The notes below the pieces were generated by a model that was not told the DNA's origin, searched no databases, and saw only the letters and a program-made list of their open reading frames with translations. Made by a program: the position numbers and the translations under genes. Shown here in pieces: positions 1-64,000 of a DNA stretch of 64,000 bases. Numbering within the stretch: the stretch's first letter is position 1; every line of letters starts with the position of its first letter. The stretch is from Antedon mediterranea (Eukaryota > Echinodermata > Crinoidea > Comatulida > Antedonidae), in contig NC_092677.1 in assembly GCF_964355755.1 (NCBI RefSeq), positions 24,460,101-24,524,100 on the forward strand, in the 5' to 3' direction.

Positions 1-735
1 GATCATTTTGTTAGTATTTGGTTCTGTTGGTGTCCATGTTTCCACCATACAACAGTGTTGAACACACGATCATTTTGTTAGTATTTGGTTCTGTTGGTGT
101 CCATGTTTCCACCATACAACAGTGTTGACTAACATTTTGTTAGCGTTTGGTTCTATTAGTGTTAAAGTTTCCATCATACAACAGTGTTGAAAACACGTAG
201 CATTTTGTTAGTGTTTGGTTCTATTAGTGTTAAAGTTTCCACCATACAACAGTGTTGAAAACACGTAGCATTTTGTTAGTGTTTGGTTCTATTAGTGTTA
301 AAGTTTCCACCATACAACAGTGTTGAAAACACGTAGCATTTTGTTAGCGTTTGGTTATATTATTGTTCAAATTTCCACCTTACAGCAGTGTTGAACACAC
401 GTAGCATTGTGTTATAAGTGCTTGGTTCTGTTAGTGTCCATGTTTCCACCATACAACAGTGTTGACAAACATTTTGTTAGTGTTTGGTTCTTTTAGTGTT
501 CAAGTTTCCACCATACAACAGTGTTGAAAACGCATAGCATTTTGTTAGTGTTGGGTTCTGTTTGTGTCCATGTTCCAATTCATACATAGCAGTGTTGAAA
601 ACAACATGTAGCATTTTGTTAGCGTTTGGTTCTGTTAGTGTCCATGTTTCCACCATACAACAGTGTTGAAAACACGTAGCATTTTGCATCGTGTTTTGTT
701 CTGTTAATGTCCATGTTTCCACCCTACAACAGTGT
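1..735. repeat. Minisatellite upstream of receptor copy A (unit about 60-68 bp)
   Basis: About twelve imperfect head-to-tail units, each carrying CATTTTGTTAG, TTTGGTTCT, a GTGTCCATGTTTCCACC block and ATACAACAGTGTTGA. The array runs off the left edge of the window and stops near the word GTGTAACATTTTG. The same array lies at about 16140-17054 upstream of copy B with roughly one unit fewer over the comparable part, so it was present before the receptor duplication. No coding role is apparent, although much of the minus strand is free of stops. Confidence 0.9.
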
Positions 736-890
736 AACATTTTGTAAATCTGTATACTGTGGTCTAGAGCCTCAATAACGTATAACTGTGTGCGTGTATG
801 GCGAAGCTTATACGTTACCGGACACAGTCGAATACATTTGTTTTAAAGAAAATCTTATTTTAGAACTTATTAAATTATTATTAACAAGGC

Positions 891-965
891 ATATTCATGG
901 CTGCAGTCGCGTGCTCAAGTTAGTGTTTACCAGCCAACCCACCGAAAAACGCGACTCAAAAGCTA
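891..965. repeat. Interspersed repeat, copy 1 of 4
   Basis: Contains CATGGCTGCAGTCGCGTG then CTCAAGTTAGTGTTTACC and an ACCAACCGACC-like tract, then a CGCGACT-type end. Related copies are at about 13901-13990, 17211-17285 and 28979-29090. Copies 1 and 3 are in equivalent places upstream of the two receptor genes and reflect the large duplication. The other two are independent insertions. Family unknown; a SINE or MITE is likely. Confidence 0.7.
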
Positions 966-1301
966 AGCATTAAAACTAATGGGATACTAAAACTCATGAT
1001 ACAATACATTCCAATTAATAGTTTATGATGCATTCTGTTTTCTTTATTTTAAATTTTAAGGTTGTAACCGTATGTTATGTTGAATATAAAATTAATTTTA
1101 AGAGGATAATTAATATTTAAAGTTTTGCAAATTTACCATCTTTGAATTATTTTAAAAATAATGTTTGATTTATACAACAGACCTACTGTACAAATTAATT
1201 TTTTATTAGTGTTTTTTTATTGGTGAACATCGACGAATAGGTCTGTATGCCTATACTTCACATACAAAATGTTCAGTCTATCCACAGGGTTGTTATAACA
1301 G

Positions 1302-4300
1302 TGACATACTACTTAGTGAAGTAACTTGTTTGCCATGGAACATGAATACAGTTACAGAACTCATTAAGTATAATAAACAAAGCACCATATTATCATTGTA
1401 AGTATTGAAGTGTACATGCGGTTGCTTTTAAGTAAATACAGAATTTACTTTTTTTGGTGATAAACCGCTAACTTTGTTTATTTCTCAATGTAGAGGGTAT
1501 TGCTAAACCGAAAACCTTAAAAAACATAGCAAACCCCATCGAACCAACATAAAAAAGTAGAATTTATTTCGTCACTTTGACGAATTGATCATTGTGATAA
1601 AAAAATACATTAAAATTTGAGCGCAAAGCGTTGTAGTGCTGCTGAGTTGTGCCTATTGTGTAGTCTAGTCATAGAATATATAAAGTATATAATATACACG
1701 GGTCCCATATATGTTCTAATGGCATGATGACGTTATCCAAATCAAAGAAAAAAAATTACAGAATTGTAAATCGTCCAAAATAGACCATGATTTATTACTG
1801 AGATTTTTTCAAAAACACGGGTGAAATGGACTGATACTGCTAAGGGAGAGAAATGCCTAATAAAGTCTACTTTAGTTAAAAAATAAGAAAAAAAAAAGCA
1901 TTGTATTTTGTAATTCTCACACTCTAGGCCCTTAACGTTAATTTTCTCTTCGTTTAGCAATTATTTACCGAGAAGCACAAAATGATGTATACAAGTGTTA
2001 TTTTCAGAAATCTTAATAAATGTGATAATTTATTGTAAAGCGTTTACAACCAGCCTATATTTAAATTATATTTCATTAATCTAAAAACGGTTCATTGTTA
2101 TATTAAATAAGTATTTAGCAGCATAGTAGGCCTGTGGTGTAATGAATAAAACAACAACACACACAATAAGTGATGTAAGATATATGATGTGTGCTTTTTT
2201 AATGAAATCAAATCGTTCAATCAAATAACAGAAAATATTCAGGTGTTATTATAGTATGGTATAATTAATAAAACTATCTTTTACATTTCATAATTTTGAA
2301 GGTGGTTGCAAAGCAATCAAATTACTACATTGACAGCCAATGCATTTGCTGGTTTGGAATCATTGAAAGAACTGTAAGTGTTATTCTTCATCATATCCAC
2401 ATACGTATTTCCATATCATGTTTTATACACATTACACATATTTAAAACTAGTACATAAATATAGGACAATGCTTATTGTGTCATATTCTAAATTAAATTC
2501 CTCAATAATAAACTGTCTGAAAGAAAACTTGAGCCTGAAACTGTAAAGGCTTTACGTTGCAAAATGTAAAATTAAATGGTGAGTTTAACAATTATTTGCT
2601 GATATGCTCACAATGATGTATAAAAAGTGTTATTGTCAGAAATCTTAATAAATGTGATAATTCATTGCAAAGCATCCACATCAGTCTATATTTATTCATT
2701 TTAATAATTAAAAAAATGTTGATTGTCTTTTAATTGTTTAATGAATTATTTAGCAGTATAATATGTAGTATGGTATCATGAATACAACTTTTTTTTATAT
2801 TTCACAACTTTGAAGGTACTTGGAGTACAATCAAATTAGTACATTGACAGAGAATGCATTCGCTGGTTTGGAATCATTGAAAGGACTGTAAGTGACGTTG
2901 TTTATGTTTACATACCTATGAAGTTAATATTAATGTTATTTACTGCACAATATACATATTTAAAAACAATATTTTAAAACTAGTACATAAATATAGGCCA
3001 ATGCTTATTGTGTCATATTCTAAATTGAATTGCTCAACATTAAACTGTATGAAAGCAAACTTGAGCCTGAAACTGTAAAGGCTTTCCGTTGCAAAATGTA
3101 AATTAAATGGCGAGTTTAGCAATTATTTGCTGTTAATCACACAATGATGTATAAATGTGTTATTGTCAGAAATCCTAATAAATGTGATTAATTCATTTCA
3201 AAAAATCCACATCAATCTATATTTATTTATTTGAAAAAAATGTTGATTGTCTTTGAATTGTTTAATGAATTATTTAGTAGTATTAGTATGCATGGTATAT
3301 AATTAATGAAACTATATATCTTTTACATTTAACAACTTTTAAGGTGGTTGTACAACAATCAAATTAGAACATTGACAGAGAATGCATTCGCTGGTTTGAA
3401 ATCATTGGAAAGTCTGTAAGTGACGTTTATTATGTTTAAATATCTATGACGTTAATCCTAAAGTTATTTACTGCACAATATACACACATTTAAAAACATT
3501 ATTTTAAAACTAGTACATAAATATAGGCCAATGCTTATTGTGTCATATTCTAAATTAAATTCCTCAATAATAAACTGTATGAAAGCAAACTTGAGCATGA
3601 AACTGAAAAGACTTTCCGTTGCAAAATGTAAAATTAAATGGTAAGTTTAGCAATTATTTACTGATATGCTCACAATGATTGTATAAATGTGTTATTGTCA
3701 GAAATATTAATAAAGGTGATAATTGATTGCAAAGCATTAACATCATCCTATATTTATTTATTTGAATAATTTAAAAAAATGTTGATTGTCTTTTAATTGT
3801 TTAATGAATTATTTAGCAGTATAATATGGTTTAATTAATCAAACTTTCATATTTCACAACTTTGAAGGGGGTTGCAGTACAATCAAATTAGTACATTGAC
3901 AGAGAATACATTCGCTGGTTTGGAATCATTGGAAGAACTGTAAGTGTTATTGATTATGTTTACATACCTATGAAGTTAATCATAATGTTATTTACTGCAC
4001 AATATACACACATTTAAAAACATTATTTTAAAACTAGTACATAAATATAGGCCAATGCTTATTGTGTCATATTCTAAATTAAATTCCTCAATAATAAACT
4101 GTATGAAAGCAAACTTGAGCATGAAACTGAAAAGACTTTCCGTTGCAAAATGTAAAATTAAATGGTAAGTTTAGCAATTATTTACTGATATGCTCACAAT
4201 GATTGTATAAATGTGTTATTGTCAGAAATATTAATAAAGGTGATAATTGATTGCAAAGCATTAACATCATCCTATATTTATTTATTTGAATAATTTAAAA

Positions 4301-7300
4301 AAATGTTGATTGTCTTTTAATTGTTTAATGAATTATTTAGCAGTATAATATGGTTTAATTAATCAAACTTTCATATTTCACAACTTTGAAGGATGTTGCA
4401 TTACAATCAAATTAGTACATTGACAGAGAATACATTCGCTGGTTTGGAATCATTGGAAGAACTGTAAGTGTTATTGATTATGTTTACATACCTATGAAGT
4501 TAATCATAATGTTATTTACTGCACAATATACACACATTTAAAAACATTATTTTAAAACTAGTACATAAATATAGGCCAATGCTTATTGTGTCATATTCAA
4601 AATGAAATTCCTCAATAATAAACTGTATGAAAGCAAACTTGAGCATGAAACTGAAAAGGCTTTCCGTTGCAAAATGTAAATTAAATGGCGATTTTAGCAA
4701 TTATTTTCTGTTAATCACACAATGATGTATAAATGTGTTATTGTCAGAAATATTAATAAAGGTGATAATTGATTGCAAAGCATCCACATCAGCCTATATT
4801 TATTTATTTGAATAATTAAAAAAAATGTTGATTGTCTTTTAATTGTTTAATGAATTATTTAGCAGTATAATATGGTATAATTAATAAAACTTTCATATTT
4901 CACAACTTTGAAGGAGGTTGGAGTACAATCAAATTACAACATTGACAGCCAATGTATTCGCTGGTTTGGAATCATTGGAAAGGCTGTAAGTGACGTTGAT
5001 TATGTTTACATACCTATGACATTAATCATAATGTTATTTACTGCACAATAAACACATATTTAAAAACAATATTTTAAAACTAGTACATAAATATAGACCA
5101 ATGCTTATTGTGTCATATTCAAAATGAAATTCCGTAATATTAAACTGTATGAAAGCAAACTTGAGCATGAAAGTGAAAAGGCTTTCCGTTACAAAATGTA
5201 AATTAAATTGTGAGTTTAGCAATTATTTGCTGATATGCTCACAATGATTGTATAAATGTGTTATTGTCAGAAATATTAATAAAGGTGATAATTGATTGCA
5301 AAGCATCCACATCAGCCTATATTTATTTATTTGAATAATTAAAAAAAATGTTGATTGTCTTTTAATTGTTTAATGAATTATTTAGCAGTATAATATGGTA
5401 TAATTAATAAAACTTTCATATTTCACAACTTTTAAGGTGGTTGCAGTACAATCAAATTAAAACATTGACAGAGAATGCATTCGCTGGTTTGAAATCATTG
5501 GAATGGCTGTAAGTGACGTTGTTTATGTTTACATACCTATGAAATTAATCCTAATGTTATTTAGTGCACAATATACACATATTTAAAAACAATATTTTTA
5601 AACTAGTACATAAATATATAGGCCAATGCTTATTGTGTCATATTCAAAATGAAATTCCTCATATTAAACTGTATGAAAGCAAACTTGAGCTTGAAACTGT
5701 AAAGGCTTTCCGTTGCAAAATGTAAATTAAATTGTGAGTTTAGCAATTATTTGCTGATATGCTCACAATGATGTATAAATGTGTTATTGTCAGAAATCTT
5801 AATAAAGGTGATAATTCATTGCAAAAAATCCACATCAGTCTATATTTAATTTATATTTCAATAATCTAAAAATGGTTCATTGTTATATTTAATAAGTATT
5901 TAGCAGCATAGTAGGCCTGTGGTGTAATGAATAAAACAACAATACACACAATATGTATACATAGATATATGGTGTGTGCTTTTTTAATGAAGTCATATCG
6001 TTCAATCAAATATTCAGGTGTTATATAGTATGGTATAATTAATAAAACTATCTTTTACATTTCATAATTTTGAAGGTGGTTGAAAAGGAATCAAATTAGT
6101 ACATTGACAGAGTATGCATTTGCTGGATTGGAATCATTGAAACAACTGTAAGTGTTATTCTACATCATATCCACATACGTACCTCCATACTGTATATCAT
6201 GTTATATACACATTACACACATTGTACATACACCGTAACCTTATTTGGTTACTTTTGTCGACATGAATTATTTTCATAATAATTCATTATTGAGTAAATC
6301 AAAATTATAGTATTTATTAGTTTGTTACCAATATTAGGAATATTTAGCATTGTTATAGCCTGTGAATCAAATTTAAGTAAGTAAGCTATAAGATTTAATA
6401 AGAAATTTTAACTTTATTCGTATTTATTCATTCATTTTGACACACCAGCCCTGGTATTTATTCTTACAAAGGTTTTACAATTTAATCTCACTCTTATTTG
6501 CTGTGACGAAATACCTCTCCTCATATACACACAATGTTTAAAAACAATATTTTAAAACTAGTACATAAAAGGCCAATTAAATTGTGTCATATTCAAAATA
6601 AAATTCCTCAACTGTAAAGCAAATTTGAGCCTGAAACTGTAAAGGCTTTAGGAAAATAAGTAAATAGCCTTTACATACCCTATTTTAAATTCTAAAAAGT
6701 CTGAAAAAATCTTCAAGTGCAGTCGTGATCGATTAGTGTATTTGACCAATGTAAACATATGAAGTGAATTTGTGCCTGAAACTGACAAGACTTTCCGTTA
6801 CAAAATGTAAATTATATAGAGTGTTTACCAATTATTTGATAATATTCACACAATGTATTATTGTTATTGTCAGAAATATTCTTAATTCATGGCCTATATT
6901 TAATTAATCCAATAATCTAAAAATCAGTCATTGTATTCAATTGGATATTTGGCTAAAACTATCTTTTACATTTGAAAACTTTAAAGGTTGTTAAGCAATA
7001 ATCAAATTAGTACATTGACAGAGAATGCATTCGCTGGTTTGAAATCATTGGAAAAGCTGTAAGTGACGTTGTTTATGTTTACATACCTATGACGTTAATC
7101 GTAATGTTATTTACTGCACAATAAACACATATTTAAAAACAATATTTTAAAACTTATACATAAATATATGCCAATGCTTATTGTGTCATATTCAAAATTA
7201 AATTCCTTAATATTAAACTGTATGAAAGCAAACTTGAGCGTGAAACTGTAAAGGCTTTCCGTTACAAAATGTAAATTAAATGGTGAGTTTAGCAATTATT

Positions 7301-10300
7301 TGCTGATATGCTCACAATGATGTATAAAAGTGTTATTGTCAGAAATCACAATAAAGGTGATAATTCATTGCAAAAAATCCACATCAGCCTATTTATTTAT
7401 TTGAATAATTAAAAAAAATGTTGATTGTCTTTTAATTGTTTAATGAATTATTTAGCAGTATAATAATATGGTTTAATTATTAATAAAACTATATCTTTTA
7501 CATTTAACAACTTTTAAGGTGGTTGTACAACAATCAAATTAGTACATTGACAGCCAATGCCTTCGCTGGTTTGGAATCGTTGAAAGAACTGTAAGTGACG
7601 TTGTTTATGTTTACATACCTATGAAGTTAATCATAATGTTATTTACTGCACAATATATACATATTTAAAAACAATATTTTAAAACTAGTACATTATAGGC
7701 CAATGTTTATTGTGTCATTATTCAAAATGAAATTCCTCAATATTAAACTGTATGAAAAAAACTTGAGCCTGAAACTGAAAAGGCTTTCCGTTGCAAAATG
7801 TAAATTAAATGGTGAGTTTAGCAATTATTTGCTGATAATCACACAATGATGTATAAATGTGTTATTGTCAGAAATATTAATAAAGGTGATAATGCATTGC
7901 AAAGTATCCACATCAGCCTATATTTATTCATTTTAATAATTTAAAAAATTTTGATTGTCTTTTAATTGTTTAATGTTATTTAGCAGCTTAATATGGTATA
8001 ATAATAAAACTATATCATTTATATTTCACAACTTTTAAGATATTTGCAAAACAATCAAATTAGTACATTGACAGCCAATACATTCGCTGGTTTGAAATCA
8101 TTGGATAGTCTGTAAGTGACGTTGTTTATGTTTACATACCTATGAAGTTAATCCTAATGTTATTTACTCCACAATATACACATATTTAAAAACAATATTT
8201 TAAAACTAATACATAAATATAGGCCAATGGTTATTGTGTCATATTCAAAATGAAATTTCTCAATATTAAATTGTATGAAAGCAAACTTGAGCCTGAAACT
8301 GAAAAGGCTTTTCGTTGCAAAATGTAAATTTATATGGTGAGTTTAGCAATTATTTACTGATATGCTCACAATGATGTATAAAAGTGTTATTGTCCGAAAT
8401 CTTAATAAAGGTGATAATTCATTGCAAAAAATCCACATCAGTCTATATTTAATTTATATTTCAATAATCTAAAAATGGTTCATTGTTATATTTAATAAGT
8501 ATTTAGCAGCATAGTAGGCCTGTGGTGTAATGAATAAAACAACAATACACACAATATGTATACATAGATATATGGTGTGTGCTTTTTTAATGAAGTCAAA
8601 TCATTCAATCAAATAACATGAAATATTCAGGTGTTATATAGTATGGTATAATTAATAAAAACTATCTTTTACATTTCATAATTTTGAAGGTGGTTGGAAA
8701 ACAATCAAATTAGTACATTGACAGAGAATGCATTTGCTGGTTTGGAATCATTGAAAGACCTGTAAGTGTTATTCTACATCATATCCACATACGTACCTCC
8801 ATACTGTATATCATGTTATATACACATTACACACATTGTACATACATCGTAACCTTATTTTGTTACTTTTGTCAACATGGATTATTTTCATAATAATTCA
8901 TTTTTGAGTAAATCAAAATTATAGTATTTATTAGTTTGTTACCAATATTAGGAATATTTAGCCTGTGAATCAAATTTAAGTCAGTAAGCTATAAGATTTA
9001 AAAAGAAATTTTTAATTTTATTCGTATTTATTTATTCATTTTGACACACCAGCCCTGGTTTTTATTCTTACAAAGTTATTACAATTTAATCTCACTCTTA
9101 TTTGTTGTGACGAAATACCTCTCCTCATAGAATTGACCAATATACATTAACTATTAGCTTAATTAAACAGGTATTTACAGGACAACAATATAACTACTAT
9201 TGATCAAGGCGCCTTCTCTGTTTTTGCCTTATCACTTGGAAAACTGTAAGTAATTTATTCTGAAATTCATGCAGTTTCTCGAAATAATTAATCACTTCAA
9301 TTAGGTACTTTTCTTATGCTATAAACATGTTATCCAAGAAAAAACGGTATCAACAGGATAGGTTTACATACATTTTTTAAACATGGGTAAATGTTTACAT
9401 TCATTATTGTATCTGGCTCATTCCATGGAGTTGAAAATGAGAAAGCATTTTAAAAGTTAATATAACAAGTAGAACAAACAACTTAAGTGGATTTACACTA
9501 ATAATTACTTTGTATCTGTAACGTTAAAATATATACCAATGATAGATACATATAAAGTAGAAGGATTATCTTCGTGAGGTGGTTTCCCGAATGATCGTAA
9601 AATCAAAAACGGTACTGTGTATGACCAACTAGCGTTATTGTCACCGGCTAGTCATCCATTCATAGAAGTACTGATGTAGTAGCCTACCTGTACGGAGACC
9701 ATAGAATGTGACCCGAGGCATGACTAACTACGACTTTAGATGATAGGAAGTTGAGAAAAAATGTTACGAGTAGTTGTACGACATGAAGATGTTTATGAAA
9801 TTATGTCAATAATGTTTACACACTAGGCATACAAATAGTAATGTTTGTTAGTAAAAATAATTTTGAGTTAATAAGAATAAGATATAAGAAAGAAAAGCAA
9901 AGAGACTATGGAGCGGCTATTCCTGAATATACAATACTAAAGTATCGTAGATTTAAATAATAAATTTTAGGCGATCTTGTCAAAGGTCAAGCGCCATATA
10001 GCCTGCCACGTTTCGATATTCAATATTGAACTTGACCTTACTTTGTATCTGTAACGTTAAGGATAGATACATATAAAGTAGAAGGATTATCTTAAGTGCC
10101 GACGGTGATAAAAATATTATTTTGAGACTACATTGCATCAGTTAGACACTATATTGATTGTGGTATACCTTCATTAATACGATATCACTAAAACGACATC
10201 GGTGCTATCCAAATGAGACATACTCGTAGATATTTAGTTACATGTGAGCTACACTCATTGACACTGATTTGATATTTGTTTCCATATTTATTTTTTTTAC

Positions 10301-11696
10301 AGAGACATCAGACGCAACAATTTACAAGTTTACAGAGAAAGTACTTTTGAACAATTGAAATATATAACAGAATTGTAAGTATTATGTCGGATTTAGAAAT
10401 TCTTTATATTCATTAAATTATATTTTTATTTTGTTTTAACACAGTTACCAATTCCACATGCATGCCGACAGTGGCCCAACAAAATTGTTTATGTAGGCCT
10501 ACAGCTTTTAGGTTATTTTAAATTTCTCCTTCACTTCTATCTTTTAAATTGGTCGTACACGTCATACTTTTACTATACGAGTAGATTTGATTGGCTGTAA
10601 AGCAGTTGTTATTCCACCTGTTATAGAACTAAAACCATTATAAACATTGTTATAGTAGGCTACTACTGTATTTAACAACTTCCATTAAATTCAATTGTTT
10701 TTTTAACATAGATATTCAGATTTGTTTCGTCTCTGTTGTGTTGTTGGAGAAATTGAAGTATGTGAGCCTACTGATGCTTTTGCGTCCTGCGCTGACTTAC
10801 TAAAGAGAGAAGTTCTTAGGATATTGATGATAGTTATTGGACTGTCATCTTTTATCGGTAACTTGATTGTCATCATATCGCGAAGGATAAACAAAGAAAA
10901 TAGGTCTACAGTTGATTCTATTCTACTCACTAATCTTGCCGCGGCTGACTTGCTGATGGCAATTTATTTGCTGATCATCGCAGGTGCAGATATACACTAC
11001 AGAGGAAGGTACGCGAAGGTTGCCAGCGAATGGAAAAACAGCTTTCTCTGCTCTTTTTCCGGTGCTATTTCAACACTGTCTGGGCAGTGTTCCGTGTCAA
11101 CCTTGATGGTTATGAGTATTAACCGTGCTATAAACATCGTCTATCCATTCAGCACCAAACGGCTCAAACGTACGAAATGCAAAATTATCATCGGTATTGG
11201 TTGGCTGGTATGGCTTTTTATTAGTTTCCTTCCACTGGTAGCTAACAAGTCACATGTCGGCATACCATATTTTGGCGAGAACTACTACGGAAAACAAAGT
11301 GTGTGTCTCGCGTTGCCACTAACACGACATCGATTACCAGGCTGGGAGTACGCCACGGCCATATTCATCGCATTCAATGGCTTGGGTTTGTTTGTTATCA
11401 CAGCAAGTTATTTGACGATTTTCCTCTCCGTTAAGAGATCTGCAATCACGGCTAACAGAATGCAGAGACGAGAAGAGGAAATCAAAATGGCCGTGAAACT
11501 AGGGTTTATTGTTTTCACCGATTTCTGTTGCTGGTTTCCCATCATAGTAATGGGAATTTGTTCAGAGATGGAGTGGTGGAAAATTCCTGATGATATATAC
11601 GTTTGGGCAGCAACATTTATAATTCCCATTAACTCATCAGTAAACCCATATCTTTACACAATTATCTATATGTGTAAAAGCGAGCGCAGGCCATAA
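1302..11696 (+). CDS. LRR-rich relaxin-receptor-like GPCR (type C LGR-like), copy A, 5' end not found
   Basis: Split gene with exons 1302-1397 (LRRNT-like, residues read VTCLPWN), 2302-2373, 2816-2887, 3344-3415, 3868-3939, 4392-4463, 4914-4985, 5437-5508, 6076-6147, 6987-7058, 7519-7590, 8040-8111, 8690-8761, 9171-9245, 10303-10374 and 10712-11696. All have AG acceptors and GTAAG donors, and every junction splits a Leu codon after its second base. The product is about 700 residues: an LRR cap, twelve near-identical 24-residue LRRs, two divergent LRRs (one 25 residues), a YSDLFRLCC hinge and a seven-helix domain. This architecture is that of leucine-rich-repeat GPCRs of the relaxin receptor/GRL101 class, cell-surface hormone receptors. 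I saw no LDLa module or signal peptide; those exons should lie upstream of the window. Ligand unknown. Family assignment is firm, exact orthology is not. Confidence 0.85.
2302..8761 (+). repeat. LRR exon-cassette array A: 12 tandem exon-plus-intron units
   Basis: Twelve 72-nt exons, each one LRR, embedded in duplicated introns; the commonest unit step is about 523-524 bp. Framework residues are nearly constant: L2, N5, Q6, I7, T9, L10, N13, F15, G17, L18, L21 and L24. Residues 1,3,4 and 22,23 vary, in order: WQS/KE, YEY/KG, WYN/ES, GQY/EE, MHY/EE, REY/ER, WQY/EW, WKR/KQ, LSN/EK, WYN/KE, YQN/DS, WEN/KD. Introns come in a short type and a longer type carrying extra blocks (for example the TAGGCCTGTGGTGTAATG block before exons 2302, 6076 and 8690), so multi-unit segments have also been copied. 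Confidence 0.92.
9505..10093. repeat. Direct repeats (about 55-68 bp) flanking a segment present only in copy A
   Basis: The block CTTTGTATCTGTAACGTTA followed by GATAGATACATATAAAGTAG and AAGGATTATCTT occurs at about 9505-9572 and 10038-10093. The first copy has 13-14 extra bases in the middle. About 465 bp lie between them. The matching intron of copy B (around 25615-25660) has only the right-hand part of one repeat and no intervening segment. Either copy A gained this after the duplication or copy B lost it. No coding content seen. Confidence 0.75.
10712..11696 (+). CDS. Seven-transmembrane exon of receptor copy A
   Basis: A single exon of 985 nt covers the hinge and all seven helices. Counting from the Leu codon at 10722, helices lie at about 31-54, 65-90, 107-141, 153-173, 211-236, 256-281 and 292-316. 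Cys110 and Cys195 match the conserved helix 3 to loop 2 disulfide. NPYLY at 308-312 matches NPxxY, and TDFCCWFPI in helix 6 is typical of LGRs. The usual D/E-R-Y of helix 3 is Asn134-Arg135-Ala136. Only twelve residues follow NPxxY before the stop, so the cytoplasmic tail is very short. The AG acceptor ends at 711 of this kilobase (10711). There are no frameshifts. Confidence 0.93.
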
Positions 11697-12900
11697 AGCT
11701 GACATTCCTCGTGCATTCTCAGTTTATTTATTTACTACATTTATTTATTCAATTTTGATTCACAAGGGTAGCTCTAACAGGTGTACTAGTACAGCTGTCT
11801 TGAAGAGGCCCTTTTAAAAACATTATACAATTATACAAAAAGACATTCAAACATCAAATTACAAGTAGATCCATAAAGCCTGTTCCTGTCGATCGTTAAG
11901 TTGCGTTGAGTTGCGCTAAGTTGCGTTGACATATTCAACGATTTGACAGGAAAAGGGGGTAAAAAATCAACGTTACAAATCGTTAAAGTCTGAAATCATA
12001 AAATTACAAGTAGATTCATAAAGTTAAAATTCAGGTTTTTAAAAAGTTAAAACATTACAAGTTAAAATATTAAAATTTACGGAGTAATTTATTTTTGCAA
12101 ACTACTCCATCAAGAAACTAAAAGAAAATTAATACATTTGAATTTTGAACTCTGCACTTTTATTTTTTACTTGTTATTCTTGATTCTAGTGTTTTTATCA
12201 GATATTATTTGGAGTCTGTATTGGGTACACTGTGACGGGTACAAGTAGTACCATTATGGTGTGTTCCATGTATATATAGGAATTATAGGTGTATAGGAAT
12301 TATAGATATATTTATTTCAATAAACACCATTGCAACAACAAAAAAACAAAAACAAAAAACATTATGTTTAAATTTTGTTTTTTGAGCTACATTGTTTGTC
12401 TGTTGATAAGTGTGTAGTTTAGAAAGATTAGGTTGGTTGATTGTAAAGTATAGTAAATTATCAAATTGATTTATTACAAATTAAATATTATATTTGTTAT
12501 CTTTGTGAATATTTTGTATATAAAGATACATTTGCATAATTAGTTTCATTATTTATTTAATTTGTTAAGATATTGAGTGTATCTCACAAAGGACAAACAA
12601 AAGGATTTAGTATAGATTGAGATGTGCACAAACTCGGCTAGTAAGATTTACTATCAGTCTTGTGTTTTGTCTTTTAACTTTGTAACTGTGTGTTTGTCTG
12701 TATTCAATTCATCCTATGTACGTTTAATTATTCACGTTTTTATTCAAACTTTGCATTTAGATCAACAAAATACTTTCTTTATTATCTGTAATAAACAGCT
12801 ATATACTCAGTCGGAATACTAATAAATATTAGATGGAAAAGAATTATTGTATCTTTATAATTATTTGGTTCCTACATTGGTTTAAACTTAATGAGATACA
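11697..12900. other. 3' flank / probable 3' UTR of copy A
   Basis: Non-coding sequence that is closely matched at 27263-28380 downstream of copy B, with small insertions and deletions. It includes repeated short words (GTTGCGTTGAGTTGCG near 11900). The similarity between the two flanks ends near 12875 and 28380, which marks the right edge of the duplicated block. Confidence 0.7.
12319..12324 (+). terminator. Candidate poly(A) signal AATAAA for receptor copy A
   Basis: AATAAA lies about 620 bases after the stop of copy A. The equivalent place in copy B reads ATTAAA (27848-27853), a common weaker variant. Function is inferred from position only. Confidence 0.4.
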
Positions 12901-13335
12901 ACTGAATATTGGAAGCAATATATCGTCAATTAATAGATGATCCTATAACATATGTTTTTTGTAATTTGTCGGATACCACTTTTTCATGGAGTTTACATAA
13001 ATAATAATATTATCTGACTACATGTGTTTGTGTAATTTTGCAATTAGTGATAGTTAAATCCAATGAATAATTAAAATCATCAACGCGACCAATTTCCTAA
13101 GAAATTAGAAATGTATTTATTATTCTTATTACACTGTAACATATTGTTTAGATCTTAAACATCTATTTTGTACCCACTTTTTCATCTTTATTTTATTATT
13201 TATTTTATTTATTTTTATTTTATTCAGTTCACAACCAACAGCGATGAAACCGCCACTAACAGGTTGGATATAAACATAATAAACTATAATAATAAATTCA
13301 AAGAAGCAACAAAAACATAAACAAAGATTGGAACA

Positions 13336-13690
13336 TTATAGCGTGTTTAAAACCTAAACGTGTTTATAGCTACATTTTGTTTTCCTTCACTCGTTTAGCA
13401 GTCAACATGTAACTATTATGTTCAGTCAACATGTTTAGGTACGTGTTTAGCGTTGCGTACAGCGCATATGATTTTACTGTGGCGGAAAAAAAGCTCCACA
13501 CATGAGCTCCACACGTGGCAAATTAATATTGCTTTATATTGCTCCACATGTTTAACAATAAGCACGTCACTGATGTGTTGAGTTGGATAGAGACTGCATG
13601 TTTAGAACCTAAACATGTTCATATCTAAACATGTTTAAGGCTAAATGTGTGGAAAACGTTGGTACAAATAGATGTTTAAGATCTAAACAC
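13336..13690. repeat. Cluster of TAAACATGTTTA-like words in the inter-gene spacer
   Basis: The words CCTAAACGTG, CAACATGTTTAGG, CACATGTTTAAC, CCTAAACATG and CTAAACATGTTTAAGG recur in both orientations, many forming partial palindromes. No gene is visible between 12.9 and 16.1 kb; the rest is low-complexity AT-rich sequence, this cluster, an interspersed repeat and the MITE described separately. Confidence 0.5.
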
Positions 13691-13900
13691 TATTTTTACA
13701 GTGATAATATGATTTTTGTTTGCTCGTCTGATTTCACTGATGTCATCATCTGCCAGGGATGAATATTTCTATTTGTACAAATAAAACAAAATATTTCGTT
13801 GAGACAAGAACTAACTGATTATGTTGTATTCAGTGATATTTGAGAAAGTGTTGCCTAACTCAATGGTAATCCTAAACGAATGTGTCCATCATAGAAGGAC

Positions 13901-13990
13901 ATACACATGGCTGCGTACAGTCGCGTGCTCAAGTTAGTGTTTACCGACCAACCGACATGTAGAGTCGCGTTGCACGTGACTAAAAACCGA
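13901..13990. repeat. Interspersed repeat, copy 2 of 4
   Basis: Same family as 891-965, with CATGGCTGCGTACAGTCGCG, CTCAAGTTAGTGTTTACCGA, CCAACCGACA and TAGAGTCGCGTTGCACGTGA in order. Confidence 0.65.
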
Positions 13991-14645
13991 AGCGAAAACC
14001 ATTTTGACCGTATAAATGGTTTTTTAACCTAAAATTATATTTTAATTTATGGGTCTCCTCTTGTGCTTTTAAAACTAAATTTCTTTCCATTCATATCCAA
14101 AATTTCAACATACTCAAATGATATTATCTAATTTATATTTAAATTGCACGTGCCATAATTAACTCACTCTTTTGTAGATTCATCCTCACCCTAAGAGTTT
14201 TGTATTTTCAAATAACAATGCAAAATCCACTCACCTACAGATTCATTATATTCCCAACAGTGTCTATTCTCAATTTAATTCCTAGAACTTACATTGCCTG
14301 ATGCTCAACACTGCTTTGCTTTAAGTATAAATACTGATTTTGAATTCAGTATAACAACTAGATTCATTTCAGCCACAACAAGCGGTTTTGTTCATATTTA
14401 ATTCTGAGTAAAAGACGGAGCTGATGCTTCAACCTCTTTGCGTAAAAAAAAAAATTCTGCAACAACATACAAGAAACTTTTTTTTTTGTCTTCGTAAAAA
14501 CAAAGAAATGTCGGTTGTCAGCAAATCCCATTAAAAAGATACATATACATAAACGGACTAAAGAATGACAATTAGTTACTTAGACTACTATTTTTTATAT
14601 AAACAAAGACTTCTTATTTTTATTAAATAAAAAATATTGTTTGAT

Positions 14646-15146
14646 TTAAAGATGTATTGTACCCCAAAACATAAAAAAATGAAGATTAATTTTTAAAAAG
14701 ACTTTGAATAGGCCATTTCGCAGTGTTGATTAAGTTAATAACTTCTATAGAAAAAAGGATTTTATAATAAAATAAGGTTTTCACTTATAAAAAGACAAAT
14801 TAGCGGTAAAATTCAACCAAAAACTGGATCGAAAAAAAAAATATTTTCCTGAAAAAATTTAATTTAAAGCAAAAAAAAAAAAACTTAAATGGTTTTGTTA
14901 CAATTAACCGTTTCTCTTGTCTTTTTATAAGTGAAATAATTATTTTGTTGATTTGTTTTAAAGTAAATAATAATAATAATAATAACTGGTAGGCTTACTT
15001 GATATAGCGCATTATGCTGAAAGCCTCAATGCGCTTTACATAGACAGAAACATTTAGAAAATTACAAATTAAAAAGGTGGGTTTATAAATAAATAAATAG
15101 CTTTATTAAAACTTTTTCAGTTTTTCGGGGGACAATACATCTTTAA
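14646..15146. mobile_element. Non-autonomous DNA transposon (MITE) flanked by TTAA
   Basis: The ends are inverted: left TTAA then AGATGTATTGTACCCC, right the reverse complement of TTAA then AGATGTATTGTCCCCC. TTAA target duplication with short terminal inverted repeats is the signature of piggyBac-type elements. It has no transposase ORF. Inside are a second inverted repeat (TCACTTATAAAAAGACAA near 14779 against its complement near 14917) and a SINE-like piece at about 14970-15056 (ATATAGCGCATTATGC ... ATGCGCTTTACAT) after an AAT microsatellite. Related ends without partners lie near 15275, at 15718 and near 31027. Confidence 0.65.
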
Positions 15147-15717
15147 CTATTTGTTTGTTTTAAATTAGGGCCTACAGTTTTTTCAGGTAAATTTTTTTTT
15201 TCGATCCAATTTTTTGAATAACTACTGTATTATGTGACATTAAAATGGCATATTAAAAAACATTTAAAAAAACATTTTCAGGGGGACAATATATTATCAA
15301 AACCGTTAGTTACACCAGTTAAATATACTCTATATGATGACGTGTTTACGTTTGAAGCTCCACAGGTATATATATGAGACATATTGAATTATCAAAAGAA
15401 AAGCAAAGTTCAATAATTAAATCATATTGCCCACAACCTGGTCTGGTAATGTAATTTAATACACTTTAAGTGAATGTCATCTTAAAAATTAATGAAGACA
15501 ATCATGAAATAATTAGGCCTAGGTCTATGCATTATATTAGTGAGCTTTTGACAAACTAACGGTTTATTTCTATTACCGATTTAATACGTATGTAAGAAGA
15601 TGTTCATCTTTAAAGACGCAAGAATACTAGTACTAGGCCTAGTACTAGAACTATTGCCATTCTGTTTCACAAATAATGCCAGACCTGGTATGTATTAAAT
15701 GCATTTAACATTTAGAA

Positions 15718-15800
15718 TTAAAGATGTATTGTCCCCCTGAAAAAATAATTCTTACAATTTTTTTTGTTAAATATGCCATTTTAATGTCACCTAATACTGT
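15718..15800. mobile_element. Single end of the TTAA MITE family
   Basis: TTAA at 15718-15721 is followed by AGATGTATTGTCCCCC, the same terminus as the element at 14646-15146. No matching right end was found downstream, so this is a truncated copy. Confidence 0.5.
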
Positions 15801-16139
15801 TGTTACGCTATCCACTTTTAGCAAAAATTAGATTGGGAAAAAAATGTATTTACCTAAAAGCAAAAGATAATAGTCAAATTGGCTGCCATTTTTTTTTTTT
15901 TTTATTGAATTTAACCATTTATTTTGTCATTTTATAAGTGAAAACATTTTTTTTATATAATTATGTTCTGTGACCGTCTTCTCACAGTAGGTTAATGTTC
16001 ATCTATTTCTGCATTCTTAAAATAACTATTATCTTTGTTCATGTTTTATGTTGGTTGATGTTATGAGTTTACTGTACGGTATAAAACATATTTCGGTTTT
16101 TGCCGATTGTTCTCAGGTTTTATGAAATTGTCAAAACTT

Positions 16140-17054
16140 TGAAAAGTGTTTTTCTGTTAGTGTTAGTGTCCAAGATACAACAGTATTGACAACACGTAAC
16201 ATTTTGTTAGTGTTTGGTTCTTTTAGTGTTCAAATTTCCACCATACAACAGTGTTGAAAACACGTAGCATTTTGTTCTGCTAGTGTCCATATTCCAGCAA
16301 ACAACAGTGTTGAATACGCGTATCATTTTGTTAGTGTTTGGATCTTTTAGTGTCCATGTTTCCACCATACAACAGTGTTGAACACACGATCATTTTGTTA
16401 GTATTTGGTTCTGTTGGTGTCCATGTTTCCACCATACAACAGTGTTGAACACACGATCATTTTGTTAGTATTTGGTTCTGTTGGTGTCCATGTTTCCACC
16501 ATACAACAGTGTTGACTAACATTTTGTTAGCGTTTGGTTCTATTAGTGTTAAAGTTTCCATCATACAACAGTGTTGAAAACACGTAGCATTTTGTTAGTG
16601 TTTGGTTCTATTAGTGTTAAAGTTTCCACCATACAACAGTGTTGAAAACACGTAGCATTTTGTTAGCGTTTGGTTATATTATTGTTCAAATTTCCACCTT
16701 ACAACAGTGTTGAACACACGTAGCATTGTGTTATAAGTGCTTGGTTCTGTTAGTGTCCATGTTTCCACCATACAACAGTGTTGACAAACATTTTGTTAGT
16801 GTTTGGTTCTGTTAGTGTTCAAGTTTCCACCATACAACAGTGTTGAAAACGCATAGCATTTTGTTAGTGTTTGGTTCTGTTTGTGTCCATGTTCCAATTC
16901 ATACATAGCAGTGTTGAAAACAACATGTAGCATTTTGTTAGCGTTTGGTTCTGTTAGTGTCCATGTTTCCACCATACAACAGTGTTGAAAACACGTAGCA
17001 TTTTGCATCGTGTTTTGTTCTGTTAATGTCCATGTTTCCACCCTACAACAGTGT
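16140..17054. repeat. Minisatellite upstream of receptor copy B
   Basis: About fourteen units of the same 60-68 bp family as 1-735. Window position 1 corresponds to 16388 here, and the register shifts by about one unit by 16796, so the two arrays differ in copy number. Confidence 0.9.
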
Positions 17055-17210
17055 AACATTTTGTAAATCTGTATACTGTGGTCTAGAGCCTCAATAACGT
17101 ATCACTGTGTGCGTGTATGGCGAAGCTTATACGTTACCGGACACAAGTCGAATACATTTGTTTTAAAGAAAATCTTATTTTAGAACTTATTAAATTATTA
17201 TTAACAAGGC

Positions 17211-17285
17211 ATATTCATGGCTGCAGTCGCGTGCTCAAGTTAGTGTTTACCAACCAACCGACCGAAAAACGCGACTCAAAAGCTA
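17211..17285. repeat. Interspersed repeat, copy 3 of 4
   Basis: Counterpart of 891-965 in copy B, nearly identical, carried along by the large tandem duplication. Confidence 0.7.
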
Positions 17286-17621
17286 AGCATTAAAACTAAT
17301 GGGATACTAAAACTCATGATACAATACATTCTAATTAATAGTTTATGATACTTTCTGTTTTCTTTATTTTAAATTTTAAGGTTGTAACCGTATGTTATGT
17401 TGAATGTAAAATTAATTTTAAGAGGATAATTAATATTTAAAGTCTTGCAAATTTACCATCTTTGAATTATTTTAAAAATAATGTTTGATTTATACAACAG
17501 ACCTACTGTACAAATTAATTTTTTATTAGTGTTTTTTTATTGGTGAACATCGACGAATAGGTCTGTATGCCTATACTTCACATACAAAATGTTCAGTCTA
17601 TCCACAGGGTTGTTATAACAG

Positions 17622-20600
17622 TGGCATACTACTTAGTGAAGTAACTTGTTTGCCATGGAACATGAATACAGTTACAGAACTCATTGAGTATAATAAACAA
17701 AGCACTATATCAAAATTGTAAGTATTACAGTGTATGTACTTATTGTGTAGCCATAGAATATATACAGTATATAATATACATAGTGAGATTACGGGTTCCA
17801 TATGTTCTAATGGCATGATGACGTTATCCAAATCAAACATGAAGATGACAATTTCGGAAAATAATGATTCGAGCTAAAAGATATATGATTTTGAAGAAAA
17901 TTGGACACGTAGAAGCGCGAAGCGCGCTGTTTTAGATTTGTATAACTGACAAAAGCTTTCAAAATAAGTTATAAACACCAAGGTCACCTCTAATTACTGA
18001 AGGGCTAAAAATATACGGTGTAAGTGAAATTACGCGATCAATGTTGTTCAAATTTTTAGGCGTGATGACGTCATTAAAATGAGATTGGTGGAACTACACG
18101 ATTCAGTAACTTTTATGTTGGTTCAATGGGGTTTGCTATGTTTTTTTAGAGTTTGCGGGGTTTGGTAATTATTTTAAACCAAAAGGTGATGTTTTACCCC
18201 AAAAATAAGTAGTTAACAACAATTTTGTGTTTGTTTAATTGACACAAAGTTTGTAGTACACTACACGATTCAGTAACTTTTATGTTGGTTTGATGGAGTT
18301 TTCTATGTTTCTAAGGTTTGCGGGGTTTACGGTGATTACCAATACCCAATGTATACATTTGTCAAATAAATCAGAAATGGTCTACAGACCTGTCAAGAGT
18401 ATCAAGAAAAACAATCAGAATTGTACATCGTCCAAGATAGACCATTATTTATTATTTAGGTTTTTCCAAAAACCCGGGTGAAAAGGACTGATTCTGCTGA
18501 AGGAGAGAACTGCCTAATAAAGACTACATTAGTTTTAAAAAAAGAAGAAAAAAAAAACATTGCATTTTGTAATTCTCACACTCTTGGCCCTTAACGTTTA
18601 TTTCTGTTTGTTTTTATATTTATTTATTTAAATTTTCTTTTGCATTTCACAACTTTAATAAATTAATTATTGATGGTGATTTTGATTGAATAATTAAAAA
18701 AAATGTTGATTGTCTTTTTAATTGTTTAATGAATTATTTAGCAGCATAATATATGGTATAATTAATAAAACAATATCTTTTACAACTTATAAGGGGTTTG
18801 AATAACAATGAAATTAGTACATTGACAGCCAATGCATTCTCTGGTTTGGAATCATTGGAATGGCTGTAAGTGACGTTGATTATGTTTACATACCTATGAC
18901 GTTAATCATAATGTTGTTTACTGCACAATATACACACATTTAACAAAATTATTTTAAAACTAGTACATAAATATATGCCAGTGCTTATTGTGTCATATTC
19001 TAAATTAAATTCCTCATATTAAACTGTATGAAAGCAAACTTGAGCCTGAAACTGTAAAGGCTTTCCGTTGCAAAATGTAAAATTAAATGGTGAGTTTAGC
19101 AATTATTTGCTGATATGTTCACAATGATGTATAAATGTGTTATTGTCAGAAGTCTTAATAAATGTGATAGTTCATTGCAAAGCATCCACATCAGCCTATA
19201 TTTATTTATTTGAATAATTAAAAAAAATGTTGATTGTCTTTTAATTGTTTAATGAATTATTTAGCAGTATAATATGGTATAATTAATAAAACTATATCTT
19301 TTAAATTTAACAACTTTTAAGGTGGTTTTTCGACAATCAAATTAGTACATTGACAGCCAATGCATTCGCTGGTTTGGAATCATTGGAAAAACTGTAAGTG
19401 ACGTTGTTTATGTTTACATACCTATGACGTTAATCTTAATGTTATTTACTGCACAATATACACATATTTAAAAACAATATTTTTAAACTAGTACATAAAT
19501 ATAGGCCAATGCTAATTGTGTCATATTCAAAATGAAATTAGTCAATATTAAACTGTATGAAAGCATACTTGAGCCTGAAATTGTAAAGGCTTTCCGTTGC
19601 AAAAGGTAAATTAAATGGCGAGTTTAGCAATTATTTTCTGTTAATCACACAATGATGTATAAATGTGTTATTGTCAGAAATCTTAATAAAGGTGATAATT
19701 CATTGCAAAAAATCCACATCAGTCTATATTTAATTTATATTTCAATAATATAAAAATGGTTAATTGTTATATTTAATAAGTATTTAGCAGCATAGTAGGC
19801 CTGTGGTGTAATGAATAAAACAACAATACATACAATATGTGATGTAAGATATATGATGTGTGCTTTTTTAATGAAGTCAAATCGTTCAATTAAATAACAG
19901 GAAATATTCAGGTGTTATATAGTATGCTATAATTAATAAAACTATCTTTTACATTTCATAATTTTAAAGGTGGTTGCAAAGCAATCAAATTACTACATTG
20001 ACAGCCAATGCATTTGCTGGTTTGGAATCATTGAAAGAACTGTAAGTGTTATTCTTCATCATATCCACATACGTATTTCCATATATATCATGTTTTATAC
20101 ACATTACACATATTTAAAACTAGTACATAAATATAGGACAATGCTTATTGTGTCATATTCTAAATTAAATTCCTCAATAATAAACTGTATGAAAGCAAAC
20201 TTGAGCCTGAAACTGTAAAGGCTTTCCGTTGCAAAATGTAAAATTAAATGGCGAGTTTAGCAATTAATTGCTGATATGGTCACAATGATTGTAAAAATGT
20301 GTTATTGTCAGAAATCTTAACAAATCAAAGCATCCACATCAGCCTATATTTATTCATTTGAATAATTAAAAAAAATGTTGATTGTCTTTTAATTGTTTAA
20401 TGAATTATTTAGCAGTATAATATGGTATAATTAATAAAACTTTCATATTTCACAACTTTTAAGGTGGTTGTACAACAATCAAATTAGAACATTGACAGCC
20501 AATACATTTGCTGGTTTGGAATCATTGGAAGGACTGTAAGTGACGTTGTTTATGTTTACATACCAATGAAGGTAATCCTAATGTTATTTACTGCACAATA

Positions 20601-23600
20601 TACACACATTTAAAACAATATTTTAAACTAGTACATAAATATAGGCCAATGCTTATTGTGTCATTATTCAAAATGAAATTCGTCAATAATAAACTGTATG
20701 AAAGCAAACTTGAGCCTGAAACTGTAAAGGCTTTTCGTTGCAAAATGTAAATTTATATGGCGAGTTTAGCAATTATTTTCTGTTAATCACACAATGATGT
20801 ATAAATGTGTTATTGTCAGAAATCTTAATAAAGGTGATAATTCATTGCAAAAAATCCACATCAGCCTATGTTTAATTTATATTTCAATAATCTAAAAATG
20901 GTTCATTGTTATATTTAATAAGTATTTAGCAGCATAGTAGGCCTGTGGTGTAATGAATAAAACAACAATACACACAATATGTGATGTAAGATATATGATG
21001 TGTGCTTTTTTAATGAAGTCAAATCGTTCAATCAAATAACAGGAAATATTCAGGTGTTATATAGTATGCTATAATTAATAAAAACTATCTTTTACATTTC
21101 ATAATTTTGAAGGTTGTTGTACAACAATCAAATTAGTACATTGACAGCCAATGCATTCGCTGGTTTGAAAGCATTGGATAGTCTGTAAGTGACGTTGTTT
21201 ATGTTTACATACCTATGACGTTAATCTTAATGTTATTTACTGCACAATATACACACATTTAAAAACAATATTTTAAAACTAGTACATACATATATAGGCC
21301 AATGCTTATTGTGTCATATTCTAAATTAAATTCCTCAATATTAAACTGTATGAAAGCAAACTTGAGCCTGAAACTGTAAAGACTTTCCGTTGCAAAATGT
21401 AAATTAAATGGTGAGTTTAGCAATTATTTGCTGATATGCTCACAATGATGTATAAAAGTGTTATTGTCAGAAATCACAATAAAGGTGATGATTCATTGCA
21501 AAGCATCCACATCAACCTATATTTATTCATGAATTATTTAGCAGTAATATGGTATAATTAATAAAACTGTCATATTTCACACCTTTAAAGGTCGTTAAGC
21601 AGAAATCAAATTAGTACATTGACAGAGAATGCATTTGCTGGTTTGGAATCATTGGATAGTCTGTAAGTGACGTTGTTTATGTTTACATACCTATGACGTT
21701 AACCGTAATGTTATTTACTGCACAATATACACATATTTACAAAACAATATTTTAAACTAGTACATAAATATAGACCAATGCTTATTGTGTCATATTCTAA
21801 ATTAAATTCCTTAATATTAAACTGTATGAAAGCAAACTTGAGCTTGAAACTGTAAAGGCTTTCCGTTTCAAAATGTAAATTAAATGGCGAGTTTAGCAAT
21901 TATTTTCTGTTAATCACACAATGATGTATAAATGTGTTATTGTCAGAAATCTCAATAAAGGTGATAATTCATTGCAAAAAATCCCCATCAGTCTATATTT
22001 AATTTATATTTAAATAATCTAAAAATGGTTCATTGTTATATTTAATAAGTATTTAGCAGCATAGTAAGCCTGTGGTGTAATGAATAAAACAACAATATAC
22101 ACAATATGTATACATAGATATATGGTGTGTGCTTTTTTAATGAAGTCATATCGTTCAATCAAATAACAGAAAATTATTTAGGTGTTATATAGTATGGTAT
22201 AATTAATAAAACTATCTTTTACATTTCATAATTTTGAAGGAGGTTGCAAAGCAATCAAATTAGTACATTGACAGCCAATGCATTTGCTGGTTTGGAATCA
22301 TTGCAAAGGCTGTAAGTGTTATTCTTCATCATATCCACATACGTACTTTCATATATATCATGTTTTATACACATTCAAGATAGGGGCCTACACACATTGT
22401 ACACACATCATAACCTTATTTGGTGAAATACTTAAGTCGACATGGATTATTTTCATAGTAATTCATTATTAGAAAGAGTAAATCAAACTGAGTATTTTAT
22501 TAGTTTGTTACCAAACTAGGTAACAAATGTAACAATAGAGGAATATTTAGCAGTGTATAGCATATGAATCAAATTTAAGTAAGTAAGCTATAAGATTTAA
22601 TAAGAAATTGTTAATTTTATTCGTATTTATTCATTCATTTCGACACACACTAGCCCTGGTATTTATTCTTACAAAGTTATTACAATTTAATCTCACTCTT
22701 ATTTGCTGTGACGAAATAACTCTCCTCATATACACAACTATTTAAAAACAATATTTTAAAACTAGTATATAAATATAGGCCAATTAAATTGTGTCATATT
22801 CAAAATAAAATTTCTCAACTGTATAGCAAATTTGAGCCTGAAACTGTAAAGGCTTTAGGAAAATAAGTAAATAGCCTTTACATACCCTATTTTAAATTCT
22901 AAAAAGTCTGACAAAATCTTCAAGTGCAGTCGTGATCGATTAGTGTATTTGGTAAACTGTATGAAGTGAATTTGTGCCTGAAACTGACAAGGCTTTCCGT
23001 TGTAAAATGTAAATTAAATTGTGAGTTTAGCAATTATTTGCTGGTTTTCACACAATGTATTATTGCTATATTGTCAGAAATATTATTAGGTAAAGTTAAT
23101 TCATGGCCTATATTATTTTAATTAATCCAATAATCTAAAAATTAGTCATTGTCTTCAATTGAATATTTTGCTAAAACTATATCTTTTACATTTAACAACT
23201 TTTAAGGGGTTTGCAATACAATCAAATTAGTACATTGACAGCCAATACATTCGCTGGTTTGGAATCGTTGAAAGAACTGTAAGTGACGTTGTTTATGTTT
23301 ACACACCTATGACGTTAATCCTAATGTTATTTACTCCACAATATACACATATTAAAAAAAAACAATATTTTTAAACTAGTACATAAATATATAGGCCAGT
23401 GCTTATTGTGTCATATTCAAAATGAAATTCCTCAATATTAAACTGTATGAAAGCAAACTTGAGCCTGAAACTGTAAAGGCTTTCCGTTGCAAAATGTAAA
23501 TTAAATGGCGAGTTAAGCCATTATTTTCTGTTAATCACACAATGATGTATAAATGTGTTATTGTCAGAAATCTTAATAAAGGTGATAATTCATTGCAAAA

Positions 23601-26600
23601 AATCCATATCAGTCTATATTTAATTTATATTTCAATAATCTAAAAATGGTTCATTGTTATATTTAATGAGTATTTAGCAGCATAGTAGGCCTGTGGTGTA
23701 ATGAATAAAACAACAATATACACAATATGTATACATATTTATATGGTGTGTGCTTTTTTAATGAAGTCAAATCATTCAATCAAATAACATAAAATATTCA
23801 GGTGTTATATAGTATGGTATAATTAATAAAACTATCTTTTAAATTTCATAATTTTGAAGGTTGTTGTACAACAATCAAATTAGTACATTGGCAGAGAATG
23901 CATTTGCTGGTTTGGAATCACTGAAAGAACTGTAAGTGTTATTCTTCATCATATCCACATACGTATTTCCATATATATCATGTTTTATACACATTACATG
24001 TACATACATCGTAACCTTATTTGGTGAAATACTTTTGTCGACATGGATTATTTTTATAATAATTCATTTTTAGAAAGAGTAAATCAAACTTATTTTTTTA
24101 GTTTGTTACCAAATTAGTTAACAAATTTAACAATAGAGGAATATTTAGCATTGTTATAGTCAAATTTAAGTAAGTAAGCTATAAGATTTAAAAGGAAATT
24201 TGTATTCATTCATTTTGACACACACCAGCCCTGGTTTTTATTCTTACAAAGTTATTACAATTTAATCTCACTCTTATTTGGTGTGACGAACTACCTCTCC
24301 TCAAATAAACATATTTAAAAACAATATTTTAAAACTAGTACATTATAGGCCAATGTTTATTGTGTCATATTCAAAATGAAATTCCTCATTAAACTGTATG
24401 AAAGCAAATTTGAGCCTGAAACTGTAAAGGCTTTCCGTTGCAAAATGTAAATTAAATGGCGAGTTTAGCAATTATTTTCTGTTAATCACACAATAATGTA
24501 TAAATGTGTTATTTTCAGAAATCTTAATAAAGGTGATAATTCATTGCAAAAAATCCACATCAGTCTATATTTAATTTATATTTCAATAATCTAAAAAATG
24601 GTTCATTGTTATATTTAATAAGTATTTAGCAGCATAGTAGGCCTGTGGTGTAATGAATAAAACAACAATACACACAATATGTATACATAGATATATGGTG
24701 TTTGCTTTTTTAATGAAGTCATATCGTTCAATCAAATAACATGAAATATTCAGGTGTTATATAGTATGGTATAATTAATAAAACTATCTTTTACATTTCA
24801 TAATTTTGAAGGTGGTTGCAAAGCAATCAAATTAGTACATTGGCAGCCAATGCATTTGCTGGTTTGGAATCATTGAAAGACCTGTAAGTGTTATTCTTCA
24901 TCATATCCACATACGTACCTCCATACTGTATATCATGTTTTATACACATTACACACATTGTACATACATCGTAACCTTATTTGGTTACTTTTGTCGACAT
25001 GGATTATTTTCATAATAATTCATTATTGAGTAAATCAAAATTATAGTATTTATTAGTTTGTTACCAATATTAGGAATATTTAGCATTGTTATAGCCTGTG
25101 AATCAAATTTAAGTTAGTAAGCTATAAGATTTAAAAAGACATTTTTAATTTTATTCGTATTTATTCATTCATTTTGACACACCAGCCCTGGTTTTTATTC
25201 TTACAAAGTTATTACAATTTAATCTCACTCTTATTTGTTGTGACGAAATACCTCTCCTCAAAGAATTGACCAATATACATTAACTATTAGCTTAATTAAA
25301 CAGGTATTTACAGGACAACAATATAACTACTATTGATCAAGGCGCCTTCTCTGTTTTTGCCTCATCACTTGGAAAACTGTAAGTAATTTATTCTGAAATT
25401 CATATGCAGTTTCTCGAAATAATTAATCACTTCAATTAGGTACTTTTCTTATGCTATAAACATGTTATCCAAGAAAAAACGGTATCAACAGGATAGGTTT
25501 ACATACATTTTTTAAACATGGGTAAATTTTTACATTCATTATTGTATCTGGCTCATTCCATGGAGTTGAACATGAGAAAGCATTTTAAAAGTTAATCTAA
25601 CAAGTAGAACAAACAACTTTTTATATAATTAAACATATAAGTAGAAGGATTATCTTAAGTGCCGACGGTGATAAAAATATTATTTTGAGACTACATTGCA
25701 TCAGTTAGACACTAAATTGATTGTGGTATACCTTCATGAATACGATATCACTAAAACGACATCGGTGCTATCCAAATGAGACATACTCGTAGATATTTAG
25801 TTACATGTGAGCTACACTCATTGACACTGATTTGATATTTGTTTCCATATTTTTTTTTTTTTTACAGAGACATCAGACGCAACAATTTACAAGTTTACAG
25901 AGAAAGTACTTTTGAAGAATTGAAATATATAACAGAATTGTAAGTATTATGTCGGATTTAGAAATTCTTTATATTCATTAAATGATATTTTTATTTTGTT
26001 TTAACACAGTTACCAATTCCACATGCATCCCGACAGTGGCCCAACAAAATTGTTTATGTAGGCCTACAGCTTTTAGGTTATCTTAAATTTCTCCTTCACT
26101 TCTATCTTTTAAATTGGTCGTACACGTCATACTTTTACTATACGAGTAGATTTGATTGGCTGTAAAGCAGTCGTTATTCCACCTGTTATAGAACTAAAAC
26201 CATTATAAACATTGTTATAGTAGGCTACTACTGTATTTAACAACTTCCATTAAATTCTATTGTTTTTTTTAACATAGATATTCAGATTTGTTTCGTCTCT
26301 GTTGCCTTGTTGGAGAAATTGAAGTATGTGAGCCTACTGATGCATTTGCGTCATGCGCTGACTTACTAAAGAGAGAAGTTCTTAGGATTTTGATGTTAGT
26401 TATTGGACTGTCATCTTTGATTGGTAACTTTATTGTCATCATATCGCGAAGGATAAACAAAGAAAATAGGTCTACAGTTGATTCTATTCTACTCACTAAT
26501 CTTGCCGCGTCTGACCTCCTGATGGCAATTTATTTGCTGATCATCGCAGGTGCGGATATACACTACAGAGGAAGGTACGCGAAGGTTGCCAGCGAATGGA

Positions 26601-27262
26601 AAAACAGCTTTCTCTGCTCTTTTTCCGGTGCTATTTCAACACTGTCTGGGCAGTGTTCCGTGTCAACCTTGATGCTTATGAGTATTAACCGTGCTATAAA
26701 CATCATCTATCCATTCAGCACCGAACGGCTCAAACGTACGAAATGCAAAATTATCATCGGTATTGCTTGGCTGGTATGGCTTGTTATTAGTTTCCTTCCA
26801 CTGGTAGCTAACAAGTCACATGTCGGCATACCGTATTTTGGCGAGAACTACTACGGAAAACAGAGCGTGTGTCTCGCGTTGCCACTAACACGACATCGAT
26901 TACCAGGCTGGGAGTACGCCACTGCCATATTCATCGCATTCAATGGCTTGGGTTTTTTTGTTATCGCAGCAAGTTATTTGACGATTTTACTCTCCGTTAA
27001 GAGATCTGCAATCACGGCTAACAGAATGCAGAGACGAGAAGAGGAAATCGAAATGGCCGTGAAACTAGGGTTTATTGTTTTCACCGATTTCTGTTGCTGG
27101 TTTCCCATCATAGTAATGGGAATTTGTTCAGAGATGGAGTGGTGGAGAATTCCTGATGATATATACGTTTGGGCAGCAACATTTATAATTCCCATTAACT
27201 CATCAGTAAACCCATATCTTTACACAATTATCTATATGTGTAAAACCGAGCGCAGGCCATAA
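17622..27262 (+). CDS. LRR-rich relaxin-receptor-like GPCR (type C LGR-like), copy B, 5' end not found
   Basis: Tandem paralogue of the gene at 1302-11696, same strand. Exons: 17622-17717 (LRRNT-like), 18794-18865, 19322-19393, 19970-20041, 20464-20535, 21113-21184, 21591-21662, 22240-22311, 23207-23278, 23860-23931, 24812-24883, 25304-25378, 25868-25939 and 26278-27262. All splice sites are canonical and all junctions keep the Leu-splitting phase. It has ten cassette LRRs instead of twelve. The two C-terminal LRR exons and the seven-helix exon are nearly unchanged from copy A, while the cassette part differs in number and content. No start codon or signal peptide was identified in the 4.7 kb between the genes, so either the first exon is there and unrecognised or this copy lacks its own. 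Confidence 0.84.
18794..24883 (+). repeat. LRR exon-cassette array B: 10 tandem exon-plus-intron units
   Basis: Ten 72-nt LRR exons with the same framework as array A. Residues 1,3,4 and 22,23, in order: GNN/EW, WFD/EK, WQS/KE, WYN/EG, LYN/DS, SSR/DS, RQS/QR, GQY/KE, LYN/KE, WQS/KD. The first has Glu instead of Gln6 and the second Phe instead of Leu2. The longer intron type (TAGGCCTGTGGTGTAATG block) precedes exons 19970, 21113, 22240, 23860 and 24812, five times here against three in array A. Confidence 0.92.
26278..27262 (+). CDS. Seven-transmembrane exon of receptor copy B
   Basis: Same length and frame as the exon at 10712-11696. About fifteen residues differ out of 324, mostly conservative changes inside helices (for example Val to Leu, Phe to Leu) plus Lys to Glu at the second intracellular loop and after helix 5. 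NPYLY, the Cys110-Cys195 pair, the Asn-Arg-Ala motif in place of D/E-R-Y and the short tail are shared, so those oddities predate the duplication and have been kept. Confidence 0.93.
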
Positions 27263-28380
27263 AGCTGACATTCTTCGTGCTTTCTCAGTTTGTTTATTTA
27301 CTACATTTATTTATTCAATTTTGTTTCACAAGGGTAGCTCTAACAGCTGTCTTGAAGAGGCCCTTTTAAAAACATTATACAATTATACAAAAAGACATTC
27401 AAACCTCAAATTACAAGTATATTCATAAAGCCTGTTTTCCTGTCGATCGTTAAGTTGCGTTGAGTTGACATATTCAACGATTTGACAGGAAAAGGGGGTA
27501 AAAAATCAACGTTACAAATCGTTAAATTCTGAAATCATAAAATTACAAGTAGATTCATAAAGTTAAAATTCAGGTTTTTAAAAAGGTAAAACATTACAAC
27601 TTAAAATATTAAAATTTACGAAGTAATTTATTGTTGCAAACTACTACATCAAGAAACTAAAAGAAAATTACTACATTTGAGTTTTGAACTCTGAACTTTT
27701 ATTTTTTAGTTATTCTTGATTTTAGTGTTTTTTATCAGATATTATTCGGAGTTTGTATTCGTGAGTATTGGGTAAACTGTGACGGGTACAAGTAGTACCA
27801 TTAGGGCGTTTTATGATTGTTTGAAGAATTATAGGCATATTTATTTCATTAAACACCATTGTAACATATGACGAAAGTATTTAATATGTTGTTTTTTTAG
27901 CTACATTGTTTGTCTTGATAAATGTGTAGTTTAGACAGATTAGGTTGGTTGATTGTAAAGTATAGTAATTATCCAATTTATTACAAATTGAATATTATCT
28001 TTGTTATTTTTGTGATCTTTGTGAATATTTTGTATATAAAGATACATTTGCATAATTAGTTTCGTTGTTTATTTAATTTTTTAAGATATTGAGAGTATCA
28101 CAAAAAACAAACAAACAGATTTAGTATAGATTGAGATGTGCACAAACTAGTAAGATTTGCTATCAGTCTTGTGTTTTGTCTTTTAACTTTGTAACTGTTT
28201 GTTTGTCTGTATTCAATTCATCCTATGTACGTTTAATTATTCACGTTTTTATTCAAACTTTGCATTTAGATCAACAAAATACTTTCTTTATTATCTGTAA
28301 TAAACAGCTATATACTGTGTCGGAATACTAATAAATATTAGATGGAAAAGAATTATTGTATCTTTATAATTATTTGGTTC
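27263..28380. other. 3' flank / probable 3' UTR of copy B
   Basis: Closely matches 11697-12875 downstream of copy A, with scattered indels. Similarity ends at about 28380 and a different sequence follows. Confidence 0.7.
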
Positions 28381-28489
28381 TTACAGTAGGCCTATATTCA
28401 TAATTACGATTGTTGTAATTCGAATGCGCAGTTATTCCATTCCGTATACTTTTAAGATGCAGTATATAGTTTGGTACGGCAACCTAATG

Positions 28490-28788
28490 TGTCTGCACAA
28501 GACAGCGTAAAGAAATACAAAACAGAGGTTGGTGAAGAATAATATGATAATATCTGTCTGATGTGTGAGAAGAGTTTGTCTTCTCATCGTAAAACATTTG
28601 ATAAAGTTATGCGTCGTATTACAGAAACTGATGTACAACATGTGATTGCTATCTATGAACTATATTTACTAGAATTTAAATGGGATTTAGTATTTCATTT
28701 AGAGAAAGAACTCAAATTTGACTCAACGGGTAAGTTTGCGAGTTTTGCCAATCAGTTGAATACTACTGGGTACGTTATGGACAAATGA
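28490..28788 (+). pseudogene. Broken paralogue of the second half of the DED-TM gene
   Basis: Nucleotide and protein similarity to 37966-38270. Shared words include GACAG.GTAAAGAAATA, AGTTTGTCTTC, AAATGGGATTTAGTATTTCA and TTTGCCAATC. The translated piece has SLSSHRKTFDKVM, FKWDLVFHLEKEL and FASFANQLN, matching SLSSKRKKFYNAM, NKWDLVFHLEKEH and LVKFANLLN of the intact gene. The DED half is absent, the upstream part of the homology contains stops (near 28540), and the frame ends in TGA at 28786. It starts about 100 bases beyond the edge of the receptor duplication. Confidence 0.7.
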
Positions 28789-28978
28789 AATGCTAAATTT
28801 AGGCCTATTTTTGTCTTTTTTTCATTCAAGAATAAATTATCCGAAACTTTTTCACAGCACAACAGAAAAGAAAATTTCAAAATCCAAACAGGAAACAGAC
28901 AACGTACTGGAACGCACATTTTGGGAATAATTACATTTCACAGATGTTTACTGATACAAAACTAACTGCAAAAAGGCC

Positions 28979-29090
28979 ATATACATGGCTGCAGTCGCGT
29001 GCTCAAGTTAGTGTTTACCGACCAACCGACCGACCAACCAACCGACCGACATAGTGAGCTGTAGAGTCACGTTGCGCGCGTCTAAAAACA
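28979..29090. repeat. Interspersed repeat, copy 4 of 4, with expanded GACCAACC tract
   Basis: Carries CATGGCTGCAGTCGCGTG, CTCAAGTTAGTGTTTACCGA and a longer GACC/AACC run than the other copies, then CTGTAGAGTCACGTTGCGCG. Confidence 0.65.
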
Positions 29091-29579
29091 GGTATAAATA
29101 CCTTCAGGGGTGTGCATTTTGTTAAACTGTCGACTGCAGAAAAAGGGCGGATAAGAATGACAGAAACATAAACAGAAATGTTTTGGGGAATAACACTAGG
29201 CTTACTGAAAGATGGCAGAATTGCATCCAAAGATGTTCATTATTTTGTTCTATATGCTAGGCTTCATCATCATTCGCTATTCTAAATAGACCACCATAAA
29301 TAAATATCACGTGACCCGCTTCGAATCTAGTTGTACAGTTTTGTTTGTTTGAGGAGGACTTATTTTATATCGTTAGCATCAGACAGCGTAGTACAATTAT
29401 TACCCGGTATACCCGCCCTAAACTATGGTACATCACACAGCCAGACATACGTATCAACATGAATGTACGACATTCGTCCCGTCACCGAAAAAAGAGACAA
29501 TGGGTTGTACGCCAATACATCTTTAAAACAGCATAGGCCTAACCGTAATATTATTTCACTACAGGTTTTCCATAAAATT

Positions 29580-30180
29580 TAATTGCAAAATGTAAAGTAT
29601 TTTCTAAATAGACCATCAACAATCTTTAAATATTACATTATATTATATTCGAGATATATTTCTGTGAGGTTTTTGTCTACATATTGTTCAACGTTCTCAT
29701 CAAAAACTACAGTAAAGGAGCGGACTAAAACAAATTTCTATAGACCACCATTTTGTGTAAGCCTATTTAGGTAAAGTAGGCTAACAAATACAGTTATGTT
29801 TACAGTGTTTAACGGTTTTGGGGTTTGAATATAATCAAATGGGGAGACTAACAATTATCGTACGTGTCAACTGTTTCATTGTACTGTTCTCCATAGAAAG
29901 CCCTATTGTCAAAAATTGTTTATTAATTTGCATTGAAGCACAATGTACACGTATGTAATTAGTAGTTTAAAAGCTGGTAGATGTTATACTAATTTTAGTG
30001 TACTGTAGGCCAACCGTGGATTACATTGTATACATGGACATTATAAGTATGGCTATTTCATAAGTACGCAAAGTTCGAGTACATTATTACTTCTGGATGT
30101 CAAGTCAAGTGTTTCTGTAAAAATACGGCACAGGGAGGACTGATTGATCTAAAGTTTCTATTAAAAGACATAGGTAAGTT
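29580..30180. repeat. Diverged duplicated non-coding segment, first copy
   Basis: Partly alignable with 31440-32350. Shared words include TACGTGTCAAC, GTTTCATTGTACT, GCATTGAAGCACAA and GTCAAGTGTTTCTGT, and both end at a potential donor (ACATAGGTAAG here, CACAGGTAAG there). These could be old untranslated exons of the downstream DED gene or just repeats. No open coding frame is supported. Confidence 0.5.
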
Positions 30181-31439
30181 CATAAAATGTTTATAAATGG
30201 TTAGTACGAGACAATGCTTAAAATATTGTTAACTAAGGTTAAGCTAAACCACTCTAGACCACTGAATATGTATCACAGGCACGTGTTAATGTCTGCAATT
30301 ATTAAAAAGTTGCCAGAGTTCTTTGCTTGCAATTACTGTAATCAATTTTCTATAAATATAGACCACTCCTAACAAAATCACGAAATGCATTGTGGGCAGT
30401 ATGGCGCGCCATGGCGGTGTGCATTGTGGACCTGCTCGCGTACATAAGTTGGCGACCCCTCATGAAACGTCACAAAATAAACATGAATATTCATTAGTCA
30501 TATCCATAAGGTGTGACGTAAGAATTGAGCTAACAACAACTTCTGTACGAAAAATGAAATCGCGACCTGGTCACAGTGGGCCATAATCGGAATCATTATT
30601 CTATGAATATAATTGTACCTTTGAAATCGCATCAAGTTTGCGAGATGCATCGTGGTGGGCGGTATGAGATGTGAATTGTTGAATTGCTCATATACCGTAT
30701 GTAATTGTATAAAACAGACTATTCACGTCAAGTTTGGGTGGTATGGGATTGCGGAACAGTGATGGGTAGATGCAACTAAATTTGGAGTTCGTTATTTAGA
30801 TTATTAGTGGGTCTTTTAGTCAGAAATACAATCAGATATTACCACCAAATGTGTATGGCATTTTTAAGTAGGTATGTAGGCCTAGGTGTACCACAGTTGA
30901 TTTTATCTAAGTATTTTATCTTGTATTTCTTGTGATAAACAAAATGGTAATCACTAGCAGGTACGATGATGATGGTTTGAATTTACGGTAATTCATTCAT
31001 GCCTTAAAAAATACATAATCAAACATTAGGATGTATTGTCCAGCAAAACATGAAAAAAGTGAATACTTATTATGCGACATTAAAATGGCCTATTCAACAA
31101 AATCATTTTTTTTTTATTGTTTTTTTTGACGGAGAAATAAATGTCTTTAAAGTATAATGATGATGGTGATAATGATGCCAATGACGTCATGATAATGAAG
31201 GATTAATGTTCATAGATTAGATTAACATTATTTTGAAATCAGCGAAAAGGGCAATTCGTGCAATCCCGTTATTAAAACATATAGGTGCTAAGTAGTTTAA
31301 TTTTGACCTTGTAACCAAAATAAAGGAAAAAATTATATAATTATTATTATATATAAAATCTAAGGAAAATTACATAATACATTAAACCATAAGACCGGTG
31401 TGGCACGGTTGAAGGTTGATAAAGGGTAACATTTAAAAA

Positions 31440-32350
31440 GAATATGTTTTCAAAAAAGACCGTCAACAACCGTAAAATATTACATTATAATCGTACGAGT
31501 TATTTTTCTATTTACACATATCGTCTCAATTATACAGTGCAACAAAGGAGCAGATGAAACGAATTTATATAAAATCACCATTTTTGGAAACCTATGGTAA
31601 AGAAAACAAATAGGCCTACAGTGAGCTACGTTTTACAATGTCTCTATTTAAGGGTTTGGATATAATAATATAGAGACCTTTAGAATTATTGTACGTGTCA
31701 ACAGTTTCATTGTACTATTATCAATAGAAAGACCTATTTTCAAAAACATTTTTATTAAATTGCATTGAAGCACAACGTATGTAAGGAATGGTTATTTATT
31801 TATTTCTTTATTCTGATATAAAAATCAAATAGGATAAATACACAAAAAAGTACCGAGACGGCAAACTTATTTCCATTGTGGTTTATATATTAGTGTAGTG
31901 TAGGGTGACTGTATACAGAGAAATAGTAGGAGATCTGCTGAATTTCAGGTCAAGTGTTGCTGTAGAAATACAATACAACGAAATAGGATTAGTATAGGCT
32001 CACTGGATAGATTTCAAATAGGATTAGTATAGGCTCTCTGGTTAGATTCCAAATAGGATTAGTATAGGCTCACTGGTTAGATTCCAAATAGGATCAGTAT
32101 AGGCTCACTGGATATATTACAAATAGGATTAGTATAGGCTCACTGGTTAGATTCCAAATAGGATTAGTATAGGCTCACTGGATAGATTTCAAATAGGATT
32201 AGTATAGGCTCACTGGTTAGATAACAAATAGGATTAGTATAGGCTCACTGGTTAGATTACAAATAGGATCAGTATAGGCTCACTGGTTAGATTACAAATA
32301 GGATCAGTATAGGCTCACTGGTTAGATTCCAAAATAAAGGCACAGGTAAG
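31440..32350. repeat. Diverged duplicated non-coding segment, second copy
   Basis: Counterpart of 29580-30180. It differs mainly by an internal 36-bp minisatellite expansion just before the shared GGTAAG. Sequence from 30.2 to 31.4 kb between the copies shows no gene that I recognise. Confidence 0.5.
31983..32331. repeat. 36-bp minisatellite, about 10 units
   Basis: The word ATAGGATTAGTATAGGCTCA, followed by CTGGTTAGATT, recurs about ten times with small changes (GATTAG/GATCAG, GGATAG/GGTTAG). The matching place in the related segment near 30120 has only one comparable unit, so the expansion is local and recent. Confidence 0.9.
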
Positions 32351-32585
32351 ATTTTTATACGAAGTTTATATGAGTTTAATAGTTAAAATATGTATTGATA
32401 ATAATCGTATAAAAAGTATAATCTTAAGATCTATAAAATAATGTTTATTACTTGCAATGAATCATTATCAAATGAGTATAAATAATATGTAGATACAAAT
32501 AATATACTGTGTACATAAACCACGTCATGTTTGCGAAATGCATTGTGGGTTGTAGGCCTATGGATTCCATTGCTGTTAAAGACTA

Positions 32586-32807
32586 TTGCCTGAGGGCGTT
32601 TCCCTCCAGATATTAATATTATTGAGGGATTTTATCCAGAAATCCGATCTTTCAGGGAAGTTGATAATTATACCCGTTCCTGAATTATCAATGCACGTAC
32701 GATACCCTGATTTATCGAGTTTTAAGTTAGAGTTGTTGGGGCTAAAATGGGCAGTGGTGGATAAATTCGTTTCATACATTCAGGGTTCAAAGGTTACCAT
32801 TAAATAA
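32586..32807 (+). pseudogene. Ty3/gypsy-type retroelement scrap (RNase H region)
   Basis: The plus-strand frame contains SSFKLELLGLKWAVVDKF followed by SYIQGSKV. This resembles the K-LE-LALKWAV-EKF-DYL-GSKF stretch at the start of the RNase H domain of Ty3/gypsy polyproteins. Only about 75 codons are open, no LTRs or other domains are visible, and the catalytic region is incomplete. Assignment is from motif similarity alone. Confidence 0.4.
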
Positions 32808-33265
32808 ATTTAGTTTCTGAGCCGATTGTTTGTGAACATTGGCTATTATTTGAAACGAAAATTTCGAAAAATGGCAGATGACAAAGCTAAACACAAATTC
32901 AACATAGGCCTTTATACAGTAACAAACGAATAGTTTTATTGTAGCTTAGACCTAACCCCATAATAGTTATTTTTAATTATTAAGTACTAGTTTCATTAAC
33001 ATTAAATTAATTGACAGCAGACTAAAAGTTTAGTGCAAGATTTTTTTTCTTTTCAATTTTTGGTGTGATTCAGGTGTGAACGATTGTGTTAGTAGGTGTG
33101 TATAAAGTCGTTGGAAAGACAGTGAGATGAGTAAGAATCGTCATTTAAAAAAATCGAATTTTGTAATAAACAATTGTTAGGTTCAAATTCAAATCATTTA
33201 TTTACTTTCTTTTAATAGTTAAACAATGGAATAAATAAGAAAAGAGACAATAACAATAAATCTGC

Positions 33266-33282
33266 GGGGGGGGGGGGGGGGG
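33266..33282. repeat. Poly(G) run of 17
   Basis: An uninterrupted G tract in otherwise AT-rich non-coding sequence. From 32.8 to 34.3 kb I see no gene. Confidence 0.9.
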
Positions 33283-34331
33283 CTGTGAGAAGAAAAATAA
33301 AGGATCCCAGAAAGATGTAGTATCCTGAGCCGGCTCTGCCTGGGACACAAAAAGAAGGGAAATATAATATAATTTCAATAATGATTGAATGTGATCCAGG
33401 CTTGGGCATTTAATGAGCAGATACTTTGTATTTTGCTTACTGTAACAATATTATTAACTTTTTAATATTAATATATTTGATAACAACAATGATGATCATT
33501 ACCGAATTAGTATGGCTAATGTTAATTTCCTTGTACCAGTTGATTTTACATTATTTACTGCAGCCGTCTAATTTATAAGAAAATGAAATATAATATGTAT
33601 TTCATTTTCTATAGCACCAGCCGTTTTGCCTACAGGCATTTAATACTCTCAACTGTAGAGTCCCATTATTTCATATTATAAATCGCAGGTAAGTTGATTT
33701 GACCTTGTAACAATAATACACATTGGGATTTTCAGTAATTCCTCTAAAATAATTCCTAAAAATAGACCCATACAATTTCATAATTATGCATAACAATGTT
33801 ACAGAAATGTGACTCTGATAGGCCCACATGATCTATTTTAACAGTGACTATTTGGGACGATGGAAAGAGCCAGGAAATGGAAACGTAAAAGGTAAGAATA
33901 ATAACATAACATTCATGCAACTAGAAATAGTTACAGATTATTTGTTGAAGTTGAAGAACTACTGTATACCTCAGTATGCAAGCAATCGTGCGAAGTTAAT
34001 CTCATTTCTTTTATTCATAACTTTCTTCATCTGGTCTTATTGATAAAAGTTTATTAGTGGAATGGAAAGAAGAATTTATGAGTTGACACATTTAGGCCTA
34101 CTGGCAGAGAAGCCAAGTTGAATACTTATGTAAGCTTGTAGCGAATGGAATTATTCTTTCCGAATAGAAAACATTTATTATTTTGTTTTATAACAATCTA
34201 TTTTTGTAGATTAAATTAACATTCTTAAATACTTATTCGTTCCACGGTTTGAAAAGAAAAATACAGTCATTCTACGAGTCAAACCATCGGTTTTAGTAGA
34301 TAAACACATACAAAAAAAAAGGAAAATTACA

Positions 34332-34359
34332 TCTATATTAAGTGAGAGAGTTTGTACGT

Positions 34360-34391
<32 letters not shown>

Positions 34392-35219
34392 TTGTTATAT
34401 ACAAATTGTTGTTACTGCACGTAATCTTACATATGGGGTATCAAAATTACCGCAATTGTACCGGGAATGTTCTAAGCTATATTTCAACAACATCCGCCAC
34501 CTAGGATCCAAGTTAGGGACCAAAATGTGGTCAAAACCCCCACTTTCGATGTTTGTTCGTTATACAAATTTCTGTTTCTGCACGTAAACATACATATGGG
34601 GTATCAAAATGATGGCAGTTGTACCCTTGAAACTGTATTTGGAATGTTTTAAACTACATTTGAAAACTACCACTGAGGGATTATGGGTTGGAAGTGATAA
34701 TAACATAATTTGTACTGGAACTGGCTTCAACACATCACCCAGTGTATCTGGGGTGTGTTTGTAGGGGGAGGAGAGCGAAAATACTAGCGTAATGAAGTAG
34801 CCTATATGATTGGATTGTACTAGGAAAATTTACTATATTTGAACTGTCCAGGGGAGGAGTTAAGGTTTGTTGATGGTGGCTGGGGTGGTGAAAGGAGAAA
34901 GAAGGCTGGGGGACCGCAGTATCTAAATTACATATTTTAATTATCAGCCAATATGACACCTATTCATTTACACAATTTACAACGTACTTCAACCATTATT
35001 AGACCCATCATAGCTATGCATACTCATCTCAATTTGAAGCTTAGGTTGAATTGAATTTGTCCATCACTGGGAAGAATTTGTTTTTAAGAAAGAGTATGGG
35101 ATCTTATTGAAGAGGGGTGGAGGTTGGTGAGTATAGACAGATACTGGCGTCGGGTGTTATGTACTGAAAAGGCTGTAAACTAATTTTGAAACCCGCCCTG
35201 GGGCGGGTATAATTGCTAG
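34332..35219 (+). mobile_element. Non-autonomous Helitron, copy 1 of a head-to-tail trio
   Basis: Begins TCTATATTAAGTGAGAG after a host A, with a TGTC microsatellite soon after. It ends with a hairpin CCCGCCC/GGGCGGG, then TATAATTG, then CTAG followed by T. The 5' TC, the 3' hairpin about ten bases before CTRR, and insertion between A and T are Helitron hallmarks. There is no Rep/helicase coding. The 3' CTAG abuts the next copy directly. Confidence 0.82.
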
Positions 35220-36603
35220 TTTGTATTATAAGTGAGAGGGTTTGTACGTCTGTCTGTGTGTTTGTCTGTTTGTTCGTTATACAAATTTTTGTTACTGCAC
35301 ATAATCTTACATATTGGGTATCAAAATGACCGCAATTATACCGGGAATGTTCTAAGCTATATTTCAACATCATCCGCCACCTAGGATCCAAGTTAGGGAC
35401 CAAAATGTGGTAAAACCCCCACTTTCGATGTTTGTTCGTTATACAAATTTCTGTTTCTGCACGTAACCATACGTATGAGGTATCAAAATGATGGCAATTG
35501 TACCCGGAAGGTTTTAAACTACATTAAAAAAAATCCCTCGACTCCTGGGGTTTTTGTGGGAGGGGGAGGGGGTGGTTTGTGATGTCATTTTTGCTTGGGC
35601 TCGGGGTTGTAGGCTATCGAATTGTAAAATTATACTACAAATGTTTTACAGTATTTGAATTATACTTAGGAAGGCGTTTGGGGAAATATAGATATAGATA
35701 TACATATTTTAATCATTAACCAATATGACACCAATTCATTTACATATTTAGCAAAGTACTTTAACCATATCCAGCTACGTATCGGTCTCTTGGATATCCA
35801 TTCCTGTGTTAACATATACACGTTCTTTACTGTTACTGTGTTCTATTACTATATTTGTACATCATCTGCCATCTAGGATCCAAGTTAGGGGTCACAATGT
35901 GGTCAAAATGGGCCACTTTCGATGTTTGTTTGTTATACAAATTTCTGTTTCTGCATGTAAGAAGATGTTAAAGTATTTTAATTATCCCTGGAAAGTGGCT
36001 GTGAGTTTGGGGTGAGGATGTATAGAGGCCTATCACCAAGACCGAAACAGTATTGGGAATGTTTTAAACTACTTTCGAAAACAGCCACTGAGGGATTATG
36101 GGTTAGGAGTGATGGCTAACATAATTTTTACTGGAACCTTCTTAAACATATCACCCAGTATCTTGGGGGAGGAGGAGGACTCAAAATACTGGCGTAATGG
36201 AGTAGCCTATATGATTTGAATTGTAATACGAAAGTTACTACATTTGAACTGTCCAGAGGAGGAGTTACGGTTTGTTGATTGTGGCTTGGATGGTGAGAGG
36301 AGAATGAAGGCTAGGGGGCAGTATAAAAATTAGATATTTTAATTATCAGCCAATATGACACCTATTTATTTACACAGTTTACAACGTACTTAAACCATAT
36401 CGTAGCTATGTATACCCTCTCAATTTGAAGTTGAATTGAATTTGTACTGAGAAGAATTTGTTTTTAGAAAGGAGTGTGGGGTGTTATTGAAGAGGGGTGG
36501 GGGTTGGTGAGTATGGGAGGTAGGCCTACTGGCGTCGGGTGTTATTTACTAAGAAGGTTTTAAACTAATTTTAAAACCCGCCCAGGGCGGGTATAATTGC
36601 TAG
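35220..36603 (+). mobile_element. Non-autonomous Helitron, copy 2 (longer, internally duplicated)
   Basis: Starts TTTGTATTATAAGTGAGAG, where the expected TC has become TT, right after the CTAG of copy 1. It ends with CCCGCCC/GGGCGGG hairpin, TATAATTG and CTAG. It is about 500 bp longer than its neighbours; the ATCTAGGATCC-AAGTTAGGG block near 35870 repeats one near 35380, indicating an internal duplication. Confidence 0.8.
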
Positions 36604-37469
36604 TCTATATTATAAGTGAGAGGGGTTGTACGTCTGTATGTCTGTTTGTTCGTTATACAAATTTTTGTTACTGCACGTAATCTTACATATGGGGTATCAA
36701 AATGACCGCAATTGAACCGGGAATGTTCTAAGCTATATTTGAACATCATCCGCCACCTAGGATCCAAGTTAGGGACCAAAATGTGGTCAAAACCCCCCAC
36801 TTTCGATGTTTGTTCGTTATACAAAGGGGATAGTGGGGATTTTGCTTAGGCTAGGAATAGTAGGCTATCAAATTGACCAGAATTGTAGATGGAAAATGTT
36901 ACAGTATTTAATTAATTCCTGAGAAACGGCCACTGAGGGATTATGGGTTGGGAGTGATGGCTAACCTAATTTGTACTGGAACCGTCTAACAAACATCACC
37001 CGGTTTCTGGGGTGTGTTGGGAGGAGGAGCAAAAATACTGGCGTAATGAAGTAGCCTAGGCCTATATGATTGAATTGTACAACGAAAACTTACTAGGCCT
37101 ACATTTGAACTGTCCAGGGGAAGAGGTAAGGTTTGTTGATTGCGGCTGCGATGGTGAGAGGAGAAAGAAGGCCGGGGGACCACAGTATCAACATTATATA
37201 TTTCAATTATCAGCCAATATGACACCTACTCATTTACACAGTTTACAACGTACTTAAGCCATAGGCCCATCAAAGCTATGTATGCCCTCTCAATTTGAAG
37301 CTAAAGTTTAATTGAATTTGTCCTCCACTGGAAAGAGTGTGGGGTGTTATTGTGGGGTGTTATTAAGGGGTGGGGGTTGGTGCGTATACGGAGATACTGG
37401 CGTCGGGTGTTATGTACCGAGAAGGCTTTAAGCTAATTTTGAAATTTTTGGGGCGGGTATAATTGCTAG
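36604..37469 (+). mobile_element. Non-autonomous Helitron, copy 3
   Basis: Starts TCTATATTATAAGTGAGAG immediately after copy 2 and ends GGGCGGGTATAATTG, CTAG, T. The left arm of the terminal hairpin has decayed (AAATTTTTGGGGCGGG), so this copy may no longer be competent at its 3' end. Confidence 0.8.
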
Positions 37470-37753
37470 TATACAATATATGGGTTTATACTAAAAAAGA
37501 AAAGGATGCCACCAGTTATTTATTTATTGTTTAACGGAGCTGCACCACATGTTAACCTCACGCGGCATTACAAATACATACCGCAATATTTTGCAATACA
37601 ATAATCATCGCAAAAAAGTGCTTTGCTTATAAGTATGAAAAAGTAATATGTAAAAATGCAATTTAAACTATATATTCCAATAAGTTAAATCAGGGAAGAG
37701 TTAAATTATGAACTCTTCCCTGGTTAAATAATATTAATATTTTAATTTTACAG

Positions 37754-40031
37754 TAATGCTGATTATAGGCTTAGAGACTTTTGTCAAGAATTCAGTAATG
37801 CTTATCCAGGGAATAAAAGACACGAGTTAAGATTTCTTTTACATGATCATCTACCGGTTGGTGTATTGGCAAATGAACACTACACGGGAATGGATTTATT
37901 TAATGAACTTAAGGATAAAGGCAAAATCTCATACGAGGATGTTAAAATAATGTCAGAAATTGCAGAGGTGTCAGCAAATGCCAAAGCAAAAGACAGTGTA
38001 AAGAAATATAAACGAGACGTCAGTAAACAGTATGACAATACCGGTCCGTGTAAAGCAAGTTTGTCTTCAAAGCGTAAAAAATTTTATAACGCTATGAGTG
38101 AAATCACGGAAGATGCCGAAGGTGATTTGCACAACTTGATTGCGTACTACAAATTGGCTCCACGTGGATTTAAAAATAAATGGGATTTAGTATTTCATCT
38201 AGAGAAAGAACATCAATTAAACACAAAGCTGCAATTGGTAAAATTTGCCAATCTGTTGAATGTAGGTGCAAATAGAATATTATTGAGTAAGTATTCAAAA
38301 CTATACTACTGTAAAATTATTTCCACATGTCATTTGTTGTTGTCTCCACTATACTGCTATATGTCTGAAACAAATACTTATTAATAGAAGAGACGTACTT
38401 AAGTACTAGAGTTGTCTCGCACTAGTGATCATGACTGTGTTCTTAACAGTACGTAAACCCAGAAAAGGGTAGAGCTTTCTGACATTTCGACAATGAAAGT
38501 TTTAAGTCTGATCTAGCGGGTGCACCCGCTTCTAAAACCCTCTTCCGGCTCTATTATTTTAATTCTATTTTTTATCAAATCAAAATCACACTGCAACCTA
38601 TGAAACAAGTCTATTCATTTTGTCTCTTCGACAGAAAGCTAAATATCTCAAAGGCAAACGTAGGACTTCATCTACTCTCTATTGCAAATTTTATCGCTCA
38701 ATTTGGCATCGTGGTCTATTGCAATAACTCAATAAATTTGCAATCGAGTGACCAGCTACATTATAATTTTCGGCTACAGGTTGATAAAGCTTTAATGTTT
38801 TGATCGCTGCCATTCTCATCATACGGAGTGTTTTCTTGGTTTCTCCCATGTACTGTTTTACACACACGTAAACGGTGGTTGCCCAAAGAACACGTATACC
38901 ATTACGATAACAAGTTGGGTTGTTATTTCATTTCCTATGCATATAGTCAATTAAATCTCTACTAAAAAAAAAAAAAAAAATATTCTTTATTGGTTTATTA
39001 TATTATTGTACAGGTAGACCACAAGTTCGTAAGAATAAAATTGAAGACTTTAAATTATATATACCTTCAAATACAAAAACAGGTATGTTAGACATTTTTT
39101 TGACTGACCATATCAAGTAACCTAAACTGATATAAATCAATTGCAGTGTGGATTTAGGGCCAGTTTAATGGGGCTTTAAATATTAAAATGAATTAAATAC
39201 CTAAAAATATTTCACGTTAGTCTAGTAATAAATATTATGTTTTTCTGCAAATTTCGTCATTATTATTGATTATGCTGAATTTGATTTCGTTACTGTAGCC
39301 CTTTTTATCGATTTTGGCAACATTCAACAGCAAGGACGCGTTCATTTCAGTTGAAGCAAACTCATGAGTTTTTAACCAAGTTTTCTTACATGAGTCCAAC
39401 ATAGTATTGGCCGTGAGAAAATCCATGGACAGATAAACGCCATATAACCGCCAAACAATTCAGTATAACTACCAAAAAAAATTGATGTTTTTGTTTCTGT
39501 ATTTCTTTTTGTATATGTACATTTAATGGCTTGTAGGTTTTATAATAATCTCCTAATTCATTCGTTTTAAAGTCAACTCCATTATTATACATCGCCTGAG
39601 ACTAACATGCAGTATAGGGTTTGTAATGTAAAAACAACAATTGTAATAATGTCAATCATAATAGCAAATTACAACTTTTTCTTAATTTCCCTTTTGTTTC
39701 TTTATAGCATTGATTTGTTGTTGTTTTCGTAATCTTGGTTCTAGACTGTATTTCAACTTAATAATAGAAAAAATATAAATATTTTGGTATACATGGCGTT
39801 TCATACGTATTATAGTTGAGTTAGAAATATGTATTTAAATTTCCAGGAAAAAATCGAAACATCGGCTGGTGGACAAACATAAAACAAAAAACACAGTCTA
39901 CTGTTTGTATTGCTATCGTAGCTATCTTCATCATAGGCCTACTATATTGGTATATTTCCAGCAATCCAGAAGGTAAGTGGTATTTCAATCCAAGAGGACC
40001 TGACATGGAACAGAAGGAATCTACTTTCTGA
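37754..40031 (+). CDS. Death-effector-domain protein with C-terminal transmembrane anchor, first exon not found
   Basis: Three exons are supported: 37754-38286, 39014-39082 and 39847-40031 (stop TGA), all with canonical splice sites and matching phases. Exon 1 begins in a DED: YRLRDFC, HELRFLLHDHLP, GMDLFNELKDKGKIS and VKIMSEIAEV follow the six-helix DED pattern of FADD/caspase-8 type adaptors. A second helical part (LSSKRKKFYNAM ... NKWDLVFHLEKEH ... FANLLN) looks like a diverged second DED. The E/D-RxDL surface motif is not clearly kept. After a basic linker comes a hydrophobic stretch VCIAIVAIFIIGLLYWYI, a credible membrane helix, and about 20 residues. A donor within the last exon (39972) would allow another tail. 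DEDs mediate homotypic assembly in apoptotic and immune signalling; a membrane-tethered one is unusual. The start Met was not located. Confidence 0.72.
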
Positions 40032-40399
40032 AGCCTAGAAGCACCCAAGCACAAAGAGCGTATGGTCAATCGATGGAAAGGTGATTGCGACAGTAGTCAG
40101 AAATGACAGGGAAGTAAAATTAGCCATTCTTACATTGGCTGAAGTAAACAATCTATAATAATTATGTTATTAAATCCAAAGAGAGATATACGATGGTTAT
40201 GCACGGAAATTTACAATACCATTTATAACTGTTTGTAATTTAATTTTTAAAAGAAATGTATTATCATTAGGTATATTCACTAAGCACGATTTTGAAATTG
40301 AAACTAATGTGACCTCGATTATTATACCGTTAGCATCACTTTTCGATAATTCTTTGTTTCTTTTTATTTTTTCTTTTCTTCACATTCTTAACAAAACAA

Positions 40400-42770
40400 A
40401 TGAACAACATAGAAAATGAAATTAATATCTTTAATGTCAAGCATTCAGTTCAAAATGCATATAACTTTGATCAAAACTTTATGAATTATCGAGATAAAGC
40501 CTTTTCCGCTAAGCTTCACACGTTAATATTCGCTCCTTAAGTAAAAATTACGACAATCTCAATTTATTTTATGAAACTTGTATTAAATATAAATTTAATA
40601 TTATTGGTATTTCAGAGGTATGGAATATTTCCCAACCTGAGCTTTACCGGCTACAGAATTATAATTTAGAAGTTGTATGTCGAGAGGATTCTCGTGGGGG
40701 CGGCGTAGGTGCCTACATTCATTCTTCTTTAAATTATAAACTTGTAAAAGCCAATGTTACCCATGCTGAGTCCTTGTGGTTAAAAGTTGCAAATAGTTAT
40801 AATTCTGAAATCCTTGTAGGTACCGAAAACCAAATACTAATATTAAAGAATTTCAAGACAGTCTTATTCATACATTAAAGGAAAATAACATTGATAAAAT
40901 GGACTGTATTCTCTTAGGGGATTTTAATTTGGATGCAAATGACAACAACACACTTCATAATAACTTTTTCTCAATAATGGATTGCATTTGCATGACTCAA
41001 CTTATAAACAGTCCAACAAGAAAAACGCTTACTACTAGTACAATAATTGATCACATTTATACAAATATTCATAAATTTAAAATACATTCCGGTACAATTT
41101 ATACAGACATATCTGACCATTTTCCTATTTTCGCTGTTTTTGAAGATTTTACATTAGGCTAGGCCTAAGAATAAAAGATAAGCCAATAACTATAACAAAC
41201 AGAAACTTATTAAAAATTATAAAGTTGAACATTTTATTTCTGAACTGGATTATTGTAATTGGCGTGAAGTGTATGATACCAATGATACAACATACAGCCT
41301 ATAATCATTGTAATGATATATTTCTGAATGTTTGTGATAAGCATGCCCCAATTACAACGCAAAATCCAAAGAAACAACATGTGGATAAACCTTGGCTTTC
41401 CAAAGCAATCAAGACAAGCATAAACAAAAAGAACAAAATGTACTCAAAGTGTATAAAAAGAAATTTTAATCCAGAGATATTTTCACGCTATAAGAAATAC
41501 AGAAATATATTAACAAGTGCAATCAGAAAGGCTAAAAAAATATATTACGGTAAACTGTTCAGAAATTGTAAAAACGATAGTGGAAAAATATGGAACAATA
41601 TAAACATGATAATTAAAGGATCTAACTCTAATGATCACGGAAATCCTCTCGATACACTCAGAGTGGTCTATGACATGGGTGAACAAATAAGTAACGGTCC
41701 AGAAAATTGTGCTTCAACTTTCAATAATTATTTTGTTAATATAGGGCCAAATTTAGCCAGCAAAATTAATGAAAACTCGACACCACCTTCTGATTATTTA
41801 CAAAATCTTGAAACGCCTGCTTTTTTTGTGAAACCAATTACACATTATGAAATTGAAAATCTAATTAAAAATATAGATATAAAGAAGTCATCTGGTTATG
41901 ATTTCATATCTGGGCGTCTAGTCAAAGACTCTGCTTCTCATATTAGTAGACCACTTGAGCATGTATTATTTATCATTTATTAATGGGATCTTCCCAGATG
42001 CTCTGAAAATAGCAAAGGTGTATCCTATTTTTAAGAAGGGAGAAAAAGATGTTATAAAAAATTACAGGCCTATTTCTGTTCTACCGATTTTAGCCAAAAT
42101 ATTTGCAAAATTAGTTAATGTCCGAATGTTAGAATTTTTCGAAAAGCACCATATTCTCTATGATCACCAATATGGATTTAGGAAACATTACAGCACTACA
42201 TTTTCTCTTGTAAATCTAGTAAATTCAATTATTAATAAAGTGGATGAAGGTAAAGTCACTATTGGAATCTTCATTGACATGGCAAAGGCATTTGATACAA
42301 TTGATCATAATATTTTACTTAACAAACTTCATTACTAAGAGGAATTTACCTGGATTGGTTTAAAAGTTATCTAACAAACAGGAAACAGTTTGTAAATTAT
42401 GGTGGATGCAACTCCACCGAAGAACGTATTACACATGGTGTGCCTCAGGGCTCTGTCCTGGGAACAACACTTTTTCTTTTGTTTATAAATGACTTACCAA
42501 CTTCATCAACATTCTTTAATTTTCGATTATTTGCAGACGACTCAAATCTTTTTCACACATATGAGGGAAAACACACTAATATCAATCTTGATGAAATATC
42601 TTTTCAATTAAATAAAGTATTAAAGTGGTGCAACGCAAATAAGATAACAATAAACTCGTCCAAAACCAATTTCATTATATTCCAAGGCAGGAGAAAAACA
42701 GTCACAACTAGGCCTATAGATAATATTATAATTGATAATAGGAAAATTGAAATATTATAGTTATACAGGG
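40400..42770 (+). pseudogene. Degenerate non-LTR retrotransposon (CR1/L2/Jockey-like), plus strand
   Basis: Endonuclease then reverse transcriptase, broken by several frameshifts. The EEP endonuclease is seen as FNIIGISEVW (about 40585), GGGVGAYIH, GDFNLDAND (40917) and SDHFPIFAVF (41112). RT follows with NYRPISVLPILAK (42060), GFRKHYST, FIDMAKAFDTIDH (42272), GVPQGSVLGTTLF and FADDSNLF (42529). Breaks occur near 40820, 41165, 41960 and 42340. Coding stops at 42760, where the thumb and C-terminal parts should follow, and a short AT-rich tail with AATAAA comes next. Clade assignment within non-LTR elements is tentative. Confidence 0.85.
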
Positions 42771-43359
42771 AGTAGAGCTAGATAGGCATGAAGTTGCATT
42801 TTCTCTTCTTCCTCTTTATCCAATTATTTAATTGTTTTATATATTATAATGTTATATTTATGTATTTGTTTTAATTTTTTGGATGAATAAAGAAAGAAAT
42901 AAAAAGAAAAATAATAGTATTATATATAATATTATTATATGTTGAAGAAAACTTTTGCAAATGTTTGATTTGAATTATATAGAACTATCCTCAATTAATG
43001 GTACACTAACTAAAAAGTACACTAGCCAACATCTTTCTATGTGTAATTGCAATTCAGTAGGAATCACTATTTCTAATATGCTAATTGCACATTAATAAGA
43101 TAAGATAAATCTTTATGGTGGCGGACTGATCCATTATCCGACGGGGGTGTGAGTGAGTTTATGTTGTTAATGTTCTTCTTATCGTAAGGTTTGCCTCTCG
43201 TCGGAGAGAGAGGCTTATGTCGGTTTATCCAGGTAAGCGGCACTCATATGACTACCAACACCACTGTTGGTTTGTGTATGTAAACAGATGATGAAACAAA
43301 CATTGTTAATATAATAATATATATAGTGTATAGTGAAAAATATATGTAAAGAGAACATT

Positions 43360-43420
43360 TGTATGGAAATAAAAGTGGGATGACCCCACATAAGATAAAA
43401 AAAATCTTTATTGTCATGAA
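43360..43420 (+). repeat. LINE 3'-end fragment related to the 48.66-kb terminus
   Basis: GAAATAAAAGTGGGATGACC then CCACATAAGATAAAAAAAATC closely resembles GAAATAAAAGTGGGTCGATC then CTACATAAGACAAAAAAAG at 48663-48700, the end of the Tx1/L1-like element. It is therefore a solo 3' end, or the two families share a tail. From 42.8 to 43.6 kb I see no gene. Confidence 0.5.
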
Positions 43421-43699
43421 CACAAGGTGAACATGAAATCTGTTTTCCTTGATGCTTAAAAATACATACAATATATAAAACATTAAAAAATATCAATACA
43501 ATAGGCCTACATTCTACTATATTAATAAAATAGTTTACAGAAGGAATAACTAAACAAATCATTTTTGAAATGTTGAGTTGGAAACATGTATAGAGTTGTA
43601 GACAAATGATTTCCTACATCGAGTGGTATTGCACATTAAAGGACGAATTCTACCTGATTTATTAACAATATATTTATCATTCAACGGGTGTGAGTTATC

Positions 43700-44930
43700 T
43701 TCCATTATTTTTCATAATTCAATTCAATTCAACATTTATATCAGACAATTGTCCATATGGTATAATACATTACAAAAAAAAAAGATGATGAAGGAGAAAG
43801 GACCAAACTTGTATCTATTGGTATAATGCCCCTCTCCATTTGTAGTACATGATTGAATCAACAAATATTTTTACTGTATACACAAATTAACATTCTGTTT
43901 TCGCTTTTCATTATTCTTGTAAGAAATCGGTAAGTCGAAATCCTCAAATATTCATAAAATGATGGAATATTGTTTTCTAAAAACAAATTCCTCGCACTAA
44001 CAAATCTGGGTTGTCCCAACAACCTCCGGAAGCATCATTATAACAAACTTTGAAAAAGTCGGTTGATATCTTTTTAAAAATGATTAGACCAAAGGAGAAC
44101 ATTTGATTGATTTGGAGCAGTATGAAAATGTCCTACACAAAACATTACCTCTAATACATAGAGATCTATATTGGCGTTTTATATCTGCTTCATCTCTTAG
44201 ATTCGAAGTTAAAATATGGCCTAAGTTACGTAAAATGATAACATACTCCAGCGCCTTATCACCCAATACTGTTTTAGGAGTCCCATAGATTCTACGAATA
44301 GTGTGACAAAACAGCATACAGTTAGACTTTGTATTATTATAAATAATATCATGCTCAGATGCAAAACCCACACACGTGTTAACCAGTTTTTGAAGGCCTG
44401 AGGCAGAGGGAGCACAACCAAATCATCAGCATAGTATAAATGATTAAAACATAATAACATCCATATCTACTTTTACCAAGAGACGTACTGAGAGTGTCAA
44501 CATAATATTGTATAATAGAGGAGACTTTACACCCTCTTGCCTTACACCATTTGTAATTGGGAAACTATCCGATAAACAGTTACCCCATCTGACTAGAAAA
44601 CGTTATTGTTGATACCAGGACACAAGGAACCTAATCACAACAAGAGGCACATTTCTCTCAATAAGCCTTCTGAACAATGTCCATTGGTTAACTCGATCAA
44701 AGGCTTTGCTTGAATCGAGAAAACAGGCATATACCGGGCTACCATTGCGGTTATAGAAATCGATTATTTGTTTGAGAACAAAATACATGTATCAGTTGAA
44801 TGCTGGGATTTAAAAGGCAAATTGATGGTCATTAGTACTAAGTGATTTATTAAAAAAATTTGTAAGAAGCATCTCAAAACCTTTCGATAATATAGAAGCT
44901 ATGGCAATAGTCAATAGTTTATAATAGGTT
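43700..44930 (-). pseudogene. Non-LTR retrotransposon fragment, minus strand
   Basis: Read on the minus strand, RT pieces appear in order: VYACFLDSSKAFDRVN (around 44700), ITNGVRQ (around 44550), YYADDLVVLPLP (around 44425), then FASEHDIIYN.TKSNCMLF and LGHILTSNLRDEADI down to about 44084. At least one frameshift separates the YADD and FASEHD parts, and the segment between the first two pieces is shortened. The AT-rich, poly(T)-bearing stretch down to about 43.7 kb fits the 3' untranslated end. The fragment abuts the next element head-to-head near 44930. Confidence 0.75.
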
Positions 44931-47900
44931 GATATATAGCAAGGTTGTAGTTACTGTTAATAGTAGAGGAGTATCCATTTTATTTAAGAACGGTTTAGAT
45001 GTAAAAGAAATCATTCATAAGTATTCTGACGAAGATGGAAGAATTATTATACTTGGTATATTACTTAAGAATAAACAAATAAATCTTATAAATGTATATG
45101 CACCAAATAATTATAAAGAGAGAGCAATTTTTTTTAAGAAGCTTGACAAGAAAATTGATAATCTTTGCAATGTTAAAAATGAGTATATAATAATGGGGGG
45201 TGACATGAATTGTGTTTTACAACAAAGAAACAGCCTGTATCTAAGCTATGACAAATCTACTGCAATTTTAACAAAATGTATTAATAAATCAAAGCTCTGT
45301 GATATTTGGAGAATAAGTCATGAAACAAAAACCCAATTTACTTGGCGACGTAAAAATACATATAGAAGGTTAGATTACTGGCTGATATCTAGTGTATTAT
45401 ACAAACATGGTGATGTTATTGACACCGATATCAGACCTTCTGTTCTTTCAGACCATCAAGCTATTTCGTTGAAAATTATAAATAGTCATGAAAAAAAAGG
45501 ACCTGGAAATTAGAAATTCAATAATAGTTTTTTGGAGAATAAAGATTTTATACAAAGCATTTTAAATATTATTGAAAATATTTAAAAAAATGAAAACAAG
45601 CTTAATCCAAGTCTCTTATGGGAATACCTAAAAATTTAAATAAAGGAATTCTCGTGTAAATACGGAATAAATAAGAAAATGCAAAAAAAATATAAGAAAG
45701 AATACATTAATTAAAAAAGTGTATAAGTTAAACGATGAGCTTGATGGTGCTTATGATCAAAAGACAGAAAAGATATTAAATAACAAATTAAACGAGCTAA
45801 ACCAAATTTATACATCTGAAGCAAAAGGAGCACAAATTAGGGCTCGAGTAGAATGAACTGAAAAGGGAGAAAGAAATACTAAGTTCTTTTTAGGTTTAGA
45901 AAAAAACAAGGCTAAGAAAAAACATATTACGTCAGTTCTTAAACCGAATGGGAAAATTACTACAAACACCCAAGAAATTCTTAACGAGCAAGTTAGGTTT
46001 TTCAAAGAGTTGTATAAAGAAACCCCTTCAAACCAGGAAAATGTTAATAGTTATTTTGGTAGTACTAAAATCAATGCACTGTCATTTGAAGAAAAGCAAA
46101 AATGTGAAGGTATGTTAACAAATTATGAATGCAAGATGGCTCTTTTAAACATGAAGTTAAATAAAAGTCCTGGTACAGATGGGCTAACAGTCAAATTTTA
46201 TTGCACATTCTGGGATTCCTTAGGAAATTTATTGTGTGATTCTGTTAACTTCAGTTTCTTGAATAAAAAACTGACATCTTTGCAACGTAAAGGTATTATT
46301 TCATTACTGTATAAAAAAGGTGAAAGAGAGAAACTTCATAATTGGAGACCTATTACTCTTTTGAATATTGATTATAACATTATTGCACAAGTGTTAGCCA
46401 ATTGGTTACATTCGGTCATTAGCTCCATAATTAATAATGATCAAAAGGGATATATCAAAGGCAGGTTCTCTGGTGAAAGCATAAGATTAATAGAAGATTT
46501 ACTTAATTATAGTGACGTACATAAACAAGAAGGTGCTTTGATTTTTATAGATTTTGAAAAAGCCTTTGACTCTGTAGGCAGATATTTTATGTTTAAAACT
46601 TTAGAAAAATTTGGTTTCGGTATTCAATTTATACAATGGGTTAAAGTTATGTATAACGATACTGAAAGTTACATTGTAAATAATGGATGGATGTCAGAAG
46701 GTGTTTTAATGAATAGAGGAATCCGTCAAGGTTGTCCACACTCAGCACTTTTATTTATTTTAGTAGTCGAAGTTATGGCAACAAATATAAGAAATAATCA
46801 TTTGTGTAAAGGTATCAAATTGCCGTCAGTAACTAATGAAAATGTTAATGTAAAGATTGCACAATTAGCAGACGATACTGTGATTTTTGCCAAGAATGAA
46901 AAAGCCATACAACAAAGTTATTTTAACGAAATTGATTGTTTTTGTGAAATGTCGGGTCTGATGCTAAATAAATCCAAGACAAGGGGAATGTGGATTGGTG
47001 GTGATAAAGAGAAAATTAGTAACTATTGCAACATTACCTTTAATCAAGAACCTATTAAGTTTCTAGGTATTTACATTGGTTATGATAAGGATATTTGCAA
47101 TACAAAAAATTGGTATGAGAAAATTGAAAATCTAAAAAAGATCCTTAAAACTTGGGAAAAAAGAAAAATATCATTCTTTGGGAAAATCACGGTAATTAAA
47201 ACACTAGCGTTATCAAAACTTATATATAATGCATGTGTGACAGACTTGCCAAAATCTATTATTCCTGAAATAAACAAGATTTTATACAACTTTTTATGGA
47301 GTGGTAATAAAGAAAAAATTAAAAGAAATACTCTGATACAAAACATTGAAAATGGTGGGATTAAAATGATAGACTTTAACTCTATGATTGAATTTTTAAA
47401 GTTAGGCGGGGTAAAACGTTTACTAAGCCCGGATCCAGGAAAGTGGAAATGTATTCCATTATACAATTTATATCCAATTGATTATACATTAAGTATGACG
47501 GAAGCAAACTTTGAGAAGCATAATGCACTCAAATATGTGAATACATTCTATATAAATATGCTTAAAGCCTGCATACGGTTTAATAATATTTATACTAAAA
47601 AACCTCAATGTATATGTGAAATAAAAACTCAGAGGTTATGGGAGAATATATATGTCATGGATAACAAAAAATCACTATTCTGTAAATCTTGGGTGAATTT
47701 AGGTATAAAAACAGTAGGAGATATTATGGTTAAGTCTAGATTTAAGCATATTAATGAAATAACTCTACTGTTGTTGAAACGAAGGGAAAATGCATTTTTA
47801 AAATATATGGCACTAATTGACGCTATTCCGAGAAACTGGAAAGTTATAGTGGTTGAGACACCCTATTGTTATATACATAAAGAGGTTGATACAATAGACA

Positions 47901-48720
47901 AAAATGTTAATGTTACTTCAAATTATACAACTGTCAAACAATTCTATTCCACTTTTACCGATGTAGCATATAAAGCGTGCATACCAAAAGCGCAAGATAA
48001 ATGGGAAAACCAACTTCAAAATTGTTTTATTGACTGGAATCTATGTTGGAAAAACAAAGTTAAGAGTATGTTGCACATAAAAAGAGTGGCTTTCTTTAAT
48101 TTTAAGTTGCTACATAAAATTTTACCAACTAGGTGTAAGCTAAAATTATGGAATTTGTCAAACAGTAATTATTGTGAATATTGTAATGAGGAGGTTGAAA
48201 ATGAAAAGCATATGTTATTTACATGCAAAGAAGTAAAACATTGCTGGGTAAAATGTTGCGCTATGCTGAAAACATGTTTTGCATTTACTCAGGAAGTTAC
48301 ATGGGAGAAAATTTTACTTGGAAAATATGATGTCAAAATTAATGAAATATTTTCCATTTTAACTTTCTGTGTTTATAAAAATAAAGTCAAACACAGACTA
48401 GGACTTGTTAAAAAATGTCCATGGTTAATGTTCACTGCGGAGTTAGAAGATATAATCAATTGTGAGTTTTTAATAAATAAAGAAAAGGCAAAAAAAATGT
48501 GGTCAGATATGGACCGTAACAATTTAGCAAGGTATACAATTAAGGTTTATAAAATTGATATTTAGGTAAAGTAAAATATAACTTTTTTATTATATTGTAT
48601 TGTATCATTACATTACTCATGTGCTCAATGTACTCATTGTAAACGAACATTTTATTGATGAAGAAATAAAAGTGGGTCGATCCTACATAAGACAAAAAAA
48701 GTATAAATTTGTAGATAAAA
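44930..48720 (+). mobile_element. Tx1/L1-like non-LTR retrotransposon, 5' truncated
   Basis: Starts inside the EEP endonuclease (RGVSILFKNGLD, NVYAPN, MGGDMNCVL, RRLDYWLIS, LSDHQAI at 44960-45465). The frame ends at TAG 45511-45513, where the family has Trp, then a frameshift lies near 45700. It resumes as QIRARVE-TGA-TEKGERNTKFFLGLEKN (the TGA at 45854-45856 again replaces Trp) and runs into the long RT frame. The 3' end at about 48663-48700 is GAAATAAAAGTGGG plus an A-rich tail. It was inserted next to the minus-strand fragment ending near 44930. Confidence 0.85.
45857..48565 (+). CDS. Reverse transcriptase and C-terminal domain of the Tx1/L1-like element
   Basis: About 900 codons open after the TGA at 45854. 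Conserved blocks: NKSPGTDGLTVKFY (46155), LYKKGEREKLHNWRPITLLN (46309), KGYIKGRFSGESI, FIDFEKAFDSVG (46544), GIRQGCPHSALLF (46720), QLADDTVIF (46862; the catalytic box is L-A-D-D), MSGLMLNKSKT and IKFLGIYIGYD. The C-terminal part has a CX2CX8HX4C finger (CEYC ... HMLFTC) near residue 725 of the RT frame, as in L1-type ORF2. The frame is intact but cut off from its endonuclease, so the element cannot make a normal ORF2 product. Codon use is AT-rich like the surroundings. Confidence 0.88.
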   Translation, partial: TEKGERNTKFFLGLEKNKAKKKHITSVLKPNGKITTNTQEILNEQVRFFKELYKETPSNQENVNSYFGSTKINALSFEEKQKCEGMLTNYECKMALLNMKLNKSPGTDGLTVKFYCTFWDSLGNLLCDSVNFSFLNKKLTSLQRKGIISLLYKKGEREKLHNWRPITLLNIDYNIIAQVLANWLHSVISSIINNDQKGYIKGRFSGESIRLIEDLLNYSDVHKQEGALIFIDFEKAFDSVGRYFMFKTLEKFGFGIQFIQWVKVMYNDTESYIVNNGWMSEGVLMNRGIRQGCPHSALLFILVVEVMATNIRNNHLCKGIKLPSVTNENVNVKIAQLADDTVIFAKNEKAIQQSYFNEIDCFCEMSGLMLNKSKTRGMWIGGDKEKISNYCNITFNQEPIKFLGIYIGYDKDICNTKNWYEKIENLKKILKTWEKRKISFFGKITVIKTLALSKLIYNACVTDLPKSIIPEINKILYNFLWSGNKEKIKRNTLIQNIENGGIKMIDFNSMIEFLKLGGVKRLLSPDPGKWKCIPLYNLYPIDYTLSMTEANFEKHNALKYVNTFYINMLKACIRFNNIYTKKPQCICEIKTQRLWENIYVMDNKKSLFCKSWVNLGIKTVGDIMVKSRFKHINEITLLLLKRRENAFLKYMALIDAIPRNWKVIVVETPYCYIHKEVDTIDKNVNVTSNYTTVKQFYSTFTDVAYKACIPKAQDKWENQLQNCFIDWNLCWKNKVKSMLHIKRVAFFNFKLLHKILPTRCKLKLWNLSNSNYCEYCNEEVENEKHMLFTCKEVKHCWVKCCAMLKTCFAFTQEVTWEKILLGKYDVKINEIFSILTFCVYKNKVKHRLGLVKKCPWLMFTAELEDIINCEFLINKEKAKKMWSDMDRNNLARYTIKVYKIDI

Positions 48721-48845
48721 ATAATACAGATTTACTGTGCATAAAACCACGTCATGTTTGCGAATGTGGCTATGAAGTCCATTGCGGAACGGTGAGTACT
48801 TTGTTTTATGTATTACTCCTTCCAGTGATACATTTTTTAAAGTGA
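48720..48845 (+). repeat. Short non-coding repeat shared with 32.5 kb
   Basis: Just past the LINE tail, AAACCACGTCATGTTTGCGA followed by ATGTGG matches AAACCACGTCATGTTTGCGA followed by AATGCATTGTGGG at 32517-32550, and more loosely CAAGTTTGCGAGATGCATCG at about 30633. This looks like an old interspersed repeat that the LINE landed beside. An open frame of 81 codons crosses it, but nothing in it resembles a known protein. Confidence 0.4.
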
Positions 48846-49347
48846 TTAATATGGTGTAATATAATAAAAAAAAATTAAAATTATTATTAATTCATTCGTT
48901 ATGTTATGTTAGATGTTCAAACCTTACATATTGCATAGTGTTTCATTATTTTTATTAATATTGTTCTATTTTATAGGGCACCACTATTTTTAAAAGCGGC
49001 TTTTTTTTTTTGCCCTTTTCCTTTTCAAGATTTGCATTTACACTGTTACTTAAGTAAATAGCAATCAATCAATTAAACACATTTTAAAAGTATTACCAAA
49101 CCAATTCATACATATTTAATGTAGTTATTTTTGGATGAAGATCCAATGGGAAAAGCGCTTCCCTATATCGATGAAGATTTTTTTTTTACTTTATTTAACT
49201 TGTTAAAACAATTTTAATCTTTTTTTTTATGATATACTGTATAAAAATAATGTGGACTGGACGACAGTCGAATTAGTTCTGATTAAAGATTAACCAATGG
49301 GCTGATAATGTTGTATTGGGTATGAAAGTAAAATATAGATAACTAGA

Positions 49348-49405
49348 AAGAGTTAACTTGGGAGGGCCAGTGTAGCAGTATTCTTACCTATTAGTACTCT
49401 TAGAT
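49348..49405. repeat. 58-bp direct repeat, left copy
   Basis: Perfect match to 49935-49992, starting AAGAGTTAACTTGGGAGGGC and ending TACTCTTAGAT. Flanks differ on both sides. Confidence 0.9.
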
Positions 49406-49934
49406 ATTTTATTAGGCCGTGATTCGTAACAATTTCTTTGATTTTTCAATGTTTTTCTCATTTTCCTATTATTTACTTTATCCAATTCCATTTTAATATA
49501 AGATGTTCTTTATAATGTGATAACTTTTTTTATATGTGCAATATTTTGTAAAATTTTACACAATTTAGCCTTTGGCTACAATGTAAATTTTAGCTTTATT
49601 GAATAAAAAACCTTGAATGAATCACATTGTTTTTGTCACATAAAGTTTGATATTGTAGACAAAGCTTAGGAAATCACATCCTGTTCTGAGTACAGGTATA
49701 TGAGAACTTTTTAAGCGTATATTTGACAGATTTAATCCAATTGTTAAAAGTTCTCCCATACTCTGAAAAGAAGAATTTGTTTACTCTGAAGTCTGGCTTT
49801 CAGTAGTCGACATAAGACCAGTTTTGTTAGAACTCGATGTCATAAGAAATTTAGAGTTTTCATAAGAAATTTAGATTTTTTATAAGATGAATTGACAAGA
49901 AACTTGTTGAAATTAAATTTCTTGTTAAATCAGC
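49406..49934 (+). mobile_element. Segment between 58-bp direct repeats, with a LINE-like 3' tail
   Basis: The first 215 bases end in TTTAGCCTTTGGCTACAATG, TAAATTTTAGCTTTATTGAA and TAAAAAACCTTGAATGAATC, resembling the 3' end of a non-LTR element. The remainder (about 49620-49934) is AT-rich and unrecognised, with a small ATTTAGA repeat near 49850. Flanked by the perfect 58-bp repeats. Confidence 0.45.
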
Positions 49935-49992
49935 AAGAGTTAACTTGGGAGGGCCAGTGTAGCAGTATTCTTACCTATTAGTACTCTTAGAT
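49935..49992. repeat. 58-bp direct repeat, right copy
   Basis: Perfect duplicate of 49348-49405. From here to the BPI-like gene at 50660 I see no other feature. Confidence 0.9.
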
Positions 49993-50659
49993 CCCCCTTT
50001 TTCCTCTTTCTTGACTTTCTTTGTTGTTATAAATCGCAGAGGTACAGTAAACGACCTGTTTTCTGAGTTTGTGTAAAATAACTATAAAAATAATTAATCG
50101 ATAATTCAATCAATAATTATGGTTATTTAATAAATGTGACCTAAAAGGTGACATAAGCCAACGGTGGTGGAGTTTGGGAAAACAGGTGTTGTGTCACTGT
50201 AGGTGCTAGCCCTATTGTCCAAAGTAGGATTGTGGTATGTGAATTTGTTCAAAACAGAGTTTTGCGTGAGAAGTGACAATAACTAGTCAAAACATCAGCA
50301 AATTCATCCAGCGTGTGAATGCTACAATTCCTTGAAAGCCATATGCATGATTAAATAAATCAATATACTGATGCACTGTACTGTGTTGCTTTTGTGAATT
50401 TCAAAAGCTTCTCTGGTGCAGAGGCATCTTTGGGATAACAAAGTGGCAATCAAAACAAAAAGGGGTGCAAATTTTCTGTGAATTCAATTATTGTCTATTT
50501 TCTATCCTAATTCATTCATGTATGCAAAACAAACATCTCCTTATTCAGGCACCATATAAAAACCGAGTTGATCTGCACAATCACACAGAACAACTTTGGG
50601 GTAGACCAGTCAACATTATTCTCATTGATCCTTGGTTCAAGAAATAAACTCTGGTGGAA

Positions 50660-53600
50660 ATGGATCGCCTGTGGATGGTTGGAGTACTCGCTGTGGTGTT
50701 TAGCAGCATAGTGATGGTAGAAAGTACAAATCCTGGTCTAAAGATAAAAGTAACTAAAAATGGACTAAAATATGGTAAGGTGTGGTTTATTTATTTTAAA
50801 GTAATGAGGTCTAAACATAATCATGAGTAGCGGATACATAATCTATTTTTGCTACTGTGTGTATTTCTACATCGCTGAATGTACGTACGGTACGCAAATA
50901 ATTTACTTGTTAATTTTTTTTTTTTTTTCCATTTTCATAAACAATTTATTAAGTCAGACTTTTAATAGTTTTTTTAGCTGATATTCGATATATTAAAAGT
51001 ACTCGGTGCTAGGTGATCATTTAGAATAAAATTATCACCTATTGTTATTGTATGAAATCTTTATTATTGTTTTTCTTATTTATTTGATTCTGTACAGATT
51101 TTGTGTGTCAATTATCTCAAAAAGTTAAATGTCAATAATCACAACAATTTCAAAATATATTTAGTTAGTTTTTCAACCTGATCACTCATCCGTGACGTCA
51201 TTTATACGCCATTTTGTGAAATCACATTATCAATAATATCTCCATAATTCATTATCACATATTAGTGAAATTCACTACACGTAAACTTCAGGTGAAGGGT
51301 AAAAATATTAGCAAATAAAAACGCACGCGCAGGTAAGGTCACGCGCGTGAAATCGCGCGTTAAAAATTTAAAAAGCTCAAAATTAAGTTTTGATCAATTT
51401 AGAGCATGAATTAGGCCATTTGCGTGTTTCAAAAAATTACTGCTCAAAAAAAAATTTGTGCGCGCGCGATACTTAAAAGGCGTAAAAAATACCATTTTCA
51501 GTCAGTTTCGACTTAAAATAACTATAACTAAATAGCTATACGAGCAGGTTAATGACAAAATGCGCAAATTAATTGCATCAAAGTGCTGAAAATGGTGAAA
51601 AATAAGGCATTTTTAAAATGAAAATAATTCTTTAAAATGCAAGATGACCCCCAATTTTTTTTTAACTTATTCTGGAAGTCATTGAGTTGTAGATATGAAT
51701 TCATGTACACATTTTACATACGTATCTTTCGTCACATTCGTCATATTTTTATCACATTCAATAGAACGCATCTCTGTTATTTTGTGCCAAATTTCGCTCA
51801 AATTTTAGTATGTGATTGCTCAATTAATTTTCTTTCTCATGACTTGCCACTATTTTTTTTTGATGACTTCATCACGCGTAAAAACTTGAATAACGTAGGT
51901 CGTTTAATTTCACCTTCGCCGTAAATTTGAATATCTTACAGCTCTTCGGAATTCAAGGTTACCTTGATGATTATAATTTATTATGAAAGCTGATGAAATG
52001 TAGATATGAATTCATATCAAAAACAAGCCTATCGGATGTTGTGACGTTAACATATGGCCAGTTGAAGTTAAAAAGTAGTTTTTTTTTACAAATTTCAAAG
52101 AGCGCACACAGCGCTTCTCCTACGTGCTAAATTCTCTTCCAATTCTTATATTTATTTGCTCAATTAATTATCTTTCGAAATTGTCATCTTCGAGTTTATT
52201 TTGATAATTCCATCATACCAAAAAATTAGAACATGATGTGTGTCCCGTAATTTCGCCTATGTTACACTGTATATAGATATACATTATATACTGTACATAT
52301 TGTGTATGGCATATAATAGGCACAACTCAGCACTATAAGCGTATAATAGGATGGCATACATCAACATTTTCTGATCGTATGTTAACGTACGTGCATGTAA
52401 AAAAAAAATATTTCAGTAAAATGATGAAAATGATCACCTATAATTCGTCAAAGTGACGAATTAAATTCTATAGTTTTATTATTTGTTTGTGTATAGTGTC
52501 GTTTAAAAAACACACATGCTTTAATCTTTGCAACTGTTAAAATATACAGTAGGTTAGCATCTGTTAATAAAATTCTATGACCATAACTTCAAAGCCAACC
52601 TTTTTCACTAATAAAACTTTACAAAAGTATGCTTCATGTCAAGGGTCAATTTTCTGTAACATACAAGTCACATAATGCAGATCTACTATTATGAATTTCA
52701 AGTTTGAATTGTTATTAAAATACCATATCTTTAACTTTTAGTTAGCGAAATTGGAGTAGAATTACTGAATAAGACCCTCACTGATATCCAGATTCCAGGT
52801 ACTTCTGGCAGTGTGCATTTTGATAACATAGGTGGTATGAATTACAACATAAAGTAAGTATGTACAGGTACACAATTGTAGTGTTGTACTAGCATAGAAA
52901 AACATTTTTCTGTTTAAAAAAAAACTTGAATTTAAATAAAAAGTATAAATTACTATAACCTGAAAGTTGACTTAACAATACCACCATTGCTGGCACATGT
53001 AACAGTATTTGTGACTTTATAGTTTGAAGATAACCAATTTTGATCTGCCAGGCGCTACCATCAGTACTGTATCAGACACTGGATTGAAGGCTAGCATTTC
53101 TAATGTTAAAATTGGAGTTCATGCAGACTGGAGTTTGAATCAGCATTTTGGTTTGTAAGTAATGGTATATATGGCATTGAGAATTATTGTTTGTTGTTGG
53201 CACGGTGATTTACTATGCCCATTGAGAAGGTAACATTATCTCTCTTTATTTCTATCATTCTATTTCTTAGAATTCATATCCGTGATGGCGGTTCTGATAA
53301 CGTGACAGCCTCATTCAATTTAACACTATCTCTTGTTATTAAAGTTGGTAAGAACCTTTATGAACAGAATTGATAGTTAAAGTGATAGTGAGGATAATGA
53401 TGTTGGTATGATGATGATGATGACAATTATCTGTTGATAATGATGAAAATTATCCGATGATGATGATCCAGATGGTCTAGGCTGCCTCAGTGTCCTTCTT
53501 TCATATCATAAGCTGTGCTTTGGAAATTCATTTTTTTTATGGTTACGATATAAAAGGGACCGACAATGGTATGCATGACATCAACAATAATAATAGGAAG

Positions 53601-56600
53601 TTTTCACTTTGCAACAGCCAACAACCTAGGAACCAGCTAGATGTTAAACGATGTGTCAATGGTATTCACCTGGACCTAGAAACCACAAAACTTTGTTGAG
53701 GTGGAGGGTGCACAATGAATTGACATGACTTTATGATTTAATTACTACCATGTGTCATGTTTTTAGGCAACAAGGGAGGTCAATTTGCAATTTCTACTTC
53801 TGGAAGTCAATGTGTGTACAACCTTGAGTCATTAGATGTAGATGTAAACAGGGAATTTGTGTGAGTATAACCATGATGAACTAGATATCAAATTTGAAAA
53901 CGTAATTGATTGGGAGTGCCTTTCTGAGCAAGGTACAGTATACCAACTGGCGGCGGAACATGAGGGAAGAACTTATAGACACTATGCAGTAGTTGTATTT
54001 AACGAGCAACAAAAGAATAACGCCAAATAGACAGTGAAAAAAAAAAGATTTAACATGAATTTTGTGTTATTATTAAGTTAATATAGATTTCGAATGAACT
54101 TAAAAGTTTAAAACATTAATAATTAGATTAAAATATTATTATTTATTTTCAGTTCATCACACACGTTTTTTGAAGGTCCTACTTTTGTTGATGAAATTCA
54201 AAAGTACTATACTAAGCAGGTATAGTCAATAACTATTAATTTAAAAATTTTAGTACATACTACTGTATAACTAGGGATGACCATACCACAACAATTAATT
54301 AAATGTACAAAATTATTTTTATTAATTGGTTTTAGGTGTGTGATCAAATCATTAATGCAGTGAATGGACCTCTAGCTGAACGAGTTGCAGATATAAAATG
54401 TAAATTATATTTCTAAAAATGTCATATTAAGTACAGCAAATACCCCACACCATACTTTAATCAACAAATTTGATTGGAAAAATAGCTCAACATGTATCCA
54501 TGTAATAACCAGTCTAGCCTATGAACCTATAATTTCTTTTTTTAAATCTTTTCTTTTATCTTTCTATTTCAGTGGTACACACACGTAACATTCCTGTGCA
54601 TGGTTCTGTAGATTATTCTCTTGTGTCAGCTCCTGAGTTTTCCGAAGGAGGTTTCCAAAGTTTCCATATGGTAAAAATGAAATTACTTATTTATATAACA
54701 TGCTTCTCTGTGAAATAAATATAATTTCTTTACATCACAGATAAACATAAGGCGTAGGCCGGTTGCTGCGAAAATTGTAAATGAACCAGCCCACTATATG
54801 GTTGGGGCTGAGTTAAGAAAATGTTGAAAGATACAGCTGCTAGATGCCCGGAAATTGCACTTATACATTGATATATGAAACAATATTATAAGTATACAGG
54901 ACCAGACCACCATTGTTAGAAAATTTGGAAAAATAGAGTTGCTAGGTCCCCGGAAATTGGACATACACTTTGAAAATGTCAGGACCTTTTTGCCTTTTGG
55001 CTACGACCATGAATTGAACATAATTAATATTTAATTTATTCCTTATATTATTTTTAGGGAAACTGTGAAAGATGGGCTATACAACCACCTCCAGCTTTTC
55101 CAGCCCACACTGAAACATCTCGAATGCTGTATCTTTGGCTAGGAAAGGGTACCTTAGAGTTAGCAGTGTTTGGTTCTTACAAAGAACAAGTTCAGGAATA
55201 CAACATGACTAATGACGTGGTAATGCTGACATTTATGTACTAAACAACAACGATATTGAATGCTTTAAAAGAAGGTTTGATGTGATATTTAAGTAGTTGC
55301 TCAATAATTTAACCCCAAACACAATCTGCTTGTATCATTTGGGCAAAATATATTGATGATTCGCAGTAGGCAGATAGATCAGTCTATTGTACGAAATGTT
55401 TTTTTAAAAATCTTATGCTATTTTTTCATATATGCCAACTCCCCGTATTTTAGACACATCTCCCGGCCTAACATCGTGCTTCTGGTTTCACACATTTTCT
55501 TCCAGATTATAAAGATAACTGAATTGTTATGTATATGTGTTGTTTTCCGCATTAAATATTATTATACAATTATTATAATGAATTTTATGAGTGTAATGGT
55601 ACAAATAATGGCATGAGGTGAATGATAAAAGGTTATATATCAACGAAGCAAAGCCAAGTTGATATTTAACCTTTTATCATTCACCAAATACCATTATTTG
55701 TACCATTACACGAATATAAATAATTCATTAGTTGTTTTATCTAACATCTAAATAGATTCCTGTCATTTGAATCAAATAAAAGGTAGCCCTAACCAAATGC
55801 CTACATTGATTCACATTGATTAAAACAGTAACATTTGGTTTTTAATAATATTGTAATGTATTAAATGTTATATGTATATGTTTCATGGTTTTTCACAAGC
55901 GCCTTGCACTTTAGTGGATATGTGCGTTGTAAATCTTATTATTATTATATGAATTTTACTTTAGTGTTAATTACCGGTATGTCAAACGATCAAACAATCC
56001 TAGGCCTAGCAAGGCTAAAAACGCCTAGGCTAGGCCTAGCCTAATACTAACAGGCCTAGGCTAGGCCTAGCTAGTACTAGGTTGGCTGAAAGGCAAAACT
56101 TCAACAGGCAATGGAACTCATCTAGGCTAATTATGTTTATTCCAACGATTCCACATCCTGTAGAGATATTCCCATTAATTAATCAAAATCCTACAAACCA
56201 TCTAAGCTAATTTAAATGTATTTTTGATCTAAATTAGTACAGTAAATATATCTCTCCAGAAATGTACTACTACCATCGCCAAAAACCAGTCATAATAATC
56301 AAATCGCGGCAAAAGTACAAAATAGGTGGCGCTGTTGTATTTCAAAAGCAATACAGTATTATTATAAAACAAAATATTTTCCAAACGCGAAAAGATTTTT
56401 TTTTCATACACAAAAAAAAGTACTACTGTATTAAACGATCATTTAATAATACGTACTATTGCACGCCATGTGATCCACATTCGTCCAATCAAATGACAGG
56501 AATTTATTTAGGTGTTACTGTTTTAAAACTAAATAGCTCACATCCAAGTGAATTTACGATTTCCTTTTTAAACCAATATTCATAGGTTCTGTCTGGATTA

Positions 56601-59600
56601 AATTCTTCAATGTATTTGTTCAGAAAGCTCTTGCCACAGGTTGGTGTTATAGTGTTTTCGAGGTACTGTACTGTACTTTTATAAAAAATATAATACAAAA
56701 AAAATTACTTTTCTCCTTGATTTTTTTTTTTTGTAATTTTAATGATACTTTCAGAGTAATCTATATCCAATATCTAATATAAATATCTATATCTTCATCT
56801 TTTTCAGAGTTCTGCCAGACATTATGCGAGTGTCATATTTTTCAAAGTATTAAATCCTCCCACATTTACGTTAACTGCTGGAAGTCTGGAGAGTAGATTT
56901 TATGGACATTTCAGTTTTTTTGCTCCCTCCCATTTAAGTTTTGCTGTGGTATGTTTATTTTGATTACTGTATTCTTGTTCTACAGTGGTTCTACTGTTTA
57001 TAAAATTCTAGATTTGAAATTCTTAATAGAATATCTATTAACTTATGCCTTAATATAATGCCAAGAACCAGTAAGGTCTGTTATGTTTACATTACTTGGA
57101 TCTAGAAAAGAATATTGTCATGCAAATAATTTTGAATTTCTCCTATTACAATATAGTGTAAACTACAGTACTGTACTGTAGATCTACAGTACTTTAAACT
57201 ATAATTTTGAATTTCTACTTTAGGTTATGGATCTATCAGTTAATGTGAAAAAGAAAAGGGCAACCACTTTAACGTACAACTTAACACTTGTTAAGTAAGT
57301 ACAATAACTGTGTCTATTTAGTCTATTTACTGTAGTGTAAATATGTCATAATTAACTAATTAATTAAAAGCAACTCATGTATCTTTCAATCCTATTAATA
57401 GCAGTTGTCTTCTTTGACTGTAAATCTCTGAAATTTTCTTTTCTCTAGCTCTGTTGTAAATTTGATCAGTTTAGTGTAACAAAAAAAAACTTTCTTTAAA
57501 TACTAGTTACAAAGATATAAAATATTTTTACAAACTTTTCGTGATGTTTACACTGGTTTTAGGTACTGTTGTAAAGGGTATATTTCCTTTATTGCAATAT
57601 TGTAACTTGTACAGTAATAGCACGTATTACAGAGCATACAAATTAGCATAGATACACTGTATATATACTACTGTATATTTTTAAGTGAGTTATACAATTT
57701 ACCTATAATAGTGGAATACTAATTTTCTATTGATGTATGTTGATATAGTTACAAGTTAAATGATTTCATCTCTCCGAAACCAAATGTAAGTCAATATTAA
57801 TTGAATACTAACCACTACAACGCCAGTAATTTAATACCATTTCTAATACAATCCCTCACAGTTTCATTCTCAATTACTCCCCCAAACCCCCTCCCTGGTT
57901 CAAATGTTGTTTAAAACCTTCTCTCAATTCTGGTTAAATTTCATATCCAACTATCCCATCCATAGTAACCCTCAACCATTGCACCAAGGGATTTTTTGAA
58001 ATATAGAAAACCTTTCAATATCAAATGTAATGACAAAAAGAGAAATCGACGTTTCGGTACCATCATAGAACCATTTTCAAGATCAAGTGAATACAAAACA
58101 ATAATAATTATGTGCACTAAGCAGGGAGTTGCAACTCCCTGCACTAAGCACCAAAGTTGGTGACAGGAAATGCTACTGAGGGCTAATTAAGTAATTAGCT
58201 CCTCCTATTGAGTTAGATCAACAATTTAGCTTTGATGGAATCCGATTGTTTATTGAGTGTTTATTGAGTGTAGACTCAATTCCATCAAAGCTAAATTGTT
58301 TATCTAACTCAAAAGGAGGAGCTAATTACTTAATTAGCCCTCAGTAGCATTTCCTGTCACCAACTTTGGTGATTAGTGCACATAATTATTATTGTTTTGT
58401 ATTCACTTGATCTTGAAAATGGTTCTATGATGGTACCGAAACGTCGATCTCTCTTTTTGTCATTAAATTTTATATTGAAATTATATATTAAACATCTTTT
58501 AATTCATAGAAAACCTTTGCAATATAATTACAGTCAATTTGATACCCCATGCAATAACAAAGAAACATCTTAAGTGGAAAAAGTAGTGGGGCATTTAGAC
58601 ACCATTTTGGCCACTAAAGATGGCAGATAATATTCAAATTTAAGGTAAACATTCCCAGTATAAAATTGTGGTCATTTTGATTACCCCATGTGTAAATGGA
58701 TACATGCAGTAGGAAGTTTTAGTTCATTCACTTTTCAAAAGCATTAATGTTTTCATTCAGAGTTTCATACTGTACTGTAACATAAGGTTGTGCAAATATT
58801 TTTCAGTTTTACGTACAGTAATCAATATTATTATTTCACAGCAAGAAGACATTGATAATGTATATGAGCCGATAAAAGTACTTTTTGGCATACTTAAGTC
58901 AAAACTGGATAGTGAGTTTCGTATTTTCATTAAATTCTTATTTAAATTAATGCTATAATAAATGCATGGTTCTCAAAAACTTTGTTTTAAGTATTAAATC
59001 AAACAATCCAATGCTTTCATCAATGTCGAAGAGTAGACCATTGAAAAAATTACACTCATATTTTGATACTAAAGTGAATTGGGACACAATGTGATAACTG
59101 AAAGTAAACAAAACTAACTAATCTGCAGTAATGGCAGGAATACAGTTACTTACACTGATAAGTGAAATAAATTAATTAAAATAATTATAAATATTATAAT
59201 AGTTGTCAGATTAAATGAGAATGCATTCTAATTAAAAGGACTGTTGTTTTTTTTTTCTAGAAAAAATGGCAGAGGGCTTTGAAAAACTGGCACAGAGCCT
59301 TTTATGTGTTGATGGAGTTGAGCTGGTGAAACCAGAAATCACTATTGAAAAGGTGAGTAGAATAGAATTGTTTGCAGTGAATTTGATATACATTGTTATG
59401 ATTGTAAAATTCACGGATGTGTTTGGAATTGTTTATAGAGATGAAGAGTTTGAAATGGCTACCAGGCATTGATTTTTTTATACTATGCATCACAGTTTGC
59501 AGTGACATTAATATAAATTTGGTTCTGAAATGTTACAAAGAAAGTGTACTGGCTGTCATCTACTGTACTAGGGATGATTTTTTTTTACTATTTACTTCAT

Positions 59601-59779
59601 AATATTATTTGTTGTCATTTAAAATTAAATTATTTATTGATTATTATTCTGTTTTTAAGGATTATATCCTAGTTGGTACAGACATCAAATACAAAGTGCC
59701 TCTTGGAAATGAACCTGTCAAGAAAAGTTCTAAAGAAAAAAAGAAAAAAACAAACAATAACCAGAAAGATGAACTTTAA
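50660..59779 (+). CDS. BPI/LBP-family lipid-binding protein with C-terminal KDEL
   Basis: Complete gene, 15 exons: 50660-50774, 52742-52853, 53023-53154, 53271-53347, 53767-53860, 54153-54219, 54336-54399, 54573-54670, 55058-55219, 56808-56948, 57224-57294, 57749-57785, 58842-58911, 59261-59352 and 59660-59779. They add to 1452 nt, 483 residues, the usual length for bactericidal/permeability-increasing and LPS-binding proteins. A signal peptide (MDRLWMVGVLAVVFSSIVMV) precedes NPGLKIKVTKNGLKY, the family's N-terminal signature. Cys161 and Cys201 are 40 residues apart, as in the conserved BPI disulfide. The family binds LPS or other lipids in a two-barrel fold, normally secreted or in granules. 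Here the protein ends in a Lys-rich linker and QKDEL, an ER-lumen retrieval signal. All splice sites are canonical and all phases agree. Family assignment is strong; location in the ER is inferred. Confidence 0.9.
55591..55711. repeat. Inverted repeat in intron 9 of the BPI-like gene
   Basis: Arms of about 54 bp (55591-55644 and 55658-55711), starting GTGTAATGGTACAAATAATG on the left, around a 13-base loop. Probably a small foldback element. The rest of this 1.6-kb intron has a SINE-like piece near 55900 (AAGCGCCTTGCAC ... TTATTATTATT) and a palindromic AGGCCTAGGCTAGGCCTAG cluster near 56030. Confidence 0.75.
58005..58517. repeat. Large inverted repeat (arms about 230 bp) in intron 12 of the BPI-like gene
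   Basis: Left arm about 58020-58235, right arm about 58278-58490, separated by a spacer with a doubled TTTATTGAGTG. Both arms carry GGTACCGAAACGTCGAT-type sequence (58056-58065 on the minus strand, 58433-58449 on the plus strand). The left arm alone has an extra 27 or so bases centred on a perfect 22-bp palindrome (58120-58141). This is a foldback element or a pair of opposed insertions. Confidence 0.85.
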
Positions 59780-60924
59780 AATCTGTAAACACCGTTTCAG
59801 GTTATTATACTGTAGCTCTGTTTCTGTTCCAATGCTGATTGATTTTGAATGGATTGAGTAAACTTATAAAACTAGCTGCTTCCTTAATTACTACTGTACT
59901 TTAAATACAAATTCAGATCTAAAAAATATTATTACTTTTAGCAGTGTTCTTTGATAAGTAGAATTATTAAATTTAGCTGAGAAATTATAAATTCCATAGC
60001 AATTATTTTAATGGTGAGTTAATTTACCTTCAGGTTTTTTGGGTCTTTTTTTATGTATACAGTACGTACCACTATATTAATTTCATCATTTATCACAATT
60101 ACATATTAAATTAAAATGTAAAGTACATCTGTGGTACAGAGTGATGATAGTTAATAACATTATTACATAGCCTATGTAAATACGTGAACGTGATTGGTTG
60201 AAACTGCATTACATGACTACCGCTGCGAGGATCGTAAATCATGCATTTCCTCGAGTACGATAATAATGTTCGCGTCATTATCGTGCCCCTGTCTTTAAAC
60301 ATATAAAATCCAGTAAATTCTTGAGCATGATGATATTGACTGTGTAATTTTCATGTGGCAACACTCGCGTTTGCCGATAGATAAACAAAAGTCATCTACT
60401 GAGACTTGAACTCACTTAGATTATTCCACATCATCACGAGACAACATTTTACACGCTGCTCCACGAAACTTGCTTGAAGAAATTAATCAACTAAACTAAT
60501 TTAAACTATGCATACATAGTGCCCTCATTTGTTATTCGCCTTCCACCGTTTGTGATATAGTCAATACTTACGGTAGTAACGTGGTATGCGCGGCGCGCTG
60601 AACATCCGGTGATTGTGGCTCCTCGAAGAAGACGAATTACTATTTATTCGGCCTACCTGATAATAATAATAATAATATGTAAGCTTATGGATGGAAATTC
60701 TTCTGTTAATTTAAACGATCTAGGCCTAAATGAATATTTTATTGCCAAGGAATCATTAATTAGTAATTATCTGTATAATTATTCTTTGCAAGGTACAGTA
60801 AGGTCAATGCAACACCTAACTAGGCAGGCTTATTACATAAAGGAGGCCTAGCTATCCGACCCAGTAGATATTCAACTTGTTGTTGGCTATTTAAGATCCA
60901 GATATCGGCTTTAATATATTGGTG

Positions 60925-61035
60925 AAATATATGATTTGACACCCCCTCGGGAATGATTGATATTTTGTTCGAGGGAATATATTTCCCTCGAACAAAATAT
61001 CATTCCCTTGGGGATGTCAAATCTTATATTTAACC
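60925..61035. repeat. Inverted repeat downstream of the BPI-like gene
   Basis: Arms of about 50 bp (left 60925-60977, right 60983-61035) with TATTTTGTTCGAGGGAA against its complement across a 5-base centre. Mismatches are few. Otherwise 59.8-61.5 kb is non-coding as far as I can see. Confidence 0.75.
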
Positions 61036-61554
61036 TCTAACCAGTAAATGTCGTATAATATAACAGTACACAGTAGTGTGGATTGTTTTGTTGAAATTTA
61101 GTCAAATAAGTACAGTACCTATATAATTTATTTTACATTTGTTTCTTAATGTGTGGTACCGTATTTAATTATTGCTTTATGATGGGCTGTAATTTCAATC
61201 CTTTTTAATTTCAATTTGAAAGGGCATGTTCAGACCAACTAAAGTTATGGTTTCGTATTAAAACACACAGTGGGATAATTTAAAATATTTAAATAGAATA
61301 CTATAACTAGACCTATGTTTTACTGTAGGCTAGGCTACAATACAATACAATATGTCATCACTGAGTCTCATCAGCAGATGGAAGCTTTGGAGTTCCAGAG
61401 CAATCTAGGCTAGGCCTAAGCCATCTAGTTTTAGTACCGTAAGTATCAGAAATAAAAAAGTTACACTAGAGTTTCGCTATCGCTATCTGTTCCCGTGTTT
61501 TTCGTTATCAAAACTTAGGTTAACGTATTATGTTAAATGACATTAATTTTAAAT

Positions 61555-63860
61555 ATGGCTCCACCAAGATTACCAGAAAAAGTAAAGCTTAAGAGACATC
61601 GATATACTGACCCAGCACTTATCTTGCGTGCTATCTCTCGTATAAAAAAGGGCGAAATATCGACAAGTCGAGCAGCATCGCTATACAATATTCCACGGAC
61701 AACTCTTTCCGATAAGTTGCATAATAATTAAATAATTAAATATATTACTTATCTGGAGGACCAAACTTAAAGCCTTGGCTTAATGCGTCCTCCTCACACA
61801 ATTGTATTTACTAGATGGTACGCTCGCTTCGCTCGCGTACCATCTAGGTCGTGCCCACAGATGGTTCTCGAATACATAATAATTTCAGCGTTAAAAAACT
61901 GGTGATTTCAAATGTACAATAATGCAGGACAATAATACATTTCGTTTACAGGAACGAATAAATAGACACTGTGATTTATGTACTCAACTAAAATTAGCAC
62001 CCTGGGAATTACTTCCGAAAGAGAAACTTGTCACAAAATGAGACCAATTGTTTAAGTCAAATTTAAACAAACTTAATTTGTGTTTTGTATGTAACATTAT
62101 GGTTGAGGGATGGGGAAGAGGATGGGTGCAAAGAGTAACAATTTTTAAATATATTCTTTATCCATTTAGTAACGAAATATTAATTGTTTTCATGTTTTAC
62201 AAATAATATACCACTAAACACAGTAAAACATTACGATGTAATTACTATTATAATGTTAAACAATTTGTGAAAACCACCTCTATTCGGGGCAAATCATAAA
62301 TTCGATTTAATCGTTAATAAATATTAAATTTTCTAACTCAACTTAATTAGTAGGCCTGATAGTTTTCAATTGTTTCTAGAGCCAATTCATACTTAAGTTG
62401 GTTCCTACCCTACCCACCAGAGTTGTTGTTGATCCTTCGTACCACCGTAGGCCTATCCTCTACTGGCTTTACAACGCTATTCATGCCAGTTCCCGGGGTG
62501 GTTTAACTGCAATAATAAAGATTTGTACATAATATACGGCGACTGAAAACGCTAGCTCATTATACGTTAAAAAAAATCTATATCCAACCTCTGCAGCACA
62601 GATTGAAAAAAAATGGATCGAATTTCTGTTATGAGTATACAGTACTTGCCTTTACGACGCCTGAGGGAATAGACACTTGTGGAACAGAGATTAGAATGTT
62701 CCATTCATCGCAAATCAATACATTTGTATAAACATATATTAAATGTATCAAAATAGCATTTTTTAAGGAAAATCGGCCTGTCTTCAACATTATGACGCTG
62801 TACTCCAGCTGTTCAACCGGTTTTCAGCTATTAAAAACAATTATCGTAGGAGGAGATAGGAAAATGCGAAGTGTCCTCGTATTATTGTATGCGGGTATTT
62901 TTCAAATTGACATCTAATAGACAGTGTATACCACGATCAGAAAACACCCCTATTTGGGGCAAATCGTTGAACCTAAATTCGTTTTAATCGTCAATAACTA
63001 ATTACCGAACTCAATTTAATTAGTAAACAGGGTTACATCAGGTGGTTAAAATCAGTACCAAAAGTATGAACCAACTTTATATACCATCGAGTAAACATTC
63101 TAGAAATAACGCGCGATTTACCGAATTTTGCCCTTACGTAAATGTATATATAGATTAATTTATGTTTCTGTTCTATTGTATTGTATTGTGTGAAACAATA
63201 AACTTGAAACTTTAAACTTGAATAATCGACGACCAATAACAGGCAAATCGGGCCCAAAAACAATTTTGACAGATGCCGAAGAGGATGTGAGTATTTTAAG
63301 TTAATATTGTAAAGTCACGACCAAACCAAAGACCCATAAAAACAATGATAATCAGGGTCGGATTTAGAAGAGGATTGGAATGGCCCCTTCCGCCCTTTTG
63401 TATAATACAAAAAACACGGGGGCCCGTGCCTTAAAATACTTGGTGTATCCTGGATCCGCCCCTAATAATTGTTACTACTTTGGTTGTATTTCAGTTATTA
63501 TCAGACTGGTTAATTAATATGTCAAGAATCGGGTATCCGTTGACGAGTGGCAGCTTCAGGATGAAGTAAAGCGTATAACAGACGAAGATGGAAGAGAAAA
63601 TGTCTTTGTAGATAATCGGCCAGGAAAAAAGTGGATATCACTTTTTTTTTAAACGCCACCCAGGACTTACTGAGCTCTCCTAATTGTATCTATAATATTA
63701 GGCCTATATGATTATTTGTTTAATCTCAAGTTGTTTTAGGCCCATATAACACTATGTTTCATTGTTTTTATGATTATTTTACGAAGGAAAACGGACACAC
63801 GCCAATTGAACAGGAACCAGGCCCAAAATATTAAAGGCATCACACACGTTTAGAGAAAAA
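61555..63860 (+). pseudogene. Psq/CENP-B-type DNA transposase relic (pogo/Tigger-like), interrupted
   Basis: The N-terminal part at 61555-61728 encodes a pipsqueak-type helix-turn-helix (KGEISTSRAASLYNIPRTTL, SDKLH). The reading resumes at 63227 with RRPITGKSGPKTILTDAEED to a GTGAGT donor at 63287. A TTTCAG acceptor then opens DWLINMSRIGYPLTSG (about 63505), and after a one-base frameshift QLQDEVKRITDEDGRENVFV and DNRPGKKWISLFF, then after a second shift KRHPGLTELS. That is the CENP-B/Tc5 DNA-binding domain of pogo-superfamily transposases. NRNQAQNIKG near 63812 may start the next segment. No DDE catalytic domain is visible before the window ends. Broken by an insertion and frameshifts. Confidence 0.75.
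61729..63220 (+). mobile_element. 1.49-kb insertion splitting the psq transposase, with AATAAT duplication
   Basis: AATAAT occurs at 61723-61728 and 63221-63226, exactly where the transposase reading breaks and resumes. The right end ATAAACTTGAAACTTTAAAC then TTG is a short repeated tail after AATAAA, as in non-LTR elements. Inside, a block of about 90 bp (GGGGCAAATC ... TTTAATTAGTA) occurs at 62288-62372 and again at 62955-63027. A 12-bp-stem palindrome CTAGATGGTACG / CGTACCATCTAG lies at 61811-61847. No coding sequence is recognised in the insert. Confidence 0.6.
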
Positions 63861-64000
63861 TATAATAATATGGGGATACACAGCTATTTGGAGGCATACC
63901 CGTGACACCATACACCTTAGAATAACTGTTAGAAGCCTATTAGGAGGATACGATAATAATGTTTCGGGCTAGAAAGGTATGTACCCAATGAAATCAACGG

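Follow-up and report, generated by a model that had tools for sequence, protein, structure and literature searches.

Tandem LRR-exon arrays in relaxin-receptor-like genes of Antedon mediterranea and evidence for diversifying selection on their concave codons

In lamprey VLRs, the concave LRR strands carry the variable residues, and the receptors, which have no 7TM domain, are assembled somatically. The receptor genes described here resemble VLRs in their variable concave LRR residues but differ in having a 7TM domain, and were analysed in one assembly. In combining an LRR ectodomain with a class A 7TM they are like the type C LGRs RXFP1/RXFP2 and GRL101; unlike those receptors, they carry arrays of near-identical LRR exons with apparent diversifying selection on the concave face. 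In Biomphalaria sudanica, the SudRes2 cluster of GRL101-like LRR GPCRs has diverse extracellular regions and is linked to schistosome resistance (PMC12297450). Unlike the genes studied here, SudRes2 receptors carry LDL and C-type lectin domains, and the accessible part of their description mentions neither LRR-exon arrays nor concave-codon selection (PMC12297450).

The exon scheme has counterparts outside animals. According to the accessible text on brown algal ROCO genes, every LRR is encoded by its own 72-bp phase-2 exon, these exons are shuffled, and four positively selected sites lie on the concave face (PMC11378527). The cluster analysed here has the same tandem 72-bp phase-2 LRR exons (71/71), and positive selection on the concave face is supported in three of four clusters; in place of the algal ROC-COR GTPase domains, gene 1 has a C-terminal 7TM. 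Because the signalling domain is unrelated, brown algal ROCO is, on this comparison, a parallel case. Tetrahymena also has LRR exons in tandem arrays, for which unequal crossing-over was proposed, but these phase-2 exons are 90 bp long and, in the part of the report available, most genes are described as under purifying selection (PMC6564038). Within our partial coverage of the literature, we recognized no earlier account of LGR-type GPCRs with LRR-exon arrays; what is new is the setting, namely relaxin-receptor-like GPCRs, apparently without LDLa, with the LRR-exon scheme known from brown algal ROCO.

The window, a stretch of 64,000 nucleotides, contains two such receptor genes, of which gene 1 is the seventh of eight tandem genes in the cluster (C8). 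Cluster genes have 5 to 12 cassettes each, and all 71 listed cassettes, found with a scan model 72 nt long that exons of other lengths would escape, are preceded by AG, followed by GT and end in CT, with one LRR per 72-nt phase-2 exon. The predicted model of gene 1 comprises 16 exons and 701 residues in one open frame, with the 5' end missing. The features of both genes are as follows.

1288–1397, plus strand: gene 1 LRR N-cap exon with two Cys, joined in frame to the LRR exons (counterpart in gene 2, 17608–17717)
2302–2373, plus strand: gene 1 LRR cassette 1, WLQSN
2816–2887, plus strand: gene 1 LRR cassette 2, YLEYN
3344–3415, plus strand: gene 1 LRR cassette 3, WLYNN
3463–4598, plus strand: 524-bp tandem duplication in gene 1, copies aligning over 612 bases with three mismatches
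3868–3939, plus strand: gene 1 LRR cassette 4 (focal A), GGG/Gly at residue 1 and CAG/Gln at residue 3
4392–4463, plus strand: gene 1 LRR cassette 5 (focal B), ATG/Met at residue 1 and CAT/His at residue 3
4914–4985, plus strand: gene 1 LRR cassette 6, RLEYN
5437–5508, plus strand: gene 1 LRR cassette 7, WLQYN
6076–6147, plus strand: gene 1 LRR cassette 8, WLKRN
6987–7058, plus strand: gene 1 LRR cassette 9, LLSNN
7519–7590, plus strand: gene 1 LRR cassette 10, WLYNN
8040–8111, plus strand: gene 1 LRR cassette 11, YLQNN
8690–8761, plus strand: gene 1 LRR cassette 12, WLENN
9171–9245, plus strand: gene 1 penultimate LRR exon, 75 nt (counterpart in gene 2, 25304–25378)
10303–10374, plus strand: gene 1 last LRR exon (counterpart in gene 2, 25868–25939)
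10712–11696, plus strand: gene 1 Cys hinge and rhodopsin-type 7TM in a single exon with the terminal stop (open frame, Pfam, PDB)
17608–27262, plus strand: receptor gene 2, predicted, open across 14 exons to the final stop
18794, 19322, 19970, 20464, 21113, 21591, 22240, 23207, 23860 and 24812, plus strand: starts of the ten 72-nt cassettes of gene 2
26278–27262, plus strand: gene 2 7TM exon, preceded by the N-cap exon, the ten cassettes and the two last LRR exons

The 7TM exon of gene 1 matched Pfam 7tm_1 (E 1.4e-30), and its top PDB match was RXFP1 (E 1.1e-47), making RXFP1 its closest match among the solved LGRs; the LH receptor (1.5e-30), then the FSH and TSH receptors, followed. RXFP1 was also the top PDB match of the spliced gene 1 protein (E 1.4e-82), which in the predicted model has the LGR order of LRR ectodomain, Cys hinge and rhodopsin-type 7TM. 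The N-terminal LDLa of type C LGRs was found in neither window gene: three-frame plus-strand Pfam scans, run for these two of the eight cluster genes over the interval between the preceding 7TM exon and the first cassette, gave no LDLa at E ≤ 1. Genome-wide, none of the 150 LDLa candidates scored, out of 955, lay in the C8 cluster, and there are LDLa matches close to more distant paralogues in this genome. We therefore describe the genes as relaxin-receptor-like LRR GPCRs, apparently without LDLa.

In RXFP1, residues D231, E233, E277 and D279 bind the relaxin B-chain cassette (PMC4837482). By our count of RXFP1 residues, D231 and E233 align with cassette positions 1 and 3, and E277 and D279 with positions 23 and 1. 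These relaxin-contact positions (1, 3 and 23) are three of the five most variable cassette positions.

The original prediction singled out the 524-bp duplication as a pair of units that differ at three bases, all within codons 1 and 3 of the LRR exon. Realignment of 3463–4074 with 3987–4598 bore this out, giving a gap-free match with 3/612 mismatches (3869 G/A, 3870 G/T and 3877 G/T). With these, the exon at 3868–3939 has GGG (Gly) as codon 1 and CAG (Gln) as codon 3, where the exon at 4392–4463 has ATG (Met) and CAT (His). The flanking tracts, 3463–3868 and 3878–4074, are exact. Met at residue 1 and His at residue 3 occur, as had been claimed, in none of the 21 other window cassettes; among the 71 listed cluster cassettes, one more outside the window (C8:24381138) has His at residue 3, spelled CAC. 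The description of the pair as the youngest holds within the window but not across the cluster, where 7/25 disjoint pairs have no difference at all over 400 intron bases plus the exon. The chance that three of three random mismatches among 612 bases fall within the 15 bases of five concave codons is 1.2e-5, but since this pair was chosen as striking, a family-wide test counts for more.

For that test, we compared substitution rates between introns and the concave set of codons 1, 3, 4, 22 and 23, a set fixed after the C8 cassettes had been seen. Over 25 disjoint young C8 pairs, changes numbered 104/9934 in introns, 33/375 in concave codons and 12/1350 in the rest of the exon. This comparison, which had been proposed as a check, yielded a concave/intron ratio of 8.4 (bootstrap 4.5–12.7; 25 pairs), which was 7.9 without the focal pair and 10.6 at intron divergence ≤0.02 (21 pairs). 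The rest of the exon diverged at the pace of the introns, with most framework residues changing no faster; its synonymous rate (0.0115) was close to the intron rate (0.0105), while concave codons had a nonsynonymous rate of 0.0925. Ratios in two other clusters were 14.2 (C7A, 11 pairs) and 14.5 (C7B, 12 pairs), and just 1.9 in C1 (6 pairs, P 0.19), which was not significant. The test covered these four clusters, leaving out C9 (3 cassettes), C10a (6), C10b (0) and C6 (2). Smaller first runs on parts of the C7 and C1 data gave a ratio of 10.9 (5 pairs, divergence up to 0.08), counts of 19/1175 in introns and 5/45 in concave codons for three C7c pairs, and one C1 pair. The pattern is not uniform: the concave codons are identical in 16/48 young pairs across C8, C7A and C7B, a single C8 pair shows two changes in the framework and none in the concave codons, and variation also reaches codons 8, 12, 14 and 19, which do not belong to the concave set.

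Positive selection was judged here by the concave rate against introns rather than by codon site models. The hot positions probably lie at the protein surface, and many residues are found there, as would be the case if constraint at solvent-exposed positions were simply relaxed. However, the neutral rate is a ceiling under relaxed constraint, yet in three clusters concave codons outpaced introns by a factor of 8 to 15, though by just 1.9 in C1. We consider this explanation highly improbable.

A focused mutational process had been offered as the alternative to very strong diversifying selection; a deaminase, or error-prone repair directed at the beginning of the exon, could in principle produce the changes with no selection involved. 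The focal changes lie within nine bases and include a tandem GG to AT, and codon 2, between two hot codons, is a silent TTA in 6/71 cassettes. Nonetheless, all 71 cassettes share the same codons 5 and 7, the third base of codon 4 is C in 66/67 codons ending in C or T, and codon 23, at the opposite end of the exon, varies as much as codons 1 and 3 do. At unchanged concave codons, 2 synonymous changes were observed against 12.6 expected under a hotspot (Poisson P 3e-4), a scarcity that favours selection. Path-averaged synonymous rates at concave codons, at 0.055 (2.5/45.2, C8) and 0.179 (2.5/14.0, C7 subset), exceeded those of the rest of the exon (0.0115 in C8, 0.016 in the C7 subset), mostly because of multi-change codons of unknown order; this count makes the case for selection over a hotspot less clear. 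We consider a mutational process on its own unlikely. The data thus far support strong diversifying selection on the concave, putatively ligand-facing codons in C8 and two of the three other clusters, the option that the original prediction had also named.

The Met/His patch had been said to have no visible donor. We found no LRR exon that could have donated the ATG..CAT patch, either in 152 kb or, allowing up to three mismatches, in the whole assembly. The assembly search returned 16 places, one of which was the unit itself; nine others lay in the C8 cluster, all without the patch. The six places outside C8 were rejected as donors: four carry ATGTTGCAT, and none of the six lies behind AG or can be read as an LRR exon.

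Short-tract gene conversion, in which neighbouring cassette exons are copied and existing diversity is reshuffled without new mutation, is a possibility that we take seriously without thinking it probable. Since the exon framework is fairly constant, a copied cassette exon would be visible mainly at the concave codons. Intron mismatches per 50-bp bin from the exon numbered 73, 92, 71 and 52 in pairs with concave changes and 5, 6, 7 and 19 in pairs without; this shift toward the exon suggests that part of the concave excess may reflect short exchange between cassettes. At least two base differences were present in 8/25 differing C8 concave codons, and in 4/17 differing patches (one of the 17 having a silent codon 2 change only) each of the two alleles can be found in a further distinct cassette. 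Against copying, 13/17 patches have at least one allele found in no other distinct cassette (identical-exon copies uncounted), the focal tract is otherwise identical and has no LRR-exon donor in the assembly, and shuffling alone cannot lift the mean concave divergence (0.384) above that of introns (0.068), both means being taken over the 725/2485 alignable C8 pairs. In non-focal pairs, short inter-cassette exchange may also spread variants.

Neighbouring units are near-identical, and duplicated parts of the cluster share further exact tracts of 3487, 2517 and 1181 bases, as might be seen if two alleles of one unit had been placed in tandem or the array mis-joined. The 88 kb upstream and the window contain no N, although this does not prove the join. 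The concave pattern recurs in further pairs, some of them on a different contig, and allelic units would differ at concave codons alone all the same. We consider an assembly artefact unlikely.

We regard as probable a recent tandem copy of an LRR exon and its intron in a relaxin-receptor-like gene, with the concave variants under positive diversifying selection. Unequal crossing-over between similar introns, which we infer from the identity of the flanks and from cassette numbers that range from 5 to 12 between genes, would add or remove whole repeats, and because one LRR is one 72-nt phase-2 exon, repeat number would change in frame. Variants at residues 1, 3, 4, 22 and 23, new or exchanged, would then be favoured by selection, since these residues are predicted to line the concave strand where RXFP1 holds relaxin; a changing ligand is the presumed cause. 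The focal Met/His would most simply have arisen by fresh point mutation, or have come from another allele through unequal crossing-over, and then been fixed or kept by selection. Because changes concentrate at the codons expected to face the ligand, the sequences suggest that the binding specificity of this receptor family is evolving very fast.

In these animal genes one LRR is one exon and arrays appear to grow and shrink, with substitutions clustering at positions equivalent to hormone-binding residues of a solved human relative. The introns act as a clock inside every repeat and so allow a direct measure of selection on individual contact residues. More tentatively, a large GPCR family could have become a variable recognition repertoire, in which LDLa has been lost, single-LRR exons are multiplied and the concave face is selected by fast-changing ligands. 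Non-self ligands would imply a GPCR-based variable recognition system, and the animal's own peptides very rapid hormone-receptor coevolution. Under the repertoire reading, candidate ligands include microbial, parasite or mate molecules, and alternative splicing of cassettes is possible.

In the seventh of eight tandem receptor genes (gene 1), the stretches at window positions 3463-4074 and 3987-4598 (forward strand, shift 524) form a gapless alignment of 612 bases with three mismatches, at window positions 3869, 3870 and 3877. As originally predicted, all three lie in codons 1 and 3, changing residue 1 from Gly to Met and residue 3 from Gln to His between the leucine-rich repeat (LRR) exons at 3868-3939 and 4392-4463. 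The aligned tract exceeds one 524-bp unit, as expected if it arose by unequal crossing-over among the repeats. Among the 22 cassettes (single 72-nt LRR exons) in the window, only the one at 4392-4463 has Met at position 1 or His at position 3; across the 71 listed cassettes of the cluster on contig C8, Met at 1 is still unique, while His at 3 occurs in one other, written CAC.

In the gene 1 model, an N-cap exon is followed by twelve cassettes, two more LRR exons and one exon encoding both hinge and 7TM domain; the predicted joins keep a 701-residue frame open throughout. No upstream exons carrying the start codon and the signal peptide were found. The 7TM exon matches Pfam 7tm_1, and its nearest PDB match is relaxin receptor 1 (RXFP1; E 1.1e-47), followed by the LH receptor (1.5e-30); the spliced protein matches RXFP1 with E 1.4e-82. 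Cassette positions 1 and 3 align with RXFP1 D231 and E233, and positions 23 and 1 with E277 and D279 (chain numbers minus 21, by our own count). Since the relaxin B-chain cassette binds these four residues according to the excerpted text of PMC4837482, citing earlier work, the focal codons correspond to sites of ligand contact in the closest receptor with a solved structure. Positions 4 and 22 are assigned to that strand on the LRR consensus, not on RXFP1 contacts. The same excerpt describes the LDLa module as essential for RXFP1 activation. LDLa was not found upstream of either window gene, and we therefore name these relaxin-receptor-like LGRs without LDLa, rather than full type C members; LDLa matches do occur near more distant paralogues in this genome (e.g., C4:21384569 and C3:7040062).

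Gene 2, which follows gene 1, is open across 14 exons. The eight C8 genes carry 9, 11, 7, 8, 5, 9, 12 and 10 cassettes. Two of their 7TM exons (G000 C8:24410801-24411787 and 24429623-24430552) contain internal stops, so some copies look decayed. Across 21 pairs of seven C8 7TM exons (one stop-bearing exon omitted, the stop codon skipped in another), mean dN was 0.0107 and mean dS 0.0257; dN equaled or exceeded dS in several of the closest pairs, indicating modest constraint. Two exons ~70 kb apart (G000 C8:24384683 and 24454419) have dN and dS of 0, suggesting recent duplication or conversion. Genome-wide, there are at least 121 7TM-exon matches at E<=0.001, the weakest at ~25% identity, with other sets of close paralogues on C7, C9, C1, C10 and C3.

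We compared substitution rates in cassette pairs chosen by introns alone (200 bases per side, divergence <=0.04, flank gaps <=60, each cassette used once). The 25 C8 pairs differed at 104/9934 intron bases, 33/375 bases of the concave codons (1, 3, 4, 22 and 23) and 12/1350 bases of the other 18 codons, a concave-to-intron ratio of 8.4 (bootstrap 4.5-12.7; Fisher 1.4e-18). The ratio was 10.6 in the 21 pairs with intron divergence <=0.02 and 7.9 once the focal pair was removed. Synonymous sites in the rest of the exon (0.0115) and introns (0.0105) diverge at similar rates, making introns usable as a neutral clock; the concave nonsynonymous rate was 0.0925. As a sequence difference the focal change is confirmed, and the main reading of it, diversifying selection on predicted ligand-facing codons, is upheld.

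A mutational hotspot, in which concave codons merely mutate faster, is disfavoured. All 71 C8 cassettes share the same codons 5 and 7, and codon 4, though variable at its first two bases, ends in C in 66 of the 67 cases where its third base is C or T. At concave codons with unchanged residues, 2 synonymous changes were seen compared to 12.6 expected under a hotspot (P 3e-4; 48 pairs of C8 and two C7 clusters), a test conditional on unchanged residues and hence approximate. Conversely, codon 2 is a silent TTA in 6/71 C8 cassettes, and path-averaged synonymous rates at concave codons (0.055 in C8, 0.179 in a C7 subset) exceed those in the rest of the exon, mostly owing to multiply changed codons. 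Variation extends to codons 8, 12, 14 and 19.

Alongside selection, there are hints of short exchanges between cassettes: in the 32 pairs that differ at a concave codon, mismatches in the introns numbered 73, 92, 71 and 52 in successive 50-bp bins outward from the exon, compared to 5, 6, 7 and 19 in the 16 pairs that do not. New variants arise too, since 13 of 17 differing C8 patches have at least one allele absent from every other distinct cassette. Consistent with the prediction that the focal change was not copied from a visible donor, no LRR-exon donor was found among C8 cassettes or in a whole-assembly search; ATGTTGCAT occurs at four places elsewhere in the genome, none an LRR exon. A donor on an unsampled haplotype is possible.

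Two C7 clusters gave ratios of 14.2 (30 cassettes, 11 pairs; intron 113/4353, concave 61/165, rest 11/594) and 14.5 (38 cassettes, 12 pairs; 108/4688, 60/180, 16/648), and a C1 cluster just 1.9 (21 cassettes, 6 pairs; 68/2381, 5/90, 7/324; P 0.19); hence not every cluster shares the process. These tests allowed intron divergence <=0.06 and used the five-codon set derived from C8, and some C7 and C1 cassettes had been inspected, and parts of them run, beforehand. One pair at a C7 locus (L022, G000 C7:5779814-5789813; d565/d5144) outdoes the focal pair in number of concave changes, having 8 of them as against 4 changes in 399 intron bases.

In the excerpted account of brown algal ROCO genes (PMC11378527), four concave sites of the 72-bp phase-2 LRR exons are under positive selection, so that an unrelated receptor shows the same solution. 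A snail cluster of GRL101-type LRR GPCRs is associated with schistosome resistance in the excerpt of PMC12297450; this is a lead for an immune role, rather than evidence of one in A. mediterranea. The receptor might serve in defence, in chemosensing, or in recognizing mates or hormones.

In both receptor genes, a 68-bp minisatellite (window 4-735 and 16145-17054) ends ~550 bp before the N-cap exon; it may mark the limits of genes or facilitate recombination. Other window features were:
31981-32333, a 35-bp unit in ~10 tandem copies
37746-38381, a frame with a weak death-effector-domain match, under the Pfam cut-off
45857-48562, a reverse transcriptase frame with RVT_1 and zf-RVT domains
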